In this document: piece after piece, positions 1 to 64,000 of the stretch
Numbering within the stretch: the stretch's first letter is position 1
How the letters are laid out: each line of letters begins with the position of its first letter
Origin: Candidatus Manganitrophus noduliformans
Lineage (GTDB): Bacteria; Nitrospirota; Nitrospiria; SBBL01; Manganitrophaceae
Assembly: GCF_012184425.1 (NCBI RefSeq)
Contig: NZ_VTOW01000002.1
Span: forward strand, 248,001 to 312,000
Length of the DNA: 64,000 nucleotides
Reading direction: 5' to 3'
Made by a program: the position numbers and the translations under genes
The notes under the pieces: generated by a model
The model's input: the letters and a program-made list of their open reading frames with translations, nothing else
What the model was told of the DNA's origin: nothing
Database searches by the model: none

Positions 1-190
1 TATCTTTCTGAAAGACTTTCTATTTTTCAGCCTAAACTGAGACCTGTCTTAAGACACGATAGCTAAGTCTTTTTTTGGACTTCATTAAAGAGGACGGAAT
101 CCTCTGTCAAAAGCCAGGGAGCACCCCTGAGGACTATAGCTGAAAGACCGTCTAAAAATACCGCTCCGGTTATAGACAAGAAGAATTTTA

Positions 191-218
191 TTGACATTGT
201 TGTAAATAGGTATATTGT
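191..218 (+). promoter_or_regulatory. Putative sigma-70 promoter upstream of the first sensor kinase
   Basis: A perfect TTGACA -35 box (191-196) is followed after 16 bases by TATTGT (213-218). It points towards the hybrid kinase that begins at 557, which would leave an untranslated leader of about 330 bases. No start site has been mapped; the call rests on box match and spacing only. Confidence 0.45.
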
Positions 219-224
219 GAAATT

Positions 225-556
225 CTGCTTTTGAATTATCATCTGGTCTTGTAAGTTGGCGCAACGGGGGTGAACTTCCACCCTCTCCACACCGATTCAA
301 AACCCGCACAGGGAGGTGCTATGGGGAGGACTGTCATGCCGACAGCGGATGTTTTGAGTATCCGTGCATACTGCCTCAAAGATCTTCTCCAAAATCGTCT
401 TGTCTTTTTTTCTCATCCCTCTTCTCTGCCTATAAAATCGCCCATCCGTTTAAACGAACGATCAGAATTGAAGTGCTGCATTGGTCCAGTCAGCTACTTC
501 AGGATATGGATACCAATACCTGAGTTTAACTCAAAAAAGAGGAGGCCGGCTCTCGT
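225..556 (+). other. Non-coding leader with several hairpins
   Basis: I see no convincing gene in the first 556 bases. Downstream of the putative promoter the leader can form several short stems: GGGTG/CACCC around 264-282, GCAC/GTGC near 306-319, CTGTC/GACAG around 331-346, and CGGAT/ATCCG around 347-365. None matches a riboswitch consensus I recognise, including the c-di-GMP GEMM type. It may be an unclassified structured leader of the kinase mRNA or simply intergenic DNA. Confidence 0.3.
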
Positions 557-3500
557 ATGTTCTTATTTCATTTAACGGCCGGACTCGCTCTCACGGCAAT
601 TACCGTATTCCTTCTCGGACTGTTCGTTCTTATAAGAAAAGGACGTGAACGTTTAGGCGTTCTCTTCTTTCTTTGGTGCCTCTCTATTTCATGGTGGAGC
701 TTTTTTGAGATTCTCCTTATACAAAGCTCAAATGAAAAATCGGCCCTATTCTGGGGCCGAATTATGCAAGCCGGAGACATGCACCTTCCAACCCTCTTTG
801 TACATTTCATTTTAACGCTTTTAGGGTTGCAGATCGCTCGTTGGAAACTTATTGCCCTATACGGGGTGAGCACCTTGCTTAGCGTTCTCTGTTTTACTCC
901 TCTCGTTATCTCGGGTGTGGGGCCAAGCAATCTTTTCTCTTTCTTCATTAAGCCCGGTCCGTTATATATTTATATGATTATTTTTTTCATATCATGTGTG
1001 ATTTACGGACAACTAAAGTTATATCAAGCTTACTCCTCTGCCTCACCCTCGAAAAAAGTTCAAATCGGATATTTCTTCTGGAGTTCAATCGGCGGATGGA
1101 TTGGAGGTTGCGCGAACTTCCTCCTCGTTTATGATATTAAAATCCCCCTTTTAAATGAATACGGCACGTATGCCGTTCCTTTCTTTGCGGTATCCACAAC
1201 CTATTCCATTGTTCGCCATCAACTCATGGATATTCGAACCGTCATTCACATGACCATAATGTGGTTGACAACTTTCTCTTTGGCCCTTATACCGATCCTG
1301 GTCGTCATTTTACCGGCTAAGCGGTGGCTAGCGGATCTTACCAACCTCCAGATTTCCGCTCTGATCTCAGCGTACTTTGTGTTTCTAGTCCTCTACATCA
1401 AAACCGTTCAACCCCGGATCGACCACTTTTTCCAGCGGCGAAAGTATGACATGGAAAAAATCCTGCATGGAATGGTAAAGGAACTCGCTCTGCTCAAGGA
1501 TCTAATGGAACTAACAGAGAAAATTGCGGCCACCATTCGAGAAGCCATGTATGTTTCCCATTCTTCAATCATTCTGTGGGAAAAGAAAAAACAGGGCTAT
1601 CTAAACATCAACGGGCCAAACCAAAATGTCGATCTTTCGACTCATGCTTCTTTTCTCAATTGGATGAAAGTGAAAGATCGCGTCATTGAATGGAATGAGA
1701 TCGAAGCTGAACCCCAATATAAAGAGATTAGAATTCCGGCGCGAAATTATTTCGAAGCGTTGTCAGCCAAGATAGCTCTCCCTCTAGTGCATGAAGATCA
1801 ACTGATCGGCGTCATCAACCTAGGCGAGAAAGATAACCTCAAGCCCTTCACCCGTGAAGATATCGAATTCCTATCGACGCTTCGAGCTCAATCGACCATT
1901 TCACTTTCTAACTCCCTTTTGTACGAAGATGTCCACAAAATGTCCGAAGAGCTCCGGCGCTGGGCCTCGGAGTTGGAAGAAAAGGTTGCTACGCGAACGC
2001 ATGAGCTTTCCGAACGAACAAAAGAGCTCTCTGAAAGTAAGACAGAATTAGAACGCTCCTATCAGAAGCTCCAGGAGCTCGACCGCATCAAATCTCAGTT
2101 CTTCGCAAACATCTCTCACGAGTTTCGAACGCCCCTTACGCTCATTCTCGCGCCGCTCGAATCTTTTCTCAATCAACCGAATCTTCCGGAAGAACAGCGA
2201 AAACACTTTCAGATCATGTATCAGAACGGACTTCGTCTTCTTAAACTCATCAACAACTTATTAGATTTGGCAAAGATCGATACCGGGAAAATGCCGCTTT
2301 CTTATTCAAAGACCGACTTGGTGGCATTTATTAAAGGGATTATCTCTTCTCTCACCCCTCTCACCTACAAAAAACAGATCCACGTCTCATTTCTGGCTGA
2401 TAGAAGCGTGATCGAATTCTATTTCGATCGCGATAAAATCGAAAAGGTCCTCCTGAATCTGCTATTTAATGCCATTAAGTTTACCGAACGGGGCGGAGAA
2501 ATTATTCTCTCCTGCGCGGAAAAAGAGGGGCATGTTGTTGTCAAAGTATCGGATACGGGCGTCGGCATCGGCAGAGAAAATCTTCACAAGCTCTTCAGCC
2601 GTTTTACACAGCTCGATGCCTCCGCCACCCGACAACACGAAGGAACCGGGATCGGCCTTGCCCTTTCTAAAGAGTTGGTGGAGCTCCATCAAGGAAAGAT
2701 CTGGGTCGAGAGTGAAGTCGGAAGGGGAACGGTCATCTCCTTCACCCTTCCTTCTCTTAAAGAGATGCCCATATCAAGCCTCTTCACACCTTGCCAAGAA
2801 AATTCAGAGGAGAATTGGTTCCGCTCGCTTCACAAGACGGCGGAGTATGCGGAAGGAAGAATCCTTCAAGAATCCGCTGCACTCCCTCCGCAATTCGCAA
2901 CGGAAGAAAAGAGCAGACCGAAGATCCTTATCGTTGAAGACAACTCCGACATGCTCGACTTCATCGGCACTCTCCTTCAGGGGGACTATAACGTTGCTCT
3001 TGCTCGAAACGGAGCCGAAGGGCTTGAGCGAGCAAAGACCGACCCTCCCGATCTGATCCTCGCCGACATCATGATGCCGATGAAGGATGGTTATCAGCTC
3101 TGCCGTGAAATAAAAGAGGACCTCACAACGCGTCACATCCCGGTGGTCTTGGTCACCGCCAAGGCCGATCTGTCGATGAAGATCGAAGGATTGAACCAAG
3201 GGGCCGATGATTACTTGACCAAACCATTTAGCTCCGAAGAGTTGAAGGCGCGCGTGAGATCACTTCTAAACCTTCGGACGCTCGAAAAAGAAATTCAGAT
3301 GAGAAACCAGGCGCTGGAGAAAACGCTCGCCGAGCTGCGAAAGACTCAGACGCAACTGATTCACTCGGCCAAAATGGCGGCGCTGGGAACCTTGGTGGCC
3401 GGCCTCTCACACGAGATGAACAATCCACTGACTCCGGTGATCGGTTTTGCTGAGCTTCTCTTAGGCATGCCTCTTCCTAAAGAGGCGCATCAGTGTGCAG

Positions 3501-4477
3501 ACACCATCTCCAGGGAAGCGCGCCGATGTGCCGCTGTTATAAGAAGCCTCTCGGACTTTGCACGCAAATCTCCCCCGCTCTGGCAAGGAAACGATTTGAA
3601 CAGCTTGATTCATTCTGTTTTGGAGCTGAACGCCTCTTACCTTCGCACCGACAATATCGTACTCGAATTGAATCTCGATCCACGTCTTCCCAAAACACTT
3701 GTGGATGGCAACCAGATCAAGCAGGTTCTGTTAAATCTCATCAACAATGCTCACCAAGCCGTTTTGATAAATGAGGAAGAACGGAGAATCCAAATTGTTT
3801 CGGAACAAACTGCAGGGCTCCTACGAATCACAATTGGGGACAATGGTCCGGGAATTCCCAAGGAAGTTCAGTCCCGGCTCTTCGAGCCTTTTTTCACGAC
3901 GAAGCCGGAAGGAGAAGGAACGGGGTTGGGATTGGCGATCTCGCATGGGATCATCGCATCTCATGGCGGGAAGCTCGGATTTATCTCTGAGGAAGGGATC
4001 GGGACACGCTTCTGGTTTGAGCTGCCGATCCGTACCGCTGCATCCACTGCTCCCACTCTCCCCTCAGAAACAAGTGTACTCCATCAAGACAGACGGGCGC
4101 TGGTGGTGGACGATGAGCCGATGGTTCTGGAGGTCTGCAAGACGGCATTGGAGCAGATCGGATTTGTTGTCGATGCGGTGCACAGCGGAGAAGCCGCCTT
4201 GGAACAATTGACCAAAACCTCCTATGACCTGCTGGTCGCCGATATTCGTATGCCGGGGATGGGCGGGATTCAGTTTCTGGAGCAGGTCGGCCGCGTCTAT
4301 CCGGAGATCTTGGATCGGACCATTTTAATCACTGGGGATGCTGTCAATTCAGTGACGTCGGCGTTCCTCAATCGAACCCGCATCACCGTTCTGGAAAAAC
4401 CGTTCGACCTCGCAGAGCTTCAACACCGGGCAAAGTCAATTCTAGAACGAAATTCAACCCAACGGTGGAGAGTTTGA
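557..4477 (+). CDS. Hybrid sensor histidine kinase with 7-TM input, GAF and two kinase/receiver modules
   Basis: A 1306-residue membrane kinase. Residues 1-290 hold about seven to eight hydrophobic helices of the kinase-associated 7-TM input type. A GAF-like domain (about 310-465) and a coiled coil follow. Kinase module 1 has phospho-acceptor His521 (motif NISHEFRTP) and an ATPase domain with the DTGVGIG and GTGIGLALS boxes. A receiver with Asp837 follows. Kinase module 2 has His952 (GLSHEMNNP) and a second ATPase domain, and a C-terminal receiver carries Asp1229. The ATG at 557 follows AAGAGGAGG. It is strongly similar to the kinase at 10083, and the two bracket the three PilZ-enzyme genes, which suggests a shared signal. 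The ligand is unknown. Confidence 0.9.
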   Translation: MFLFHLTAGLALTAITVFLLGLFVLIRKGRERLGVLFFLWCLSISWWSFFEILLIQSSNEKSALFWGRIMQAGDMHLPTLFVHFILTLLGLQIARWKLIALYGVSTLLSVLCFTPLVISGVGPSNLFSFFIKPGPLYIYMIIFFISCVIYGQLKLYQAYSSASPSKKVQIGYFFWSSIGGWIGGCANFLLVYDIKIPLLNEYGTYAVPFFAVSTTYSIVRHQLMDIRTVIHMTIMWLTTFSLALIPILVVILPAKRWLADLTNLQISALISAYFVFLVLYIKTVQPRIDHFFQRRKYDMEKILHGMVKELALLKDLMELTEKIAATIREAMYVSHSSIILWEKKKQGYLNINGPNQNVDLSTHASFLNWMKVKDRVIEWNEIEAEPQYKEIRIPARNYFEALSAKIALPLVHEDQLIGVINLGEKDNLKPFTREDIEFLSTLRAQSTISLSNSLLYEDVHKMSEELRRWASELEEKVATRTHELSERTKELSESKTELERSYQKLQELDRIKSQFFANISHEFRTPLTLILAPLESFLNQPNLPEEQRKHFQIMYQNGLRLLKLINNLLDLAKIDTGKMPLSYSKTDLVAFIKGIISSLTPLTYKKQIHVSFLADRSVIEFYFDRDKIEKVLLNLLFNAIKFTERGGEIILSCAEKEGHVVVKVSDTGVGIGRENLHKLFSRFTQLDASATRQHEGTGIGLALSKELVELHQGKIWVESEVGRGTVISFTLPSLKEMPISSLFTPCQENSEENWFRSLHKTAEYAEGRILQESAALPPQFATEEKSRPKILIVEDNSDMLDFIGTLLQGDYNVALARNGAEGLERAKTDPPDLILADIMMPMKDGYQLCREIKEDLTTRHIPVVLVTAKADLSMKIEGLNQGADDYLTKPFSSEELKARVRSLLNLRTLEKEIQMRNQALEKTLAELRKTQTQLIHSAKMAALGTLVAGLSHEMNNPLTPVIGFAELLLGMPLPKEAHQCADTISREARRCAAVIRSLSDFARKSPPLWQGNDLNSLIHSVLELNASYLRTDNIVLELNLDPRLPKTLVDGNQIKQVLLNLINNAHQAVLINEEERRIQIVSEQTAGLLRITIGDNGPGIPKEVQSRLFEPFFTTKPEGEGTGLGLAISHGIIASHGGKLGFISEEGIGTRFWFELPIRTAASTAPTLPSETSVLHQDRRALVVDDEPMVLEVCKTALEQIGFVVDAVHSGEAALEQLTKTSYDLLVADIRMPGMGGIQFLEQVGRVYPEILDRTILITGDAVNSVTSAFLNRTRITVLEKPFDLAELQHRAKSILERNSTQRWRV

Positions 4478-4581
4478 CGAAATACAACATCACTTTAGCG
4501 CCGATGCCTATGACTAAAGTTCTCCGACATAAATATTAAAGCATTTACTTATTAATATAAATGATCGTCAAGGAGATAGAG

Positions 4582-5925
4582 ATGTTGAGTCAACTCCTAT
4601 TTCATGAGCGACGGAGGATCAATATATTGTTGCAGACCAATGACCGGCGCAATGGAGAGCGGCGTCAACGGGTTGAAGCTTACTCGCCGGAGCGGCGCCG
4701 TCCTGCTTCGAGAATCCGATGTCAGGAGCGAGAAGGTATCGTCCTACCTATCCGTCTCGAGATTGAGGGAAAAGACAGGGTCGGTCACATGGTAAATATC
4801 AGCCCCGGGGGGGTAATGATTCGAACGAATACGCCATTGCGCGAAGGTTTGGAGGTCTTCCTGCATCTCTTCTCGGAACAGGATGCCTTTTCTCTTCGTT
4901 TGTTCGGTCGGATAGTTTTCTGTCGTTCATTGGAGGAGAGAGGATCGTTGTCGCAGGCAGTTGGCATCCAATTTCGGACCTCAGGCGAATTTAACCAGAA
5001 AGTGCTCGCTGCGACCATTGATTTGATCAGCAAAAAGGATGCAACAGAGGACCAGTTCGGAATCAGTATTCTTATCTCAGATGAGCGACACCTCGTTGAA
5101 AAACAGCCGGGAGCTCTGCCGATGCTTCCGTTAATCAGTAAAGCGATAACCCAAATAAGGGAAATGCCGATCAACCAAATAACGTCGCCGGAAACGAGGC
5201 GCACCACGGTGGGGGGAAGGAGAAAAAAACAGGAGCTTCGATTTACCCCCGATCCCGACTGGGTTATCAAAATGAACCAATCCCTTGAACCGTATCGTCA
5301 GGTAATTTTGCAGTCGCGTTTGGTCCAGGAAACATCTAAAGGGCAACTTTCGCTAAAGCAAATCCGGGGATGGAATATTCAGTTTTATCCTTTTATTCAC
5401 AGTGTCCCTCATTTCATAGCGTTGAATTTGGCGAGGGCAAACGATCCGATGTCGCGGACGTATCTCATTGATAATATCCGTGTTGAGAAGCGCCATGCCG
5501 ATCAGTGGGTTGACATGGCTCAGGGATTCGGCGTGAGCACGGAAGAGCTCTTTCAATCTCCTATCCTGGCAGAAGTGGAGGCACTGACACACTGGATGTG
5601 GTCGGTCACTACCCGGGCTAGCTTTATCGAATCGGTGGCTGCATTACACTATGCGATCGAGGGAATCACCCAAGAAATAGCAGCAATCATGGTTAAGGAG
5701 TTGAATAAATATAAGCTGTTTGAATGGGTTCATCTTGATCGAAAGGCGTGCCAGTGGATGGAAATGCACACTCGTTATGATCACCGCCACCCCTACAAAG
5801 CGCTCGAGATTATTAAACTCCATGCAGTATCGCTAAAGGACCAGGAGAAGGTCAAGGAAGCGACCCAGCGCAGTCTGGAATATCTCTTTCTTGCACTGGA
5901 AGCATGTTATGTCGCTTTTGCGTGA
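4582..5925 (+). CDS. PilZ domain fused to a heme-oxygenase-like (probable di-iron) enzyme domain
   Basis: 447 residues from the ATG at 4582, which has AAGGAG six bases upstream; an earlier ATG at 4561 lacks such a site. An Arg-rich leader (residues 8-50) runs into a PilZ domain with both c-di-GMP motifs: RxxxR at 46-50 and NxSxxG at 72-77. The C-terminal half (about 225-447) is all-helical and resembles the iron-containing redox enzyme/TENA-like superfamily. His305, Glu360 and the trio His396-x3-Asp400-x2-His403 fit the metal ligands of heme-oxygenase-like di-iron oxidases such as CADD, UndA and SznF. The first-helix carboxylate is uncertain (Asp297 or Glu302). Such enzymes cleave or oxidise fatty acids or amino acids. 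The substrate here is unknown; the dehydrogenase neighbours suggest an acyl or aldehyde compound. Confidence 0.75.
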   Translation: MLSQLLFHERRRINILLQTNDRRNGERRQRVEAYSPERRRPASRIRCQEREGIVLPIRLEIEGKDRVGHMVNISPGGVMIRTNTPLREGLEVFLHLFSEQDAFSLRLFGRIVFCRSLEERGSLSQAVGIQFRTSGEFNQKVLAATIDLISKKDATEDQFGISILISDERHLVEKQPGALPMLPLISKAITQIREMPINQITSPETRRTTVGGRRKKQELRFTPDPDWVIKMNQSLEPYRQVILQSRLVQETSKGQLSLKQIRGWNIQFYPFIHSVPHFIALNLARANDPMSRTYLIDNIRVEKRHADQWVDMAQGFGVSTEELFQSPILAEVEALTHWMWSVTTRASFIESVAALHYAIEGITQEIAAIMVKELNKYKLFEWVHLDRKACQWMEMHTRYDHRHPYKALEIIKLHAVSLKDQEKVKEATQRSLEYLFLALEACYVAFA

Positions 5926-5948
5926 ACAGACGCATTAAGCTGCAGAGG

Positions 5949-6098
5949 GAAGATTCTCATATCGTATTAACAACCGGCTTCTCCAGTCCTTGCGAGCGAT
6001 GCAACATTATCAGCCCTCCGGCATCATCGGCATTTTGAAAGCATCGCGGCATTAACGTTCTGCATAAGCCATTTAATCTGCAAGATCTTCAATGGTAT
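5949..6098 (+). pseudogene. Decayed C-terminal fragment of a receiver domain
   Basis: In one frame this gap encodes a stretch starting HIVLTTGFSSP, then SAF, an in-frame TGA at 6036, and INVLHKPFNLQDLQ. It lines up with the last third of the receiver at the end of the kinase encoded at 557 (TILITGDA, SAFLNRTR, ITVLEKPFDLAELQ), including the conserved Lys-Pro. The N-terminal half of a receiver, with its Asp, is missing and there is a stop. I read it as the relic of a lost regulator or of a duplicated kinase 3' end. The similarity was judged by eye. Confidence 0.55.
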
Positions 6099-6145
6099 GC
6101 ACCATTGATTCTTAACCATATTTTTATATTTCAATGGAGGAACCA

Positions 6146-7924
6146 ATGAAAACAAAAACCTCAGTTTTCTTCGACAGAAGGCAGAACGCCGTACCAATCA
6201 ATTTTAACGATAGAAGGACAGCCGAACGAAGGATCGCTGAAGAACCGATCTCGCCAGAACGACGACGCCTGTTCTCGCAAATACGTCACTTTGATCGAGA
6301 AAATATTAATATCCAAGTTTATCTACAATCAGAAGGAAAAGAGATACACGGCCATACGCAAAATATAAGTTTAGGAGGCCTTCTCGTTTACAGCACTATT
6401 GCTCTAAACAATGGAGATCCTACAATCCTTCAATTCTCCTTTGGAGAGCATGCTTGTTTTGTCAATATTTCGGGACAGGTTGTCTTTTGCCATTTGGTAA
6501 ACGATAAAGAATCTGGACAGTATGTGATCGGAATTAAATTTACCGCTATTCGTGATTTTGAGCAGAGAATTCTAATAACAGCGTTTCAAACCCTCAAACA
6601 GAGTACTATTACCCAGCAGAAATCATCATTGAGAATCGTTGCCTCAAAGGATACCTTAGCCCAGGAGGCAGCCAATCTTCCAAATCATACTTTCAGAATT
6701 GGACAAACAGCCTTTGCCAATTTGAAACCCACTGTTCTCACTCAAAAAGACCCGACCTCTCTGTTAAACGGAGTCAGCTTTGAACTGACCGATGAACAAA
6801 AAGCATTGCAAGAAACCGTACGAAAATTTACCGAAAAAGAGATCGAGCCTGTTGCTGGATACTACGATCGAACCGGAGAATTTCCTCGGGATATAATCCA
6901 AAAAGCTTTTGAACTTGGCTTATTGACTTGTTACATCCCAGAAAAGTTTGGCGGAAATGGGTTAGGAATTTTTGAAACGGCGTTGATCACAGAAGAGCTT
7001 GCCGCAGGTTGCGTGGGTATTACCACATCAATTATGGTCAATCTTCTTGGAATAAGTCCACTTCTTATCGCTGCAACAGAATCGCAGAAAGAGAAATATT
7101 TAACATCCTATTGTCGTCAGTTAACTCTGTATTCGTTTTGCTTCACTGAACCAGATGCTGGTTCAGATCCAAGCCGTATTGCGACAAGAGCTGAATTGGT
7201 TGGAGATCACTATATTCTAAATGGTTCAAAATGTTTTATCACAAATGGAGGTGTTTCTGACTATTATGTTGTCTTTGCTACCGTTGACAGGAGCATTGGA
7301 ACAAAAGGGCTTACGGCTTTTCTAACACCATCTAAAGCTGAGGGCATCAGTATTGGCAAAACTCTCGATAAAATGGGACAGCGCGCTTCAAATACAGCAG
7401 AGATATTTTTCGATAATGTCAAAATTCCTGTAGAAAATAGGATCGGTAAAGAACATGAGGGATATAAAATCGCGATGCTGTCTATATCACGATCAAGAAT
7501 CAATGTTGCTGCAGGCTCAGTTGGGGTGGCAAGGACCGCGATGGATCACGCCATGCGATATGTTCAGAAGCGAGTACAATTTAACCAAGCGTTAGCCAAT
7601 TTTCAATATGTACAGTTTAGACTAGCTGATATGGCAAGTGCTATTGATGCGGCAAGATTACTGGCCTGGCGAGCTGCATGGGTACATGATAAAGGACAAC
7701 GATACGCCAAACAAGCATCAATGGCCAAGGACTTTGCCGGTGATATGGTAATGAAGGCGACTAGTGAAGCACTCGATCTTCTCGGTGGCTACGGCTACTC
7801 GAAAGAATTCCCAATGGAAAAACTAATGCGAGATGCAAAACTGATGCAGATTTACGAGGGACCATCGCCAGTCCATAAGACAATAATTTATCGAGAATTG
7901 GCAAACGAATATGGTCTGTGTTAA
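6146..7924 (+). CDS. PilZ domain fused to an acyl-CoA dehydrogenase
   Basis: 592 residues from the ATG at 6146; the TGGAGGA at 6135-6141 is its ribosome site, so the earlier ATG at 6134 is unlikely. The Arg-rich leader (DRR, ERR and ERRR clusters) is followed by a PilZ domain with RxxxR at 47-51 and NxSxxG at 73-78. An acyl-CoA dehydrogenase occupies about 212-590 with the TEPDAGSD box, the helical C-terminal domain and the catalytic Glu571 in IYEGP. The enzyme should oxidise an acyl-CoA to the 2,3-enoyl-CoA using FAD and pass electrons to an ETF-type partner. The gene is A+T-rich compared with the rest of the window. It is followed by the PilZ-aldehyde dehydrogenase after only 17 bases, which indicates co-transcription. 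Confidence 0.88.
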   Translation: MKTKTSVFFDRRQNAVPINFNDRRTAERRIAEEPISPERRRLFSQIRHFDRENINIQVYLQSEGKEIHGHTQNISLGGLLVYSTIALNNGDPTILQFSFGEHACFVNISGQVVFCHLVNDKESGQYVIGIKFTAIRDFEQRILITAFQTLKQSTITQQKSSLRIVASKDTLAQEAANLPNHTFRIGQTAFANLKPTVLTQKDPTSLLNGVSFELTDEQKALQETVRKFTEKEIEPVAGYYDRTGEFPRDIIQKAFELGLLTCYIPEKFGGNGLGIFETALITEELAAGCVGITTSIMVNLLGISPLLIAATESQKEKYLTSYCRQLTLYSFCFTEPDAGSDPSRIATRAELVGDHYILNGSKCFITNGGVSDYYVVFATVDRSIGTKGLTAFLTPSKAEGISIGKTLDKMGQRASNTAEIFFDNVKIPVENRIGKEHEGYKIAMLSISRSRINVAAGSVGVARTAMDHAMRYVQKRVQFNQALANFQYVQFRLADMASAIDAARLLAWRAAWVHDKGQRYAKQASMAKDFAGDMVMKATSEALDLLGGYGYSKEFPMEKLMRDAKLMQIYEGPSPVHKTIIYRELANEYGLC

Positions 7925-7941
7925 CTGGTGAGGAGAAAGAT

Positions 7942-10053
7942 ATGTCGAATGTTATAGATAGCAAATATAATAGGCGTATACGTGACACTGATCGACGCCG
8001 ATTCAAATCACTTGTACTATCTAACGATAGACGTAAGGAACAGCGACGACAAAGGTCAGTTGATATCGCCAATGAATTTAACCAAAAGTTCTTGAAACCA
8101 GGAGGAAGACACTCCAGAAGGACAAAAGAACGACGCGGTTTTCTTTGTCCGGCGAATATATTTCCAGAAAATTCAATCCTGAGAGAAAAAGAAGCCATCC
8201 ATGGAACGATTGTAAACATATCTTCCCAAGGCCTGGCCATCGCCTTATCGAGTGGTGCTGATTGGCTGACCTCCTGTAATGAGGTCACAATAACATGGGG
8301 TCCATCAACCGTATTATCCGGAAGAATAATCTGGAAAGATTTTAATTCATATTATCTCAACAACGGGAACAGTTATTTGATTGGTATTGAGCTTAACAAA
8401 ACAGCCAATAACAAATCTACCTTAAGATTCTCCCCACCCTTAGAAAAAAATCTAACCCGAATCGAATCGATCTCTGACATTCCTAGTGTTGATTTCTACC
8501 CGCTGTATATTGGAGGCAGGGATGTCGACACCGGCATTTATGGTTTCTCTGCAGACACAGCTAAATTGATATTGAACCCATCAGAGACTTTGCTGAATCA
8601 AGAGACCATATTGAATGGTTCCATACCGGATAACAATTTTAAAAGTACGTATGCAGCATACTGCATTGCTTACGACAACTATATTGATGAAGCAATTGAC
8701 GCCGCATTTAATGCGTGGCAAGAGTTTCGTCATACCTCTATTCATAAGAGGAAGCGCCTCTTTTATGATTTCTACGACAACATCAAGAATCATCGTAGTC
8801 AACTAATCGATTTAATGGTTAAGGAAGGCCACCCGCTACGATTAGCTGAATGGGAACATGCGGGAATGGTTAAGGCTTATGAACCAAAGACAATAAACTT
8901 TTATCTCAAACAACTTTTTAGGAAATTAGGCAACGATGGCGATGAACAGCTATTCCTCGCCAGAAAACCGGATGGTGTGGTATGTGTTATGCCCCCTGGG
9001 AATGCTCCATGTCCGAATTCTTTATTGGCTGCTTTCGCACTTCTTGGAGGCAACACCCTAATAATTAAACCACCACTTCGTAATCCTATATCCACAATGT
9101 ATCTCTGGAGAAAAGTAATCGGCGACGTCCTCCAATCCAACAAAATTTCGCCCGGAGTGGTAAATTTAATAATTGGTGATTCCGAAGGAATCCTAAAGAA
9201 ATGGCTCGCAAGTCCAAAGGTAAGCGATATTGTCTATTTCGGAGACAGTCATACAGGGCTCAATATCGGCTCACAGATTTATTCAAGTGGGAAAAAACCT
9301 ATCTTGGAACTTTCGGGTAATGACACAATGGTGATTTGGAAAGATGCAAATCTAGAAGGCGCTGCGGATTCACTTATCGAAGGATTTAACGGTTCAATGC
9401 AGATATGCATGGTAGCAAGACGTGCCGTGATACATCCAGCAATATATGATCAGTTTCAATCAATCATTTTAGATAAAATAAAAAAAATAAGTGCTGGTCT
9501 GCCGGATGACAAAACAAGTTATCTTGCTCCAGTAGGGAAAATTGAACTGTTCTATGAATACCTTTTAGATGCGTTAAGAAAAGGTGCACAATTGATTTAT
9601 GGAGGAACCCGCATCAATTATGCAGGCTCTCCCGATCCAAGTGGAATATTCATCACTCCAACTCTTATAACAGTCGAAGATATACCTATCGCGGAAACGA
9701 TGAAATGCACTCTGGAAGAAGGTTTTTTCCCTCTCCTCACACTCATAAATGCTTCAGATAGGTCTTCCAAGATTGAATCTGATGATATAATCTTTTCTAG
9801 AATCATGACCTTTTTAGATCAGAATACATACGGCCTTCGAACTTCTGTCTGGATTGAGTCAAAACGTTACATGAAAAAATTCATAAAATCCATCCAAGGT
9901 AGCGGGATTATTCGGATCAATTTACTTCACACTGGATTCTCTGCCTTTGTTGGAACTCACGGTGGCCCAAAGCGATCAGGGGGGCCGTTTGGCGAACTCA
10001 ATTATTTATGGGAAAAAACAACACATCTTCAAGGAATAGCTTTAAGAGAGTGA
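7942..10053 (+). CDS. PilZ domain fused to an aldehyde dehydrogenase
   Basis: 703 residues. The ATG at 7942 is preceded by GAGGAGA. The first 65 residues are Arg-rich, and the PilZ domain has RxxxR at 60-64 and NxSxxG at 92-97. Residues about 190-690 form an NAD(P)-dependent aldehyde dehydrogenase with the expected catalytic set: Asn354, Lys376 (IIKPP), Glu456 (LELSGN) and the nucleophile Cys489 (QICMVARR). It should oxidise an aldehyde to an acid, or work in reverse as an acyl-CoA reductase; the sequence does not decide. It completes the PilZ-enzyme trio and is A+T-rich like its upstream neighbour. The next gene, a sensor kinase, starts 29 bases later and is probably in the same transcript. 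Confidence 0.87.
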   Translation: MSNVIDSKYNRRIRDTDRRRFKSLVLSNDRRKEQRRQRSVDIANEFNQKFLKPGGRHSRRTKERRGFLCPANIFPENSILREKEAIHGTIVNISSQGLAIALSSGADWLTSCNEVTITWGPSTVLSGRIIWKDFNSYYLNNGNSYLIGIELNKTANNKSTLRFSPPLEKNLTRIESISDIPSVDFYPLYIGGRDVDTGIYGFSADTAKLILNPSETLLNQETILNGSIPDNNFKSTYAAYCIAYDNYIDEAIDAAFNAWQEFRHTSIHKRKRLFYDFYDNIKNHRSQLIDLMVKEGHPLRLAEWEHAGMVKAYEPKTINFYLKQLFRKLGNDGDEQLFLARKPDGVVCVMPPGNAPCPNSLLAAFALLGGNTLIIKPPLRNPISTMYLWRKVIGDVLQSNKISPGVVNLIIGDSEGILKKWLASPKVSDIVYFGDSHTGLNIGSQIYSSGKKPILELSGNDTMVIWKDANLEGAADSLIEGFNGSMQICMVARRAVIHPAIYDQFQSIILDKIKKISAGLPDDKTSYLAPVGKIELFYEYLLDALRKGAQLIYGGTRINYAGSPDPSGIFITPTLITVEDIPIAETMKCTLEEGFFPLLTLINASDRSSKIESDDIIFSRIMTFLDQNTYGLRTSVWIESKRYMKKFIKSIQGSGIIRINLLHTGFSAFVGTHGGPKRSGGPFGELNYLWEKTTHLQGIALRE

Positions 10054-10082
10054 ACCGTGAAAAATAATTTGAGGTTATCGGT

Positions 10083-13000
10083 TTGATTCAACTCCTGCCA
10101 GGAGAATACCATTTTAATGCGTTTGGGATTCCCGTACTTCTTTGTGGGGTACTTATTTTATTTTTAGGCATTTTCACATTCTTCAAAAGTAGTAGAACAC
10201 AGGTTAACCTTTCTTTTTTCTTGTCCTGTTTTTCTATATCTATCTGGTTAATAGGAATCACTCTAGTTTATTTTTCTGGAGACGAAGAGACTGCCTTTTT
10301 TTGGGGACGATTCCTTTGGGCTGGTCTTGTCTTTATTGGTAGCTCTATTTATTTCCTGACGCTATCGCTGACTGATCTAACTGAAAATCGCCGAAATATT
10401 TTAATCATCAATTTTATAGTTTCTGGGCTTTTTTGTTTATCCGTTCTAACAACAGATAAATTTATTTATGGCGTTTGGAAATATAATTGGGGTTATTATC
10501 CAAAGGCAAATCTCCTCTATTATTTCTACATCCCTTTTTTCTTCACCCAAATGCTAGTCAGTCTATATAATTTTTATCTCGCCTATAGACGCGCTGACAA
10601 TCCTGTTCGAAAGCAACAAATGCGCTTAGTGCTTATTGCATTTGGTGTAGCATACACAGCTTCAGTCGATTATCTTCCTAATCTCGGGTTTGGTATTTAT
10701 CCCTTTGGCTACCTTCCAATGCTTATATTTACTGGGATAATGTTTTATTCCATAATCAGATACAAATTATGGGACATATCAACGGTTATACACAAGACTC
10801 TGATGTGGTTAACCACGTCCGGTTTAGCCCTTTTACCAGTTTTATTCACCATCTTATCGGCAAGACCATGGATTACCAATCTCACCGATCTTCAGCTTTC
10901 TGGTCTAGTCGCCCTTTACTTTCTTCTCTTAGTTTTCTACATCAAAACCATCCAGCCCCGCATCGACCATCTCTTCCAACGCCGGAAGTACGACATGCAA
11001 AAGATCTTGCAGGGAATGGTCAAGGAATTAGTTCTTCTTAAAGACCTGGAGGGCCTCATCAATAAAATTGTAGCGACTATTCGCGAAGCACTTTATGTTT
11101 CCAACTCATCAATTATTCTTTGGGAGAAAAAAAGGGCACGGTATTCAATGCGTGGTCTGGATTTGGATATCGATCTCTCCTCGCATCACACTTTTATGGA
11201 TTGGCTAAGAAGAGAAGACCGGGTAGTGGAGTGGAACGAAATCGAGGCCGACCCCCGCTTTACTGAAATCAAAAGTTCCGCACGGCAGTATTTTGAAGCG
11301 TTATCCGTCAAGGTTGCGCTTCCGCTCATACATGATAAGAACCTTATCGGCATCATCAACCTCGGAGAGAAAGACAATCTCAAACCGTTCACCCGCTCGG
11401 ACATTGAATTTCTGTCTAACCTTCGGGTGGAAGCCTCCATCGCCCTTTCCAATTCTCTTTTGTACGATGATGTCCAAAAGATGTCGGAGGCCATTCGGCA
11501 ATGGGCCCTGGATTTGGAAAAGAAAGTCGAAGAACGGACCCGTGAATTATCCGAGAGCAAAGAAGAATTGGAGCGCTCCTATAAAAAACTCCAGGAGCTC
11601 GACCAAGTCAAAACCCAATTCTTCGCCAACATCTCCCATGAGCTTCGCACTCCCCTCACGCTGATCCTGGCCCCGCTGGAATCGATTCTACACCGGGATT
11701 CGGTCCAAGGTGAACGAAGAGAAGATTTAAGTGCCATGTACCAGAACGGCCTTCGCCTTCTCAAATTAATCAATAACCTCCTCGATCTGGCGAAGATCGA
11801 CGCCGGGAAAATGCAGCTTTCTCACTTAAAGACCGACTTTACAAAATTCACCAAAGGGATCATTGCCTCCGTCACCCCCTTGGCGGAGAAGAAGGGGATC
11901 TCCCTCTCGTTTACCGGCCCGAATCCGCTCAACGAGTTTTACTTCGATCGAGATAAAATTGAGAAGGTCCTTTTGAACCTGATCTTCAATGCCCTCAAAT
12001 TCACCAATCCGGGAGGGAAGGTCGATGTCTCCTGTGAACAGAGAGAGGATCAAATTCTTGTCCGGATCTCCGACACCGGAATCGGCATCGCGAAAGAGAA
12101 TATCGACAAACTTTTTAATCGCTTCTCCCAGATTGACGCCTCGTCCAACCGCCGTTTCGAAGGAACCGGAATCGGGCTCGCCTTGTCGAAAGAATTGATC
12201 GAGCTCCATAAAGGAGAGATTTGGGCCGAAAGCGAATTGGGTAAAGGAACCGTGATCAGTTTTACCCTTCCCTATCTGACCGATCCAATCTGTATCCCCG
12301 AGCATGGAAAGGAAGGCGAAGCCGATTGGACACGCTCGCTCCACAAGGCGGCGGAATATACGACCGCGGGTATCGTTCAGGAAGGGCAATCGATCCAGAC
12401 GGCCCCCTCAAACGGCGCGCCGGCAGGGGCCCCCAAGATCCTCGTGGTCGAAGACAATCCCGACATGCTCCACTTTCTGGTGACGCAACTTCAAGACGAC
12501 TATCAAGTCGTCACCGCCCAGAATGGAGTGGACGGGGTGCAGTGCGCCCAGACCGATCTCCCCAATCTGATCCTCTCCGACGTCATGATGCCGATCAAAG
12601 ACGGGTATCAGCTCTGCCGGGAGGTCAAAGAAAACGCCTTGACGAAACATATCCCCATCGTCTTGATCTCCGCCAAAGCCGATCTCTCGATGAAGATCGA
12701 AGGGTTGGAGTATGGCGCCGACGACTACCTCACGAAACCGTTCAGCTGCGAAGAGCTGCGGGCGCGCATCAAATCGCTCCTCAACCAGCGCGGCCTGGAG
12801 ACTCAGCTGATTCATTCGGAGAAGATGGCGGCCCTCGGGCTTTTGGTGGCGGGGATGGCGCATGAGATCAACAACCCGATCAGCTTTGCGAAAGTCAGCT
12901 TGGAAAATCTTCACAACACCCTCGCAGAGCAGGACCGGCTCCTCAAAGAGGGAGCGGCCCCGGACAGCGCCGAGATGAAGCGGCTCAATGCCAAGATTGA

Positions 13001-13589
13001 CCGGGCCTTTTCGATCATCAAGACGGGACTTGATCGGACCGAGGCGATCGTTTCCGATCTGAAAGCGTTCGTCAGAAAAGACGAGGCCCAATTCAGACCG
13101 ACCGATCTCCATGAAGGCCTCGACTCCACCCTCAACCTGATGCGGACCGAATTGAAGGATCGAATCACGATTGTCAAAGAGTACGGCGAGATCGATCCGG
13201 TCGACGCGGTCCCTGGGCAGCTCAATCAAGTCTTCATGAACCTGCTACAGAACGCCATCCACGCCATTCCGGACGAAGGAGAAATACGGATCAAGACCTG
13301 GAAAGAAGACGATCGGGTGAAGATTTCCGTGAAGGACAGCGGCACCGGGATCTCGCCGGAGCATCAAAAGCGGATCTTCGAACCTTTCTTCACCACCAAA
13401 GAGGCCGGAAAAGGGACCGGGCTGGGGCTCTCCGTCAGCTACCGAATTCTCCAGAGCCACCGGGGAGACATCACCGTCATCAGCCGGCCGGGACAAGGGA
13501 CGGAGTTTGTGATAACCTTACCGGTGCGGCAAACGATCAGCACGGCACATCAAAACACATTAGGCGCAAGGGGTAAGGAGACAAGTTAA
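10083..13589 (+). CDS. Hybrid sensor histidine kinase with 7-TM input, GAF, kinase-receiver-kinase
   Basis: 1168 residues starting at TTG with GAGGT eight bases upstream. The order is 7-TM input (about 1-290), GAF (about 310-465), coiled coil, kinase with His519 (NISHELRTP) and ATPase domain, receiver with Asp833, and a second kinase with His927 (GMAHEINNP) and ATPase domain. Unlike its paralogue at 557 it has no final receiver, so it may pass phosphate to the receiver protein encoded at 13656. The first 800 bases are A+T-rich like the PilZ genes, while the kinase part is much more G+C-rich, which suggests a mosaic origin. Helices and GAF closely resemble those of the first kinase. Confidence 0.9.
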   Translation: MIQLLPGEYHFNAFGIPVLLCGVLILFLGIFTFFKSSRTQVNLSFFLSCFSISIWLIGITLVYFSGDEETAFFWGRFLWAGLVFIGSSIYFLTLSLTDLTENRRNILIINFIVSGLFCLSVLTTDKFIYGVWKYNWGYYPKANLLYYFYIPFFFTQMLVSLYNFYLAYRRADNPVRKQQMRLVLIAFGVAYTASVDYLPNLGFGIYPFGYLPMLIFTGIMFYSIIRYKLWDISTVIHKTLMWLTTSGLALLPVLFTILSARPWITNLTDLQLSGLVALYFLLLVFYIKTIQPRIDHLFQRRKYDMQKILQGMVKELVLLKDLEGLINKIVATIREALYVSNSSIILWEKKRARYSMRGLDLDIDLSSHHTFMDWLRREDRVVEWNEIEADPRFTEIKSSARQYFEALSVKVALPLIHDKNLIGIINLGEKDNLKPFTRSDIEFLSNLRVEASIALSNSLLYDDVQKMSEAIRQWALDLEKKVEERTRELSESKEELERSYKKLQELDQVKTQFFANISHELRTPLTLILAPLESILHRDSVQGERREDLSAMYQNGLRLLKLINNLLDLAKIDAGKMQLSHLKTDFTKFTKGIIASVTPLAEKKGISLSFTGPNPLNEFYFDRDKIEKVLLNLIFNALKFTNPGGKVDVSCEQREDQILVRISDTGIGIAKENIDKLFNRFSQIDASSNRRFEGTGIGLALSKELIELHKGEIWAESELGKGTVISFTLPYLTDPICIPEHGKEGEADWTRSLHKAAEYTTAGIVQEGQSIQTAPSNGAPAGAPKILVVEDNPDMLHFLVTQLQDDYQVVTAQNGVDGVQCAQTDLPNLILSDVMMPIKDGYQLCREVKENALTKHIPIVLISAKADLSMKIEGLEYGADDYLTKPFSCEELRARIKSLLNQRGLETQLIHSEKMAALGLLVAGMAHEINNPISFAKVSLENLHNTLAEQDRLLKEGAAPDSAEMKRLNAKIDRAFSIIKTGLDRTEAIVSDLKAFVRKDEAQFRPTDLHEGLDSTLNLMRTELKDRITIVKEYGEIDPVDAVPGQLNQVFMNLLQNAIHAIPDEGEIRIKTWKEDDRVKISVKDSGTGISPEHQKRIFEPFFTTKEAGKGTGLGLSVSYRILQSHRGDITVISRPGQGTEFVITLPVRQTISTAHQNTLGARGKETS

Positions 13590-13608
13590 GCGGCTTTCGC
13601 AGCTTAAC
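13585..13608 (+). terminator. Weak hairpin at the end of the second hybrid kinase
   Basis: GTTAAGC and GCTTAAC form a perfect 7-bp stem around a 10-base loop, overlapping the stop codon, followed by a pyrimidine-rich tract (TCTCTCCCCTCTTT). It lacks a clean T-run, so it may be a weak terminator or nothing. Confidence 0.3.
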
Positions 13609-13655
13609 TCTCTCCCCTCTTTCGCTCCTGTAACTTATATTTAGAAGGGACCTTC

Positions 13656-14855
13656 ATGCAGCAAGGAATCCATCCCAAAGATTACCCCGTTCTTTTCGTC
13701 GATGATGAAGAGATGGCCTTGATCAGCCTGGAGGAGCAATACGAGCGGGAGTTCACGATCTATACTGCAAAGAGCGGAAAAGAGGCGATCGAGACATTGC
13801 AGGCTCATCCGGAGATCGCCCTCATCATCAGCGATCAGCGGATGCCGGGGATGAGCGGCGTTGAATTTCTCGCCCAAGCGAAAAAGGCCGTTCCGGAAGC
13901 GGTCCGGATGCTGCTGACCGCCTATACCGAAATGGAAATGGTCATCGAGGCGATCAACAAGGGAAACATCTATCGCTATATCACCAAGCCTTACGACGTC
14001 GCCGACCTTCGCTGCGCGATGATCCAGGGGATCGAGCACTACTACCTTGTCAAGGAGCGGGACCGGCTCTATGCCGAGAAGATCGAAACCCTCAAGCGGG
14101 TCGCCCGGACCAACCGGCTGACCGCCATCGGCACCTTGGCGGCCGGCATGGCGCATGAGATCAACAACCCGATGGTCGCGATCTATACTTTTCTTCAGAT
14201 GCTCCCCCAGAAGCTCAAAGAGCCTCAATTGGACAAAGAATATCTGGAGAAATTCTACAGCCTCTCCATCCGGGAAGCGGAGCGGATCCAGACGCTGATC
14301 CGTAAATTGCTCGACTTTTCCAAGAACGGAGATCAGGACGAGCTCATCTTCAAAGAGAGCCAAATCAATCTGATCCTGCAGGAGGTGGTCTCTCTCCTGA
14401 AGCATGAAGCGAATAAAAAGGAAACCACCCTCGACCTTCAACTGGCTTCGGACATCCCCCTCGGGAAAATCGATTCGGAAAAGATCCGGCAGGTCTTTTT
14501 GAATTTGATTCTAAACGCCATCCATGCGACCCGCTCAGGCAAGATCACGGCGACCTCTTCTTTTCATCAAGACGAGCGGGGACAAGGCTACCTTCAAGTC
14601 GCGGTGGCCGATACGGGCGCCGGCATCTCGGAAGAGAATTTGGAGAAATTGTTCAACCCCTTCTTCACCACCAAAGACGCGCAAGGGACCGGCCTGGGGC
14701 TGATGATCTGCCATCACATTGTCGACCAACACCGCGGAAATATCGACGTCCAATCGAAACTGGGAAAAGGGACGACGATGACCGTTCAAATCCCGGTCGA
14801 TCCCACCCGGCATGAGCGCCGGAAAACGGAACGGAGAGAGAAAAGCAGGGATTAG
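13656..14855 (+). CDS. Receiver domain-histidine kinase protein
   Basis: 399 residues with no membrane segment. The receiver (about 10-130) has the acidic pair Asp16-Asp17, phospho-acceptor Asp60 (IISDQRMPG) and Lys in YITKPY. The kinase part has His167 (GMAHEINNP) and a full ATPase domain ending GTGLGLMIC. The layout suits a cytoplasmic phosphorelay partner for the two membrane kinases upstream, with autophosphorylation tuned by its own receiver. The last 15 residues (RHERRKTERREK) resemble the Arg-rich leaders of the three PilZ proteins. No output domain is present, so the final effector is not encoded next to it. Confidence 0.87.
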   Translation: MQQGIHPKDYPVLFVDDEEMALISLEEQYEREFTIYTAKSGKEAIETLQAHPEIALIISDQRMPGMSGVEFLAQAKKAVPEAVRMLLTAYTEMEMVIEAINKGNIYRYITKPYDVADLRCAMIQGIEHYYLVKERDRLYAEKIETLKRVARTNRLTAIGTLAAGMAHEINNPMVAIYTFLQMLPQKLKEPQLDKEYLEKFYSLSIREAERIQTLIRKLLDFSKNGDQDELIFKESQINLILQEVVSLLKHEANKKETTLDLQLASDIPLGKIDSEKIRQVFLNLILNAIHATRSGKITATSSFHQDERGQGYLQVAVADTGAGISEENLEKLFNPFFTTKDAQGTGLGLMICHHIVDQHRGNIDVQSKLGKGTTMTVQIPVDPTRHERRKTERREKSRD

Positions 14856-14998
14856 ATGCGGACGGATTCGGCTTAAAAGCGACCGATTCTTACACCCCCC
14901 TTCTAATCCGTCTCCACCTCCCCCTGTTTATTTATTCGTGTTCGCCGAACCCGCCTCTTTATTACCCCCTTGTTTCCCCCCACCGGAATAAATTATTC

Positions 14999-15027
14999 TT
15001 GACTTGCAAGGCGCATCCGAATAAAAT
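14999..15027 (+). promoter_or_regulatory. Strong putative promoter for the YtxH-TetR unit
   Basis: TTGACT (14999-15004), a 17-base spacer and TAAAAT (15022-15027) form a near-consensus sigma-70 promoter about 100 bases before the YtxH gene. A palindrome overlaps the -10 box. Confidence 0.6.
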
Positions 15028-15043
15028 GACCCATAGGTCATTT
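15024..15043. promoter_or_regulatory. Palindromic operator overlapping the -10 box, candidate TetR site
   Basis: AAATGACC and GGTCATTT are perfect 8-bp inverted arms separated by CATA. The site overlaps the -10 box and the expected transcription start of the promoter at 14999, where binding would block RNA polymerase. The TetR-family gene two positions downstream is the obvious candidate binder. This is inferred from position and symmetry. Confidence 0.5.
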
Positions 15044-15127
15044 ACGACTATCCATTCATCAATCCCACCTGCGGCGAGGAAGCACCGGCTTTTCTCATCG
15101 CCGCTTTAAAATATAAAGGAGGAAACC

Positions 15128-15535
15128 ATGAGCGAAGGACGACACTATTTCTTTGGGGGAATGATGTTTATGTTGGGCCTCACGGTCGGGATCGGCGCCG
15201 GCTTTCTTCTGGCGCCGCGCTCGGGACGCGACACCCGCAGACAAATCAAAGGACTCGCCGATGAGACCGGAACCCATCTCGGCCGGATCGCGGATGAAAC
15301 CAAACAGGTCTTCTCCGGCGTGGTGAAGCACGGAAAAGAGCTGGCAAAAGAGACCGGCGGCCATTTGGACAATATCACGCAGGAAGCGAAACAGACCGCG
15401 GACAAGATCACCGCGCACGGAAAGCAGATCGCGAAAGAGACCGGCGGCCACTTGGAGAATATCACGAAAGAAGCGAGGCAGACCGCGGACCAGATCGCCG
15501 CGCACGGAAAAGAACTCATGCGGGATTCGGCCTGA
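15128..15535 (+). CDS. YtxH-like membrane-anchored stress protein with 29-residue repeats
   Basis: 135 residues. One N-terminal hydrophobic segment (about 10-30, FFGGMMFMLGLTVGIGAG) leads to the APRSGRDTR motif typical of YtxH/GvpP-like proteins. The rest is charged and probably forms amphipathic helix. It contains a 29-residue unit (HGKxxAKETGGHLxNIT...QTADxI) present twice plus the start of a third copy; the DNA copies are spaced by exactly 87 bases. Related proteins are general-stress or LEA-like. AAAGGAGG precedes the ATG. The gene sits ahead of an osmotic-stress gene block and under a promoter with a likely TetR operator. Confidence 0.75.
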   Translation: MSEGRHYFFGGMMFMLGLTVGIGAGFLLAPRSGRDTRRQIKGLADETGTHLGRIADETKQVFSGVVKHGKELAKETGGHLDNITQEAKQTADKITAHGKQIAKETGGHLENITKEARQTADQIAAHGKELMRDSA

Positions 15536-15654
15536 TCCGGGCCGGCCGGTGAAGAAAGCGATCTTCCCCGGAACCCTCTTTCGGCCTGAAAGGCCGCGTG
15601 CGCGCCGGTCGCGCCGCCGCGTCAAAGCGCCCGGATCGGATACCGACAGAGATC

Positions 15655-16311
15655 ATGATCGACCATAGTGTTCTTAAGTCAAAAGAATCCTCCCCGCTTC
15701 TACAAACGCGGGTGGAGCGAAGAAAAGAGAAAACCCGTCGGACGCTGATGGAAGTGGCGCTCTCCCTTTTCTATGAAAAGGGAATTTATCTGACGAAAAT
15801 CGAAGATGTTACGGCCCGGGCCGACATTGGGAAGGGAACTTTCTACCTTTACTTTGATACCAAAGAGTTGCTTCTCCAGGCCGTTCTGGAAGAGGGGCTC
15901 CACCGCTTGCTTGTCCAAGCGACGGAAGCGGCCGAAACGGCCAAGCCGGGTCCGGGTCGAATCGGCGCGATCATCCGATCTCAACTCGATTTCTATCAGG
16001 ATCATCCCGAATACCTTCTGCTGTTCCACCAGGTCTGCGGCCTGCTCCAGCTGCAAACCGGTTCGGTCAAAGAGCTAAGAGAGGTCTACGGCCGCTACCT
16101 CAACGAATTGGGCCGGCTCGTGCAGCCGGCGCTGACCGGCAAGGGAAGCCGGACCGGTTTTCCACGCGAGTTCGGAATGGCCCTTTCGGCCGTGACGTCG
16201 GGCCTGCTGACCTATCACCTGCTCTTCGGGAAAAACAGGGTCTCCAAGCGCCGGAGGGCCGACGTCGAGATCCAAATCAAAAGGAGCCTCTCCGCGCTGA
16301 TCAAAGAGTAA
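15655..16311 (+). CDS. TetR/AcrR family transcriptional regulator
   Basis: 218 residues from the ATG at 15655; an in-frame ATG at 15598 would add 19 residues unlike the family. The N-terminal helix-turn-helix is clear: RRTLMEVALSLF, then IEDVTARADIGKGTFYLYF and TKELLLQAV. The remaining helices form a ligand domain of unknown specificity. It lies 119 bases after the YtxH gene and may be co-transcribed with it, giving autorepression through the palindrome at 15024. It may also influence the glgE cluster downstream. The ribosome site is weak, so the start is uncertain. Confidence 0.82.
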   Translation: MIDHSVLKSKESSPLLQTRVERRKEKTRRTLMEVALSLFYEKGIYLTKIEDVTARADIGKGTFYLYFDTKELLLQAVLEEGLHRLLVQATEAAETAKPGPGRIGAIIRSQLDFYQDHPEYLLLFHQVCGLLQLQTGSVKELREVYGRYLNELGRLVQPALTGKGSRTGFPREFGMALSAVTSGLLTYHLLFGKNRVSKRRRADVEIQIKRSLSALIKE

Positions 16312-16383
16312 CCAGCCCGTCGCGACACGAAAGGAGCCGTCGATATCTCAGAACAGCGGACAACCTACCGATTGAGAATCCCA

Positions 16384-16419
16384 GGATGGAAGGGAAACGA
16401 CTTCGCCCCTCTTCCATCC
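16384..16419 (+). other. Hairpin in the glgE leader
   Basis: GGATGGAAG and CTTCCATCC form a perfect 9-bp stem around an 18-base loop just upstream of the glgE ribosome site. There is no T-run, so it is more likely an mRNA leader structure than a terminator. Confidence 0.3.
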
Positions 16420-16443
16420 CAGCCACCCAGGGAGCGATGAACC

Positions 16444-18477
16444 ATGAAAAAGACCCCAAAGACGACGAAGACGGTGAAAACAGCCAAAGAGAATTTTCCG
16501 GAGGATGCGCGGAAGCGCGTCGTGGTCGAGCGGGTCCGGCCGGAGATCGACGCCGGGCGATACCCGATCAAGCGGACCGTCGGCGAGAAGGTGGTTGTCA
16601 CCGCACATGTCTTCACCGACGGCCACGATCGGATCACCGCGCACCTTCTGCATAAAGCGAAAAAGGAAGACACCTGGATGGAAACGGCGATGGAGCCGCT
16701 CGGCAACGATGTCTGGGAGAGCGCCTTCACACCGGCCGTCCAACAGCCGTATGAGTACACGGTCGAGGCCTGGATCGACCGGTTCGGCTCCTGGCGGGCC
16801 GATCTGGTCAAGCGGGTCGATGCCGGGCAGGATGTCGCCGGCGAGCTATTGGAAGGAGCGGCGCTGGTGTCGGAGGCCGGCCGTCGGGCAAGCGGCGCGG
16901 ATCAAAAAGCGCTGCATGCGGCGGCCGATGCGTTGTCGAGCGAACGGCCACAGAAGGAACGCATTGCGATCGCGCTCGATGAGAAACTCGCCGACCGGGT
17001 CTCCCGCTACCCCGACCGGAGCCGGGCGACCCGGTACGATCGCATCCTGGCGGTCACCGTCGACCGGATCCGTGCCCGCTACGGCGCCTGGTATGAGATG
17101 TTCCCCCGGTCGGCCGGCCCCGATCCGAACCGGAGCGCCACCTTTTTGGAGGCCGAATCGCGCCTGCCGGAGATCGCGGCGATGGGATTCGACATCCTCT
17201 ACCTTCCCCCGATCCACCCGATCGGGAAAAGCTTCCGGAAGGGACCGAACAACGCGCTCACCGCCGGACCGAATGATCCGGGAAGTCCCTGGGCGATCGG
17301 CTCGGAGGCGGGGGGCCACAAAGCGGTCGATCCGAATCTCGGAACGCTCGACGACTTCAGACACTTTGTCGAAGCGGCCGATCGACACGGGTTGGAGGTC
17401 GCCCTCGACATCGCCTTTCAGTGCTCTCCCGATCACCCCTACGTGAAAGAGCATCCCGAGTGGTTCCGCCACCGGCCGGACGGGACGATCAAATACGCCG
17501 AGAACCCGCCGAAGAAATATCAGGATATCTACCCGCTCAACTTCGAGTCGGACGATTGGAAAGGGCTCTGGACGGAGCTTAAAAGCGTCGTCGAATTCTG
17601 GATTGAGCAGGGGGTGAAGATCTTCCGGGTCGATAACCCCCACACCAAACCGTTCCGCTTCTGGGAGTGGCTGATCGGTGAGATTCAGAAGAAACACCCC
17701 GAGACGATCTTCCTCGCCGAGGCCTTCACCCGGCCGAAAGTCATGTACGGGCTGGCGAAAGGGGGCTTCACCCAGTCGTACACCTATTTCACCTGGCGGA
17801 ACACCAAGCAGGAGTTGACCGAATATTTGACCGAGCTGACGCAAACAGAAGCGCGCGATTTTTTCCGTCCCAACTTCTTCGCGAACACCCCCGACATCTT
17901 GCACGAGTACCTCCAGACCGGGGGACGTCCTGCGTTCCAGGTCCGGCTGGCGCTCGCCGCGACCCTGGCCGCGAGCTACGGGATCTACAGCGGGTTCGAG
18001 TTATGCGAAAACCGGGCAGTTCACGGAACGGAAGAGTACCTCGATTCGGAGAAATATCAAATCCGCGCCTGGGATTGGGACCGCCCCGGGAATATCAAAG
18101 ATCTTGTCGCGCGCGTCAACCGGATCCGGCGGGAAAGCCCGGCGCTTCACGCGAACGACCGGCTCCGTTTTTATACGACCGACAACGACCAGTTGATCTG
18201 TTATGCCAAGACGACCGAAGATCTCTCCAACATTATTCTCGTCGCGGTGAACCTCGACCCGCACCATCTTCAGCACGGATGGGTCCAGGTGCCGATCGAT
18301 GAGCTCGGGATCGCGCCGGGCGAGCCGTACCAGCTCCACGATCTGATCGGCGGCGACCGCTATCTCTGGCACGACGCGTGGAATTACATCCGCCTCGACC
18401 CGATGGTCTCTCCCGCCCACATCTTCCGGGTGCGGCGGAAGATCCACTCCGAGCGCGATTTCGATCCTTTCACTTAA
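16444..18477 (+). CDS. glgE: Alpha-1,4-glucan:maltose-1-phosphate maltosyltransferase
   Basis: 677 residues, the normal size for GlgE (GH13_3). It extends linear alpha-1,4-glucan with maltose from maltose-1-phosphate, releasing phosphate. The N-terminal beta-sandwich domain (to about 120) is followed by a helical insert and the catalytic barrel. The nucleophile Asp397 is in [10 protein letters not shown] and the acid/base Glu426 in FLAEAFTRP; their spacing of 29 equals that of characterised GlgE, which is known to use D394 and E423. AGGGAGCG precedes the ATG. It opens a cluster that supplies its own substrate through TreS and maltokinase. Confidence 0.95.
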
Positions 18478-18494
18478 AGAAAGGGAAAACGAGC

Positions 18495-20138
18495 GTGATC
18501 CGGACGGAAGACGACCCGCTCTGGTATAAAGACGCGGTCTTCTATGAGCTCCACGTCAAGGCCTACTCCGACAGCAACGCCGACGGGATCGGCGACTTTC
18601 CGGGGCTGTTGACGAAGCTTGACTACCTGCACGAGCTGGGGGTCGACTGTCTCTGGCTGCTGCCGATGTACCCCTCCCCTTTCCGGGACGACGGCTACGA
18701 TATCGCCGACTACTACAGCATCCATCAAAACTACGGCACGATGGAAGACTTTCGCCGCTTCTTGGAAGCGGCCCATGCCAGAGGGATGCGGGTGATCATC
18801 GAACTGGTCGTCAATCACACCTCCGACCAGCATCCCTGGTTCCAGGAGGCCCGGCGCTCCCGGGAGAGCCCGCTTCGCGACTGGTACGTTTGGAGCGACA
18901 CCGATGACCGCTACAAAGAGGCGCGGATCATCTTTCTCGACACCGAGAAATCGAACTGGGCCTGGGACCCGGTCTCGAAAGCGTACTACTGGCACCGCTT
19001 CTTCAGCCATCAGCCCGATCTGAACTTCGACAACCCCGCCGTCCGGGAGGAGATCTGGAAGGTGATGGACTACTGGCTCCGGATGGGGGCCGACGGCTTC
19101 CGGGTCGATGCGGTTCCCTACCTGATCGAGCGCGAAGGGACCTCCTGTGAAAATCTCGTCGAAACCCACGACGTTCTCCGCTTCCTCCGCCGGCGGCTCG
19201 ATGAAAACCACGCCAACAAGGTCCTCCTGGCGGAGGCGAACCAGTGGCCGGCCGACGTCCGCCCCTACTTCGGCGAAGGGAACGAGTTCCACATGGCGTT
19301 TCACTTCCCGATCATGCCGCGGATCTTCATGGCGGTCCAGCTGGAAGACCGGAAACCGATCGTCGAGATCATGGAACGGACCCCCCCGATCCCGGAGAGC
19401 TGCCAATGGGCGATTTTCTTGCGCAATCATGATGAACTGACCCTGGAGATGGTCACCGACGAAGAGCGCGACTATATGTACGACGAGTACGCCAAAGATC
19501 CGAAAGGGCGGATCAACCTCGGCATCCGAAGACGCCTTGCCTCTCTGATGGGAAACGTCCGCCGGCGGGTCGAGCTTCTCAACTCCCTTCTCTTCTCCCT
19601 GCCGGGAACGCCGGTGATCTACTACGGCGACGAGATCGGGATGGGAGAGAATATTTATCTGGGTGACCGCAACGGTGTCCGGACGCCGATGCAGTGGGGG
19701 GGCGGCTGGAACGCCGGCTTCTCCACCGCCGACCCGGAGCAGCTCTACCTGCCGATCATCTCGAATCCGGTCTACGGCTACGCCGCGGTCAACGTCGAGT
19801 CGCAGCGGCGTTCCGAGGACTCTCTTCTCTCGTGGATGAAGGAGATCATCCGGCTTCGCCGATCGAGCCGGGTTTTCGGCAGAGGGTCGCTCGAGTTCCT
19901 CAATCCGGAGAACCACCGGGTGCTCGCCTACATCCGCCGATGGGAGGACGAAACCGTTCTGGTCGTAACCAACCTCTCCCGATCGGCGCAGGCGGTGGAG
20001 CTCGATCTTCGCCCTTTCCGCGGCGCAATCCCGATCGAGATGTTCGGACGGAACGCTTTTCCCCGCATCGGGGAGCGCCCTTATCCGTTGACCCTGGCGC
20101 CGTATCATTTCTTCTGGTTCCAGCTGCGGCGCTTATAA
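18495..20138 (+). CDS. treS: Trehalose synthase (maltose alpha-D-glucosyltransferase), stand-alone copy
   Basis: 547 residues from a GTG at 18495 preceded by AAAGAAAGGG; a longer reading would overlap glgE by 100 bases. GH13_16 family: the start [18 protein letters not shown], the barrel motif [12 protein letters not shown], the nucleophile Asp in [10 protein letters not shown] and the acid/base Glu in LLAEANQWP are all present. It interconverts trehalose and maltose. It lacks the maltokinase extension found in the second treS at 22407, with which it is closely paralogous. It follows glgE by 17 bases in the same operon. Confidence 0.92.
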
Positions 20139-20159
20139 CCTATCAGCGAAAGAGATCCG

Positions 20160-21497
20160 ATGGCCACCCCATTGCCGATTCAAGATCAAGCGCCGACCGT
20201 CCCCCCGCCGGCGCCGGAACGGACCGGGGCCGACGAGAGCCTCCTTCCGGACGATCTGCTTCACCGGCTGATCGCCGTCGGCGAGGTCGATCTTCTGGTC
20301 GGCATCCCGACGCTCAATCATGCCGGGACGGTCGGACAGGTGGTCCGGGCCGTCCAGATCGGGTTCGTGAAGTACTTCCCGAGAGAGCGAACCGCCCTGA
20401 TCAACCTCGACGGCGGCTCGACCGACGGCACGCCGGAGCAGGTGCGGGCCGCCTCGATCGACGATTTTCGCCCGCTTCTCTCCGCGCAGCCGCTTCGGAC
20501 GCTGCACCGGATCACCACCCCCTATCCCGGCTCTCCCGGAAGGGACGGGGCGCTGCGGACCCTCCTCGCCGCCGCCGACTTGGTCAGGGCCAAAGCCTGC
20601 GCCGTCGTCAGCGGCGATCTGGAGAACATCACCCCCGAGTGGATCGACGCGCTGCTCCGTCCGGTCTACAAGGAGTCGTTCGATCTGATCGCCCCCCTCT
20701 ACCAGCGCCACAAATTCGACGGCCTCCTGATCAGCAATCTGATCTATCCGATGGTCCGGGCGATCTACGGGCATCGGATCCGGGAGCCGCTCGGACCCGA
20801 ATTCGGCCTCTCCGGGCGCTTCGCCCGCGCGCTCCTCTCGAAAGAGCGCGACGCCCGGACCCTCTCCGCGCACGGCATCGATCTTACGATCACCGCCGCC
20901 GCGGCGACCGGGGGCTACCGGATCGGCCAGTCGTTCCTGGGACCGAAGGTTCACGCCTCGCGCCGGGACGAGCCGTCGCTGCCGGAGGCGCTCCGGAAGA
21001 CGGTCGGCGCCCTCTTCGAGCAGGTGGAGCGCGACGCGGCGTTCTGGCCCGGGCGGCAGGGCTCCGCGCCGCTGCCGCTCTTCGGATTCGAATACGCGAT
21101 GCGGCTGGAGCCGATCCGAATCAACAAGCGCCGGATGCTCGAGACCTTCCGGACCGGCGTGCGGGAGCTGTCGTCTCTCTTTGAAACGATCCTCTCTCAG
21201 AACACACGGCAGGCGATCCTGCAGCGGGCTGGGATGGACGACAAAGCGTTTCGCTATCCGGACGACCTCTGGGTGAAAACGGTCTATGAGTTCGCCGCCG
21301 CGTTCCACCGGGGGGTCCTTCACCGGCCTCATTTGATTCAGGCGCTTACCCCGCTTTATCTCGGAAGGGCCTGCTCCTTCGTCCTGGAGAACGCCGACGC
21401 CGGCTCGGAGGAGGTGGGGAAGCGGATTGAAGCGCTCTGCCTGGAATACGAGCGGCAGAAACCGGGCCTGATCGAACGATGGAACATCAAACAGTGA
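20160..21497 (+). CDS. GT-A type glycosyltransferase, possibly for a glucosylglycerate-like solute
   Basis: 445 residues. The N-terminal half is a nucleotide-sugar-dependent GT-A fold: DLLVGIPTLNHAGTVGQVV, the LINLDGGSTDGT loop, and VSGDLENITPEW as a probable metal-binding region. A GPEFGLSGRFARALL segment recalls synthases of glucosyl- or mannosylglycerate (GT81/GT78-like), but I cannot assign the acceptor. Its place between treS and an MscS-related gene fits synthesis of a compatible solute. The C-terminal third (about 300-445) is helical and unassigned. Confidence 0.65.
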   Translation: MATPLPIQDQAPTVPPPAPERTGADESLLPDDLLHRLIAVGEVDLLVGIPTLNHAGTVGQVVRAVQIGFVKYFPRERTALINLDGGSTDGTPEQVRAASIDDFRPLLSAQPLRTLHRITTPYPGSPGRDGALRTLLAAADLVRAKACAVVSGDLENITPEWIDALLRPVYKESFDLIAPLYQRHKFDGLLISNLIYPMVRAIYGHRIREPLGPEFGLSGRFARALLSKERDARTLSAHGIDLTITAAAATGGYRIGQSFLGPKVHASRRDEPSLPEALRKTVGALFEQVERDAAFWPGRQGSAPLPLFGFEYAMRLEPIRINKRRMLETFRTGVRELSSLFETILSQNTRQAILQRAGMDDKAFRYPDDLWVKTVYEFAAAFHRGVLHRPHLIQALTPLYLGRACSFVLENADAGSEEVGKRIEALCLEYERQKPGLIERWNIKQ

Positions 21498-21504
21498 GGA
21501 GACT

Positions 21505-22206
21505 ATGTCGGAAGCGGTGATGAAAGGGCTGGCGGAAACCATGGAGACCTTCACCCGAATGGTCGCAGCATTCGTGCCGAAGCTCCTGGTGATGATCATC
21601 ATCATCCTCGTCGGGTGGGTGATTACCATTTTTCTGAGGGCGCTGGCGCGCCGGATATTGCTCCTGGTCCGGTTCGATCATCTGAGCGAGGGGGCCGGGT
21701 TCACCTCGCTCCTGCGGAGGGCGAATCTTCCCCCGCCGAGCGAGGTCGTCTCCCGTCTTATTTTCTGGCTGGTCTGGATCGGCTTCATTCTGTTGGGGGT
21801 CAGCGCGCTCGGATTCCCGGTCCTGGAGGCGCAGATCGCCCGCTTCTTCGCCTACCTGCCGCAGCTTTTCATCGGCCTGCTTCTCTTCGTCATCGGGCTC
21901 GTCGTCGCCAATTTCGCGTCTCGCGCCGTCCTCCTCTCCCTGGTGAACGCCAACGTCCCGTCGGCGCGGCTTCTGAGCGTGCTGACCCGTCTTTTCGTCA
22001 TTCTCCTCGCCGCGGCGATGGCGCTCGAGCAGATGGCGGTGGCGACGGGGGTCGTGGTGACCGCTTTTTCGATCGCCTTCGGCGCCGTGATGCTCGCCCT
22101 GGCGATCGCCTTCGGCCTGGGAGGACGGGATCTGGCGCGGCGCATCCTTGAAGAGCAGTTCACCGGCGAGCCGGTCGAGAAGGAAGATGAGATCTCGCCG
22201 CTTTGA
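21505..22206 (+). CDS. MscS-related membrane protein with conserved TM-helix repeats
   Basis: 233 residues with about five hydrophobic helices. It has the repeated conserved TM helix seen in small mechanosensitive-channel relatives: KLLVMIIIILVGWVIT, LPQLFIGLLLFVIGLVVANF and AFGLGGRDLARRIL. It ends right after the pore-helix-like segment and lacks the beta-domain of true MscS. It is probably a small mechanosensitive or osmotic membrane protein; conductance is not shown by sequence. GAGGAG precedes the ATG and it follows the glycosyltransferase by 7 bases. Confidence 0.72.
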   Translation: MSEAVMKGLAETMETFTRMVAAFVPKLLVMIIIILVGWVITIFLRALARRILLLVRFDHLSEGAGFTSLLRRANLPPPSEVVSRLIFWLVWIGFILLGVSALGFPVLEAQIARFFAYLPQLFIGLLLFVIGLVVANFASRAVLLSLVNANVPSARLLSVLTRLFVILLAAAMALEQMAVATGVVVTAFSIAFGAVMLALAIAFGLGGRDLARRILEEQFTGEPVEKEDEISPL

Positions 22207-22230
22207 TCCGCCGGGATGGCGAGGGAAATC

Positions 22231-22258
22231 GTAGCGGTTCAACATGTTGAACCGCTAC
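22231..22258. repeat. REP-like perfect palindrome, copy 1
   Basis: A perfect 28-bp palindrome with arms GTAGCGGTTCAACA and TGTTGAACCGCTAC. It shares the GTAG/CTAC ends with the palindrome at 27706 and its core with the imperfect copy at 50758. All three lie between genes, as expected for REP-type elements mobilised by a RAYT transposase, none of which is encoded here. Confidence 0.65.
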
Positions 22259-22313
22259 AGGAGGAAATCGACCTGCCTCCGGAAGGAGACAACCGGTCCG
22301 GAGGAGCCCTGAA

Positions 22314-22342
22314 TTGACTCGCCGAAACGGGTGTGGCATGAT
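22314..22342 (+). promoter_or_regulatory. Putative promoter for treS-mak and glgB
   Basis: TTGACT (22314-22319), 17 bases, then CATGAT (22337-22342). It lies 65 bases before the fused treS-maltokinase gene and would allow expression apart from the upstream glgE-treS operon. Confidence 0.45.
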
Positions 22343-22406
22343 CAAGTTTTTGATTCGTTCGGGGAGGGCGGCCTCTCCGCCCCGGTCTGGCCACAAGGAG
22401 TTTTGA

Positions 22407-25400
22407 ATGTCCGAAAAGGAAATCCGGTCTGAACACAACCCGCTCTGGTACAAAGACGCCGTCATCTACCAGCTCCATATCAAAGCGTTCTTCGACAGCA
22501 ATAACGACGGCGTCGGCGATTTCAAGGGGCTGACGCAAAAGCTCGATTATCTGAAGGACCTGGGGATCACGGCGATCTGGGTTCTCCCCTTCTATCCCTC
22601 CCCCTTGAAGGACGACGGGTACGACATCGCCGATTACTTCAATATTCACCCTGATTACGGGACGCTGCGCGACTTTAAGGAGTTTTTGAAGGAGGCCCAT
22701 CGCCGGGGAATGCGGGTGATCACCGAGCTGGTCCTCAATCACACCTCGGACCAGCACCCCTGGTTTCAGCGGGCCCGGCGGGCCAAGCCGGGCTCCGTCT
22801 GGCGGGATTTCTACGTCTGGAGCGACACCCCGGAGAAATACAAGGACGCCCGGATCATCTTCAAGGACTTCGAGGCCTCCAACTGGACCTGGGACCCGGT
22901 GGCGAAAGCCTACTACTGGCACCGCTTCTACTCCCACCAGCCCGATCTGAATTTCGACAACCCGCACGTCCGAAAAGAGATGTTCCGGGTGATGGAGCAC
23001 TGGCTGGAGATGGGAGTGGACGGGTTGCGCCTCGACGCCGTCCCCTATCTCTACGAGCGGGAAGGGACCAACTGTGAAAACCTCCCGGAGACCTATGAGT
23101 TTCTAAGACAGCTCCGAACGCGGGTCGATCTGAAGTTCAAAAATAAGATGCTTCTCGCCGAGGCCAACCAGTGGCCGGAGGACGCCGTCGCCTACTTTGG
23201 AAAAGGGGACGCCTGCCACATGGCCTTCCACTTCCCCCTCATGCCCCGGATGTTCATGGCCCTTCGGATGGAAGACCGCTTCCCGATCATCGACATCCTG
23301 GAGCAGACCCCCTCGCCCCCCGAAAACGGCCAATGGGCGATTTTCTTGCGCAATCACGACGAGCTGACCCTGGAGATGGTCACCGATGAGGAGCGCGACT
23401 ACATGTACCGGATCTACGCGCGCGATCCCAAAATGAGGATTAATCTCGGGATCCGGCGGCGGCTCGGCCCGCTGCTCGAAAACGACCGGCGGAAAATCGA
23501 GCTGATGAACGTTCTTCTCTTCTCCCTCCCCGGAACGCCGGTGATCTACTACGGCGATGAGATCGGGATGGGGGATAATTTTTATCTCGGAGATCGAAAC
23601 GGGGTCCGCACCCCGATGCAGTGGAACGGCGACCGCAACACCGGCTTCTCACAGGCGAACCCGCAAAAGCTCTTCCTTCCCGCGATTATCGATCCGGAAT
23701 ATCACTACGAATCGGTCAACGTCGAGAACCAGGAGCGGAATCACTCTTCGCTCCTCTGGAGCATGAAGCGCTTCGTCGCGACCCGAAAATATTACAAGGC
23801 GTTCGGGAGGGGAACGATCGAATTCCTCTTGCCGGACAACCCCAAAGTCCTCGCGTTTCTGCGCCATTATAAGGACGAAGAGCATATCCTCGTGGTCGTC
23901 AATCTTTCACGGCACTCCCAGATCGCCGAGCTCGATCTCTCTCAATACGTCGGCCACGTTCCGGAGACCCTCTTCAGCAGGAATCGGTTCCCGGAAATCC
24001 GCGACGGCCGTTATACGATCACCCTCGGTCCGTACGGCTACTATCGTTTTATCCTTCAAAAAAAGGAGGAATCGATGCATCCCTCCGGAAAACGGATTAT
24101 TCCCGAGATCTCCGTCGAAGGCGATTGGCGGAACGTGTTAAAGGGGAGGCAGAAGCAGACGCTCGAACGGAACACCTTCCCGGCCTACATCGTCGGATGC
24201 CGATGGTACGGCGGAAAAGCCCGGCAGATCGAGCAGCTCCATATCCTCGAGGCGATCCCGATCGGTAAAGAGGGAAGCACGGGGCAGCTTCTCCTGCTTC
24301 AGATCGACTATACGGAGGGAATGCCGGAAACCTATCTTCTTCCGATCGCCTTCGCCTCCGGAGAGGGGGCTGCGCGAATCGCGGAAGAGGCCCCTCACAG
24401 CGTGATCGCCCGCGTCATCGGCGAGCAGGAAGGGATTCTCTATGACGGCATCTACGATGAGGCGCTTCGAGACTGCCTCCTCTCGATCATCTCGAAGCGA
24501 CAGCGGATCAAAGGGGCGCGGGGCGAGATCATCGCCTCTCCGGGAAAGCGGTTTAAATCGCTGGCGGCGGCCGCAGGCGCCCTGCTCGCGTCCCAGGTCT
24601 TGAAGGGGGAGCAGACCAACTCCAATCTCTTATACGGGCAGACCTTTCTCTTCAAGCTCTACCGGCGGTTGGATGAAGGGATCAATCCCGATCTGGAGAT
24701 CGGCCGGTTCCTGACCGAAAACGCCCTTCTCTCCCGAATCCCCCCTTATGCCGGCGCCATCGAGTACCGGAGGCCGGGGGCGGAGCCGATGATCGTCGGC
24801 CTGCTTCAGGGATTCGTTCCGAACGAGGGAGACGCTTGGCGATACACGGTCGATGCGGTGGAGCGCTATTTTGAGCGGGTCCTCTCGAAGCGGGGGGAGA
24901 TCGACGCCATTCCGAAGGCCCCCCCCTCCCTGCTGGAGACCGCCTTCCAAGAAGTCCCTCCCCTCCTCCATGAACTGATCGGGAGCATCTACCTGGAGAT
25001 GGCGACCTTGCTCGGGAAACGGACGGCCGAATTTCATCTCGCCCTCTCCTCCCCGACGGAGGATTCCCAGTTTGCGCCGGAACCGTACACGCTGCTCTAT
25101 CAGCGCTCCGTCTACCAGGGGATGCAGAGCCACGGGCGGCAGGTCTTCCAGCTCCTGCGGCAGAAATTGAAAGGCCTCCCCGAACCTGTCCGGACCGGAG
25201 CGCAGGAGGTTTTGAATTCCGAACGGGAGATCCTGGAGCGGTTTAAGACGGTTTACCGAAAGAAGATCTCGACGATGAAGATCCGAATTCATGGAGATTA
25301 TCATCTGGGACAGGTTCTCTATACGGGGAATGATTTCTACATCATCGATTTCGAGGGAGAGCCGGCGCGCCCCCTCAGCGAGCGGCGGCTGAAGCGCTCG

Positions 25401-25736
25401 CCGTTTCGAGATGTGGCGGGAATGATCCGCTCTTTCCATTACAAAGCCTACAGCGGGCTGGTCACGCAGGCCTCAATCCGGCCGGAGGACGTCCCGGTGC
25501 TGGAACCGTGGGCCGATCTCTGGTATCGGTACACGTCGGCGGCCTTTCTTCGCTCCTACCTCGATACCGCGGGAGACGCCCCGTTCATTCCGAAAGAGCG
25601 GGAGGACATCGAGGTGTTGCTCAATACCTTTCTCCTCGATAAGGCGGTCTACGAGATCGGATACGAATTGAACAACCGTCCCGAATGGATCATGATTCCG
25701 CTGAAAGGAATTACTCACCTGATGGAGGCCCGATGA
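22407..25736 (+). CDS. treS/mak: Trehalose synthase-maltokinase fusion
   Basis: 1109 residues. The first 550 are a complete trehalose synthase (catalytic Asp in [10 protein letters not shown], Glu in LLAEANQWP). From about 560 to the end is a maltokinase (Mak/Pep2) domain with [18 protein letters not shown] at its start and the kinase loop [10 protein letters not shown] followed by [11 protein letters not shown]. The protein turns trehalose into maltose and phosphorylates it with ATP to the maltose-1-phosphate used by GlgE. Fusion of the two is known in several bacteria. The stop codon overlaps the glgB start (ATGATGA), indicating translational coupling. Confidence 0.94.
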
Positions 25737-27667
25737 TGAGTGGAAAAGAACGAATGCAGAAAGTCCTCCCCTCCCTCAGTCTGCTGACCGAGCATGACAT
25801 CTACCTTCTGAAAGAGGGAAGCCACTTCAACCTTCACGAAAAGCTCGGCGCCCATCCGATCGAATCGGAGGGGAGGCGGGGGGTTTATTTCGCCGTCTGG
25901 GCGCCCAACGCGGAATCGGTCTCGGTCGTCGGCGATTTCAACTGTTGGAATCCCGCCTCCCATCCCCTGAAGGTCCGCGAAGACGGATCGGGGATCTGGG
26001 AAGGATTTTTCAGCGACATCGGCGTGGGGGCCCTCTATAAATATCATCTCGTCTCGCGGAACCATCAATACACCGTGGAGAAGAGCGATCCGTTCGCCTT
26101 CTGCACGGAGATCCCTCCCCGGACCGCCTCGGTCGTGTGGGATCTACAGCATCAATGGAACGATCAGGACTGGTCGGCGCAGCGCGCGCAGCGGAATCAG
26201 ATGACCGCCCCGATGTCCATTTACGAGATGCATCTCGGCTCCTGGCGGCGGGTCCCCGAAGAGGGGGACCGGCCGATGACTTATCGTGAGATGGCGAAAC
26301 CGCTGACGGAATACCTCCGTGAGATGAAGTTCACCCATGTCGAGTTGATGCCGATCACCGAACACCCCTTCTACGGCTCCTGGGGGTATCAGACGACCGG
26401 CTACTTCGCCCCGACCCGCCGGTACGGCACGCCGCAGGACCTGATGTATCTGATCGACACCCTTCATCAGAACGGCATCGGCGTGATTCTCGATTGGGTT
26501 CCCTCCCACTTCCCGACCGATCAACATGGACTCGCCTACTTCGACGGGACCTATCTCTACGAACATGCCGATTCCCGAAAGGGATTCCATCCCGACTGGA
26601 GCAGCGCCATCTTCAACTACGGGCGCAACGAGGTGCAGGCGTTTCTGATCAGCAGCGCCCTCTTCTGGCTGGAGACGTACCACATCGACGGGCTTCGGAT
26701 CGACGGCGTCGCCTCGATGCTCTATCTCGATTACTCCAGGAAAGAGGGAGAATGGATACCGAACATGTACGGCGGCCGGGAGAATCTGGAGGCGATCTCC
26801 TTCTTGAAACGGCTGAACGAAGCGGTCTACGGCCACTTCCCCGACACCCAGACGATCGCGGAAGAATCGACTTCCTGGCCGATGGTTTCCCGGCCGACTT
26901 ATCTCGGGGGGCTCGGCTTCGGGATGAAATGGAACATGGGATGGATGCACGACATCCTCTCTTATTTTTCAAAGGACCCCGTTCATCGAAAATACCACCA
27001 CGGCCAGCTGACCTTCAGCATCTGGTACGGCTTTTCCGAGAATTTCGTCCTTCCGCTCTCTCATGACGAGGTGGTCCATGGAAAGGGCTCGCTCCTCTCC
27101 AAGATGCCGGGGGACGACTGGCAGCGGTTTGCCAACCTGAGGCTCTTATTCGGGTACATGTACGCCCATCCCGGCAAAAAGCTCCTCTTCATGGGGGGGG
27201 AGCTCGGACAGGGAACGGAATGGAACCACGATCGGAGTCTCGATTGGCATCTTTTGCAATATCCCCCGCACCGGCAGCTCCAGCAGTGGGTCGCCGACCT
27301 CAACGGATTTTATCGGGAAGAGCCGGCGCTTTACCAGAAAGACTTCGACCCGGCCGGCTTCGAATGGATCGATCTGAACGATGCGGCGGCCAGCACCCTG
27401 ATCTTCCTGCGCCGGGGGGAGAACCCGGACCAGCCGGTTGTTTTTGTCTGCAACTTCACCCCGGTCCCCCGCCTCGACTATCGGATCGGGGTCCCCGCCG
27501 AAGGATTCTGGCAGGAGCGGCTCAACAGCGATTCAAGCTTCTACGGCGGAAGCAACCTCGGAAACGGCGGCGGCCTCTTGGCCGAGCCGATCCCCTCCCA
27601 CGGACGCCCCTACTCGCTGCGGATCACCCTTCCGCCGCTGGCGATGATCGCGCTGATGAGAGGATAA
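25733..27667 (+). CDS. glgB: 1,4-alpha-glucan branching enzyme
   Basis: 644 residues from the ATG at 25733 with GGAGG upstream. The N-terminal CBM48 module ([21 protein letters not shown]) is followed by a GH13_9 barrel. The nucleophile Asp is in LRIDGVASM, the acid/base Glu in AEESTSWP, and SHDEVVHGK forms the fourth conserved region. It introduces alpha-1,6 branches into the glucan made by GlgE and completes the pathway in this cluster. No glgA, glgC or debranching enzyme is in the window. Confidence 0.95.
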
Positions 27668-27705
27668 ACAGGAAAAAACCGCATTTGAATCGAATCTTTT
27701 CCGTT

Positions 27706-27733
27706 GTAGGGGCGTATTGCAATACGCCCCTAC
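27706..27733. repeat. REP-like perfect palindrome, copy 2
   Basis: Perfect 28-bp palindrome with arms GTAGGGGCGTATTG and CAATACGCCCCTAC, between glgB and the potassium transporter. The GTAGGGG-type ends resemble a REP form I recall from many genomes. Confidence 0.65.
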
Positions 27734-27815
27734 TCTTTTAAAAGCGGATCACCCCGCTTTGCCAATTCCGCGAAGATATGATAGCATCGGCCCATCGTAT
27801 CCTCAGGAGAACCGA

Positions 27816-29639
27816 TTGAAGGGGGCTTCAACCGACAGCATGAAGCGGGAGGGATGGGTTCGATTCCTCCTCTCCGCCGCTCGAGAATCTCGTCCGGCAA
27901 CCTTCGTCCGGCAGGTTTTCGACTTGACCGCCTCGTCGATCAGGGAGATCAAGGTCGCCTCCCTTTCCGGCATTTTACTTCTCTCCTTTCTCTTCGATTT
28001 CTCGATTTGGTTTCCGATCTTCTTCAAGGCGGCCGCCCTCCTGCTGCAAGCGGGGGGCCTGATCAAATTGACTTTCGAGGAGCGCTATCTTCTGCTCCGC
28101 TTCAGGCATCTCTCATGGAGAAAGCGGCTGGTCCCCGTCGCACTTTTTCTGATCGCCCTTCTCTTCTACTTTGAGAAAGGGATCCTCTTTTTCCAAAGGT
28201 GGGACCAGCCGGACATCTTCCCGATTCATACCTACCGTCTCTACAGCATGATCTTTTTCGGCGCGGCTTTTTCGATCTATGCGATGCGGCTGAAAACCAT
28301 CGCTACTTTCCTCGATCGGCTCCATCTCAAACCGGCGCAGACCCTGGCGCTCAGCTTTGCCCTGTTGATCTTCGCTGGCGCCCTGATCCTCTCGCTCCCC
28401 CAGATGGTGGCCGACCCCTCTCAGATCTCCTTTATCGATGCCCTCTTTACCGCCACCTCGGCCACCACGGTGACCGGATTAGCCGTCGCCCCGATCTCCG
28501 AATATTATCGAACGGCCGGCCAATGGGTCATCCTCCTCCTGATCCAGCTCGGCGGACTCGGCATCATGACCTTCGGGGCCCTCATCTTCTTTCTTCCCCG
28601 ACGGCGCATGCCGCTGCATGAGGAGATCGCCCTCCAAGGGGTCCTGGAGGTCGAATCGATCGGATCGGTCCGGAGGGAGATCGGCTCCATCTTCGTGATC
28701 ACACTGACGATCGAAGCGTTCGGCGCCCTGCTGCTCTGGACCCTTCTTGAGGATGCAACGCCGAACGCCCTTTTCCAAGCAATTTTTCATTCGGTCTCCG
28801 CCTTCTGCAACGCCGGCTTCTCCCTCTTTCCGGCGAATCTGGAAGGTTACGTCGATCGGCCCGGGGTGAGCCTGACCATCATCGGTCTCGTCATTCTCGG
28901 CGGACTCGGCTTTCCTGTGCTGCACAACCTGGGGAACTATCCCCTCTTCGGAAGGGGTCCGACCTCCTGGAGATTGACGTTCCATTCCAAAATGGTCTTG
29001 GCAATTTCGGCCGGGCTCCTGGTGGCGGGGACCCTCGGGATCTATTTCCTCGAATATCGAGGAGCGCTCGCCCCGCTTCCCTGGTATCATCAGTGGATCG
29101 CCGCCTTTTTCCAATCGGCCACGGCCAGGACCGCCGGGTTCAATACGCTGAACATCGCCCGCTTTTCCGATGCGAGCCTTTTTCTGATCATTCTCCTGAT
29201 GTGGATCGGAGGCTCGCCGATCTCGACCGCGGGGGGGATCAAGACGACCACCTTCGGCGTGATGTTGGCGACGCTGCGGAGCCTCCTACGGGGACGCGAG
29301 GAGATCGAGATCTTCCATCGGAGGCTGGCGCCTCAAGCGGTCCAGAAGGCGCTCTCGGTCGGGTTTATCTCATCGGCCCTGCTGGCGCTCCTGCTCCTTG
29401 CTCTCTTGGCGGTCGAGGAAGGGGATTTTAAAGTGATCTTGTTCGAGGCGGTCTCGGCGTTCAACACGGTGGGACTCTCGATCGGGAATACCGGCGCGTT
29501 CTCCCCGCTCGGGAAAGCGATTCTGATTTTGATCATGTTTATCGGGCGGCTCGGTCCCCTTACGATCGCCTATACCCTGGCGGAGCGGACCAGCCGGGGG
29601 ATTTATCACTATCCGGAAGAAAGAGTGATTGTGGGGTAG
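27816..29639 (+). CDS. TrkH/KtrB-type potassium uptake membrane subunit
   Basis: 607 residues if translated from the TTG at 27816, which has CAGGAGA six bases upstream; the first ATG is at 27840. An extended N-terminal part with three to four helices precedes the standard cation-conducting core. That core has four filter-like loops: TSATTVTGLAV, SVSAFCNAGFS, SATARTAGFNT and AFNTVGLSIG. It imports potassium together with a cytoplasmic RCK subunit, encoded nine bases downstream. Potassium uptake is the first response to osmotic upshift, matching the trehalose genes upstream. Confidence 0.88.
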   Translation: MKGASTDSMKREGWVRFLLSAARESRPATFVRQVFDLTASSIREIKVASLSGILLLSFLFDFSIWFPIFFKAAALLLQAGGLIKLTFEERYLLLRFRHLSWRKRLVPVALFLIALLFYFEKGILFFQRWDQPDIFPIHTYRLYSMIFFGAAFSIYAMRLKTIATFLDRLHLKPAQTLALSFALLIFAGALILSLPQMVADPSQISFIDALFTATSATTVTGLAVAPISEYYRTAGQWVILLLIQLGGLGIMTFGALIFFLPRRRMPLHEEIALQGVLEVESIGSVRREIGSIFVITLTIEAFGALLLWTLLEDATPNALFQAIFHSVSAFCNAGFSLFPANLEGYVDRPGVSLTIIGLVILGGLGFPVLHNLGNYPLFGRGPTSWRLTFHSKMVLAISAGLLVAGTLGIYFLEYRGALAPLPWYHQWIAAFFQSATARTAGFNTLNIARFSDASLFLIILLMWIGGSPISTAGGIKTTTFGVMLATLRSLLRGREEIEIFHRRLAPQAVQKALSVGFISSALLALLLLALLAVEEGDFKVILFEAVSAFNTVGLSIGNTGAFSPLGKAILILIMFIGRLGPLTIAYTLAERTSRGIYHYPEERVIVG

Positions 29640-29648
29640 AAAATTCTT

Positions 29649-30347
29649 ATGAAACGTTTTCTGGTCATTGGATTGGGCCGGTTCGGAATCAGTCTGGCCA
29701 AAACCCTCTCCTCCATCGGGGAAGAGGTCATTGCCGTCGATGCCAGCATGGCGCGGGTGGAGGAGGTCAAGGAGCGTGTTCCTCACGCCGTTCAGCTCGA
29801 CAGCACCGATCCCGATGCGCTCAAATCGATCGGGTGCGATCGGGTCGATGTGGCGATCGTCGCCATCGGAGAGAACTTGGAAGCAAGCGTCGTCACCACG
29901 GTGATCCTGAAAGAGATGGGGATCAAAGAGATCATCGTTCGCGCCTATTCGGATCGGGAGAAGAAGATTCTCGAATTGATCGGGGCGACCCGGGTCATCT
30001 TCGTCGAAGATGAAATGGGACGCCGTCTGGCGAAGGCGATCTCGGGAGAGGGAATCCGCGATTACATCGAGCTCTCTCAGAATTATTCGATCGTTCATTG
30101 GGACGCCCCCGAGGCGCTGGCAGGAACATCGCTGGCCGACCTGAAATTGAACGAATCGTGGCGACTGATCCTTCTGGCGGTCAAGAAAAAGGAAGAAAGC
30201 CTCTCCCAAAAAATCGGCTTGCGGAAGGAGCCGGAGCGGCTGGAGCTCTACCCTTCCCCGGAATATCGGATCGAGAAAGGGGACGTCCTGATTCTGGTGG
30301 GGAAACATCGGGACCTGATGCGGTTTACGACCGAGCAGAAGCATTGA
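29649..30347 (+). CDS. TrkA/KtrA-type RCK regulatory subunit of potassium uptake
   Basis: 232 residues. The N-terminal Rossmann fold has the nucleotide loop GLGRFG and an acidic residue at the end of strand 2 (VIAVDAS). A TrkA-C domain fills about 140-225. It gates the membrane subunit encoded just upstream according to bound nucleotide. The length fits the single-RCK KtrA type rather than the double TrkA. Confidence 0.9.
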   Translation: MKRFLVIGLGRFGISLAKTLSSIGEEVIAVDASMARVEEVKERVPHAVQLDSTDPDALKSIGCDRVDVAIVAIGENLEASVVTTVILKEMGIKEIIVRAYSDREKKILELIGATRVIFVEDEMGRRLAKAISGEGIRDYIELSQNYSIVHWDAPEALAGTSLADLKLNESWRLILLAVKKKEESLSQKIGLRKEPERLELYPSPEYRIEKGDVLILVGKHRDLMRFTTEQKH

Positions 30348-30417
30348 AGCTCCCCGCCGTAAGGGGCTAGAATGTGACTACCCCTTCGAATAAGCCCATC
30401 AGGAGCTTTTTTCTTTT
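30347..30417 (+). terminator. Nested hairpin terminator after the potassium transporter genes
   Basis: AAGCTCC (30347-30353) pairs with GGAGCTT (30402-30408), enclosing an AAGGGG/CCCCTT stem (30361-30386), and is followed by a T-rich run (30406-30417). It separates the plus-strand genes from the convergent MscS gene. Confidence 0.45.
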
Positions 30418-30421
30418 GCAT

Positions 30422-31309
30422 TTATCGGGAGGCGGCTCCCTCCGCCTCCTCTCCCCCGTTTCGAATGTGAATATCCCGCTGGGGAAAAGGAATCTCGATC
30501 CCCTCTTCTCTGAATTTCTTGATGATCGCGTAATTGAGCTCGCTTCGGAGCACCCCCGGCCGGGAAGTGTATCGCTGGCTCCAGACGCGGAGAACGAAAT
30601 TCAAGCCGCTGTCGCCGAAGCCGTCCAGGAGCGCGTCCGGCTCCGGTTCTCCGAGGCCCCCCGGATGGGCCTCGGCCACCGCCATGAGAAGCGCCCGAAC
30701 CCGCTCCGGATCGGAGCGGTAGGAAACCGGCACCGGAATACTGAATCGGACTTTCCGGTCGGTGTAACTCCAGTTGGTCACCGTTGAAGAGATGAATTCC
30801 GAGTTCGGAACGATCATGGCGATGTTGTCGTTCGTGACGACGGTGGTGGCGCGGGGGGAGATATGGATCACGTCCCCGACCACATCGTTGACCTCGATCC
30901 GGTCTCCGACCTTGATCGGACGGCCGAAAAGAATGATGATCCCGCTGACGAAATTGTTCGTGATACTCTGCAACCCCAGCCCGACGCCGATCCCGAGCGC
31001 CCCCGCCAGAATCGTCAGGGCACTCAGATTGATCCCCGCCGACTGCAGGATGACCAAGAATCCGATCGCGACCACGATATATCGGATGATCGTCCCGGTC
31101 GCCTGGCGGATGCCGATGTCGACGTTGCTTCTTGAAAGAAGCTGATCGACCACCCACCGTTTGAGCTTTCCGGAGAGATAAAAGAGGAGCGCCAGGAGCG
31201 CCACGATATAGAGAAGCGACCAGAGGGTAAAGAGGGTCCCACCGAGCGTGAAAATCGGGAAGTTGATCCAGCTTCTCACCTGTTCCAAAAAACCTTGTAA
31301 AACGTTCAT
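30422..31309 (-). CDS. MscS-type small-conductance mechanosensitive channel
   Basis: 295 residues. Three N-terminal helices include a pore-lining segment rich in Gly and Ala (LTILAGALGIGVGLGLQSI), followed by the MscS beta-domain (FVSGIIILFGRPIKVGDRIEV) and the alpha-beta C-terminal domain. It releases solutes during hypo-osmotic shock. GAGGAGG precedes its ATG, and it follows the SLC13 permease by 12 bases, so the two are probably co-transcribed. The sequence AEGAASR ends the protein. Confidence 0.92.
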   Translation of the reverse strand: MNVLQGFLEQVRSWINFPIFTLGGTLFTLWSLLYIVALLALLFYLSGKLKRWVVDQLLSRSNVDIGIRQATGTIIRYIVVAIGFLVILQSAGINLSALTILAGALGIGVGLGLQSITNNFVSGIIILFGRPIKVGDRIEVNDVVGDVIHISPRATTVVTNDNIAMIVPNSEFISSTVTNWSYTDRKVRFSIPVPVSYRSDPERVRALLMAVAEAHPGGLGEPEPDALLDGFGDSGLNFVLRVWSQRYTSRPGVLRSELNYAIIKKFREEGIEIPFPQRDIHIRNGGEEAEGAASR

Positions 31310-31321
31310 CTCACGCCTCCT

Positions 31322-33100
31322 CTAGAAAGGCCAGAATTGCGGGATAAAATAAACGGCTAACAACAAGAAGAGAAGGTTCAGGGGGGTCCCCACCCGGAGA
31401 AAATCGGAGAACTGATATTGTCCCGGCCCGTAGATGAGGGTGTTGGTCTGATACCCGACCGGGGTCATGAAGCTGAGGGAAGCCGCGTAGGTCACCGCCA
31501 TCAGAAAGGGCCGGGCGCTGACGCCGAGCGATTCCGCCGTGACGATCGCAATCGGGGCGAGCAGCGCCGCCGTGGCGGTGTTCGACATCACGTTGGTCAA
31601 GAGGGTCGTCAGGAGAAAAAGGGTGAAGAGAATCGCCGTCGGTCCAAGCAGGCCGACGCCGGAGATGAGGAATTGGGAGAGGAACCGCGCCGCGCCGGTC
31701 TTCTCGAGCGCGGTGCCGAGGGTGAGGACCCCCGCCAGCAGAAAGATGACCTTCAAATCGATCGCCTCATAGGCCTCTTCGAGGGAGAGACACCCGGTCA
31801 AGATCAGCAACACCGATCCGACGATCGCGCCGACCACGATCGGCAGCAGGTTGAGGGCGGCCCCCAGGACGACCCCGGAGATGATCGCCAGGGCCGGGAC
31901 GATCTTTTCCTTCCGGAATTCCGGCAGCCCGACCTCGGAGACGAAGACAAACGCCGGGTGCTGCTTCAACTGATCGAGGCGATCGCGCCGGGCCTCGATG
32001 AGGAGGGCGTCCCCCGCCCGAAGCGGGGTCGTTTCCAAATGCTCGTGCATCACCTCGCCGCGATGCCGGATCGCCAGGGCCGTGGCGTTGAACCGATGGC
32101 GAAACCGCACCCGTTTGAGGGACTTCCCTTCCAGGACGGAATTCGGGGCGATGACCGCCTCCACCAAAACCGTCTGGGCCGACTCCAGATCCTCGTCCCG
32201 CCATTTTATTCCCGGTTTGAGGAGAATTCCCTCCCGCTCCTGGAGCTGCCTGATCTTCTCGACGTTGCATCGAACCCGTAAGAGGTCGTCGGCCTGGAAG
32301 ACGATTTCGGGCGAAGGGAGCAGAAGGCGCCGCCCTCCCCGGAGGACCTCCAAGACATCGACATCCAGATCCCGGACCAGCTGCGAATCCCTCAAACGTT
32401 GTCCGACCGACTTTGCCTGCGGAAGCAGGACGATCTCGGTCAGGTACTCCCCCATCCCGAAACTATGGGTCAGATCCCCCCCTCCTCTCCGGTTGGGAAT
32501 CAGCCGGACGCCGATCAGGATCATATACGCCATTCCGGCGCCGAATATCACCAGGCCGAAGGAGGAAAACTCGAACATCCGCAAAGGAGGCTGTCCGTAT
32601 CGCTCGGCGATCGAATTGACCAGGATGTTGGTTGACGTTCCGATCAGGGTGCAGACCCCTCCGAACATCGACGCGAAAGAAAGCGGCATCAGGAGCTTGG
32701 AGGGGTTTACCTTGGCATCGCGCGCGACGCCGAGAACGATCGGCATGAAGATGGCGACCGCCGCCGTGTTGTTCACGAACGCGGAGATCACCCCCACGCC
32801 GGCCATCATGGTGATCAAGGCGATCCAGAAGTTCCGCTTTCCGATTTTCGCCAGCGCGACGCCGATAAAGTTGAGCGCCCCCGTTTTAAAAAGACCGGCG
32901 CTCAGAATAAACATCGCCCCGACGGTCACGGTCGCCGTGTTGCTGAAGCCGGAAATCCCCTCCTCCGGGGTGATGATCCCGCTCAAAAGAAGGGTCGCCA
33001 TGAGGATCAAGGCGACCATGTCGACCGGAAACCGCTCGCTCGCGAAGAGAACGACGGCCGAGACGACCAGCAAAAGAACGATGATGACTTCAATCGTCAT
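31322..33100 (-). CDS. SLC13-type permease with two TrkA-C domains
   Basis: 592 residues. Two membrane halves of about five helices each carry the paired NTAA/TNILVNS-type motifs of the divalent anion:sodium symporter (DASS) fold ([35 protein letters not shown]). Between them, about 205-395, lie two TrkA-C domains ([21 protein letters not shown] and [24 protein letters not shown]). Members move sulfate, phosphate, dicarboxylates or tungstate; the substrate here cannot be read. The TrkA-C domains suggest gating by a small ligand. Confidence 0.85.
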
Positions 33101-33161
33101 AAGATCCCTTGATCAGGCCGGCGGATGACCTTCCCGAATCGCCCGCGCGACGAACAGGTTA

Positions 33162-33189
33162 TTGATACCATAAGAAAGTCGATTGTCAA
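33162..33189 (-). promoter_or_regulatory. Putative promoter of the SLC13-MscS operon
   Basis: On the minus strand, TTGACA (33189-33184), 16 bases, then TATCAA (33167-33162), with the permease start 62 bases downstream and a ribosome site AAGGGA. Confidence 0.45.
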
Positions 33190-33287
33190 CGATTTATGAG
33201 GAAAGGAGAATCCGTTCCGGACAAGGAAGGCGTCGGCCCCGGAAGATGCTTCCGGTGAACGGGAGCTCGGACGGAGATGGAAAAGGA

Positions 33288-33322
33288 GAAGCTCCTGCTC
33301 CTGAAAAAGGAGCAGGAGCTTC
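33288..33322 (-). terminator. Strong terminator hairpin of the cytochrome b6c operon
   Basis: A perfect 14-bp stem (33288-33301 with 33309-33322) encloses a 7-base loop, starting 11 bases after the stop of the tetraheme cytochrome. On the minus strand it is followed by TCCTTTT. It ends the minus-strand respiratory cluster. Confidence 0.65.
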
Positions 33323-33333
33323 CGATAAAAAAA

Positions 33334-34257
33334 TTATTGGCGATACTGCAAGAACTCGTCGTGCTCGTCGAGCTTCGGGAAGTACTCCCTCGGGATTCGC
33401 TCCACCTTGGGATCTCTCAACGACAGGGTGAACACGGTCAGGGCGGTCGCTTCTTCGTCGGTCAATCCCCAATTCGGCATAATGGTCGGAGGGGTCCGAT
33501 CTTTCGGGTCGGCCGCGTCCATCGTCCCCGGCACGATCTTCTGCGGGTCCTTGAAGTGCTCGAACTCCCACACCCGGGTGAGATGATCTTTCGATTCGAT
33601 TCTTGAGAAGTCGTGGACGAGATAGAAGGAAAGCTCGGTTTTGCTCCCCATGGCGGAGAGCTCCGGCGCCAAGGTCGCATTGCTTCCGAACTGTTTGATC
33701 GCATGGCAGGCGACGCAGCCGAGCTCGACGGCCAACTTTTTCCCCTCCATCAAGGTCTCCACTTCAGGCCAGTAGACCTCGGGGTTGTAGAGCTCATAGT
33801 GGCATTTGGTGCAGGCGGTCTGAACATACGGTCCGGTCAGAAGCTGCCGATCGAGGTGTTTGACGACGCCGTGTGTTTTACTGACAGTCACCGCCTGGCC
33901 GTCCCCTTCATGGCAGATCGTGCAGCCGAATTTCTCGAAAGCATGCTTCGAGATATAGCCTTCATTCGCAAAATTGGAATGCGTCTTGTAAGGCTGCGGC
34001 TCATTTTCGAAGGCCGGATTATCGATGCCGCCGTGGCAGGTGGTGCAGCGATCGGCCCGGTTCAGGCTTTGATTCCAAACCTGCTTCACCTTCAACGGGG
34101 TGCCGGCGATCTTCGGGTCGTTCACCGCCTGGGCCAGCTTTTTGTAGTATTCAGCCTGATATGTTTTCCATTCCGGATTCTGCTCGCGATAGGCAAACAT
34201 CCCGAGCAGGAAAAGAACCAGAACACTGAAGACCGCGAATAAAGCGTGCTTTACCAT
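33334..34257 (-). CDS. Membrane-anchored tetraheme cytochrome c of the quinol oxidase complex
   Basis: 307 residues. One N-terminal helix (about 4-22) anchors a periplasmic domain with four CxxCH sites at 71-75, 112-116, 149-153 and 181-185. The C-terminal part (about 215-290) contains MPNWGLTDEEATALTVFTLSL, a typical cytochrome c Met-ligand region. As the last gene of the Rieske-b6-subunit IV operon it probably replaces cytochrome c1/f and passes electrons to soluble carriers. Similar multiheme subunits accompany split b complexes in Nitrospirota. Confidence 0.85.
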   Translation of the reverse strand: MVKHALFAVFSVLVLFLLGMFAYREQNPEWKTYQAEYYKKLAQAVNDPKIAGTPLKVKQVWNQSLNRADRCTTCHGGIDNPAFENEPQPYKTHSNFANEGYISKHAFEKFGCTICHEGDGQAVTVSKTHGVVKHLDRQLLTGPYVQTACTKCHYELYNPEVYWPEVETLMEGKKLAVELGCVACHAIKQFGSNATLAPELSAMGSKTELSFYLVHDFSRIESKDHLTRVWEFEHFKDPQKIVPGTMDAADPKDRTPPTIMPNWGLTDEEATALTVFTLSLRDPKVERIPREYFPKLDEHDEFLQYRQ

Positions 34258-34275
34258 AAATCGATCGATCCCTTC

Positions 34276-34398
34276 CTATTTTTTCTGCTTCTCTTTCTTG
34301 AAAGCGCTCTCAAGCCAGACGGTGATTCCAAAGAAGAACCCCATGAGAAGCAGAGTCCCGACCGTGATGAAAATCCCGATTCCCAATCGATCATCCAT
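34276..34398 (-). CDS. Small single-helix membrane protein of the b6c operon
   Basis: A 40-residue open frame with GGAGAAAAAACG directly before the ATG. It starts MDDRLGIGIFITVG, continues with one hydrophobic helix (about 6-30) and ends in a Lys-rich tail (FKKEKQKK). It lies between subunit IV (19 bases upstream) and the tetraheme cytochrome. Size, topology and position recall the tiny helical subunits of cytochrome b6f (PetG/L/M/N) or CcoQ, but no homology can be claimed. Confidence 0.65.
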   Translation of the reverse strand: MDDRLGIGIFITVGTLLLMGFFFGITVWLESAFKKEKQKK

Positions 34399-34417
34399 CG
34401 TTTTTTCTCCAAATCGC

Positions 34418-35278
34418 CTAAATTTTAAACCAGGGGGTCACCAGCACATATTTGATGCTGGCAAGCAGTCTTAAATAAATCTTCAGCGGCACGCCGAGCA
34501 TCGAAAGGAAAAGGAACATCATCAAATTGTACCGGACAAACCCCAACGAATTGTAAAACTTTCTCATGAAGAGAAAAGGAATGCTGAATCCGACCGCGTA
34601 ATATCCCAGGAACAACGCCCAGGTGATCAGGTTGGCGATCGTGACGCCGTACCGGCCGAGCGTGACGAGGGGGGCTTCGGGCAGTCCGAGCGTGTTCTGG
34701 ATCACGACCTCCAGATCGACGAGGCCCCCTGTGATCGGTTTGTGCGCCTTCCAATTGTCCCAGGGCCAATACCACGACCAATCCAGCCCCCGGAACCAGA
34801 CACCGATCACGATCAAGATGTACCAAAGCGCCAGCCCGAAACAAAATCCCAGTACGGCGAACTTTCTCTCGGAGTAGGTATAATAACCTTTCCCCCGCGG
34901 ATTCGGATCGATGTAGGGAAGAAGAACCAGTCCGACGATGATCAAGGAGGGGAGGACCACGCCGGCGAGCCAGGGATCGAAATAGACCAGAAGCTCCTGC
35001 AGGCCCAAGAAGTACCAGGGGGCCTTTGTCGGGTTCGGCGTGGTATCGGCGCTGGCCAACTCCTCCAGCGGCGCCGGCGAAACGAGGGAGAGAAAGAGAA
35101 GTACCGCGGTGGCGACCAACATCGAGATCAACTCGATGTAGACCAGATTCGGCCAGACCAGGACGTGATCTTCCGGCCCCATCTTGTCGGCCGCCGATTT
35201 CTTGATTAAAGCGGCGAGCCCGCCCGAATTCCCGTCCCGCTTCGGAATTGTCCCAAGCGCTGTTTCCTTTTCAGCCAT
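34418..35278 (-). CDS. Cytochrome b subunit IV-like protein (C-terminal half of cytochrome b)
   Basis: 286 residues, longer than plant or cyanobacterial subunit IV. About five helices (47-68, 105-122, 138-162, 212-240, 247-270). The quinol-site region reads TPNPTKAPWYFLGLQELL, with APWYF replacing the PEWY of other cytochromes b. A charged 30-residue N-terminal extension is unassigned. It works with the separate b6-type subunit encoded upstream. GAGGAA precedes the ATG. Confidence 0.88.
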   Translation of the reverse strand: MAEKETALGTIPKRDGNSGGLAALIKKSAADKMGPEDHVLVWPNLVYIELISMLVATAVLLFLSLVSPAPLEELASADTTPNPTKAPWYFLGLQELLVYFDPWLAGVVLPSLIIVGLVLLPYIDPNPRGKGYYTYSERKFAVLGFCFGLALWYILIVIGVWFRGLDWSWYWPWDNWKAHKPITGGLVDLEVVIQNTLGLPEAPLVTLGRYGVTIANLITWALFLGYYAVGFSIPFLFMRKFYNSLGFVRYNLMMFLFLSMLGVPLKIYLRLLASIKYVLVTPWFKI

Positions 35279-35305
35279 GTTTCTTCCTCAAACCAAACGA
35301 ATCGA

Positions 35306-36076
35306 TTAAAGCGGCCCGGAGAATCCGTCCTTCCGGATCCTCCAAAAATGAACGGCCATGAAGAGGGCCATCACCAACGGCAGTCCGAGGCAATGAAGGA
35401 CGTAGAACCGCAGCAGCGCGCTCTGCCCCACGACCGTTCCTCCCAACAAGACGAAGGCAACATCGTTGTTGATCGTCATCCCCAGCTCCGGACCGAACGG
35501 TCCCGCGTTCCCGACGAGCGGCGTCGCTTCCGCCATCTTGCTCCCGACCGTCACCGCCCAGAGAGCCAGCTGATCCCAGGGGAGAAGATAGCCGGTCCAG
35601 CTCATGACCAACGTCACCACCAGCAAGATCACCCCGACCACCCAGTTGAATTCGCGGGGAGGCTTATACGACCCGGTCAGGAAGACGCGGGTCATATGCA
35701 TCCAGACGGAGAAGACCATGGCATGCGCCGACCAGCGATGGAGCGCCCGGAAGAGGCTGCCGAAGTAAATGACCGTTCCCAAGTCTTTAATGTCGTTGTA
35801 TGCCCGCCGCGTATCGGGGACATAGTAGAACATCAGGAAAACGCCGGTAACGGCCAACAGAACGAAAAAGAAGAAGGTCAACCCTCCGAGACACCAGGTG
35901 AATTTGATCTTCAACGCGCCGCGACGGACGCGAACCGGATGGAGGTGGAGGATGACGTTGCTGAACATCACCAGCGCCCGGTTGGCGTCGGTGTTCGGGT
36001 AACCGTGACGGAAGATCGACTTCCAGACCTGCGTCTGCGTCACATTCTCCCGAATCTGATCGAGTAACTTATTCAT
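35306..36076 (-). CDS. Cytochrome b6-type subunit (N-terminal half of cytochrome b)
   Basis: 256 residues with four helices. Heme ligand pairs are His113/His127 (spacing 14) and His228/His243 (spacing 15); the 15 spacing is the b6 pattern, not the mitochondrial one. Cys62 in FTWCLGG aligns with the Cys of cytochrome b6 that binds the extra heme ci, so a third heme on the n-side is likely. It oxidises quinol together with the Rieske protein. AAGGAG precedes the ATG. Confidence 0.92.
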
Positions 36077-36101
36077 TCCGAATGGCTCTCCTTCCCTTCT
36101 T

Positions 36102-36126
36102 GTCCGACCTGTCCGACAGGTCGGAC
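36102..36126 (-). other. Intercistronic hairpin between Rieske and cytochrome b6 genes
   Basis: GTCCGACCTGT and ACAGGTCGGAC are perfect 11-bp arms around a 3-base loop. No T-run follows, so it is not a standard terminator. It could stabilise or process the polycistronic mRNA and set subunit ratios. Confidence 0.5.
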
Positions 36127-36130
36127 TCCG

Positions 36131-36709
36131 CTATACCTCTAAGAAAAACGGTGGAACTTCCCGGCTCTTTTCGTCGACCATCAACCCTTCCTCCGTTCCC
36201 TTCGGATCGGGATCCTGGCGCTGCGTAAAGTTGACGACGATCTGTCCGTCGACCGGATCGATTGAAAGGGCCGCCCGCCAGAGGGTCCGGGGGGCCGGAC
36301 CGCCGACGACATTCCCCGCCACGTCATAAATACTTCCATGGCAGGGACACCGGAACTTTTTTTGGTCGTCGAACCAGTTGGGGGTGCATCCGAGATGACG
36401 GCAAATCGCCACCATCACATAGATTCCCCGCTCGTTTCGGACCACCCAGATCTGGCGCTCTTTCTTCAGCTTGTTATCGACGCCGATTCCGTAATCATCC
36501 GGCTTTCCGATTTTGAAGACCGTGGGGGGCTCGTAAAGGACGTTTGGAAACATGTACCGAAGGGCGCCGACGCCGCTTCCTCCGAGCGCCGCGGCAAACC
36601 CGCCCCAGCCGATCCCCAGGCCCATGAGGGTAAAAAACCGCCTCCGGGTCACATCCGTCTGCTGCTGTTGCGGATTTTGCGGACTGTCTTTCTTGCCACC
36701 GGGATTCAT
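36131..36709 (-). CDS. Rieske iron-sulfur protein of the quinol oxidase complex
   Basis: 192 residues from the ATG at 36709, which has AGGAGG seven bases upstream; a GTG 18 bases earlier lies before that site. A Tat-like region (TRRRFFTLMGLG) precedes one membrane helix (about 30-50). The 2Fe-2S motifs are CRHLGC and CPCHGS, giving the two Cys and two His ligands. It moves electrons from quinol at the b6 subunit to the multiheme cytochrome. Confidence 0.94.
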   Translation of the reverse strand: MNPGGKKDSPQNPQQQQTDVTRRRFFTLMGLGIGWGGFAAALGGSGVGALRYMFPNVLYEPPTVFKIGKPDDYGIGVDNKLKKERQIWVVRNERGIYVMVAICRHLGCTPNWFDDQKKFRCPCHGSIYDVAGNVVGGPAPRTLWRAALSIDPVDGQIVVNFTQRQDPDPKGTEEGLMVDEKSREVPPFFLEV

Positions 36710-36777
36710 ATGGAACCTCCTCCGCACCGCTTTGAAGCGGTGATGTGTTTCTTCAATGTGAATCTAAACGGAAGATC

Positions 36778-37263
36778 TCACTTCTTTTTCCTGCTTTTGC
36801 GCGGGGCCTCTTTCTTCTTCTTTTTCCGAAAGAGACCGAAATAAAGAACCGCCGCCAGAAGACCGAACCCGCCGGTCCAATAAATCCAGGCAAACGGCGA
36901 CGATTTCCCGGGCGCGCCGAAGTCGGCGCTCCCCCCCCGGTGTGTCACCTTATCGCCCGCTTTGAACGCGACGGCGACCTTCTTGACCTCGGTTCCCGCC
37001 GTGACGGTGATCTCATCTCCGAGATCTTCGTCGTGGAGGTGAAAGAGGGTCTCGTAATAACCGGAGCCGTTCGTCTTAACCTTAAACTTCTGCCCGCTTT
37101 TATGCTCTAAGAGCACATCGACGCCCTTCAGGGCGTTTCCTTCCGCGTCCCGAACGTAACCGGAGACAATATATCGATGGTCGACTTCGTGCGTTGCAAA
37201 CGCAGGCTTGGGCGTAATCGTTACGAGGGAAAGGATGAAAATAAGGAAGATCGCCAATTGCAT
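36778..37263 (-). CDS. Secreted, C-terminally anchored protein with a carboxypeptidase-regulatory-like domain
   Basis: 161 residues from the ATG at 37263. A signal peptide (IFLIFILSLV to AFA) is followed by a beta-sandwich resembling carboxypeptidase regulatory domains (SGYVRDAEGNALKGVDVLLEH, NGSGYYETLFHL). A C-terminal helix (about 124-145, FAWIYWTGGFGLLAAVLYFG) leads to a very Lys-rich tail. An ATG at 37320 would give 180 residues, but it lies inside the -10 box of a strong promoter. The gene opens the Rieske-b6-IV operon; its role there is unknown. Confidence 0.65.
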   Translation of the reverse strand: MQLAIFLIFILSLVTITPKPAFATHEVDHRYIVSGYVRDAEGNALKGVDVLLEHKSGQKFKVKTNGSGYYETLFHLHDEDLGDEITVTAGTEVKKVAVAFKAGDKVTHRGGSADFGAPGKSSPFAWIYWTGGFGLLAAVLYFGLFRKKKKKEAPRKSRKKK

Positions 37264-37315
37264 TCCGTCAGGATAATTTCCCCGAAGAGACGCTTCGAGG
37301 GAGCCAAGTCGCCGT

Positions 37316-37344
37316 ATCATAAATCAGCGAACTAAATATGTCAA
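37316..37344 (-). promoter_or_regulatory. Near-perfect promoter of the b6c operon
   Basis: On the minus strand TTGACA (37344-37339), exactly 17 bases, then TATGAT (37321-37316), 11 of 12 consensus bases. Transcription would start near 37309. The gap from here to 37596 holds no gene that I can support. Confidence 0.7.
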
Positions 37345-37596
37345 TGATCCAGACGCGCTTTCTTCCCTTCTCATCCCAATGGGCCTCTTTCTTGACCTCC
37401 ATTGAAGACTCTGTAAAATTCCATTCCAGCGCTGCGCTTCCCGCCGCGGGTCAAAAGCGCGATGTAAATTTTTCTCCCGCCGCGATCGCCTCCCGAGTCC
37501 GGGGAGACTTTTTTAAGGACGGCTCTTCACTGTGAAAAGTCAGGACTCCTGAGCCGCCGCCGCGGCGGGGAGAAACCGTTTCATTTCTGTCCGCCG

Positions 37597-38412
37597 TCAG
37601 GAACGTCGCTGCAAGGGATCGGCCCCCGATCGATGCGGCTCCGCTTTTTGAACTTCTTCCGACGATCCTTTTAACGTGCTCAAATAAATGGTGACGGCCA
37701 AGGCCTCCTCATCCGACAGATCGAGGTTCGGCATCCGGGTATGCGGTTTGAACGACAGCGGATTCCGGACCCAACGGTAAATAAATTGAGGCTGTAACAT
37801 AAAACCGACCCGGCTTAAATCGGGACCGAGCTCCCCCCCTTCCCCGTCGATCTGATGACAGGCGACACATCCGCGATCGACAAAGACCTCTTTCCCCTGA
37901 TCGATCATTTCTTGACGCCCGTCGTCATCGGAAACCTTCTCCTCGAAAAGGGAAACAAACTCCGCCTCCTGTACCGGGGGGGTCCGAGGCCGGGCCGTTT
38001 GGTACGGCTTCTCTTTATCAAAGATCACGGGCGGGCCGTCATAAGAATGAAGGGTCCGGATAAAGGCGACGAGAGACCAGATCTCTTCTTCTGAAAAATG
38101 TTTTCCCCAGGTCGGCATCCCTGCGGAGAGGTCGACGCCGTAGCCCCCTTGTTCGATGACCTCGTAAATTTCTTCATTCGTCAGCTTTGCCATGTACTCT
38201 TCGGTCCCGTCGGTCAGGTCGCGCGCATGCGGGTCGAGATTTTTTGCATTATACCCGTCTCCCCGGCCGCTGTCTCCATGACAAGGGGTGCAATATCGGC
38301 TGAAAACCTTCCTCCCCTTGGCGACATGTTTATCTTCGAATAAGAATGAAAACGCAACCCCGCCGATAACGAGAATGATGGCCGGAATCAGCACAAATTG
38401 CAGCTTCTTCAT
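37597..38412 (-). CDS. Membrane-anchored diheme cytochrome c
   Basis: 271 residues. An uncleaved N-terminal helix (about 5-24) is followed by two cytochrome c domains with CxxCH at 41-45 and 182-186. Likely axial Met ligands lie in AGMPTWGKHFSEEEIWSL and TRMPNLDLSDEEALAV. A linker of about 50 residues joins the domains. It is the last gene of the upstream oxidase/cytochrome unit and probably an electron relay towards the bd-like oxidase. Confidence 0.85.
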   Translation of the reverse strand: MKKLQFVLIPAIILVIGGVAFSFLFEDKHVAKGRKVFSRYCTPCHGDSGRGDGYNAKNLDPHARDLTDGTEEYMAKLTNEEIYEVIEQGGYGVDLSAGMPTWGKHFSEEEIWSLVAFIRTLHSYDGPPVIFDKEKPYQTARPRTPPVQEAEFVSLFEEKVSDDDGRQEMIDQGKEVFVDRGCVACHQIDGEGGELGPDLSRVGFMLQPQFIYRWVRNPLSFKPHTRMPNLDLSDEEALAVTIYLSTLKGSSEEVQKAEPHRSGADPLQRRS

Positions 38413-38443
38413 TACCTAGATTCCTTTCCAACAGAGAGAAAGA

Positions 38444-40021
38444 TCATTTCTGCTTCCCATTTCCATTCCCATTCCGGTAACTTCGGGCGATCCACCACTC
38501 CACACCGACAACGACCAAGAGAAAGAGGGTCGGATAGATGAAGCGATCATTCGACGCGGGCACCTCAAGATAAAGGGAATACCAGGCCGATAAAGATCGC
38601 ATCGCGTCCCGCTCCCCGTTGGAGCCGTCCCAGGCGGTAAAAGCGATCGGGTAAAAAACGCCCGGCTGGATCTGCAAATCGGTTTCTTTATCTTCGGTGA
38701 CGAGGGGCCGCTTGAACACGGCCTTGTATTGCCCCTGGTGATACTTCCCTTTTCCCTTAAATTGCCAGTTGGTCTCCTCTTGCGGCGTGATCCGAAGCCC
38801 GACCCGAACCTCCGTCCCGTTCGCATTGAACTCGTCGACGCTGTTGGTTCTTCCGTTCCAGCGGGCGACATAGACCGAGTGGTTCACATCCCCCATGATG
38901 AAGTATGGTTTTTGGGTCCCCGGCAACATTTTGGTCGGAAACTGAATGGCGACGGCGTCATCGAAAATTTCGGGGACCGTCTCTCCGGCCGCCGGCGTCG
39001 CCACACTTTTCGTCGGGTCGTCCCAGATGACAAGAAGCGACAGATCCTTCTCGTTGTACATCGCCTTCACCGTGACCATATCGACGGTCGGGGTGAACAT
39101 CCTCGGATCGATCGTGACCTGGCCGACCAGCGGGAAACTATGCCGTTCCAGGTCGTTCCAGCGGGGATCGTCCGGATCGTCGGCAACATCCCCTTCGATC
39201 GGTTTCGCCATTACGGCGACGTTCCAATTGGGAACCCCCGGATACTGGGAAAGCGAATTGACGTAATTGGCGATATGCCAGCTCTTTTCATTGTCGAGTT
39301 TGTCTGCGAAAGAGGGCATCGGCGTTCCCATCAAGCCGGTGTTGATCCGCATATAGATATTCTCCCGTGCCCCCCCTCCACGGAAGATCCAGCCCTTGGT
39401 CAGATTTCGCGGCTGAACGTGACGCCCCAAATTGTCCTTCAGCGTGGGGGCAAGGGGTCCATTTCCCCGCCCCTCCTCGCCGTGGCACATGAAGCAAGCG
39501 AGCTCTTTGAAGAGCGCCTTCCCTTTCTCGATGCTCTCCGGCGAAGATTTGACTTCGGGGCCGATCGTGATCGGCTTGGGCGCCGCGTCCTTGAACTGCG
39601 GCGCGAAGGTTTTGATATACTGAACGACCGAGCGGATTTGATTATCTTTCAAAATGCTTTTCCAGGCCGGCATTCCCGTGCCGGGGAGCCCTTGGACGAC
39701 CACTTTGATGAGGTCTTCATCGGTCGGGACGCTCCCATGGGGGGTCGATTTATATTTGAATAGACCTTTCGTAAAGTCTCTCGGCACCGGCTTGAACCGC
39801 AATGCAGCCGGGCCGTCTCCGGCCCCTTCCGCGCCGTGGCAGCCGAGACACCGCTTGATATAGACTTCCTTTCCAAGCTCCACGCTGACGACACCTTTAC
39901 TTTTATCGTCCGACTTTTTCGCTTCAGGAGCGGCCTCCTCGTCGGCCCAGACGGGTGAAACAGCGGCCCCGAAAATCAACATCAGAGTCAGTCCGTATCG
40001 TCCGATCGCTCTTCTTAACAT
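38444..40021 (-). CDS. Diheme cytochrome c fused to an ethylbenzene-dehydrogenase-like heme-binding domain
   Basis: 525 residues from the ATG at 40021, chosen because GAGGAATCC lies just upstream; two earlier starts are less likely. A signal peptide (cut after VWA) leads to two cytochrome c domains with CxxCH at 58-62 and 176-180. Residues about 285-495 resemble the heme b gamma subunits of type II DMSO-reductase enzymes (ethylbenzene dehydrogenase, chlorate reductase, nitrite oxidoreductase). A C-terminal helix (about 500-516) anchors it. No molybdenum catalytic subunit is nearby, so it may act as an electron entry or relay subunit of the oxidase cluster. Confidence 0.8.
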   Translation of the reverse strand: MLRRAIGRYGLTLMLIFGAAVSPVWADEEAAPEAKKSDDKSKGVVSVELGKEVYIKRCLGCHGAEGAGDGPAALRFKPVPRDFTKGLFKYKSTPHGSVPTDEDLIKVVVQGLPGTGMPAWKSILKDNQIRSVVQYIKTFAPQFKDAAPKPITIGPEVKSSPESIEKGKALFKELACFMCHGEEGRGNGPLAPTLKDNLGRHVQPRNLTKGWIFRGGGARENIYMRINTGLMGTPMPSFADKLDNEKSWHIANYVNSLSQYPGVPNWNVAVMAKPIEGDVADDPDDPRWNDLERHSFPLVGQVTIDPRMFTPTVDMVTVKAMYNEKDLSLLVIWDDPTKSVATPAAGETVPEIFDDAVAIQFPTKMLPGTQKPYFIMGDVNHSVYVARWNGRTNSVDEFNANGTEVRVGLRITPQEETNWQFKGKGKYHQGQYKAVFKRPLVTEDKETDLQIQPGVFYPIAFTAWDGSNGERDAMRSLSAWYSLYLEVPASNDRFIYPTLFLLVVVGVEWWIARSYRNGNGNGKQK

Positions 40022-40043
40022 TGGATTCCTCATCAAGACCGAT

Positions 40044-40787
40044 CTACTCCCAACTTCTCGGCACAAATCCGGTATAATCAGAGAGGAAGAGAATCACCTT
40101 CCACCGCTCTTCATCGGTCAGCATGTCTTCCCATTTCGGCATCGCCGAACTCCAGGGGGTCGACTCCTGCGGAAGCCCGATCCCGCCGGTGCTGATTCTC
40201 CAGAAGAGAAACGACTCCTGAAGCATCGGAAGAACCCCGGGGTCCTGGAAATTGGCCGGCCTGGGGTTAAATCCATGCGCGAAAATCCCGTCGCCGTCGA
40301 GCAGATCGCCATGGCAGAAGATGCAATTTTTATAATAAATTTCTTTCCCGTCCGCGACGCTTTTCCGCAGCGTTTCTTTGTCTTCGACGTTGAAGGGATT
40401 ATACAAACCGGTAAATTCCACCGGAGGAGCCGGATGAATCACGCGCGGATCGAGCGGCGGCTGAATCTCTTTATTGAATTTCTGATACGAGCCGAACCAG
40501 ACGACCAGCGGCATGGCGACCAGAAGCGCATACCGCCCCCCCTTGGCCACCCCCCCTTCCACGCCCCCCCCCAAAAAGGTATAAATCGGGTTGACGATCA
40601 CCTCTTTGATATCGAAAAACAGGGTGAGATACATGATCGCCCCCGCCACGGCCATCGCCATATACATAAAAATGACGCTGAACGGGAGGGGAGGTTGAAC
40701 GATAAACCTCAAGAAGAGATAAAATAGAGCCAAAGAGAGGGCCACTCTGAGCCCGGGAGGCATCCCCTTCTTTTTTATTTTTTCCAT
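40044..40787 (-). CDS. Cytochrome c with three N-terminal membrane helices
   Basis: 247 residues. Helices at about 14-30, 36-58 and 86-100 precede a periplasmic monoheme domain with CIFCH at 155-159 and a probable Met ligand in SAMPKWEDMLTDEERW. A Gly-rich stretch (FLGGGVEGGVAKGG) lies between helices. It is likely an integral subunit of the oxidase complex encoded next to it. I do not recognise the membrane part. Confidence 0.8.
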   Translation of the reverse strand: MEKIKKKGMPPGLRVALSLALFYLFLRFIVQPPLPFSVIFMYMAMAVAGAIMYLTLFFDIKEVIVNPIYTFLGGGVEGGVAKGGRYALLVAMPLVVWFGSYQKFNKEIQPPLDPRVIHPAPPVEFTGLYNPFNVEDKETLRKSVADGKEIYYKNCIFCHGDLLDGDGIFAHGFNPRPANFQDPGVLPMLQESFLFWRISTGGIGLPQESTPWSSAMPKWEDMLTDEERWKVILFLSDYTGFVPRSWE

Positions 40788-40827
40788 CGCAGCGACCTCA
40801 CCTGCTGACCGAGTCAGCTTTCTTGTC

Positions 40828-41271
40828 CTATCTTTTCAGTTCCACCGGGCTGACCGTGATCTTTCCCCCCCGGCTCTGAACGAAGGCGATCACCGTCAAC
40901 AACTCGGGCTCCGTCAAACCGATCGGCGGCTGATCGACCGCCGGCATCCGCGCCGGATATTTTTTCGGCTCTGCGGGATCGAAATCGAGCCGGATATATT
41001 TATCCGGCTCCGTCAGCGTCTCGTAGATAAACTCCCGCGTGAGACGTTCCCCCGCCCCCTCTAAATCGGGACACTTCCCCCGGCCTTCTCCTCCAAGGGT
41101 GTGACAGAGGGCGCATTGGCCTTTTCCGAAAAAAATCTTCTCCCCGATCTCAACCAGGTCCCGTTCATTTGAAACAGCGCCGAACTCAAGTTTCTCGTCG
41201 GCCTTGGAGCCGCAACCCGCCGCCAACGCCAAGGCTAAAAAACAAAGACCGAATCCCCGCCTGATCTGCAA
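40828..41271 (-). CDS. Lipoprotein monoheme cytochrome c, free copy of the oxidase cytochrome domain
   Basis: 147 residues, starting at TTG. A lipobox (LALAAGC, Cys20) predicts a lipid anchor. Heme site CALCH at 53-57. From FFGKGQCALCHTLG to the end it is closely similar to the C-terminal cytochrome domain of the bd-like oxidase encoded 11 bases upstream. The shared blocks include RLTREFI, EPKKYPA, PPI and ELLTVIAFVQS, so the two arose by duplication. It may shuttle electrons to the fused domain or be an alternative donor. Confidence 0.85.
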   Translation of the reverse strand: MQIRRGFGLCFLALALAAGCGSKADEKLEFGAVSNERDLVEIGEKIFFGKGQCALCHTLGGEGRGKCPDLEGAGERLTREFIYETLTEPDKYIRLDFDPAEPKKYPARMPAVDQPPIGLTEPELLTVIAFVQSRGGKITVSPVELKR

Positions 41272-41282
41272 CTGAACTCTTC

Positions 41283-43685
41283 TTAGGATCCTGTGTGTCC
41301 TACTTCTCGCCGGCTTTCCAGCCTTTCCGGAGCGGGCGCCTCTCCTTCCGCCGGCTCGGCAACCGGAGCGGGCTGATCAAGGGCGATCAGCTCGGCCGGT
41401 TCGACCGTGACCTTTCCCCCGAGGCTTTGAACGAAAGCGATCACCGTCAGCAGCTCCTGATCGGTCAGATCGATCGGCGGCCGATTGATCACAGGCATCT
41501 GCGCCGGATACTTTTTCGGCTCCACCTGCTCGAAATCGAGCTTCACATAGGCGTCCGGCTTTGTCAGCGTCTCGAAGATAAACTCCCGCGTCAGACGGGC
41601 CCCGGCATTCTGGAGCGTCGGACAACGCCCTCCTTCCGACCCGAGCGTATGGCAGAGGGCGCATTGCCCTTTACCGAAAAACATGTTCTGGCCGATTCTC
41701 GTCAGATCTTTCTCGGTTGAAATTTTCGCCACATCCAGCTTCTCTTTTGTCGGGGGAAGACCGACGCTCTGTGGAACCATAAAGCCGGCCCAGGTAAACG
41801 CCGCCAGAAATCCGACGACGACCCCCACGACCTTCCGGAAATAAGGGGACCGCGCTTCACCGACCGGTTTCGGCGCGCTGAGCTTTTCAGGAAGGCTCAC
41901 CAGCCATTCGACAAAAGGAGCGACGAAGAAATATTGCGTGCAGAAACCGTCGTAGCGGATCGTCCGGGTGGTCACCCAGAAGATCGCGGCGACCAGAGAG
42001 AAGAAGAGAAGGGTGTTGACCGAAAAAAGAAAGGCGGCCGTCCCCAACGGAGGGGTATAGGCATAGGCGGAGGTGTCTTCCAGCACCCCATAGACATGCC
42101 AGTGGACCCGCGACGCGGAACGGGCATAACCCATCAGGCTCATCGTGAGGACCACGGTGATCGCGTTAATCACCAACGCATATTGGGAGCTCGGCCGCAT
42201 GATTCCCCAGGTCATTTTTCCGGTCATCTTCGCCCCCCGGAGCATCATGCCTGTCATCGGCGTCACCAGCGCGAGGACGAAGAGAACCGCCAACACCTGG
42301 GCGACGGAGAGAACGTTGACGCGGTAAATCGCCGGAACAAAGTAGCCGTAGATGCCGGCCAGGATCACGCCGATAATCGCGACCGAAAAGAGGAAAACCT
42401 CAAAGACGCGGGCCGCCTTTCCCCATTTGACGGTGATCTGCTGGTTCGCCCTCCAATAAAGAAGGAAGCTCATGAAGCTGGTCAGGATGATGATGTTGAC
42501 CACCGTCAACTTGGCCGACATGACCCCGAAGACCCCCAGGATCGGATGATGGGTTCCCCCCATCGCGCGCGCCTCTTCCATGCTGGCGACCAAGCTGTGC
42601 GGTGTCATCCAGACCCCCATACAAGCGAGAATGGTGACCAGCATGATGACGATATACGGCTTGTATTTCACCCCGTCTTCCGTCCGGGTGATGAGCCCCT
42701 GCCAGAGGTAGTAATTGGAGCCGAGAAAGAGCACCCCGATCAGAAGGGCCTGGAGGATAAAGAGCCAGGAGAGAATCCCCCCCATCAGGGTGATCCCCAT
42801 CTGCTGGTTATACTCATACACCTCCCGCATCAGCCAGTAGCCGGCAAAGGGCAACGGGAGAAGCCCGAAGATCCCGATGAAGTTTCCGACATACCCCATC
42901 CAGTCGTAATGCTCGCGCTCTTCCCTCGTTTTAGCGCCGAGATAGCGGACTCCCGCGTACGCCCCGCAGACATATCCTCCCAAAACGACATTCGCGACGA
43001 TTCGATGGATGTTCACCGGCCACCAGGTCGGGTTGTTCGCCGCGGCCCATGCCTTCTCGATCCACCCCATTCCCTCGTTCAAAACGACCGGACTCGCCTG
43101 GAAAGAGGCCCAAGCGCTCGGCACGATCATCACGAAAAAGCCGACGATGTTCAGAATCAGGCCGACGAACATGTGAAGGGGCTTGTACCTACCCTGCATC
43201 GCGTCCCACTTCGCCGCATAAATGTAGAGCGCCGCCCCTTCCAAGACAAAAAGGAAGAGATAGAAGTAAAAGCTGGGGAGAAAAACACCGGTGAGATAGG
43301 TCCAGAGTTTCGGATAAAGGACGCGAAGGGCAAAAAGGAAGATGATCCCCAAGGTGGCGGTCATCTCGAAACAGGCGGTGATCAGGATGGTGAACTCTTT
43401 GGCGAGGTGGTCGTACCGGCGATCCTTCGACACCATGCCGATGACCTCGCACAGCCAGGCGAAGATCGGCACCCCCAGGACGAATCCGCCGAAGAGGAGG
43501 TGCACCTGAGAGAGGATCCAGATGAAATTACGGCTGCTGATCCAGGAAGGATCGCGGTATTCAACCGCGCCTCCGGCCGCGGGAGTCTGGGCAAAGAGGA
43601 AGGAGGCCTCCAGGATCAAGAAGAGGGCCAGGAAAAGGAGCCACACCGCGAAAATCGGTTTTCGAATCACACTTTTGAAGGTCAT
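41283..43685 (-). CDS. Cytochrome bd-like oxidase subunit fused to a C-terminal cytochrome c
   Basis: 800 residues. About 14 membrane helices resemble CydA: His62 (SQVHLLFGGFVLG) and His227 (NIHRIVANVVLGG) are likely heme ligands, and the long quinol loop of true cytochrome bd is absent. After the last helix (about 620-640) comes a cytochrome c domain with CALCH at 675-679, then a Pro/Glu-rich tail. The fusion suggests a terminal oxidase fed by cytochrome c rather than quinol. Comparable bd-like proteins are known from Nitrospira and Ca. Manganitrophus. No CydB is present. AGGGGG precedes the ATG. Confidence 0.85.
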   Translation of the reverse strand: MTFKSVIRKPIFAVWLLFLALFLILEASFLFAQTPAAGGAVEYRDPSWISSRNFIWILSQVHLLFGGFVLGVPIFAWLCEVIGMVSKDRRYDHLAKEFTILITACFEMTATLGIIFLFALRVLYPKLWTYLTGVFLPSFYFYLFLFVLEGAALYIYAAKWDAMQGRYKPLHMFVGLILNIVGFFVMIVPSAWASFQASPVVLNEGMGWIEKAWAAANNPTWWPVNIHRIVANVVLGGYVCGAYAGVRYLGAKTREEREHYDWMGYVGNFIGIFGLLPLPFAGYWLMREVYEYNQQMGITLMGGILSWLFILQALLIGVLFLGSNYYLWQGLITRTEDGVKYKPYIVIMLVTILACMGVWMTPHSLVASMEEARAMGGTHHPILGVFGVMSAKLTVVNIIILTSFMSFLLYWRANQQITVKWGKAARVFEVFLFSVAIIGVILAGIYGYFVPAIYRVNVLSVAQVLAVLFVLALVTPMTGMMLRGAKMTGKMTWGIMRPSSQYALVINAITVVLTMSLMGYARSASRVHWHVYGVLEDTSAYAYTPPLGTAAFLFSVNTLLFFSLVAAIFWVTTRTIRYDGFCTQYFFVAPFVEWLVSLPEKLSAPKPVGEARSPYFRKVVGVVVGFLAAFTWAGFMVPQSVGLPPTKEKLDVAKISTEKDLTRIGQNMFFGKGQCALCHTLGSEGGRCPTLQNAGARLTREFIFETLTKPDAYVKLDFEQVEPKKYPAQMPVINRPPIDLTDQELLTVIAFVQSLGGKVTVEPAELIALDQPAPVAEPAEGEAPAPERLESRREVGHTGS

Positions 43686-43799
43686 GAGAAACCCCCTTTG
43701 GATCTCGACGAATCCGGAGACCCGTTATGCGGTTTATCAAATTTTCCGACCACCTGAATGGCGCGCCGTCTCTTCGTCGATAACCCGCAGATTTCCCGT

Positions 43800-44147
43800 T
43801 CAATCATAGTAGTCTTCCGGCTTCATCAGAAAGGCATGCCCCAAAAACTTGGAAACCACGATAATCAGCACCGTCGTGATCAAGCCGTAGACGGCGCTGA
43901 ATCCCGGGATCGAATCCCAAATAAATGTGGCATGATCTCCGTGGACGAAGATATCCACGACCGCCAGAAGAACCAACGCGGCGATTAATGGTGTTTTTAT
44001 TTTTTGAATCTGCTCAGGCTTCACCAAATTGGAGCCTCCAGCGTGAACGGATTGTTTTGTGACCTTCACGGCGACTCCATCGAGCCCCTTTGTGGAGGCG
44101 GCCTCTTTTTTCCGGGTAGCGCTTGTTTGATCCGTATGCGGATTCAT
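43800..44147 (-). CDS. Small two-helix membrane protein of the oxidase/antiporter unit
   Basis: 115 residues. A polar N-terminal 50 residues leads to two helices (about 52-68 and 80-105: TPLIAALVLLAVVDIFV and FSAVYGLITTVLIIVVSKFL). I do not recognise the family. It lies between the MrpD-like subunit and the bd-like oxidase and may be a structural link between the ion-translocating and redox parts. Confidence 0.65.
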   Translation of the reverse strand: MNPHTDQTSATRKKEAASTKGLDGVAVKVTKQSVHAGGSNLVKPEQIQKIKTPLIAALVLLAVVDIFVHGDHATFIWDSIPGFSAVYGLITTVLIIVVSKFLGHAFLMKPEDYYD

Positions 44148-44169
44148 CGAACAACCTGTCTAAGCCCCT

Positions 44170-45699
44170 TCATCGCTCGGGGCTTGAAAAAGACTTATTC
44201 AGTTTGGCCAGCCAGAGAAAAGCCGCCGCCCCTTTCCGATAAAACCAGTCGATATCGAGGCTGATCGTATTTTCCGAATGAAATTTATGCAAGAAAAAGA
44301 TAAATCCCAAAGCGGTCGCGCAGAGAATTTGCAACGACTCGACCAGGTGCGCGACCGTATAGGGGTGATACTCCGCCGGGAAGGGCAACAACCGGTAGAA
44401 CAGACCCGGCAGGACCCCCATGAGGACGCAGAGAAGAGCGGCCAAACCCATCGCGACCAGCATGTTTTTGGGAGGATCGGTCGCAGCGATCTTTTTGTCC
44501 TCGCCCAAGAAGACCGCATAGGGAAGCTTGAGGGTGGTCGAAAGAAACGTACCGGCCGAGGCGAGCGTGAGGAGCAGGAAGACCCATCCCTGGTGCGCTT
44601 CCGCGGCGGCCGACACCACCATCGATTTGCTGACGAATCCCGCCAGCAGCGGAAACCCGGAGATGGACAAACCGCCGATCATAAACAGCCGGAAGGTCCA
44701 AGGCATCGTTCGGTAGAGCCCCCCCAACTCGGATGCTTTCCGCTTTCCGGTCATGAAAAGGACCGAGCTCATCCCCATCAGCAGGAGCCCTTTATAGACG
44801 ATATTTGCGACGGCCAGCGCGACGGCCCCGTTGCGCGCCAGTTCACTCCCGATCCCGACCCCCACCACCATGTATCCGATCTGGCTCAACATGTGATACG
44901 ACAGCAATCTTCGGATATCATTCTCGAGCATCGCATAGACGACGCCGTAAACGGCCATGACCGCTCCGAGCACGATCAGGATTTCCGTTCCGGGAAAACC
45001 GCGCACCAAAGCATAGACGGCCGTCTTCGTTGTAAAAATGCTCAAGAAAATGATCCCCGTCACGGTCGCTTCCGGATAGGCATCGGCCAACCAGGCGTGC
45101 AGCGGCGGCACGGCCGCATTCAAAAGAAACCCGATGAGGATCAGCGTCGCGCCCAGACCGGCATGTGGAAGCGCATTAAAGGCGATTCCCCCGCCGCCGG
45201 CGGCGTGAATCACGATTCCACCGAGCAGGAAAAGCCCGCCGACGATGTGCATCAGAAGATAGCGGAAACCGGCGGCGCTCGACGGCTTGTCCCCTTTAAA
45301 CCAGATCAGAAAGACCGACGAGAAGGCCATGATCTCCCAGAAAAGGAAAAGGGTGAAGAGGTCCCCGGCAAAGGTCACCCCCAGAGCGCTTCCGCCGTAG
45401 AGCAATGCAGCAATGTGCTCCTTTTCATGCTTGAGGTGGAGGGCATAGGTCATTCCGACGAAAGTCATGAGGGTGAAGATATAGCCGAAGATCAAGCTGA
45501 GGCGGTCGACCCTTCCGAAGATGAGCTGCTGTCCCATAAAGGTCGTCGTGCCGTGATCCCCTTCCGGGGCGATCAGGAGGGAGAGGAAACCGAGTGCGGG
45601 AGCGGCGAGAATGATCCCTTGCTTCGCTTTTCCTTTTACAAAAAGGAGCAAAGCCGCAGCGATGAAAAAGAAGGCAGCGGGATGAATCCACCCGGTCAT
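44170..45699 (-). CDS. MrpD/NuoM-like ion-translocating membrane subunit
   Basis: 509 residues from the ATG at 45699 (GGAGGA upstream); an upstream ATG adds 18 residues before that site. About 14 helices of the proton-antiporter-like superfamily. Glu122 (LFWEIMAFS) matches the key helix-5 Glu, and Lys225 (FTTKTAVYA) lies in the helix-8 region. At the position of the usual helix-7 Lys there is Asn194 (GFLLNAAVPPLHAWL), as in a subgroup of MrpD-like proteins. It probably moves protons or sodium, driven by the neighbouring oxidase. Confidence 0.85.
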   Translation of the reverse strand: MTGWIHPAAFFFIAAALLLFVKGKAKQGIILAAPALGFLSLLIAPEGDHGTTTFMGQQLIFGRVDRLSLIFGYIFTLMTFVGMTYALHLKHEKEHIAALLYGGSALGVTFAGDLFTLFLFWEIMAFSSVFLIWFKGDKPSSAAGFRYLLMHIVGGLFLLGGIVIHAAGGGGIAFNALPHAGLGATLILIGFLLNAAVPPLHAWLADAYPEATVTGIIFLSIFTTKTAVYALVRGFPGTEILIVLGAVMAVYGVVYAMLENDIRRLLSYHMLSQIGYMVVGVGIGSELARNGAVALAVANIVYKGLLLMGMSSVLFMTGKRKASELGGLYRTMPWTFRLFMIGGLSISGFPLLAGFVSKSMVVSAAAEAHQGWVFLLLTLASAGTFLSTTLKLPYAVFLGEDKKIAATDPPKNMLVAMGLAALLCVLMGVLPGLFYRLLPFPAEYHPYTVAHLVESLQILCATALGFIFFLHKFHSENTISLDIDWFYRKGAAAFLWLAKLNKSFSSPER

Positions 45700-45808
45700 A
45701 ATCTTCCTCCAGAGTCGTTCTCTCGTTTCATCAGCCGGTTCTCTCCGACGCACGTAGAGACCGTCCTACGGCGCGCTTCACGATCCATTTCACTCGTCAC
45801 AGGCTGGT

Positions 45809-47356
45809 TCATCGAATAACCAGTTTGGCCAGATCGAGTATCAACTCGGGAAACATCCCCAAGAGCACGGAGAGGAGCGCGCATAAGAACAGGGGAACCA
45901 CGAGGAAATAAGAAGGCTCCTTGATCGGCCCCTCCGGACGGGAATGCCCTTCGTGGCCGCCTGCGGCCGCCGCCCCCAGACTCTGCGGAACGGGACGAAG
46001 CGCCAGCCCTTCCGGAGCTTCTTGCGGTCCTTCAAAAAAAGCTTTGTGGACGATCGGCAGAAAATAAAGCGCATTTAAAAAGGAGCTGAACAGTAAGACA
46101 AAAAGGAAGCCGAGCTCCTTTGCCTCCATGGTGCCGGTCATCAGATACCATTTCGTCAGAAATCCGGCCACCGGAGGGACACCGATCATACTGAGGGTCC
46201 CAAGCGCAAAAGCGCCCATGGTCCAGGGCATCTTCCGCCCGATGCCGGCCATCTCGGAAATATTCGTCTTGTGGGAAGCGACATAGATCGACCCGGCGCA
46301 GAAGAAGAGGGTGATCTTCGCAAAGGCATGGTTTGCAATGTGCATGATTCCGCCGGCCATCCCGCTGGGGGTCAAGAGGGCCGCGCCCAATACCATATAA
46401 GAGAGTTGACTGATCGTCGAGTAGGCGAGCCGCGCTTTGAGGTTATCCCGTGTCAGCGCCCAGACCGAAGCCGTGATAATCGTGAAAGAAGCAAGGAACC
46501 CGGTCATGACCCCCAGGTTCAACTCCTTCATCAAATCGACGCCGTAAACATGGAAGATGATCCGGAGGACACAAAACGCTCCCGCGTTCACGACCGCCAC
46601 CGCGTGAAGCAGCGCGCTGACCGGCGTGGGAGCGATCATGGCGGCCGGAAGCCAGGCGTGAAACGGCATGATCGCCACCTTGCCGAGGCCGGCGATGAAA
46701 AGGAAATAAGTGATAATTAGAACGGTTTGATTTGCCCCCGCGGGAAAAACGCCGCCCGGCCTGAAATCGAAGGTCTCAGTGATGTTGTAGGTCAAAAACA
46801 TCGCGGTCACGAAGAAGGCCTTCGTCGTCGCCAAGAGATAAAAGAGGTATTTATTCCCGGCGGCGTAAGCTTCTTTGGTTCCGCTGTGCGTGACCAAGGG
46901 ATAGGTAATGAAGGTGATGATTTCGTAGAAGAGAAAAAGGGTGATCATGTTGGCCGAAAAGGCCAGACCCAACGTCGCAAAAAGGGTGATCGCAAAACAG
47001 GTGTAGTAGCGGGTTTGGTTATGCTCCCTGAGGGAGCGCATGTAGCCGATGGAGTAAAGGGTGGTTACGATCCAGAGGAAGGAGGCGGTGATCGCAAAAA
47101 CAAGACCTAACGCGTCCACCCGAAACGCGATGGAGACTTCCGGCAGAAGGGTGATCAGATTGTAGTGAAGCGTATTTCCCGCGAGGACCGCGGGAATCAT
47201 GGAAGCGACGATCAGAAATTTCAGGATCGCCGTCACCAGGGAGCATCCCTCCCTTACATTCGGATTCCTGCGGGTTGCGACAATGAGCGCCGCGCCGATC
47301 AAAGAAACGGCGACGGCCAACAACGGTTTGATCGATTCAATTTCCATCGTAGTCAT
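45809..47356 (-). CDS. NuoM/MrpD-like ion-translocating membrane subunit
   Basis: 515 residues, about 14 helices. The expected charged residues are present: Glu145 (FYEIITFITYPLV), Lys226 (GLGKVAIMPFHAWLP), His251 in helix 8 and a Lys in FLTKWYL of helix 12. An insert rich in His and Gly (about 455-475) precedes the last helices. It is a full proton-pumping-type subunit outside the nuo operon at 58992, next to a second such subunit and the bd-like oxidase. TAGGAA precedes the ATG. Confidence 0.88.
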   Translation of the reverse strand: MTTMEIESIKPLLAVAVSLIGAALIVATRRNPNVREGCSLVTAILKFLIVASMIPAVLAGNTLHYNLITLLPEVSIAFRVDALGLVFAITASFLWIVTTLYSIGYMRSLREHNQTRYYTCFAITLFATLGLAFSANMITLFLFYEIITFITYPLVTHSGTKEAYAAGNKYLFYLLATTKAFFVTAMFLTYNITETFDFRPGGVFPAGANQTVLIITYFLFIAGLGKVAIMPFHAWLPAAMIAPTPVSALLHAVAVVNAGAFCVLRIIFHVYGVDLMKELNLGVMTGFLASFTIITASVWALTRDNLKARLAYSTISQLSYMVLGAALLTPSGMAGGIMHIANHAFAKITLFFCAGSIYVASHKTNISEMAGIGRKMPWTMGAFALGTLSMIGVPPVAGFLTKWYLMTGTMEAKELGFLFVLLFSSFLNALYFLPIVHKAFFEGPQEAPEGLALRPVPQSLGAAAAGGHEGHSRPEGPIKEPSYFLVVPLFLCALLSVLLGMFPELILDLAKLVIR

Positions 47357-47465
47357 CGGATTCCTAGCCTTAGGAAATGATAAGCGAGGTGATAAGCGAC
47401 CATGGGAAACGTTCCCTTCAAACCGCTAAAAGCGAAACCTCCCAGGGAAGCCAAAACGCTCCCCG

Positions 47466-47993
47466 CTATTTTTCAACGGAAATCTGAATCTCTGGATGTT
47501 CGTGCGCTTCCGCCTTTGAGCCGTGGGACATCGTATGCTCATAAGCGATGATCTTCCATCGCTCCTCTTCGCTCAGTTTATCTTTCCACGCCGGCATCTT
47601 GGTCTTGGGCACCCCTTCAGAAAGCCGCCAAAACCAATAGCTGTCGGAATACTGATTGATTTTCTTAGGAACCCGAAAATCCCGCGCCCCTCTCTGCTTG
47701 GGCCGGTCTTTCTTAGGATCAATGCCGTGGCATTCGGCGCAACCATCCTTTACATTTACCTTTTTCCCCTTGAATTCAAATTCCAAATGCGCCGTTTCGT
47801 AAAGTTTTTTCCCTTCCGCGATGATTTTGGGGTCGGTCCACCACCCTTTCGGCATATGTTTGTCCGCGTATTCCTTCGGAACCGGCTTTAACGGCTTGTC
47901 GTCCTCTTCATCCGCACGGACACCCGCTGGCACTAAAATAAAAGTAATGGCGATCAAACTCAAGAGAAAAAACCGAACCCCGTTCATCATCAT
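47466..47993 (-). CDS. Periplasmic monoheme cytochrome c
   Basis: 175 residues. A signal peptide (cut near VRA-DEE) precedes a cytochrome c with CAECH at 85-89 and a likely Met ligand in TKMPAWKDKLSEEERWKI. A long charged segment between residues 28 and 80 is unassigned. Three ATG codons in tandem make the exact start uncertain. It is the second gene of the cluster. Confidence 0.85.
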   Translation of the reverse strand: MMMNGVRFFLLSLIAITFILVPAGVRADEEDDKPLKPVPKEYADKHMPKGWWTDPKIIAEGKKLYETAHLEFEFKGKKVNVKDGCAECHGIDPKKDRPKQRGARDFRVPKKINQYSDSYWFWRLSEGVPKTKMPAWKDKLSEEERWKIIAYEHTMSHGSKAEAHEHPEIQISVEK

Positions 47994-48065
47994 CGTTTCC
48001 CCTTATTTAAGAGATCCGTAAAGATGCCGCTTGTCTTAATGAAAAATCAATTTTTCTCTGGAACT

Positions 48066-49232
48066 TTAGGAGCGCGGCGCCGCCGCCTGCTCTTTCCCCT
48101 TTTCTTGCCGCCTCTCCTGACTATTAAAACTATCCATGGTATGACAAGCAAGACAATTTTTATCTTTAATTAACTTTTCTCCCTTTTTAATCAACGCCGG
48201 ATCGGAGGGAGTTTCTCCGGAAACCTTGGCCGCCTGGGAAGCGCCCCCGCCGAGACTGTAAATGTAGGCGATCAGGGAGCGTATCTCCGAGTCGGGAATG
48301 CCGAAGTTCGGCATCGCCACATCGGGCCGTATCGCCTGGGGATTCTTCAACCAGAAGTAAACCCACTCCGGCTTGATACGTTCTGCCGTGCTCGAAAGAT
48401 CCGGACCGACGATGCCGCCGATTTCCGCCCCCTTGTGACAGGCGTCGCAGGCATATTTATCGATAAAAAACCTTCTTCCTTTTTCAATTTCCGCCGGGTC
48501 GGACAGGTTCAGCCCCGCCAAAGGAGCCGCGGACACTCCACCATCTTTTTGAGTCATCAAAAATGCGGTAAGCGCCGAAACCTCCTCATCGCTCAATTGG
48601 AAATCAGGCATCTTCGATTTGGTGAGCGGGATAAAACCGACCGGGCGAATTTTCTCCGGATCTTTCAGAAATTTCGAGAGCCACTCCGGATTCAGCTTGC
48701 TCCCCTCATGGCCCAGGTTGGGAGCGATCGGACGAATCTGGCCCTGTTTCATATGGCAGATCTGGCAATCGGAGCGGTCCCCCCGCCGCACATCCGAGAG
48801 CCGCACCCCCTTTTCAGGCTCGGGGGCATCTTCCGAAAATGTGCGGATGTATGCGACAAGGTCGCTGATCTGCTCGCCGGAAAGGGTCTTTCCCCAGGGG
48901 GGCATCGCAACGGAAAGTTCGACATATCCCCCGCCCAAATCGATGACCTCATAGATCTCTTCATCGGTCAAGCCCTGCACATCACCACTGGTCAGATCGG
49001 CGGGCGTCGGATCGAGACTCTCGGCATTCACCCCATTTCCTTTTGCGGTGACGCCATGACAGACCGCGCAGTAATGATTAAAAATACGTTTGCCTTCCGA
49101 AGGATTCGGTTTTGACGGAGTTGAAGCGGAAGGAGACTCCTTCTTGGGAGAAGCCCCCTGCACGGAGAGAGCGGCCGTGAAAAAAAGAAAAAAAAGGAGA
49201 CTCACTAAAATAAAATACCTTTTATTAAACAA
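48066..49232 (-). CDS. Periplasmic tetraheme cytochrome c with four tandem domains
   Basis: 388 residues from a TTG start with TAGGGG upstream. A signal peptide (cut near VQG-ASP) is followed by four class I-like segments with CxxCH at 55-59, 156-160, 262-266 and 360-364. Met-containing loops (VAMPPWGK, SKMPDFQLSDEE, VAMPNFGI) supply probable axial ligands for the first three hemes; the last domain is truncated to a heme hairpin. It is the first gene of the minus-strand oxidase cluster and a likely collector of electrons from donors outside the membrane. Confidence 0.87.
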   Translation of the reverse strand: MFNKRYFILVSLLFFLFFTAALSVQGASPKKESPSASTPSKPNPSEGKRIFNHYCAVCHGVTAKGNGVNAESLDPTPADLTSGDVQGLTDEEIYEVIDLGGGYVELSVAMPPWGKTLSGEQISDLVAYIRTFSEDAPEPEKGVRLSDVRRGDRSDCQICHMKQGQIRPIAPNLGHEGSKLNPEWLSKFLKDPEKIRPVGFIPLTKSKMPDFQLSDEEVSALTAFLMTQKDGGVSAAPLAGLNLSDPAEIEKGRRFFIDKYACDACHKGAEIGGIVGPDLSSTAERIKPEWVYFWLKNPQAIRPDVAMPNFGIPDSEIRSLIAYIYSLGGGASQAAKVSGETPSDPALIKKGEKLIKDKNCLACHTMDSFNSQERRQEKGKEQAAAPRS

Positions 49233-49985
49233 TCTATCGCCCCTACATTATTGAAAGAAACGACCAAGCCATCCCCCTAATAGAGACGAACTGCGGGTGA
49301 GGGATGGAATCAGGGAGAAAAACCCTGTTGATATTCGGCATGGGAAGGAAACGAATGATGTATCCAATTGCCAGAAAACCAGAACAACGGCGCTCCATCA
49401 ATATTAAAGAGGTTTAAAGATGGAGAGACCCTACTGGCCCTTTATCGAATTCAAAATTAAGATTGTAAGATGAGAAAAAAACCCACCCCGAAGCAGTGCC
49501 GCCGGAGGAAACAACACCCCGACTCGCGATCCGCTTTAATGCACAAGGCCGTGATTTCTTTTAAAGATTCGCTCTTATAGCATACATCGCTAGGCTTGTC
49601 AATACTTTTTTGGCTCACTTGCGGGCGAAAAAGTCAATTCATTCAAGCGCTAACCGCCACTCTGAGGAAATGATTATTTGTCGGTCGGGCCGCGACATGA
49701 AACGGTTTAAGTGGAGCACCTCCATTTCACTTTGAATGATTTCTTCCGACAGGATCGACGGTTTATTCGGAATGAGCAACTCTTTTACCTCGATTGATCA
49801 GATCCCGTGCAGGTTCTAGCCAGAAAGAACCGTCGCTCGCGCGCCGAGCAGGACCGTCGGCCCGACAATCGTCATCATCAGAGGCTTCAAGTCACGGCAT
49901 CCCTTTTGCTTTTTTATTTGAAATGTTTCTATGAAAATGATGACGACCTTGCTTGTACAAGGTCTACGGCAGAGGGAGGTGAACG
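49233..49985. other. Long intergenic region between divergent units
   Basis: 750 bases without a firm gene. It carries a good minus-strand promoter (49574-49602) and the long leader of the tetraheme cytochrome mRNA. A 46-codon minus-strand frame (49779-49639, TTG start after GAGGTA; product begins MLIPNKPSILSEE) is open but resembles nothing I know and may be chance. Confidence 0.4.
49574..49602 (-). promoter_or_regulatory. Putative promoter of the oxidase/cytochrome cluster
   Basis: On the minus strand TTGACA (49602-49597), exactly 17 bases, then TATAAG (49579-49574). The first gene starts 340 bases later, leaving a leader of about 330 bases. Confidence 0.6.
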
Positions 49986-50192
49986 ATGAGTTATGTTCCG
50001 TGGATCAACTTCATATTAGGGCTTTGGCTGATCATTTCTCCATTCTTGCTCGGGTACAGCGACGTGCGGGCCGCGATGTGGAATCAAATTATTGTCGGTG
50101 TCTTAGTGCTCATCTTTTCGAGCACGCTGGGCGCTTCAATCACCGGCCAGAGAACTCACTATCGCTCCGGAGAGCAGCGGGGGAGGGCATAG
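49986..50192 (+). CDS. Small SPW-repeat membrane protein
   Basis: 68 residues with two helices. The motif PWINFILGLWLIISPFLLGY is characteristic of SPW-repeat proteins, which have one or two such units; this one has a single copy. GAGGGAGG precedes the ATG. Function is unknown in the family. It stands alone on the plus strand. Confidence 0.75.
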   Translation: MSYVPWINFILGLWLIISPFLLGYSDVRAAMWNQIIVGVLVLIFSSTLGASITGQRTHYRSGEQRGRA

Positions 50193-50232
50193 CGCTGGAA
50201 TGACAAGAAAAATCCGCCCGGGGAGATTCAAA

Positions 50233-50264
50233 AATGAATGGCCGGGAAATCCCGGCCATTCATT
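50233..50264. terminator. Bidirectional terminator hairpin between SPW and GroES genes
   Basis: 15-bp perfect arms (AATGAATGGCCGGGA and its complement) with a 2-base centre. On the minus strand TTTTGAA follows. It lies between two convergent genes. Confidence 0.5.
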
Positions 50265-50296
50265 CGCACAGTCAAAGACGAATTCCTTAACGTAAT

Positions 50297-50611
50297 TTAG
50301 ACGAGATAGCCGAGGACATCCTCCTCTCGGACCAGAAGGACTTCTTCTTGATCGACCTGGACCTTCTTCGCCGCGTATTTCTCATACATGATATGATCGC
50401 CCGGCTTCAGCGTGGTTTTGACAAACTTCTTCTCTTTAATCTTTCCCTTCGCATCCTTTTCCTCGACAAATCGACCTTCCCCGGCGGCGACGACCTTTCC
50501 ACTCTCAGGCCGCTCTTTCGCCGCGTCGGGGACAAAAATCCCTCCGGCGGTTTTCTCTTCCGGCTCATCCGGCTGAACCACAACCCAGTCTTGCAAAGGC
50601 TTTACTCTCAT
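50297..50611 (-). CDS. groES: GroES-type co-chaperonin
   Basis: 104 residues from the ATG at 50611, which has GGAGGAG upstream. The protein contains the GroES start MRVKPLQDWVVVQPDEPEEKTAGGIFVPD with the mobile loop, and the ends PGDHIMYEKYAAKKV and LVREEDVLGYL. An extra charged insert (EEKDAKGKIKEKKF) is longer than in E. coli GroES. No groEL is adjacent, so this may be a secondary or separately located copy. It caps the chaperonin folding chamber. Confidence 0.87.
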   Translation of the reverse strand: MRVKPLQDWVVVQPDEPEEKTAGGIFVPDAAKERPESGKVVAAGEGRFVEEKDAKGKIKEKKFVKTTLKPGDHIMYEKYAAKKVQVDQEEVLLVREEDVLGYLV

Positions 50612-50634
50612 CTTCGTCTCCTCCATTTTCAAGC

Positions 50635-50662
50635 ATTATATAGATAATCGATCTCATCCAAA
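50635..50662 (-). promoter_or_regulatory. Putative groES promoter
   Basis: A perfect TATAAT (50640-50635) on the minus strand, with a weak TTTGGA -35 after 16 bases. It lies 24 bases before the GroES start. Confidence 0.4.
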
Positions 50663-50691
50663 ATATCAAGTTCCTGAATATCAAGTTCCTG
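50662..50691. repeat. Exact 15-bp tandem duplication
   Basis: AATATCAAGTTCCTG occurs twice in a row (50662-50676 and 50677-50691), just upstream of the groES promoter. It looks like a recent slippage or could be a pair of binding sites. Confidence 0.6.
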
Positions 50692-50757
50692 CGACCGACG
50701 GTTCTATCAATTTGACAACGAGGAACGATCGGCAGGAAACCGGTCGGCGCAGGGGAC

Positions 50758-50785
50758 ATCGGGCTTCAACATGTTGAACCCCTAC
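50758..50785. repeat. REP-like palindrome, imperfect copy 3
   Basis: Core TTCAACATGTTGAA with the right arm ending ACCCCTAC. The core matches the copy at 22231, while the left outer arm has diverged. Confidence 0.5.
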
Positions 50786-50909
50786 AGAGATCCGATTGCC
50801 GCCCCCGCGCCGCCCGGACACCGCCGCGATAAATCCCCTAAAGGGATTGTCCGCATCGCATCGGAATTTCCCGTTTTCCAAACGGGAGAGATATGCTATA
50901 TTTAAATCG

Positions 50910-51668
50910 ATGGATGTAAAAGATTGGGACCGGATCGCAAACCGATACGAGCAGGAAATCATCTCCCCTTTTCAAGAAGGGGTCATCAACCCTCTCTTCG
51001 ACGAGATCCTCGCCCTTCCAAATAAACAAGAACAAACGGCCGCCGATCTCGGCTGCGGCACCGGCCCCCTCCTTCCATTTCTGTCGGACCACTTCAAGCA
51101 GGTTACCGCGATCGACTTCTCGCCGCGGATGATCAAGACCGCCAAGCGGCGCGTCGACGCCAAGAACATCTCTTTCTGCCGCTCCTCTCTGACGGATCTC
51201 TCCCGGTTTTACGGTCAGTTCGACGTCGCCGTCGCGGTCAACTCAATCCTCTTTCCCTCCTCGCGAAGCATCGATGCAATCCTGACGGAGATCCATCGAA
51301 CCTTGACGCCGGAAGGAACCCTGATGGCGATCTTTCCGTCGATGGAGGTGATCCTTTATCAAGGGGCCTTGATTTTCGACCGCGAGATCGAAAAAATCGG
51401 AGACGAAGAAAAAGCGCTCTGGGCCACCAAACGGATTCTGGAGCGCCAGAAGTTCGATTTCATCAGCGGGATCTACGACGATGACGGTCAGCGACAGAAG
51501 TTCTTCTATGAGTTCGAGATCAAGCACCGCCTGAAAAAGGCCGGCTTCAAAAACGTCCGGATCAAGAAAGTCCTCTATCCCTGGGGCGGCCAGATCGGAA
51601 GCTTCGAGCTCTTCGACGGCCAGCCCCGCCTCTGGGATTGGTTCATCACCGCCAAACCGCAAAAATAG
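50910..51668 (+). CDS. Class I SAM-dependent methyltransferase
   Basis: 252 residues from the ATG at 50910; an in-frame start at 50796 would add 38 residues that do not fit the fold. Motif I is AADLGCGTGPLLPFL, motif II includes VTAIDFSPRMI, and the post-motif FDVAVAVNSILFP follows. The substrate cannot be inferred. No clear ribosome site precedes the ATG and a TATGCTATATT stretch lies just upstream, so a leaderless message is possible. Confidence 0.8.
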   Translation: MDVKDWDRIANRYEQEIISPFQEGVINPLFDEILALPNKQEQTAADLGCGTGPLLPFLSDHFKQVTAIDFSPRMIKTAKRRVDAKNISFCRSSLTDLSRFYGQFDVAVAVNSILFPSSRSIDAILTEIHRTLTPEGTLMAIFPSMEVILYQGALIFDREIEKIGDEEKALWATKRILERQKFDFISGIYDDDGQRQKFFYEFEIKHRLKKAGFKNVRIKKVLYPWGGQIGSFELFDGQPRLWDWFITAKPQK

Positions 51669-51813
51669 AAACGAAGCGATCAGCGTCCGGCAAAACCTTT
51701 TAAAGGCTTTAAGCCGATTGCGGAGGGCTGAACGCCGTCTTTATCTCTTAGTTGCAATCCAAGATCGCTTCTTTTAAAATGGCCTTCATTATGGGTTTTT
51801 GAAGGAGGCGGTT

Positions 51814-52479
51814 ATGTTTACCGAACATCTCAAAAAGCTCGCCCAGCCGATTTGGGACGCGCAATTGAAGCATCCGTTCGTGGAGGCCCTCGGCGACGGA
51901 TCGCTCCCGGAGAAAAAATTTCGGTTCTACATCATCCAGGATTCCCTCTTCCTCTTCGAGCTGGCGAAGATCTTCTCCGCCGCGGCTCAGAAGAGCGCCG
52001 ACATAGACACAATGCAGAAATTCACCCAGCTGGCCGCCGACACGATCCAGGTGGAGCGGGGGCTCCACAAAGAATACGGCCGGCAATGGAAGATGACCGA
52101 GGCGGAGATGGCCGCCCTCCCGATGGCCCCGACGAACTACGCCTATACCCGCCACCTGCTTCAGGTCGCCGCCACCGGCAGTTTGGCCGAGACGACGGTC
52201 GTCGCCCTCCCCTGCGCCTGGATCTACGTGGAGGTCGGCCGCCGTCTGACGGAAAAGGGAGCGCCCCCCGAAACCCACCCTTATAAAAATTGGCTCGCCC
52301 TTTACGCCTCGCCCGAATTTGCCGAGGTTGCCCGTTGGATGTGCGAGAAGGTCGATTTATGGGCGAAAGGGGCCGGCGCCGACGAAAAACTCCGGATGGA
52401 AAGCCACTTCATCCTCAGCTCCCGCTACGAGTGGATGTTCTGGGAGATGGCCTGGAGGGAAGAGCGATGGCCGGTATAG
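51814..52479 (+). CDS. tenA: TenA-family thiaminase II/aminopyrimidine aminohydrolase
   Basis: 221 residues from the ATG at 51814 with AAGGAGG upstream. Heme-oxygenase-like all-helical fold with FRFYIIQDSLFLFELAKIF near the start and LPCAWIYVEVGRRL; family-typical acidic and Cys residues are present (Cys in PCAWIY). It salvages the pyrimidine part of thiamine by hydrolysing aminopyrimidines. It overlaps the thiD start by 13 bases, forming a thiamine salvage pair. No TPP riboswitch is visible upstream. Confidence 0.88.
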   Translation: MFTEHLKKLAQPIWDAQLKHPFVEALGDGSLPEKKFRFYIIQDSLFLFELAKIFSAAAQKSADIDTMQKFTQLAADTIQVERGLHKEYGRQWKMTEAEMAALPMAPTNYAYTRHLLQVAATGSLAETTVVALPCAWIYVEVGRRLTEKGAPPETHPYKNWLALYASPEFAEVARWMCEKVDLWAKGAGADEKLRMESHFILSSRYEWMFWEMAWREERWPV

Positions 52480-53318
52480 AGACCGCCGCGCCGCCGGACG
52501 GGACGCGGTCGCGCCCGCCGATCGCGCAGGTCTTGACGATCGCCGGCTCCGATTCCGGCGGCGGCGCCGGCATTCAGGCCGACATCAAGGCGATCCAGGC
52601 CAACGGGGTTTTCGCCTTGTCGGTATTGACATCGATCACCGCTCAAAACACCAAAACGGTCGTCACCGCGTTCGACCTTCCCCTTCGTGTGATTGAAGCG
52701 CAGATCCGGGCGGTCTTCGACGATTTCACGATCTCCGCCGTCAAAACCGGCATGCTCTCTTCCAAGGGAATCGTCAAACGGGTCGCCCAGCTCGTCAAAG
52801 AAATGCAGGTTCAAAATCTGATCGTCGATCCGGTGATGGTCTCCAAAAGCGGCTATCCTCTCCTCAAACCGGAGGCGATTGCAATGATGAAGAGCGAGCT
52901 GTTCCCTCTGGCGGCGCTGGTCACGCCGAACATCCACGAAGCGGAGCTCCTCACCGGGAACAAAATCCGCACCGCGGCCGAGGCGGAAGAGGCGGCGCGA
53001 AAGATCCACCTGCTCGGCTGCCGCGCCGTCTTGGTGAAGGGAGGGCACCTGTTGGAAGAGCGGGGGTGCGATCTCCTTTTTGACGGCAACGAAATCACCT
53101 GTTTCCGGTCCGACTTCATCGAATCGCAGAACACGCACGGCACCGGCTGCACCTACTCCGCCGCCATCGCCGCTCAGATCGCCTCCGGAAAAACGTTGAA
53201 GCAAGCGGTCCAAGAAGCCAAGACTTATGTGACCGAGGCGATCCGTCACGGCCTCTCCATCGGCCACGGACACGGCCCGACCGACCACTTCTACTTTCTC
53301 CCCTCGCGAAAGAGATGA
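52467..53318 (+). CDS. thiD: Hydroxymethylpyrimidine/phosphomethylpyrimidine kinase
   Basis: 283 residues from the ATG at 52467 with GGAGGGA upstream. Ribokinase fold: AGSDSGGGAGIQADIKAI at the substrate end and NTHGTGCTYSAAIAA as the anion hole with catalytic base. It phosphorylates HMP and HMP-phosphate for thiamine synthesis, using the product of the TenA encoded upstream. The stop overlaps the next start (ATGA). Confidence 0.92.
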   Translation: MAGIETAAPPDGTRSRPPIAQVLTIAGSDSGGGAGIQADIKAIQANGVFALSVLTSITAQNTKTVVTAFDLPLRVIEAQIRAVFDDFTISAVKTGMLSSKGIVKRVAQLVKEMQVQNLIVDPVMVSKSGYPLLKPEAIAMMKSELFPLAALVTPNIHEAELLTGNKIRTAAEAEEAARKIHLLGCRAVLVKGGHLLEERGCDLLFDGNEITCFRSDFIESQNTHGTGCTYSAAIAAQIASGKTLKQAVQEAKTYVTEAIRHGLSIGHGHGPTDHFYFLPSRKR

Positions 53319-54112
53319 ACCGCCTTCTCGACCGGTTCGACCATTTTCTGATCGATCTCGACGGCGTCGTCTACCTCGGCGATCAGCCGACCCCCTGCGC
53401 CGCGGAGACGTTCACCGCTTTAAACGACGCGGGAAAGCGCCGTCTCTTCATCACCAACGATCCCCGCCGCACGGCCGACGGATATGCGACGAAGCTGGCC
53501 CGCCTCGGCATCCCCGCCGACCCGGCGGAGTTCCTCACCTCCGGACGCGCCGCCGCCCTCTACGTTCAGAGGGAAGGAAAAACCGGCCGGCCGATTTTCG
53601 TCGTCGGAAGCGATGGGCTCCGCTCCGAGATCGAGGCGGTCGGGGGATCTGTTTTGAGAGGAAGCGATGGGATGACGGCGGAGATCGTCGTCGTCGGGGG
53701 ACATGAGCACTTTTCATATCAGGAGCTGAAGATCGCGACCCTTGCGATCCAGCGGGGGGCGGCCTTTATTGCGACGAACCGGGACGCCAACTTCCCGATG
53801 CCCGACGGTCTCTGGCCCGGGACCGGTCCGATCGTCGCCGCCATCGAGGTGGCCACCGGGATCACACCGGTTGTGGTCGGGAAGCCTGAAAAGTTGATCT
53901 TCGAGATCGCGCTCGATCTCTTCCCCCCCGGCGGCCGCTGCGCCATCGTCGGCGACCGGCTCGACTCCGACATCCTCGGCGGGCAGCGGGCGGGGCTCGC
54001 CACGATCTTGGTCCTCTCCGGCTGCACAACGGCGGCAATGGTCGAACGGGGCCCGATCCAACCCGACTACGTCATCGAAAACTTCTCCCGCTTGACCACG
54101 CCTCTTTCTTGA
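53315..54112 (+). CDS. HAD-superfamily (subclass IIA, NagD-like) phosphatase
   Basis: 265 residues. Motif I DLDGVVYLGD, motif II LFITNDPRRT, the Lys in VGKPEKLIFE, and the acidic motif IVGDRLDSDILGG. Subclass IIA cap of the NagD/phosphoglycolate phosphatase type. Coupled to thiD by ATGA, so a role in removing phosphate from thiamine intermediates or in metabolite repair is possible but not shown. Its last 41 bases overlap the convergent GNAT gene. Confidence 0.87.
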   Translation: MNRLLDRFDHFLIDLDGVVYLGDQPTPCAAETFTALNDAGKRRLFITNDPRRTADGYATKLARLGIPADPAEFLTSGRAAALYVQREGKTGRPIFVVGSDGLRSEIEAVGGSVLRGSDGMTAEIVVVGGHEHFSYQELKIATLAIQRGAAFIATNRDANFPMPDGLWPGTGPIVAAIEVATGITPVVVGKPEKLIFEIALDLFPPGGRCAIVGDRLDSDILGGQRAGLATILVLSGCTTAAMVERGPIQPDYVIENFSRLTTPLS

Positions 54113-54563
54113 TTCGAAAGAGATCGAGATCGACCAGCGGACCCTTCGAAGAAAGCCGTCCTTGAATCCGCGCCTCCCGCTTCATCCCCACCTTCTCGAG
54201 AACGCGGATCGATCCGATGTTGTTCGGAAGCGATTTGGCTTCCACGATCGCCAGGCCCATCCCCTCGAAGCCGAAATCGACGACGGCCCGGCAGGCCTCG
54301 GTCATGTAGCCGCGGCCGGTATGGATGTTCATCAGGATAAATCCGACCTCCGCCAAACGCGTCTCACGGTCCCATCCGATATAGCCGATCGTCCCGATCG
54401 GCTCTTCGCTCTCTTTTAAATAAATCTTCCAGTTGCTGGGAAGACCGGGCAATGCTTGCGCGGCGGCGTCGCGGCCGTCCGAAACGAAAACCGGTTGAAC
54501 CGCATCGTCCGGGCCGGCGAGAGAGAGACGTTCCGTTTTCAGAACAGGGGGGGTCCAGGGCAT
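54072..54563 (-). CDS. GNAT-family (RimJ/RimL-like) N-acetyltransferase
   Basis: 163 residues from the ATG at 54563 (GAGGACCCG upstream); longer starts exist at 54596 and 54671. The acetyl-CoA loop reads HTGRGYMTEACRAVVDFGF, and the RimJ/L hallmarks LPNNIGSIRVLEKVGMKREA and LKTERLSLAGPDD are present. The substrate could be a protein N-terminus or a small amine. Confidence 0.82.
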   Translation of the reverse strand: MPWTPPVLKTERLSLAGPDDAVQPVFVSDGRDAAAQALPGLPSNWKIYLKESEEPIGTIGYIGWDRETRLAEVGFILMNIHTGRGYMTEACRAVVDFGFEGMGLAIVEAKSLPNNIGSIRVLEKVGMKREARIQGRLSSKGPLVDLDLFRIKKEAWSSGRSFR

Positions 54564-54718
54564 CGGGTCCTCACGAATAGAATAAAAAGGGAGCATGCCG
54601 GCGCCATTGTTCCATACTTCTTTCCGTCTATCAAGAGGGAACGGCCCTTCCGTAGGGCGTTGCCCCCCCATTGTAGTCCCTTTGTCGCTATGTTAATAAT
54701 GATTTATATGGATAGGTG

Positions 54719-56932
54719 ATGCGAGAGAACGAAGAGAAAAAACAGAACCGCGATGAACCCAAAGGAGCGCTACGACGGCTAGCCGAGATCCAATCGATCG
54801 CCGAGACGACCCTTTCCAACCTCAGCCTCGACCATTTCCTCAATAATTTAGTCGGTCGGGTCCAGCAAATTTTTATGGCCGATACGGTCGCGATCCTCTT
54901 GCTCGATGAAGAGAGCCGGACGCTCGCGGTCCGGGCCGCCTATGGATTGGAAGAAGAGGTGGATCGGGTCCGAATTCCGGTCGGACAGGGGGTGGCCGGA
55001 CGGATCTTTTCGGAACGGAGATCACTCATCATCGACGACCTCTCGAAGGTCGAGGTCGCAAGCCCCATCCTCCGGGAAAAGGGGGTTCGCTCCCTCCTGG
55101 GAGCGCCACTTCGGGTCCAGGACCATCTCATGGGGGTGATTCACGTCGGATGTTTCCGCCCACGGCGATTCGGCGAGGAAGAGCGGCGTCTGCTCGAGCT
55201 GATCGCCGAGCAGGTCGGGCTCGCCACGGAACATGCGCGGCTTTACGAGGCCGAGTGGCACTCCCGCGCCAGCGCGCAGGCCGCCGAGCGGCGCTACCGG
55301 GCGCTGGTCGACGGCCTCGATCATAGCATCGTCTGGGAGGCGGACGCGGCGGCAAACCGTTTTTTCTTTGTCAGCTCCCGCGCGGAGATGATTCTCGGAT
55401 ACCCCGTGGAACAATGGTTGACCGAGCCCCGGTTTTGGGAAGCCCGTCTTCATCCGGCCGATCGGGAAAATGTCCTGAAGGAATTCCAGAAACTGGTTTC
55501 CGAGGGAAAAGACCGGCGGTTCGACCATCGCATGATCGCCGCCGACGGCCGCGCCGTCTGGTTTCACACCGGAATGAGCCTCAGCGGCGTGACGGATACG
55601 GGAACGTTCATCCACGGCATCTCGATGGACATCACGCCGCTCAAGCAGGTGGAGGAGGAGACCCGAGCGCGGGAGGCCCAACAGGGGGCGGTCGCGGCGT
55701 TAGGACAGCGCGCCCTGGAAGGGACCGATGTCGCGACGCTGATGAATCAAGCGGTCGCCCTGGTCGCTCGATGCCTGGAAGTCGAATACACTAAAATTTT
55801 AGAGCTCCTTCCCGACGGGAAACGCCTTCTTCTGCGTGCCGGCGTCGGATGGAAGGAGGATTCGGTCGGTCGCGCGACGGTGGACACCCGGCCCGACTCT
55901 CAAGCCGGTTATACCCTCCTCTCCAAAACGCCGGTGATCACCGAGGATCTCCGGAAGGAGAAACGATTTACCGGCGCGGCGCTTTTGGACGCGCATCAAG
56001 TCGTCAGCGGGATGACGGTGCTGATTCAGGGACGCGATCGGCCGTTCGGCGTGTTGGGAGCGCACACGATAAAACGGCGCGCTTTTAAAGAAGAGGATAT
56101 TCACTTTCTCCAAGGGGTCGCCAACGTATTGACAAACGCGATCGAGCGCAAACAGATCGAAGAGACGCTCCGTCAGAAAACGACGGAGGCGGAGGAGGCC
56201 AATCGTCTGAAATCGAGGCTCGTCTCCATCGTCTCCCATGAGTTGAGAACGCCGCTCAACGCAATCATCGGCTACAGTTCGCTGTTGAAAGATCCCCGTT
56301 TCCAGAAGGACCCCGCAAAGCTGAAGGAGATGCAGGAGCGGATCTATGAAAATTCGAGGACCCTTCTCGAGCTCATCAACCGGATTCTGGATGTCAGCAA
56401 GATCGAAGCGGGACAGCGGGAGCTCTCGCTTGAACTGGAGCCGGTCTCCGTTTCCGATGCCGCTCGTCGGGCTGTGAGCAACCTCAACCCGATGGGGGAT
56501 CAAAAGGGATTGAGTATGGAATTCATCGATGACGCTTCGGCGCCGACGATTCAATCCGATCCCGCGAAGCTCAAGCAGATCCTCACCAACTTGATCTCCA
56601 ACGCAATCAAGTACACCGAGCAAGGCTCGGTGGCCGTGCGCATTCGCCATCAGCCCGAAGAAAAGAAGGTCTGCGTGGAGGTCAGCGACACCGGGAGGGG
56701 GATCGCCGAGGAGGACCTCCCTCACCTCTTCGAGCCCTATTATCACGTCGTGGCGACAGAGTCCGCCCCCCATAAAGGGACCGGGCTCGGCTTATCGATC
56801 GTCAAGAGATTGGTCGAAGCGCTGGGGGGAACGGTCGATGTCGCCAGCCAGGTCGGAAGCGGCTCCATCTTCACCGTCCGATTGCCCTATCAGATCCCGA
56901 AGAAAGAGGACTCCTCCTCGCAAAAAGAATGA
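54719..56932 (+). CDS. Soluble sensor histidine kinase GAF-PAS-GAF
   Basis: 737 residues with no membrane segment. GAF 1 (about 20-178), PAS (about 190-310, ending GISMDITPLKQVEEE), GAF 2 (about 325-480), then a dimerisation domain with His507 (SIVSHELRTPL) and an ATPase domain with DTGRGIAEED and GTGLGLSIVKR. Cytoplasmic sensing of redox, gas or a nucleotide is likely; no heme Cys/His motif stands out. It faces the MASE1 kinase gene tail to tail with 13 bases between. Confidence 0.9.
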   Translation: MRENEEKKQNRDEPKGALRRLAEIQSIAETTLSNLSLDHFLNNLVGRVQQIFMADTVAILLLDEESRTLAVRAAYGLEEEVDRVRIPVGQGVAGRIFSERRSLIIDDLSKVEVASPILREKGVRSLLGAPLRVQDHLMGVIHVGCFRPRRFGEEERRLLELIAEQVGLATEHARLYEAEWHSRASAQAAERRYRALVDGLDHSIVWEADAAANRFFFVSSRAEMILGYPVEQWLTEPRFWEARLHPADRENVLKEFQKLVSEGKDRRFDHRMIAADGRAVWFHTGMSLSGVTDTGTFIHGISMDITPLKQVEEETRAREAQQGAVAALGQRALEGTDVATLMNQAVALVARCLEVEYTKILELLPDGKRLLLRAGVGWKEDSVGRATVDTRPDSQAGYTLLSKTPVITEDLRKEKRFTGAALLDAHQVVSGMTVLIQGRDRPFGVLGAHTIKRRAFKEEDIHFLQGVANVLTNAIERKQIEETLRQKTTEAEEANRLKSRLVSIVSHELRTPLNAIIGYSSLLKDPRFQKDPAKLKEMQERIYENSRTLLELINRILDVSKIEAGQRELSLELEPVSVSDAARRAVSNLNPMGDQKGLSMEFIDDASAPTIQSDPAKLKQILTNLISNAIKYTEQGSVAVRIRHQPEEKKVCVEVSDTGRGIAEEDLPHLFEPYYHVVATESAPHKGTGLGLSIVKRLVEALGGTVDVASQVGSGSIFTVRLPYQIPKKEDSSSQKE

Positions 56933-56945
56933 ATCCTATCACACA

Positions 56946-58640
56946 TCACCCCTTGAACCGGTAGGGCAAATAGAGGGTGAAGGTCGATCCTTTTCCCCGC
57001 TCGCTGGTCGCCTGAATCTCCCCCTTCAGCAGATCCACCAGCTCCTTTACAATCGCCAGCCCCAAACCGGTCCCCCCGAATTCCCGCGTCAACGTTCCAT
57101 CGACCTGATGGAACGCCTCGAAGATTTTCGGGAGCTCCTCCGCCGGGATGCCGATGCCGGTATCATGCACCGCAATCTCCACCCCTCCCCGTTCAGGACG
57201 ATCCTTCAACATGATTCGAATCTCCCCCTCTTCGGTAAATTTGATCGCATTTGAGAGAAGATTCGAGAAAACCTGTTTGATCCGGTTGGGATCGGACTCG
57301 ATCGTCGGGATACGCCCTGAGAGATTCAGGCGGGTCGACAACGATTTCTTCTCGACCAGCGGTTTCAATCCCTCCAACACATCTTCCAGCAGAGGGACCA
57401 TCTCCACCGGTTGCAGCTCCAGCGCCAGCTTCCCCGACTCGATCTTGGAAAAGTCCAACAGATTGTTGATTAAATTGAGCAGTTCATCGGAGTTTCTCAG
57501 CACCCTCTCCAGCGGCATTTTTTGATTCTCTTGAAGCGGACCGTACGTCTCCCCCAGAAGGAGATGCGCAAATCCGATAATGCTGTTGAGGGGGGTGCGC
57601 AGCTCGTGCGAAACGTTCGAGAGGAGCTGCGACTTCAACCGGCTCGCCTCCTGCGCTTCCATCGTTCTCTCCCTGAGCGCTTCTTCCGCTTGTCTCTCCT
57701 CTGAAATGATCGCGGCGAGCGACAATGCCATCACCGTCATCGTCCCCATAAACGCCTGCAGCAGGAGGAGCGATTCATTCGGATCGCCCGTAAAAAAGGG
57801 TCCGAACCCGCGGAGCGTTCCGACCGCGGCGACCCCCGACATGACAAAAGCGGCGGTCACCGTCCCGCGCCGGCCGAGCCGAAACGCCGCCCAGAGAAGA
57901 AGGGGGACGGTCAGGTATTCGAGCGGATAATGCTTCGTCCTGAAGGGAAACCATCCGCCGAAGACGATCTGGCCGACGACAAAGACGAGGGCGAGCACAA
58001 GAAGAAGCTCAAAAAAGCGCCTTCCCGTGACGCCGGTGAGACCCCTTTCGGCCCAGAGGAAAATCAACGGCGCCACGATCAGAATACTGACCATATCGCC
58101 GAGCCACCAGGTCAGCCAGACCGGCGCGTACTGATTCCAGGAGGCAAAGCCTCCCAAAGTCAGGCTGGTGACGCCGAAAGTCGCGCTGAGGGTCGTGCTG
58201 AAGAAAGCGGCGAGAAGAACATACTTGAAAACATCTTGCGGCCGGTCGAATGCATGGCGGCCGTTGGCGAACCGCTGAACCAGCCAGGCGCCGACCAGCG
58301 CCTCCAGCGTATTGCCGGCCGCGATGCCGAGCGACGTCGCAACCGACCCCGCCGTCGTCACGTTGGCCAGAAAGGCCCCGAGGAAGATCCCCGGCCAGAC
58401 GCGGTATCCGAAGAACAGAACGGCGGCCAGCGCAATCCCCGCGGGGGGCCAAACCGCCGACGCATTCTCATGAAGAAAAGCCAACATCAAGCCGAGCTTG
58501 CCGGCGACGAAATAGACGCCGGCAAGCCCCAGGCTCATCGCTGCATTTGAAAAGGAGATCCTCATCTTATCGGTCGTTCCAGGCCGCTGATTCGGAAGTC
58601 CGAGCGGAGAAGCGGCCGATTGTATCGCGCGTTGCGCCAT
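56946..58640 (-). CDS. Sensor histidine kinase with MASE1 membrane domain
   Basis: 564 residues. Residues about 30-310 form the eight- to nine-helix MASE1 input (LGLMLAFLHENASAVWPPAG, WWLGDMVSILIVAPL), followed by a short coiled coil. The kinase has His345 (NVSHELRTPLNS) and an ATPase domain with DTGIGIPAEE and GTGLGLAIVKE. No receiver is attached. The ligand is unknown. Confidence 0.92.
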   Translation of the reverse strand: MAQRAIQSAASPLGLPNQRPGTTDKMRISFSNAAMSLGLAGVYFVAGKLGLMLAFLHENASAVWPPAGIALAAVLFFGYRVWPGIFLGAFLANVTTAGSVATSLGIAAGNTLEALVGAWLVQRFANGRHAFDRPQDVFKYVLLAAFFSTTLSATFGVTSLTLGGFASWNQYAPVWLTWWLGDMVSILIVAPLIFLWAERGLTGVTGRRFFELLLVLALVFVVGQIVFGGWFPFRTKHYPLEYLTVPLLLWAAFRLGRRGTVTAAFVMSGVAAVGTLRGFGPFFTGDPNESLLLLQAFMGTMTVMALSLAAIISEERQAEEALRERTMEAQEASRLKSQLLSNVSHELRTPLNSIIGFAHLLLGETYGPLQENQKMPLERVLRNSDELLNLINNLLDFSKIESGKLALELQPVEMVPLLEDVLEGLKPLVEKKSLSTRLNLSGRIPTIESDPNRIKQVFSNLLSNAIKFTEEGEIRIMLKDRPERGGVEIAVHDTGIGIPAEELPKIFEAFHQVDGTLTREFGGTGLGLAIVKELVDLLKGEIQATSERGKGSTFTLYLPYRFKG

Positions 58641-58659
58641 GTGAACACTTCATGCCCTC

Positions 58660-58665
58660 ATTATA
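58660..58665 (-). promoter_or_regulatory. TATAAT box before the MASE1 kinase
   Basis: A perfect -10 hexamer 20 bases before the kinase start; the -35 region (TATCCA at 58688-58683 after 17 bases) is poor. Confidence 0.3.
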
Positions 58666-58991
58666 AAGCCGGAATGACGGTATGGATAGAGGCCGAAAGC
58701 GGCAAGGAAGCCGATCGCGGAGAGCGCCCTCCGACGGGGATCAGACCGTCGCCTTCGATCTCCAAGAATAATCATTTAAATTCCGGAAAGCAATAGCGCC
58801 GGCGGGAAACATTCCGGCCCGGGAATAAAGACGATCTCGCGCCAAGAAGAAACCCGGAAGAGACAACCAGGGCCGCGCGCGGCAGCCGCCCGTCATACGG
58901 AAGGAGATCATCATCCCGGCTGATTGTCTCCTCCCTCCCGATCCTCCTACAATGAGGGAATAAATCTGAGCCGTTAGGGATGATCTGAACA
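58666..58991. other. Intergenic region before the nuo operon
   Basis: About 330 bases with no gene that I can support. It separates the divergent MASE1 kinase and nuoA, and holds a candidate nuo promoter near its right end. Confidence 0.5.
58924..58953 (+). promoter_or_regulatory. Putative nuo operon promoter
   Basis: TTGTCT (58924-58929), 18 bases, then TACAAT (58948-58953), 39 bases before nuoA. Confidence 0.42.
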
Positions 58992-59384
58992 ATGACTCTT
59001 TGGCCGTTGGGCGCTTATTTCCTCCTCGTTGTCTTCCTGGTCGCCGGGATGCTTCTCCTTTCCCATCTCTTGGGAGAGCGTCATCGCGACCTTGCCACCG
59101 ACATTCCCTACGAATCGGGAATTATTCCGACCGGCACGGCGGAGGCTCGCTTCTCCGCCAAATTCTATCTGATCGCCATGTTCTTCGTGATCTTCGATCT
59201 GGAAGCGGTCTTCATCTTCGCCTGGGCGGTGGCGGCCCGCGAGCTCGGCTGGCTCGGCTACGGGGAAATCGCCCTCTTCATCGGCATCTTGCTTGCGGCG
59301 CTGGTCTACCTTGCGCGTCTCGGCGCCCTCGATTGGGGATCGCCCCGATGGTACTCAAGTCCCGATGGCACTCAAGATAGATAA
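58992..59384 (+). CDS. nuoA: NADH-quinone oxidoreductase subunit A
   Basis: 130 residues, three helices. Contains the conserved loop DIPYESGIIPTGTAEARFSAKFYLIA, with the quinone-channel Glu and Arg/Lys, and IFDLEAVFIFAWAV in helix 2. It is part of the membrane arm near the quinone site and opens the nuo operon. Confidence 0.94.
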   Translation: MTLWPLGAYFLLVVFLVAGMLLLSHLLGERHRDLATDIPYESGIIPTGTAEARFSAKFYLIAMFFVIFDLEAVFIFAWAVAARELGWLGYGEIALFIGILLAALVYLARLGALDWGSPRWYSSPDGTQDR

Positions 59385-59393
59385 GGAGCAACG

Positions 59394-60074
59394 ATGGCCT
59401 GGTGGTCCCGCAAGCCCGATTCGAGAGAAAAGGAGCTCAGCCACAACCATACTTCCATAAATGACTCGGTCCGGGGCAATTTCGCGCTCGCCCGGCTGGA
59501 AGATCTGGTCGCGTGGGGTCGGAAGAACTCGATCTGGCCGTTTAACTTCGGCCTCTCCTGCTGCTACGTGGAGATGGCGACCAGCCTGACGAGCAAATAC
59601 GACATCGCCCGGTTCGGCGCCGAGGTGATCCGCGGAACCCCCCGGGAAGCCGATGTCATCGTCATCTCGGGAACGGTCTTCTACAAGGCGTCGCCGATGA
59701 TCAAGTTGCTCTACCAGCAGATGATGGCGCCCCGTTGGGTGATCGCGATGGGATCGTGCGCCTGCTCGGACGGGATGTTCGACGTCTACAGCGTCATCCA
59801 GGGGGTCGATAAATTTCTCCCGGTCGATGTCTACGTCACCGGCTGCCCCCCCCGTCCCGACAGCCTGATGGAAGGACTTCTTTTGCTTCAAGAAAAAGTC
59901 GGAAACGAGCGGCGGCCGCTCAGCTGGGTGATCGGCCCGCAGGGGGTGGAGCAGCCGGTCTTTCCCGCCCAGCGCGAATTAAAGGGTCCGAAGCGCCGGC
60001 GGATCGGCCGGCTCACCCCGCCCGATTACGCGTCGCACGATCTCTACCGGGAAGGCCACGATGCAAACCGTTGA
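59394..60074 (+). CDS. nuoB: NADH-quinone oxidoreductase subunit B (cluster N2)
   Basis: 226 residues, longer than usual by a C-terminal basic tail (about 185-226). N2 ligands are the tandem Cys pair in GLSCCYVEM, the Cys in GSCACSDG and the Cys in TGCPPRP. It passes electrons to quinone. Its end overlaps nuoCD by 14 bases. Confidence 0.95.
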
Positions 60075-61809
60075 TCTCGCCCTCAACGAGGCGATTCAAG
60101 CGCAAGCCGGTCCGGCGCTCCTGGCAACGCAGCCGACGGTCGATCGGATACCGACCTTCTGGATCACCAAAGAGAAGATCCACGATCTGCTCCGGTACGT
60201 GAAGAACGAAATCGACCGGCCCTACAAGATGCTCTATGATCTGACCGGCATCGACGAGCGGGGCCGATCGCACCGCGAAGGACAGCCCGACAGCGACTTC
60301 ACGGCGGTTTATCATCTCTACTCCTTCGGCCGGAATGCTTATCTTCGCTTCAAGGTCCCTTTGCCGGAGAAACGCCCCTCCGTCCCGACGATCACCGACC
60401 TCTGGCCGGCGGCCGATTGGTACGAGCGGGAGACGTGGGACCTCGTCGGCATCCGCTTCGACGGCCATCCGCATCTGGTCCGGCTGATCATGCCCCGCGA
60501 TTGGGAAGGCCATCCCCTTCGAAAGGATCATCCCTCTCATGGAACCGAGCTCGGTCTGAACATGCCCGATCAAAAAATGATGGAGGAGCAGGAGCAGCTT
60601 CAATTCGACCCGGAAGAGTGGGGGATGAAGCGGAGCAGCGACGGGACCGATTTTCTCTTCTTGAATCTCGGCCCGCACCATCCCGGCACCCACGGCGTGT
60701 TGCGGGTGGTCTTGCAGCTCGACGGCGAGATCATCATCGACGCGGTCCCCGATATCGGCTTTCACCACCGGGCGCAGGAGAAGGTCGCCGAGCGGCAGAC
60801 CTGGCACACCTACCTCCCCTACACCGACCGGGTCGATTACCTCTCCGGGGTGATCAACAACATGGCTTATCTTTCGTCGGTGGAGCAGCTCGCCGGAATC
60901 GAGATCCCCCTGCGGGCTCAGGTCATCCGGGTGATGATGTGCGAGCTCTACCGGATCGCGAACCATTTCGTCTGGCTCGGGACCTTTTCCCAGGATGTCG
61001 GCCAGCTCTCTCCGGTTTTTTACACCTTCAACGACCGCGAGCGCGCCTTCTACATCGCCGAGGCGATCACCGGCGCGCGGATGCACCCGAATTGGTTTCG
61101 GATGGGGGGAACGGCGCAAGATCTGCCGATCGGATGGGAAGATCTCTTCCGCGATTTCATCAACTACCTTCCGCCGCGGCTCGACGAATACGAGCGGGAG
61201 ATCGTCAAAAACCGGATCTTCAAAGCGAGGACGAAGGGGATCGGCCGGACGACCGTCGACGAGGCGATCGAGTGGGGAATGACCGGGCCGAACCTGCGCG
61301 CCTGCGGATTGGGATGGGACTTTCGAAAAGCGCACCCCTATTCCGGTTATGACCAATTCGAATTCGATATCCCGATCGGGAAGAACGGCGACAGCTACGA
61401 TCGCGCCACCGTCCGGATCGAAGAGATGCGCCAGAGCCTGCGGATCATCGACCAGTGCGTCCGGAACATGCCCGACGGCCCCTATAAGGCGATCCATCCG
61501 CTCGCCACCCCGCCGCCGAAACCGAAAACGATGCACGATATCGAGACGCTGATCGCCCATTTCCTCACCGTCAGCTGGGGGCCGGTGATCCCCCCCGGCG
61601 AGGCGCTCGGAGCGATCGAAGCGAGCAAGGGAAACAACGGCTATTACCTGATCAGCGACGGGAGCACGACGCCGTACCGGAACCGGATCCGGACCCCCTC
61701 TTTCCCCCACATGCAGATGCTTCCCCTTCTTTGCCGGGGTCTGACCGTCTCCGATCTGATCGCTATCTTCGGAAGCGTCGATTTTGTTTTGGCGGATGTG
61801 GACAAATAA
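60061..61809 (+). CDS. nuoCD: NADH-quinone oxidoreductase fused subunits C and D
   Basis: 582 residues. Residues about 30-170 are NuoC (30 kDa: [30 protein letters not shown]). About 195-582 are NuoD (49 kDa) with [14 protein letters not shown] and the quinone-site His, and [19 protein letters not shown]. The C-D fusion occurs in many bacteria. It builds the quinone-binding connecting module. Confidence 0.95.
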
Positions 61810-61849
61810 ATCAATTAGGAATCAAACATAAACAAGATGCGGAGAAAAC

Positions 61850-62314
61850 ATGTTGAGTCCGGAAGAACGAAGGGAGATTGAGGCGGAGCTTCCTCTCTAC
61901 CCCAACAAGCAGGCCGTTTGCATCGATGCGATGCAGATCGTTCAGAAACACCGCGGGTGGGTCCCCGACGAGGCAATCCAGGATGTCGCATCCCTGCTCG
62001 ACATGGCCCCCGATGAGCTCGACGGGATCGCCACCTTCTATAATCGAATCTTCCGCAGGCCGGTCGGCCGGCATGTGCTGCTTCTCTGCGACAGCGTCAG
62101 CTGCTGGGTGATGGGATATGAACGGGTTCGGGCGCATCTCATGGAGCGGCTCGGCGTCGGTCTCGGCCAGACCACCGCCGACAATCGATTCACCTTTTTG
62201 CCGAACGTCTGTCTCGGCGCCTGCGACCGGGCGCCGGTGATGATGGTGAATGAGGACCTTCATGCCGACTTAACAACGGAGAAAATCGACACCCTCCTGG
62301 AGGATTATAAATAA
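61850..62314 (+). CDS. nuoE: NADH-quinone oxidoreductase subunit E (2Fe-2S)
   Basis: 154 residues of the thioredoxin-like 24-kDa type. The 2Fe-2S Cys ligands lie in LLCDSVSCW and NVCLGACDRAP. It forms the NADH-input module with NuoF. Confidence 0.93.
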   Translation: MLSPEERREIEAELPLYPNKQAVCIDAMQIVQKHRGWVPDEAIQDVASLLDMAPDELDGIATFYNRIFRRPVGRHVLLLCDSVSCWVMGYERVRAHLMERLGVGLGQTTADNRFTFLPNVCLGACDRAPVMMVNEDLHADLTTEKIDTLLEDYK

Positions 62315-62315
62315 G

Positions 62316-63599
62316 ATGCCCGTATTGGAAAAACCGCTCACGCAAAACATTCGCACAGACGGGACCGCGATCGACCTCGCCGCCTACGAACGGGCCGGCG
62401 GCTATCAGGGATTGAGAAAGGCGCTCCGGATGTCGCCGGAGGAGGTCCTCGAGACGGTCAAGCGCTCCGGCCTTCGGGGCCGCGGCGGCGCCGGCTTCCC
62501 GACCGGGGTGAAGTGGAGCCTGGTCCCGCGAGGCAAAGACGCTCCCCACCCGAAATATGTCGTCGCCAACGCCGATGAGATGGAGCCGGGGGCGTTCAAA
62601 GACCGGTTTCTTCTGGAAGGGGACCCGCATCAAATGATCGAAGGGATGATCATTGCCGCTTATGCGGTGGAGGCCGACGCCGCCTATATTTTTCTCCGCT
62701 GGGCGTACCGGGAGGCCGCCGTCCGTTTATCGAAAGCGATCGCCGACGCCTACAGGCATCGCTACCTCGGCAAGAACATCCTGGAGACGGGATACAACCT
62801 GGAGATGATCCTCCACGTCAGCGCCGGCCGGTATATCTGCGGCGAGGAGACGGCGCTCCTCAACGCCCTGGAGGGAAAGCGAGCCAACCCGCGGGCCAAG
62901 CCCCCTTATCCTCAGACGGTCGGGCTGTGGGGAAAGCCGACGGTCGTCAACAACGTCGAGACCTTCTGCAACGTCCCCCACATCCTGAAGAACGGTCCCG
63001 ATTGGTTCCAAAGCTTGAGCCGCACCAAAGACGCCGGGACAAAGCTCTACGGCGCGAGCGGAAAGGTGAAACGGCCCGGTCTTTGGGAGCTGCCGATGGG
63101 GACGACCGCGCGGGAGATTCTGGAAGAGCATGCGGGGGGGATGCGCGACGGCCTGCGGTTTCGAGCGGCGATCCCGGGGGGGGCTTCCACCGAGTTCATC
63201 ACCGAGCCGCACCTCGACATCCCGATGGATTTCGACGAAATCAAAAAGGCGGGAAGCCGCCTCGGCACGGCGACGCTGATCGTCCTGGACGACCGGACCT
63301 GCCCGGTCGGCATGTTGTGGAACATCGAGCAGTTCTTCGCCCAGGAGTCGTGCGGCTGGTGCACCCCCTGCTGGAGCGGCCTCTCCTGGGTGGAGCAGAT
63401 CCTGGGGGCGATGGAGCGGGGGGAGGGGGAAGAGGGCGATCTGGAGATCTTGCGGCAGCAGACGAAGTTCATGGCCCCGGGGAACACCTTCTGCGCGCTC
63501 GCCCCCGGCGCGATGGAGCCGCTGGCAAGCGGGCTGACCTATTTTCAAGAAGATTTCGAGCGGCACATCAGAGAGAAACGCTGCCCGTGGAAAAGTTAA
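62316..63599 (+). CDS. nuoF: NADH-quinone oxidoreductase subunit F (FMN, NADH site)
   Basis: 427 residues. The FMN/NADH glycine-rich loop is [16 protein letters not shown], a second nucleotide region reads [19 protein letters not shown], and the N3 4Fe-4S ligands lie in [10 protein letters not shown] plus a downstream Cys in [11 protein letters not shown]. It accepts hydride from NADH, or, in a lithotroph, could run in reverse to make NADH. It starts one base after the nuoE stop. Confidence 0.95.
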
Positions 63600-63612
63600 G
63601 GTAGAGGAGTCA

Positions 63613-64000
63613 ATGGCGACGATTTACATCGACAACACGCCCTATCCGGTCAACCCCTCCCAGAACGTCCTTCAGAACGTGCTGGGACTTGGATTGAATC
63701 TGGAATACTTTTGCTGGCATCCCGCGATGGGCTCCATCGGCGCCTGCCGGCAGTGCGCGGTGAAAGCGTTCAAAGACGAGAACGATACAAACGGCAAAAT
63801 CGTGATGGCTTGCATGACCCCGGCAAGTGACGGAACGCGGATCTCGATCCTTCATCCGGAGGCCAAAACATTCCGCGCCTCGGTGATCGAGGGGCTGATG
63901 TTGAACCATCCGCACGACTGTCCCGTCTGCGACGAGGGGGGGGAGTGCCATCTCCAGGACATGACGGTGATGACCGGCCATGTCGCCCGCCGCTACCGCT
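63613..64000 (+). CDS. nuoG: NADH-quinone oxidoreductase subunit G, N-terminal part, cut by the window end
   Basis: An open frame of 129 codons running off the window, starting at an ATG after TAGAGGAGT. It begins [19 protein letters not shown]. The 2Fe-2S ligands lie in [14 protein letters not shown] and VMACMTP. The His-Cys3 4Fe-4S site is [16 protein letters not shown]. It carries the electron chain from NuoF to NuoB; the rest lies outside the window. Confidence 0.93.

Follow-up and report, generated by a model that had tools for sequence, protein, structure and literature searches.

In Ralstonia, quorum sensing by 3-OH MAME/PAME is mediated by PhcBSR(Q), encoded in an operon that groups the methyltransferase PhcB, the membrane kinase PhcS and receivers without a DNA-binding domain (PMC11960443, PMC6989110). 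In the alpha-hydroxyketone systems CqsA/CqsS and LqsA/LqsS, a pyridoxal-enzyme synthase is found beside a multi-TM hybrid kinase (PMC3376566). The ComQXPA pherotypes of Bacillus are characterized by co-variation of the synthase and signal with the membrane half of the kinase, the cytoplasmic kinase being conserved (PMC4008528). Moreover, 1-undecene, the product of UndA, has been reported as an aerial intraspecies signal whose detection mechanism is unknown, and undA of Pseudomonas is always associated with rbdA (PMC10614000).

Here, a window of 64,000 nucleotides from Candidatus Manganitrophus noduliformans (NZ_VTOW01000002.1, positions 248,001 to 312,000) was analyzed, in which three consecutive PilZ-fused enzymes (P1, P2 and P3) probably represent the signal-making half of a quorum-sensing-like locus whose chemistry can be exchanged and whose synthases would be controlled by c-di-GMP. 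As in PhcBSR, a putative lipid-signal synthase, membrane kinases and receiver proteins are grouped, and the likeness extends to the methyltransferase and MASE8 kinase of the sister genome G005, the reference in that case being a phcBSRQ-like Paraburkholderia operon; the cassette in the window differs by its other enzymes, its HisKA_7TM sensors, PilZ on the synthase and its polymorphism. A PilZ-fused enzyme of the CqsA/LqsA superfamily occurs in G002 and G028, although it is nearer to serine palmitoyltransferase/KBL and accompanied by a HisKA_7TM sensor. The co-variation of synthase and sensor half resembles that of ComQXPA, but there one modified-peptide chemistry is varied, whereas in Manganitrophus the enzyme class itself is swapped. 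In contrast to UndA of Pseudomonas, P1 carries PilZ in cis and has adjacent 7TM kinases. The PilZ domains share RxxxR and [DN]xSxxG with YcgR, BcsA and Alg44; those proteins serve motility or polysaccharide synthesis, while the fusion partners here are acyl-, isoprenoid- and oxoamine-type enzymes. Literature searches returned nothing relevant on PilZ-enzyme fusions, MASE8 or 7TM kinases, or Manganitrophus signalling, and no prior report was found.

Three PilZ-fused enzymes between 7TM hybrid kinases

The trio consists of three co-directional ORFs on the forward strand with alternative starts (4561/4582-5925, 6134/6146-7924 and 7918/7942-10053), of which 4582, 6146 and 7942 are preferred by the Shine-Dalgarno positions. 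Each protein begins with an Arg-rich N-module followed by PilZ. The enzyme parts are an UndA-like non-heme diiron fatty-acid decarboxylase domain (5236..5922, +) in P1 (4582..5925), a medium-chain-type acyl-CoA dehydrogenase (6788-7900) in P2 (6146..7924) and an aldehyde dehydrogenase-fold enzyme (8677-10014) in P3 (7942..10053). The preliminary description had named a heme-oxygenase-like oxidase, an acyl-CoA dehydrogenase and an aldehyde dehydrogenase, and the latter two identities were borne out by Pfam, which detected a complete acyl-CoA dehydrogenase in P2 and Aldedh with 185 bits in P3. For P1 the fold family was correct (TENA/Haem_oxygenas_2 in Pfam), and the identity could be narrowed: the best PDB match of the enzyme domain was UndA with 115 bits, and assignment to CADD (41 bits) or TenA was dropped on account of this far better score. 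Alignment showed that the E, H, E, H iron ligands of UndA are identical in P1. Membership of P1 in the UndA family suggests a 1-alkene as product, as judged from the sequence, and P2 together with P3 suggests an unsaturated or aldehyde-derived chain. A scan of genome contigs with P1 alone as query gave no match.

The PilZ domains of P1 (4717..4986, +; RCQER 4717-4731, NISPGG 4795-4812) and P2 (6278-6571, +; RHFDR 6284-6298, NISLGG 6362-6379) scored 44.4 and 46.1 bits against PF07238, above the curated Pfam cut-off of 22.5 bits, whereas the divergent domain of P3 (8116-8349, +; RTKER 8119-8133, NISSQG 8215-8232) remained below it with 18.1 bits. However, the N-terminal region of P3 can be aligned with the PilZ modules that other species carry at this locus; the two arginines of the first motif and I-S-x-x-G of the second are invariant in this alignment. 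The region scored 151 bits against the profile of these modules, a value that is partly circular since the profile includes P3 itself. An AlphaFold2 model of the P3 N-terminus, although weak overall (pLDDT 57), contained a six-strand barrel at residues 69-151 (pLDDT about 64-80), and its top PDB matches were mostly PilZ, the best having an E value of 2.6e-3 and none passing 1e-3. The full-length model of P1 was left out because its PilZ part had pLDDT mostly below 50, with 3 aligned sequences only. The earlier claim that each of three consecutive enzymes is fused to PilZ with both c-di-GMP motifs intact holds, with support from alignment and, more weakly, from the fold model in the case of P3. 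The trio accounts for 3 of the 24 PilZ matches in the genome, so that their occurrence side by side on enzymes of different kinds is not due to chance.

The 7TM sensor kinases that had been described on either side of the trio were recovered as hybrid histidine kinases by Pfam: HK1 upstream (557..4477, +), with the order HisKA_7TM-GAF-HisKA-HATPase-REC-HisKA-HATPase-REC, and HK2 downstream (10083..13589, +), with HisKA_7TM (10134-10778)-GAF-HisKA-HATPase-REC-HisKA-HATPase. These are followed by a response regulator with a C-terminal histidine kinase (13656..14855, +), which is conserved throughout the genus (six genomes). By gene order and strand, the synthases, membrane kinases and receiver protein form one operon-like array. 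The C-terminal tail of the receiver-kinase (ERRKTERR) resembles the N-terminal motif of the synthases.

Exchange of enzymes and sensor domains among sister species

Comparison with sister species indicates that the trio is not a conserved pathway but one of several alleles of a cassette that can be exchanged. At the same locus, between flanks of about 95% identity, these species carry PilZ-KASIII or PilZ-methyltransferase in place of the trio. DNA identity between G000 and G003 is 92-96% over the flanks, the bodies of HK1 and HK2 and the receiver-kinase, but two islands with sharp boundaries cannot be aligned: 365..1388 (+), which spans the 7TM sensor of HK1 and is bordered on both sides by DNA of 92-95% identity, and 4473..10758 (+), which comprises the entire trio and the 7TM sensor of HK2 and whose place is taken in the sister species by different enzymes and a different sensor. 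Residues 1-240 of HK2 are about 26% identical to the sister species and the rest is 90-100% identical; in G005 the HK2 sensor is a different domain (MASE8), again with a remainder mostly 90-100% identical. The sensor halves of both kinases change between species (about 25% identity) while the kinase bodies are nearly constant (93-100% identity), and such co-variation of synthase and sensor domain on a constant kinase body is as expected of a pherotype-type polymorphism. An assembly artefact was rejected, as the swap was found both in the complete single-contig genome G005 and in G003, where the locus is on a contig of 4.2 Mb, and as it recurs at a second locus, where PilZ-HMG-CoA reductase or PilZ-oxoamine synthase is exchanged in the same pattern.

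Over both loci, the alternative synthases are KASIII, methyltransferase, HMG-CoA reductase and alpha-oxoamine synthase. The PilZ-fused form of the last, absent from the window, was found only in G002 locus B and G028 and scored 298 bits against serine palmitoyltransferase/KBL as compared to 154 bits against CqsA. Pfam detected no methyltransferase synthase in the cassette of the window; that of the G005 allele, which had no sequence match in the PDB for its methyltransferase domain, was 31% identical (E 2e-35) to its counterpart in the Paraburkholderia operon, and the G005 MASE8 kinase was 27% identical over 416 residues, sensor included. In the kinase-body tree, HK2 of the window and HK2 of G003 are sisters, although their sensors fall in different clades of the sensor tree, where the HK2 sensor of the window is near, but not firmly with, aldehyde-dehydrogenase-linked sensors. 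The HK1 sensor of the window lies within the clade of KASIII-linked receptors, and a KASIII of the matching class was not found in its genome; G003 has a KASIII cassette, and its HK1 sensor groups with UndA-linked receptors. Tentatively, some cells may therefore possess a receptor for the signal of a neighbour, which would amount to reciprocal eavesdropping between sister species.

Linkage of synthases to 7TM kinases in Nitrospirota

In 40 Nitrospirota neighbourhoods picked blind to their neighbours, 25 of 41 7TM kinases had a synthase homologue directly upstream, with a median gap of about 10 bp, whereas among the other ORFs 20 of 339 did (p = 1.5e-16). The synthase references came from loci found earlier in this study, so that the test tends to miss new enzyme classes and does not inflate their number, and its rule scored at least one locus as negative, namely L132, where the synthase is fused in frame within a single protein of 1641 residues (PilZ-PilZ-LuxD-like acyltransferase-methyltransferase-7TM-GAF-kinase). 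About one third of the sampled 7TM kinases had no synthase neighbour. Enzyme class followed the sensor tree with 15 changes as compared to a shuffled mean of 34-39 (p <= 0.0005).

The members of the trio also occur apart: a P1 homologue without PilZ stands alone beside a 7TM kinase (L150), P3 homologues without PilZ stand alone upstream of 7TM kinases (L159, L163), and a P2-like enzyme is seen with other partners. A conserved three-enzyme pathway was dropped for this reason, and with it the notion of a whole metabolic route in the preliminary description, as the trio is not conserved. The core of that description, a lipid-type signal with 7TM kinases and c-di-GMP input, is supported by the enzyme/sensor co-replacement, the phylum-wide linkage and the presence of autoinducer-synthase superfamilies among the alternatives; of the two activities it had offered, the evidence favours making the signal over degrading it. 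As to c-di-GMP control of every enzyme, the motifs of the trio agree, and across unrelated enzyme classes the majority of PilZ-fused synthases keep them intact too, but many members of the wider family lack PilZ, which is frequent and not universal, so that such control would be an added layer.

Proposed signalling role and alternative explanations

We propose that the lipid-modifying enzymes would produce a hydrophobic signal, probably medium-chain and perhaps volatile, that acts between cells. It would be bound as ligand by the neighbouring hybrid kinases through their 7TM domains, and phosphate would then be relayed to the downstream receiver-kinase protein. Since the synthases would move together with their matching 7TM domain as one cassette, sister species would come to possess different signal types ('pherotypes') on a common kinase chassis. 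Binding of c-di-GMP, the intracellular sessile/motile messenger, to the N-terminal PilZ would switch the activity of the synthases, and the cell would thus signal in the right physiological state only. More tentatively, the locus may belong to an undescribed large class in which a 7TM chassis is combined with at least 10 exchangeable lipid chemistries, many of them c-di-GMP-gated and with some cells eavesdropping.

Other functions were considered for such a locus. Membrane-lipid homeostasis, with acyl-chain remodelling, DesK-like 7TM sensing of the membrane state and PilZ tying remodelling to lifestyle, would fit the facts that most of the enzymes work on acyl chains and that the sensors are membrane-embedded; yet, with a common physical cue, one would not expect enzymes of such disparate chemistry (UndA-like decarboxylase, HMG-CoA reductase, oxoamine synthase, aldehyde dehydrogenase) to replace one another with only the sensor domain replaced along with them, which makes this explanation improbable. 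Slightly less credit still is given to secondary-metabolite loci, whose kinases would sense an antimicrobial or other natural product for autoregulation or resistance. The low G+C of the trio cassette (0.41-0.42, against about 0.58 across most of the remaining window) and its swappable biosynthetic genes recall mobile biosynthetic clusters, and in L142 and L154 an oxidoreductase accompanies KAS2, but frequently just one small enzyme is present, no recurring transport or resistance genes were found among the sampled loci, and the sensor swap indicates recognition of the product. Acyl-CoA dehydrogenases and aldehyde dehydrogenases are common catabolic enzymes, so that use of fatty acids or alkanes, regulated by the substrate through two-component systems and with PilZ acquired secondarily, might be envisaged; it is highly improbable given that the trio is not conserved, that biosynthetic KASIII, methyltransferase or AOS serve as substitutes and that P3-like and UndA-like enzymes accompany 7TM kinases singly.

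A further alternative bears only on the gating step and does not conflict with signalling: PilZ might be degenerate or, with the Arg-rich tails, serve for docking and not as c-di-GMP sensor. The Nitrospira reductase fusions have PilZ with neither motif, which, together with its absence from many family members, means that PilZ may act as scaffold, and ERRKxERR-like tails are common to the synthases and the receiver-kinase C-terminus. Against this, P1 to P3 and most other fusions keep both motifs, and we regard docking as unlikely, albeit worth consideration.

Under the proposed signalling function, candidate receptors are offered for volatile or lipid signals with unknown detection, such as UndA-derived 1-alkenes (PMC10614000), and the natural series of sensor domains paired with enzyme classes would allow a direct test of which ligands 7TM kinases recognize. 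Furthermore, c-di-GMP and cell-cell signalling, two main circuits of bacterial lifestyle, would be united in single proteins, and the Nitrospirota, including nitrifiers and a manganese-oxidising lineage, would gain a communication system.

The trio and its PilZ modules

The + strand carries three consecutive enzymes, P1 (4582-5925), P2 (6146-7924) and P3 (7942-10053), between two 7TM hybrid kinases, HK1 (557-4477) upstream and HK2 (10083-13589) downstream; on the same strand, HK2 is followed by a receiver-kinase protein (13656-14855). A small YtxH-like protein with repeated amphipathic segments (ETGGHLxNIT..., 15128-15535) and, after it, a TetR-type regulator (15598-16311) were recognised by eye. 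The trio had been described as a heme-oxygenase-like oxidase, an acyl-CoA dehydrogenase and an aldehyde dehydrogenase. The last two identities held: the nearest relatives of P2 are medium-chain acyl-CoA dehydrogenases (MCAD), and P3 has the aldehyde dehydrogenase fold, in which visual inspection shows the Cys, Glu and Asn typical of the active site. The first is better described as UndA-like (115 bits versus 41 for CADD), with identical UndA iron-ligand residues. Since UndA and MCAD both prefer medium chains, the trio product is likely medium-chain.

The preliminary description also placed PilZ on each enzyme with intact c-di-GMP motifs (RxxxR and NxSxxG), and this was confirmed: P1 and P2 exceed the Pfam cut-off, the P3 match lies under it, the P3 N-terminus can be aligned with PilZ modules from sister loci and is modelled as a barrel whose top PDB matches are mostly PilZ domains (with weak statistics), and both motifs are found in all three. 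The N-modules of P1 and P2 share 32% identity along their length and 41% within the first 60 residues; they are clearly homologous and the enzyme parts are not, so that a sensor module has been shuffled onto unrelated enzymes. Arg-rich RRxxxRR-like motifs, common to the receiver-kinase C-terminus (ERRKTERR, 14820-14855) and synthase N-termini in this genus and relatives (in the window 4582-4716 in P1, 6146-6280 in P2 and 7942-8115 in P3), possibly serve as docking sites or membrane tethers.

Joint replacement of enzymes and sensors

With the sister species Candidatus Manganitrophus sp. GAC4 (G003, CP114561), of the window's own genus (Nitrospirota), as reference, DNA identity was 92-96% in the flanks, the HK1 body (1389-4472) and the stretch of HK2 body and receiver-kinase (10759-14830); the HK1 sensor region (365-1388) and the trio with the HK2 sensor (4473-10758) did not align. 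HK2 shares about 26% identity with its G003 counterpart at residues 1-240 and 90-100% beyond. In place of the trio, G003 and G004 carry PilZ-KASIII and G005 a PilZ-methyltransferase; HK2 of G005 combines a MASE8 sensor with a 92.9% identical body. In the A+T-rich trio region, G+C is 0.41-0.42 for the greater part of P2, P3 and the HK2 sensor; most of the remaining window has about 0.58, a contrast that fits recent import.

A second locus of the genus, locus B, repeats the swap pattern: PilZ-HMG-CoA reductase is of two diverged kinds (the window's own genome, G000, and G003 versus G004 and G005), G002 has a PilZ-oxoamine synthase instead, and the sensors are 25-43% and the kinase bodies 86-100% identical (G000 versus G005). 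In G003, locus B (L085, 7414-14039) is broken by frameshifts or stops, the receiver-kinase match having six in-frame stops, and may be decaying.

Across genera, the sensor tree clusters by enzyme class (15 changes versus 34-39 when shuffled, p <= 0.0005); the window HK2 sensor has no firm place in it. The HK1 sensor is of the KASIII class, with 53-57% identity to KASIII-linked sensors of this genus and two others, and a search of the window's own genome for a KASIII of that class found none. The G003 HK1 sensor clusters with UndA-linked receptors, in a clade with one orphan kinase. Some kinases (L027, L064, L065, L066, L125, L139) carry two 7TM domains in tandem, the first tracking enzyme class and the second grouping in a separate clade.

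Synthase-kinase pairs in the wider family

Profile searches with the PilZ module and 7TM sensor, run on 396 genomes from the phylum and complemented by one named collection scan, placed the following beside 7TM kinases: UndA-like, aldehyde dehydrogenase, KASIII, KASII, thioesterase, methyltransferase, LuxD-like acyltransferase-methyltransferase, thioester reductase, HMG-CoA reductase and oxoamine synthase, some labels (e.g., "thioester reductase", "LuxD-like") coming from profile matches alone. Such loci occur in Omnitrophota too. In 40 neighbourhoods fetched blind to neighbouring genes, a synthase homologue lay immediately upstream of 25/41 kinases versus 20/339 other ORFs (Fisher p = 1.5e-16), often at <=12 bp, by a rule that undercounts: L132 (6383-11308, G313), a single 1641-aa PilZ-PilZ-LuxD-like-methyltransferase-7TM-GAF-kinase protein, was scored negative. 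Its LuxD-like part is an acyltransferase and its 7TM-GAF histidine kinase is complete. In the window's own genome, a stand-alone 4HBT thioesterase precedes another 7TM kinase at the start of contig C2 (L135, 336-3587), and a similar kinase on C10 (L136) has no such neighbour.

Other PilZ-synthases recur beside 7TM kinases, and P1- and P3-like enzymes occur alone and without PilZ upstream of such kinases (L150 for P1; L159 and L163 for P3), so the trio is not a conserved route and PilZ is a frequent added input and not a defining part of the wider family. Most PilZ-carrying members keep both c-di-GMP motifs, which are missing in the Nitrospira reductase group. In Nitrospira-type genomes (L068-L074, L139, L144) a degenerate PilZ-like N-terminus sits on an acyl-ACP/thioester reductase adjoining a 7TM kinase; in the two checked (G047, G273) both motifs are gone.

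A putative c-di-GMP-gated signalling system

As in the pheromone-type locus ComQXPA (PMC4008528), the synthase adjoins its putative receptor and the sensor half is replaced along with the enzyme on a conserved body. Judging from homology, some alternative occupants of the slot are related to known autoinducer synthases: the oxoamine synthase belongs to the CqsA superfamily, and the methyltransferase-MASE8 kinase pair resembles a phcBSRQ-like operon of Paraburkholderia. The UndA product 1-undecene is a reported aerial intraspecies signal in P. fluorescens whose detection is unknown, and undA is reportedly always associated with rbdA, implicated in c-di-GMP homeostasis (PMC10614000). Of the signal pathway under c-di-GMP control proposed earlier, the tie to the 7TM kinases is supported by the co-replacement of sensor halves and enzymes; the c-di-GMP control is our inference. 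We infer that the trio would make a hydrophobic signal, that HK2, perhaps also HK1, would read it, and that c-di-GMP would gate its synthesis. Reciprocal sensing between sister species is possible, in which the window HK1 would respond to a KASIII signal and that of G003 to an UndA signal.

Follow-up and report, generated by a model that had tools for sequence, protein, structure and literature searches.

A bd-like oxidase subunit with a fused cytochrome c domain, encoded with two antiporter-type subunits in Candidatus Manganitrophus noduliformans, as a candidate ion-translocating complex

Cytochrome bd enzymes are, to our knowledge, held not to pump. Among the systems closest to the locus analyzed here, TO_2 of Ca. 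Manganitrophaceae has already been published; in the text available of that report, its authors proposed that it generates or dissipates motive force, and its expression is implied (PMC9040806). Bd-like enzymes of Nitrospira with the same residue losses as the protein studied here are regarded as likely terminal oxidases in the available parts of two further reports (PMC12342949, PMC10839748). In the Mrp antiporter and in complex I, a lateral helix (HL) braces adjacent pumps, according to the accessible part of PMC7419157.

We analyzed a stretch of 64,000 nucleotides (hereafter, the window) from Candidatus Manganitrophus noduliformans, for which a preliminary description had proposed a cytochrome c oxidase coupled to an ion-translocating module. 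That description was right that related bd-like oxidases are known in Nitrospira and Ca. Manganitrophus, but it missed that this very arrangement had been published as TO_2; as far as the available text of PMC9040806 goes, the arrangement in the window matches TO_2 and is not new. Its four open reading frames, in the order antA, antB, linker and CydA, are confirmed, each on the minus strand, and the segment they occupy (41283-47356) is the core of a larger co-directional cluster of 15 genes (33334-49232):

48066..49232, minus strand: cytochrome c with four haems, opening the cluster (PF13442/PF00034; orthologues with four CXXCH)
47466..47993, minus strand: monohaem cytochrome c upstream of antA (PF00034; same position conserved in relatives)
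45809..47356, minus strand: antA, antiporter-like subunit (NCBIfam NF006236)
44170..45753, minus strand: antB, MrpD-like antiporter-like subunit (NCBIfam NF009310)
43800..44147, minus strand: LINK, two-helix linker protein of 115 aa, between antB and CydA2
41283..43685, minus strand: CydA2, CydA-like protein of 800 aa, fused at its C terminus to a cytochrome c domain (PF01654, PF00034)
40828..41271, minus strand: cytochrome c of 147 aa with a lipoprotein-like start (PF00034), paralogous to the cytochrome c domain fused in CydA2
40044..40787, minus strand: membrane-anchored monohaem cytochrome c (PF13442/PF00034)
38444..40066, minus strand: dihaem cytochrome c with an ethylbenzene-dehydrogenase-gamma-type haem b domain (PF00034, PF09459)
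37597..38412, minus strand: dihaem cytochrome c (PF00034 in two stretches)
36778..37320, minus strand: small carboxypeptidase-regulatory-like domain protein (PF13620 at 25.8 bits, below the cut-off of 32.3)
36131..36727, minus strand: Rieske iron-sulfur protein (PF00355)
35306..36076, minus strand: cytochrome b6-type subunit (PF00033, 138.4 bits)
34418..35278, minus strand: subunit-IV-like protein, cytochrome b C-terminal (PF00032 at 22.1 bits, cut-off 20.7)
33334..34257, minus strand: multihaem cytochrome c closing the bc/b6f set (PF00034, PF14522)

The bc/b6f set thus shares direction and cluster with the oxidase and antiporter genes. CydA2 and the 147-aa cytochrome c reciprocally match each other's orthologues at ~176 bits, and the protein at 38444..40066 reaches 103.6 bits against TIGR03477, below its cut-off of 169.85. 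Among the 15 cluster proteins, the Pfam scan found no CydB, and the cluster holds no second CydA; Pfam and NCBIfam likewise found no NuoH/J/K, no MrpC-like coupling subunit, no hydrophilic arm genes and no MrpB, C, E, F or G. Rfam gave no feature at the gathering threshold in 30000-56000.

That CydA2 is a CydA-like protein with a cytochrome c domain, as first described, is borne out by Pfam, which places Cyt_bd_oxida_I at residues 59-294 (E 3.1e-15) and Cytochrom_C at residues 670-755 (E 2.1e-7), the latter with CALCH at 675-679 and M730. Its AlphaFold model has the CydA fold (Z 33.0, rmsd 3.3 and 343 aligned residues against 9r2g_A, a bd-oxidase CydA), and profile-profile comparison gives a probability of 96.1%. 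In alignments, CydA2 retains H19 (as H62), E107, H186 (as H227) and R448, and does not conserve E99, M393 and E445, which are present in 29/29 canonical CydAs; the region of M393 and E445 aligns weakly and is placed differently by MAFFT and by the profile alignment, with the ligands missing in both. Because these three residues are not kept, CydA2 alone, judged by its residues, does not encode a normal triheme O2 site. The quinol residues K252 and E257 (E. coli CydA numbering), both kept in 29/29 canonical CydAs, and the Q-loop have no counterpart in CydA2, in agreement with the earlier observation of a missing quinol loop.

Two antiporter subunits had also been named correctly: antA scores 709.8 bits against NF006236 (cut-off 663) and antB 687.1 bits against NF009310 (cut-off 564). 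The NuoL-type charged residues of antA are E145, K226, H251 and K402; in oxidase-linked copies E145 (Glu-TM5), K226 (Lys-TM7) and K402 (Lys-TM12) occur in 17/17 and H251 in 16/17. The true start of antB is likely an internal ATG near 45699, since a relative's reading frame is 509 aa long. Its fold matches MrpD (6z16_D, Z 40.1) and it retains E140, K243 and K376. The TM7 lysine is replaced by N212, and is absent in all 13 copies compared, as it is in 11/11 complex I copies. Oxidase-linked copies of antB (14/14) lack the C-terminal tail that bears the last helix (0-29 aa left); this tail measures 81-120 aa in 9/9 complex I copies that are not truncated and 51-265 aa in 14/14 copies from Mrp, short-tailed exceptions being cut by contig ends. 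The complex I of the same genome has its own antA-LINK-antB (L033), with an antB tail of 120 aa.

LINK has the two hydrophobic helices described for 43800-44147, belongs to no Pfam or NCBIfam family, and found no solved relative in a profile search of PDB chains up to E 10. Its homologues occur in 29/269 Nitrospiria and 47/274 Gammaproteobacteria genomes, and its best conserved residues (n=59) are Y114 (59/59), H72 (53), K100 (52) and D65 (48, plus 5 with Glu). Gammaproteobacteria have 51 listed LINK places, and 35 of the 40 whose regions were fetched and examined are Mrp operons.

The same neighbourhood with LINK recurs in 13/269 sampled Nitrospiria genomes, with two more that carry a substitute antiporter; this recurrence across genomes led us to reject a chance neighbourhood. 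The contig scan for relatives kept the best 80 of 225, and the examined set leaves out G013:C15. Antiporter-linked oxidases occur in other Nitrospiria families, in the vent Nitrospirota MAG HyVt-426 and in one Gammaproteobacteria MAG (L060, L061 (f10), L235, L236 (f6), L077 and L078 lie outside Manganitrophaceae); L078 is gammaproteobacterial by its bin; its GC content is 55%, and two further stretches from that bin have 61% and 57%. The linked relatives show several gene orders and stop/start overlaps of CydA2 with antA (L060, L061, L077, L078, L235) and of antB with CydA2 (L047, L072, L236); LINK is missing in L072, L073, L105 and L106.

The oxidase-adjacent antiporters split into two clades. 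A single clade is rejected (lnL 144.98 lower, p-AU 3.4e-12) and appears in 0% of 200 bootstrap trees. One clade is placed with complex I and Mrp sequences from its own order, and the other falls in a different part of the tree. The second clade groups with Gammaproteobacteria Mrp by antB alone, in a quick tree, but not in the antA-alone or joined trees, and we do not claim that source for it. The oxidases form one group with an SH-aLRT of 98 in a quick 80-row tree and with bootstraps of 40% and 56% in careful trees; the linked oxidases may be a single group, and on the oxidase side there may have been one origin or two. Contexts marked '?' (4 antA, 7 antB) were excluded from the trees, and Mrp rows were thinned to every second or, as in the joined tree, every third, with a few retained deliberately. 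The joined antiporter tree (200 bootstraps) leaves out L034, which has frame-broken reading frames, and L035, L040 and L043; the careful oxidase trees leave out L060, identical to L076; and the antB of L240 is cut by a contig end. New here, on the sequences compared, are the two antiporter clades beside the oxidase with the antB tail missing in both, antiporter-linked relatives outside the families called Manganitrophaceae, and the separate antB with a full tail that this genome retains in complex I.

Because the pairing recurs, involves two clades and goes with loss of the antB tail, and because complex I has its own copy, the view that the window antiporters are partners of the bd-like protein rather than of complex I is supported. 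An assembly of such subunits with complex I only, which the preliminary description had named as grounds for refutation, is not what the genomes suggest on gene data. The coupling of an oxidase to an ion module proposed there is supported in part: the antiporters go with the bd-like protein, but this protein may or may not be a competent cytochrome c oxidase, as E99, M393 and E445 are absent, and electron flow may pump ions outward or be driven by ions moving in.

The gene content, the conserved linkage, the loss of the antB tail and the translocation residues of antA can be read directly from the genomes. We give roughly even credence to the proposal that CydA2, antA, antB and LINK form one cytochrome-c-fed, ion-translocating membrane complex, and we infer its physical assembly, its O2 reduction, its pumping and the direction of pumping. 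In it, two antiporter subunits of the complex-I/Mrp type and a two-helix protein serving as a joint would be attached to a subunit of the bd superfamily that receives electrons on the periplasmic side through its own cytochrome c domain. Cytochrome c, supplied by Mn(II) or by the co-encoded bc/b6f complex, would deliver electrons to the haem core and, most probably, onward to O2. Charge changes at that core would be relayed through the buried axis of charged residues in antB and antA, moving ~2 ions outward per two electrons, over and above the charge that the oxidase separates. With potentials of +466 mV for Mn(II) and +818 mV for O2, as given in the available text of PMC9040806, the 352 mV per electron would barely suffice to move two charges with each electron against a motive force taken to be 175 mV, which makes the scheme plausible. 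Against it stand the missing E99, M393 and E445 with no CydB or second CydA in the cluster, the lack of the TM7 lysine in antB (a lack shared with complex I copies), the lack of a NuoH/J/K- or MrpC-like coupling subunit, and the linked loci that lack LINK.

The same complex could run in reverse, with inward ion flow driving electrons uphill from cytochrome c to quinone, perhaps with part going to O2 (bifurcation). The available text of PMC9040806 states this idea, and the co-directional bc/b6f set, the high-potential donors of these organisms and the missing O2-site ligands, which weaken a pure oxidase role, all favor it. However, CydA2 lacks the quinol residues, so that quinone would have to meet cytochrome b, and linked oxidases also occur in the vent and Gammaproteobacteria MAGs; we consider the reversal unlikely. 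That the antiporters act alone as a Na+/H+ or K+/H+ exchanger, merely co-transcribed with the oxidase, we judge rather improbable: both subunits match 'monovalent cation/H+ antiporter subunit D' models and LINK contexts in Gammaproteobacteria are mostly Mrp operons, but the cluster has no MrpB, C, E, F or G, antB has lost the tail that Mrp copies keep, and two antiporter clades pair with the same oxidase family. CydA2 might instead be a haem relay or the non-catalytic half of a CydAA' pair, with a second CydA elsewhere reducing O2. The residue losses fit such a role, PF01654 occurs at seven places in the genome, two of which (L063b, L064b) retain a Glu near E99 and at E107, and L060/L235-type clusters encode a second CydA beside the CydA2 homologue; its absence from the window's cluster and the reading of the similarly depleted Nitrospira enzymes as likely terminal oxidases make this quite doubtful. 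A role of the antiporters as spare or alternative outer subunits of complex I (distal ones), placed here by chance, is very improbable, since complex I has its own copies and the window antB lacks the tail, even though the nearest antiporter clade contains complex I sequences from the same order.

The pumping complex proposed above would constitute a new respiratory pump class, in which the redox energy of a cytochrome c oxidase of the bd superfamily drives complex-I-type antiporter arms and which arose at least twice or was re-equipped by module exchange, the lateral-helix tail of antB being removed each time with no pump row left to brace; we advance this broader claim tentatively, at somewhat below even confidence. 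If the complex pumps, O2-linked pumping would have a further design beyond that of the haem-copper oxidases. Such a pump would help to account for how bacteria conserve energy over the small span that Mn(II), nitrite and other high-potential donors offer. The antiporter arm of complex I and Mrp would also prove pluggable into an oxidase, which would provide a new redox partner for testing the much-debated step of coupling.

Among known systems, TO_2, as far as it is described in the available text of PMC9040806, shares the bd-like oxidase, the two MrpD-like subunits and the periplasmic and membrane cytochrome b; there it appears as family-restricted, whereas we find linked relatives in further families of Nitrospiria, in HyVt-426 and in one MAG of Gammaproteobacteria as well, and with a second antiporter clade. 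The Nitrospira OR-N / NIDE0901-like oxidase (TO_1) resembles the window's enzyme in its homologous CydA core (757 bits against the protein of N. defluvii), in its partners with cytochrome c and haem b, and in its residue losses. In N. defluvii and N. moscoviensis, however, no antiporter genes flank the oxidase and LINK occurs nowhere, and the N. defluvii cytochrome c is a separate protein. Complex_I_3, or green complex I (PMC9040806, available text), contains the same antA-LINK-antB module (L033 and others) and differs in its long-tailed antB and its NuoF/G/H/J/K neighbours. The Mrp antiporter (PMC7419157, accessible part) shares MrpA/MrpD-type subunits, with antA-LINK-antB found in Mrp operons; the window cluster differs in its missing Mrp genes and antB tail. 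DAB2 (DabA2B2), as described in the available part of PMC13144422, likewise places a complex-I-type proton subunit on an enzyme other than complex I, but there DabA is carbonic-anhydrase-like rather than a haem enzyme, and motive force drives catalysis.

The preliminary description placed four open reading frames at 41283-47356, and we find all four there, on the minus strand. In order of transcription they are:

45809-47356, minus strand: antA, an MrpD/NuoL-type antiporter-like subunit
44170-45753, minus strand: antB, a second such subunit
43800-44147, minus strand: LINK, a two-helix linker protein of 115 aa
41283-43685, minus strand: CydA2, a CydA-like protein with a cytochrome c domain

They belong to a co-directional cluster of 15 genes (33334-49232), with two cytochromes c upstream and, after them, cytochromes c and a haem b protein that resembles the ethylbenzene dehydrogenase gamma subunit and also has two haem c sites; further along come a small periplasmic-domain protein and then Rieske, cytochrome b6, subunit IV and multihaem cytochrome c genes. 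The cluster adjoins genes for TrkH, a TrkA-like protein, an MscS/MscK-like channel and a DASS-family transporter (27717-33100), and an ORF just past it (50297-50632) was judged by eye to be GroES co-chaperonin-like. The genome (5.17 Mb) matches PF01654 at seven places.

These proteins are best explained as one cytochrome-c-fed membrane complex in which O2 reduction would be coupled to outward ion movement. Neither the arrangement nor the coupling idea is new, because the available text of PMC9040806 already describes TO_2, a bd-like terminal oxidase with two MrpD-like subunits, and suggests that motive force could be built up or spent by it. Where the accessible parts of PMC12342949 and PMC10839748 treat the OR-N oxidases, relatives from Nitrospira and Nitrospinota, no antiporters are mentioned. 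In the literature searched, where coverage of primary papers was incomplete, we found no prior report of the distribution, clade, tail-trimming or residue points below. The preliminary reading of an oxidase coupled to an ion-translocating module stands in part: recurrent linkage and antB trimming provide comparative evidence for coupling that appears new within that literature and fairly strong, but the mechanism is unproven.

CydA2 matches Pfam Cyt_bd_oxida_I and carries its cytochrome c domain at the C-terminal end. Its AlphaFold model (mean pLDDT 75.4) superposes on a solved bd-oxidase CydA with Z 33.0 and rmsd 3.3 over 343 residues, and alternative complex III subunits score lower (Z 20-23). 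Nine residues, all present in 29/29 canonical CydAs, were compared. H62, E149, H227 and R526 are the counterparts of H19, E107, H186 and R448; in our alignments E99, M393, E445, K252 and E257 have none, the last two bearing out the reported lack of the quinol loop. According to the available text of PMC6853902, H186 and M393 serve b558, E445 b595 and E99 haem d. The apparent losses of M393 and E445 are less certain than that of E99, because their region aligns weakly. The Nitrospira relatives show the same losses, and E149 is not conserved in four loci (L060, L061, L077, L078). The label "oxidase" therefore derives from kinship to bd enzymes and not from a conserved site. Two other CydA-like proteins of this genome, one adjoining Rieske/cytochrome b (L063) and one adjoining antiporter genes (L064), retain Glu near E99 and at E107 and are candidates for a true O2 site.

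The antB model (mean pLDDT 69.6) matches MrpD (Z 40.1, rmsd 2.7, 437 residues). Among oxidase-linked antA copies, E145, K226 and K402 occur in 17/17 and H251, the TM8 residue of NuoL/MrpA type, in 16/17. Linked antB copies keep E140, K243 and K376 (13/13), and their TM7 lysine is replaced by Asn (N212) in 13/13 linked, 11/11 complex I and 13/36 Mrp copies. Judged by these patterns, antA appears equipped for translocation; antB seems modified, though not beyond what its complex I counterparts show.

What speaks most strongly for a separate assembly, in our view, is the parallel loss of the antB tail in two antiporter clades. Past the shared core, 0-29 residues remain in all 14 oxidase-linked copies, both clades included, versus 81-120 in complex I (9/9 uncut copies) and 51-265 in Mrp (14/14); every long tail has a final hydrophobic stretch. 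A larger set holds 13 linked, 11 complex I, 36 Mrp and 7 unclear copies; there, short tails outside the linked group occur in L202 and L208 alone, both truncated by a contig end, as is L240 in the smaller set. Within the linked group, L077 antB finishes with a short hydrophobic stretch. Helix HL braces the antiporter row in Mrp and complex I (available text of PMC7419157); an assembly of just two antiporters with another kind of partner would gain little from such a brace.

The careful tree (joined antA and antB, 38 rows, 1032 columns, unrooted) used an oxidase-linked group set by gene context beforehand. Clade 1 (window, L036 and f5-family loci; 8 rows, 100/99) falls, together with complex I and Mrp copies from its own order, inside a group supported at 100/98; clade 2 (L060, L061, L077, L078, L235, L236; 6 rows, 100/100) is placed elsewhere. 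Forcing all oxidase-linked copies into one clade lowers lnL by 144.98 and is rejected (p-AU 3.4e-12), as it was with an earlier sequence set (125.25 lower, p 1.2e-10). For the oxidase the trees decide less: a single group receives 98 SH-aLRT in a quick 80-row tree, and 40% and 56% of bootstraps in two further trees. With two antiporter clades against possibly one oxidase group, the antiporters may have been taken up twice or else exchanged; since the trees are unrooted, exchange with complex I could have run either way.

Linkage outlasts rearrangement, since the pairing is kept across the orders antA-antB-LINK-CydA2 (window, L035), antA-LINK-antB-LINK-CydA2 (L036), antA-LINK-antB-CydA2 (L042 and others, L236) and CydA2-antA-LINK-antB (L060, L061, L077, L078, L235). 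With mechanically set ORF starts, stop-start overlaps join CydA2 to antA in five loci where CydA2 comes first, and antB to CydA2 in L047, L072 and L236. LINK occupies either of two joints, and both of them in L036, as would suit a connector; yet L072, L073, L105 and L106 lack it, so it is not essential. L072 (OFTM244, 6834-12250) is a second, closely set antA-antB-CydA2 copy without neighbouring cytochromes. In L073, L105, L106, L253 and L254 a different antiporter of 598-630 aa takes the place of LINK and antB between antA and CydA2; its top-scoring NCBIfam model, hydrogenase-4 subunit B, stays under the cut-off.

A LINK query matched 19/58 relatives, and in the compared regions LINK neighbours CydA2, sits within complex I between nuoK and nuoM/nuoN, or belongs to an Mrp operon. 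In a 269-genome class sample the CydA2 profile matches 268 genomes and LINK 29; the two adjoin in 13 (G000, G003, G004, G005, G009, G012, G014, G015, G017, G031, G036, G483, G566), a count that leaves out one candidate, G013. G011 and G016 have CydA2 with antA and a different 598-600 aa antiporter, without LINK. Beyond the sample, the pairing occurs in HyVt-426 (L077) and a Gammaproteobacteria MAG (L078), which encode similar fusions of membrane cytochrome c and haem b protein (755 aa in L077; 758 aa with three haem c sites at L078:15655-17931). Six paired genomes (G031, G036, G483, G566, HyVt-426, FO_Gamma_078.1) fall outside the two family codes that we infer to be Manganitrophaceae, against the restriction to that family stated in the available text of PMC9040806. 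LINK occurs in 47/274 gammaproteobacterial genomes; 40 regions divide into 35 Mrp, 1 complex I and 4 unclear, none with CydA2 beside LINK (L078 lies on a contig apart from these). The related oxidase is present in N. defluvii and N. moscoviensis, with LINK not found, and two Troglogloeales contigs (L071, L075) carry fused CydA2 without an antiporter.

A cytochrome-c-fed bd enzyme by itself would separate one charge per electron. Two antiporters each moving one ion per two electrons would double this figure, matching a haem-copper oxidase. Given that single charge and the small potential span of these organisms (+466 to +818 mV; available text of PMC9040806), a forward pump is favoured. Reverse use, with the complex serving quinone reduction, stays a serious rival because a bc/b6f set is encoded in the same cluster.

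Complex I with an antA-LINK-antB (or antA) module also occurs in other Nitrospiria families (L240-L244) and in one Gammaproteobacteria genome (L191), so such forms may be more widespread than described. The complex I of the window genome carries its own antA-LINK-antB module (L033), which fits the description of Complex_I_3 in the available text of PMC9040806.
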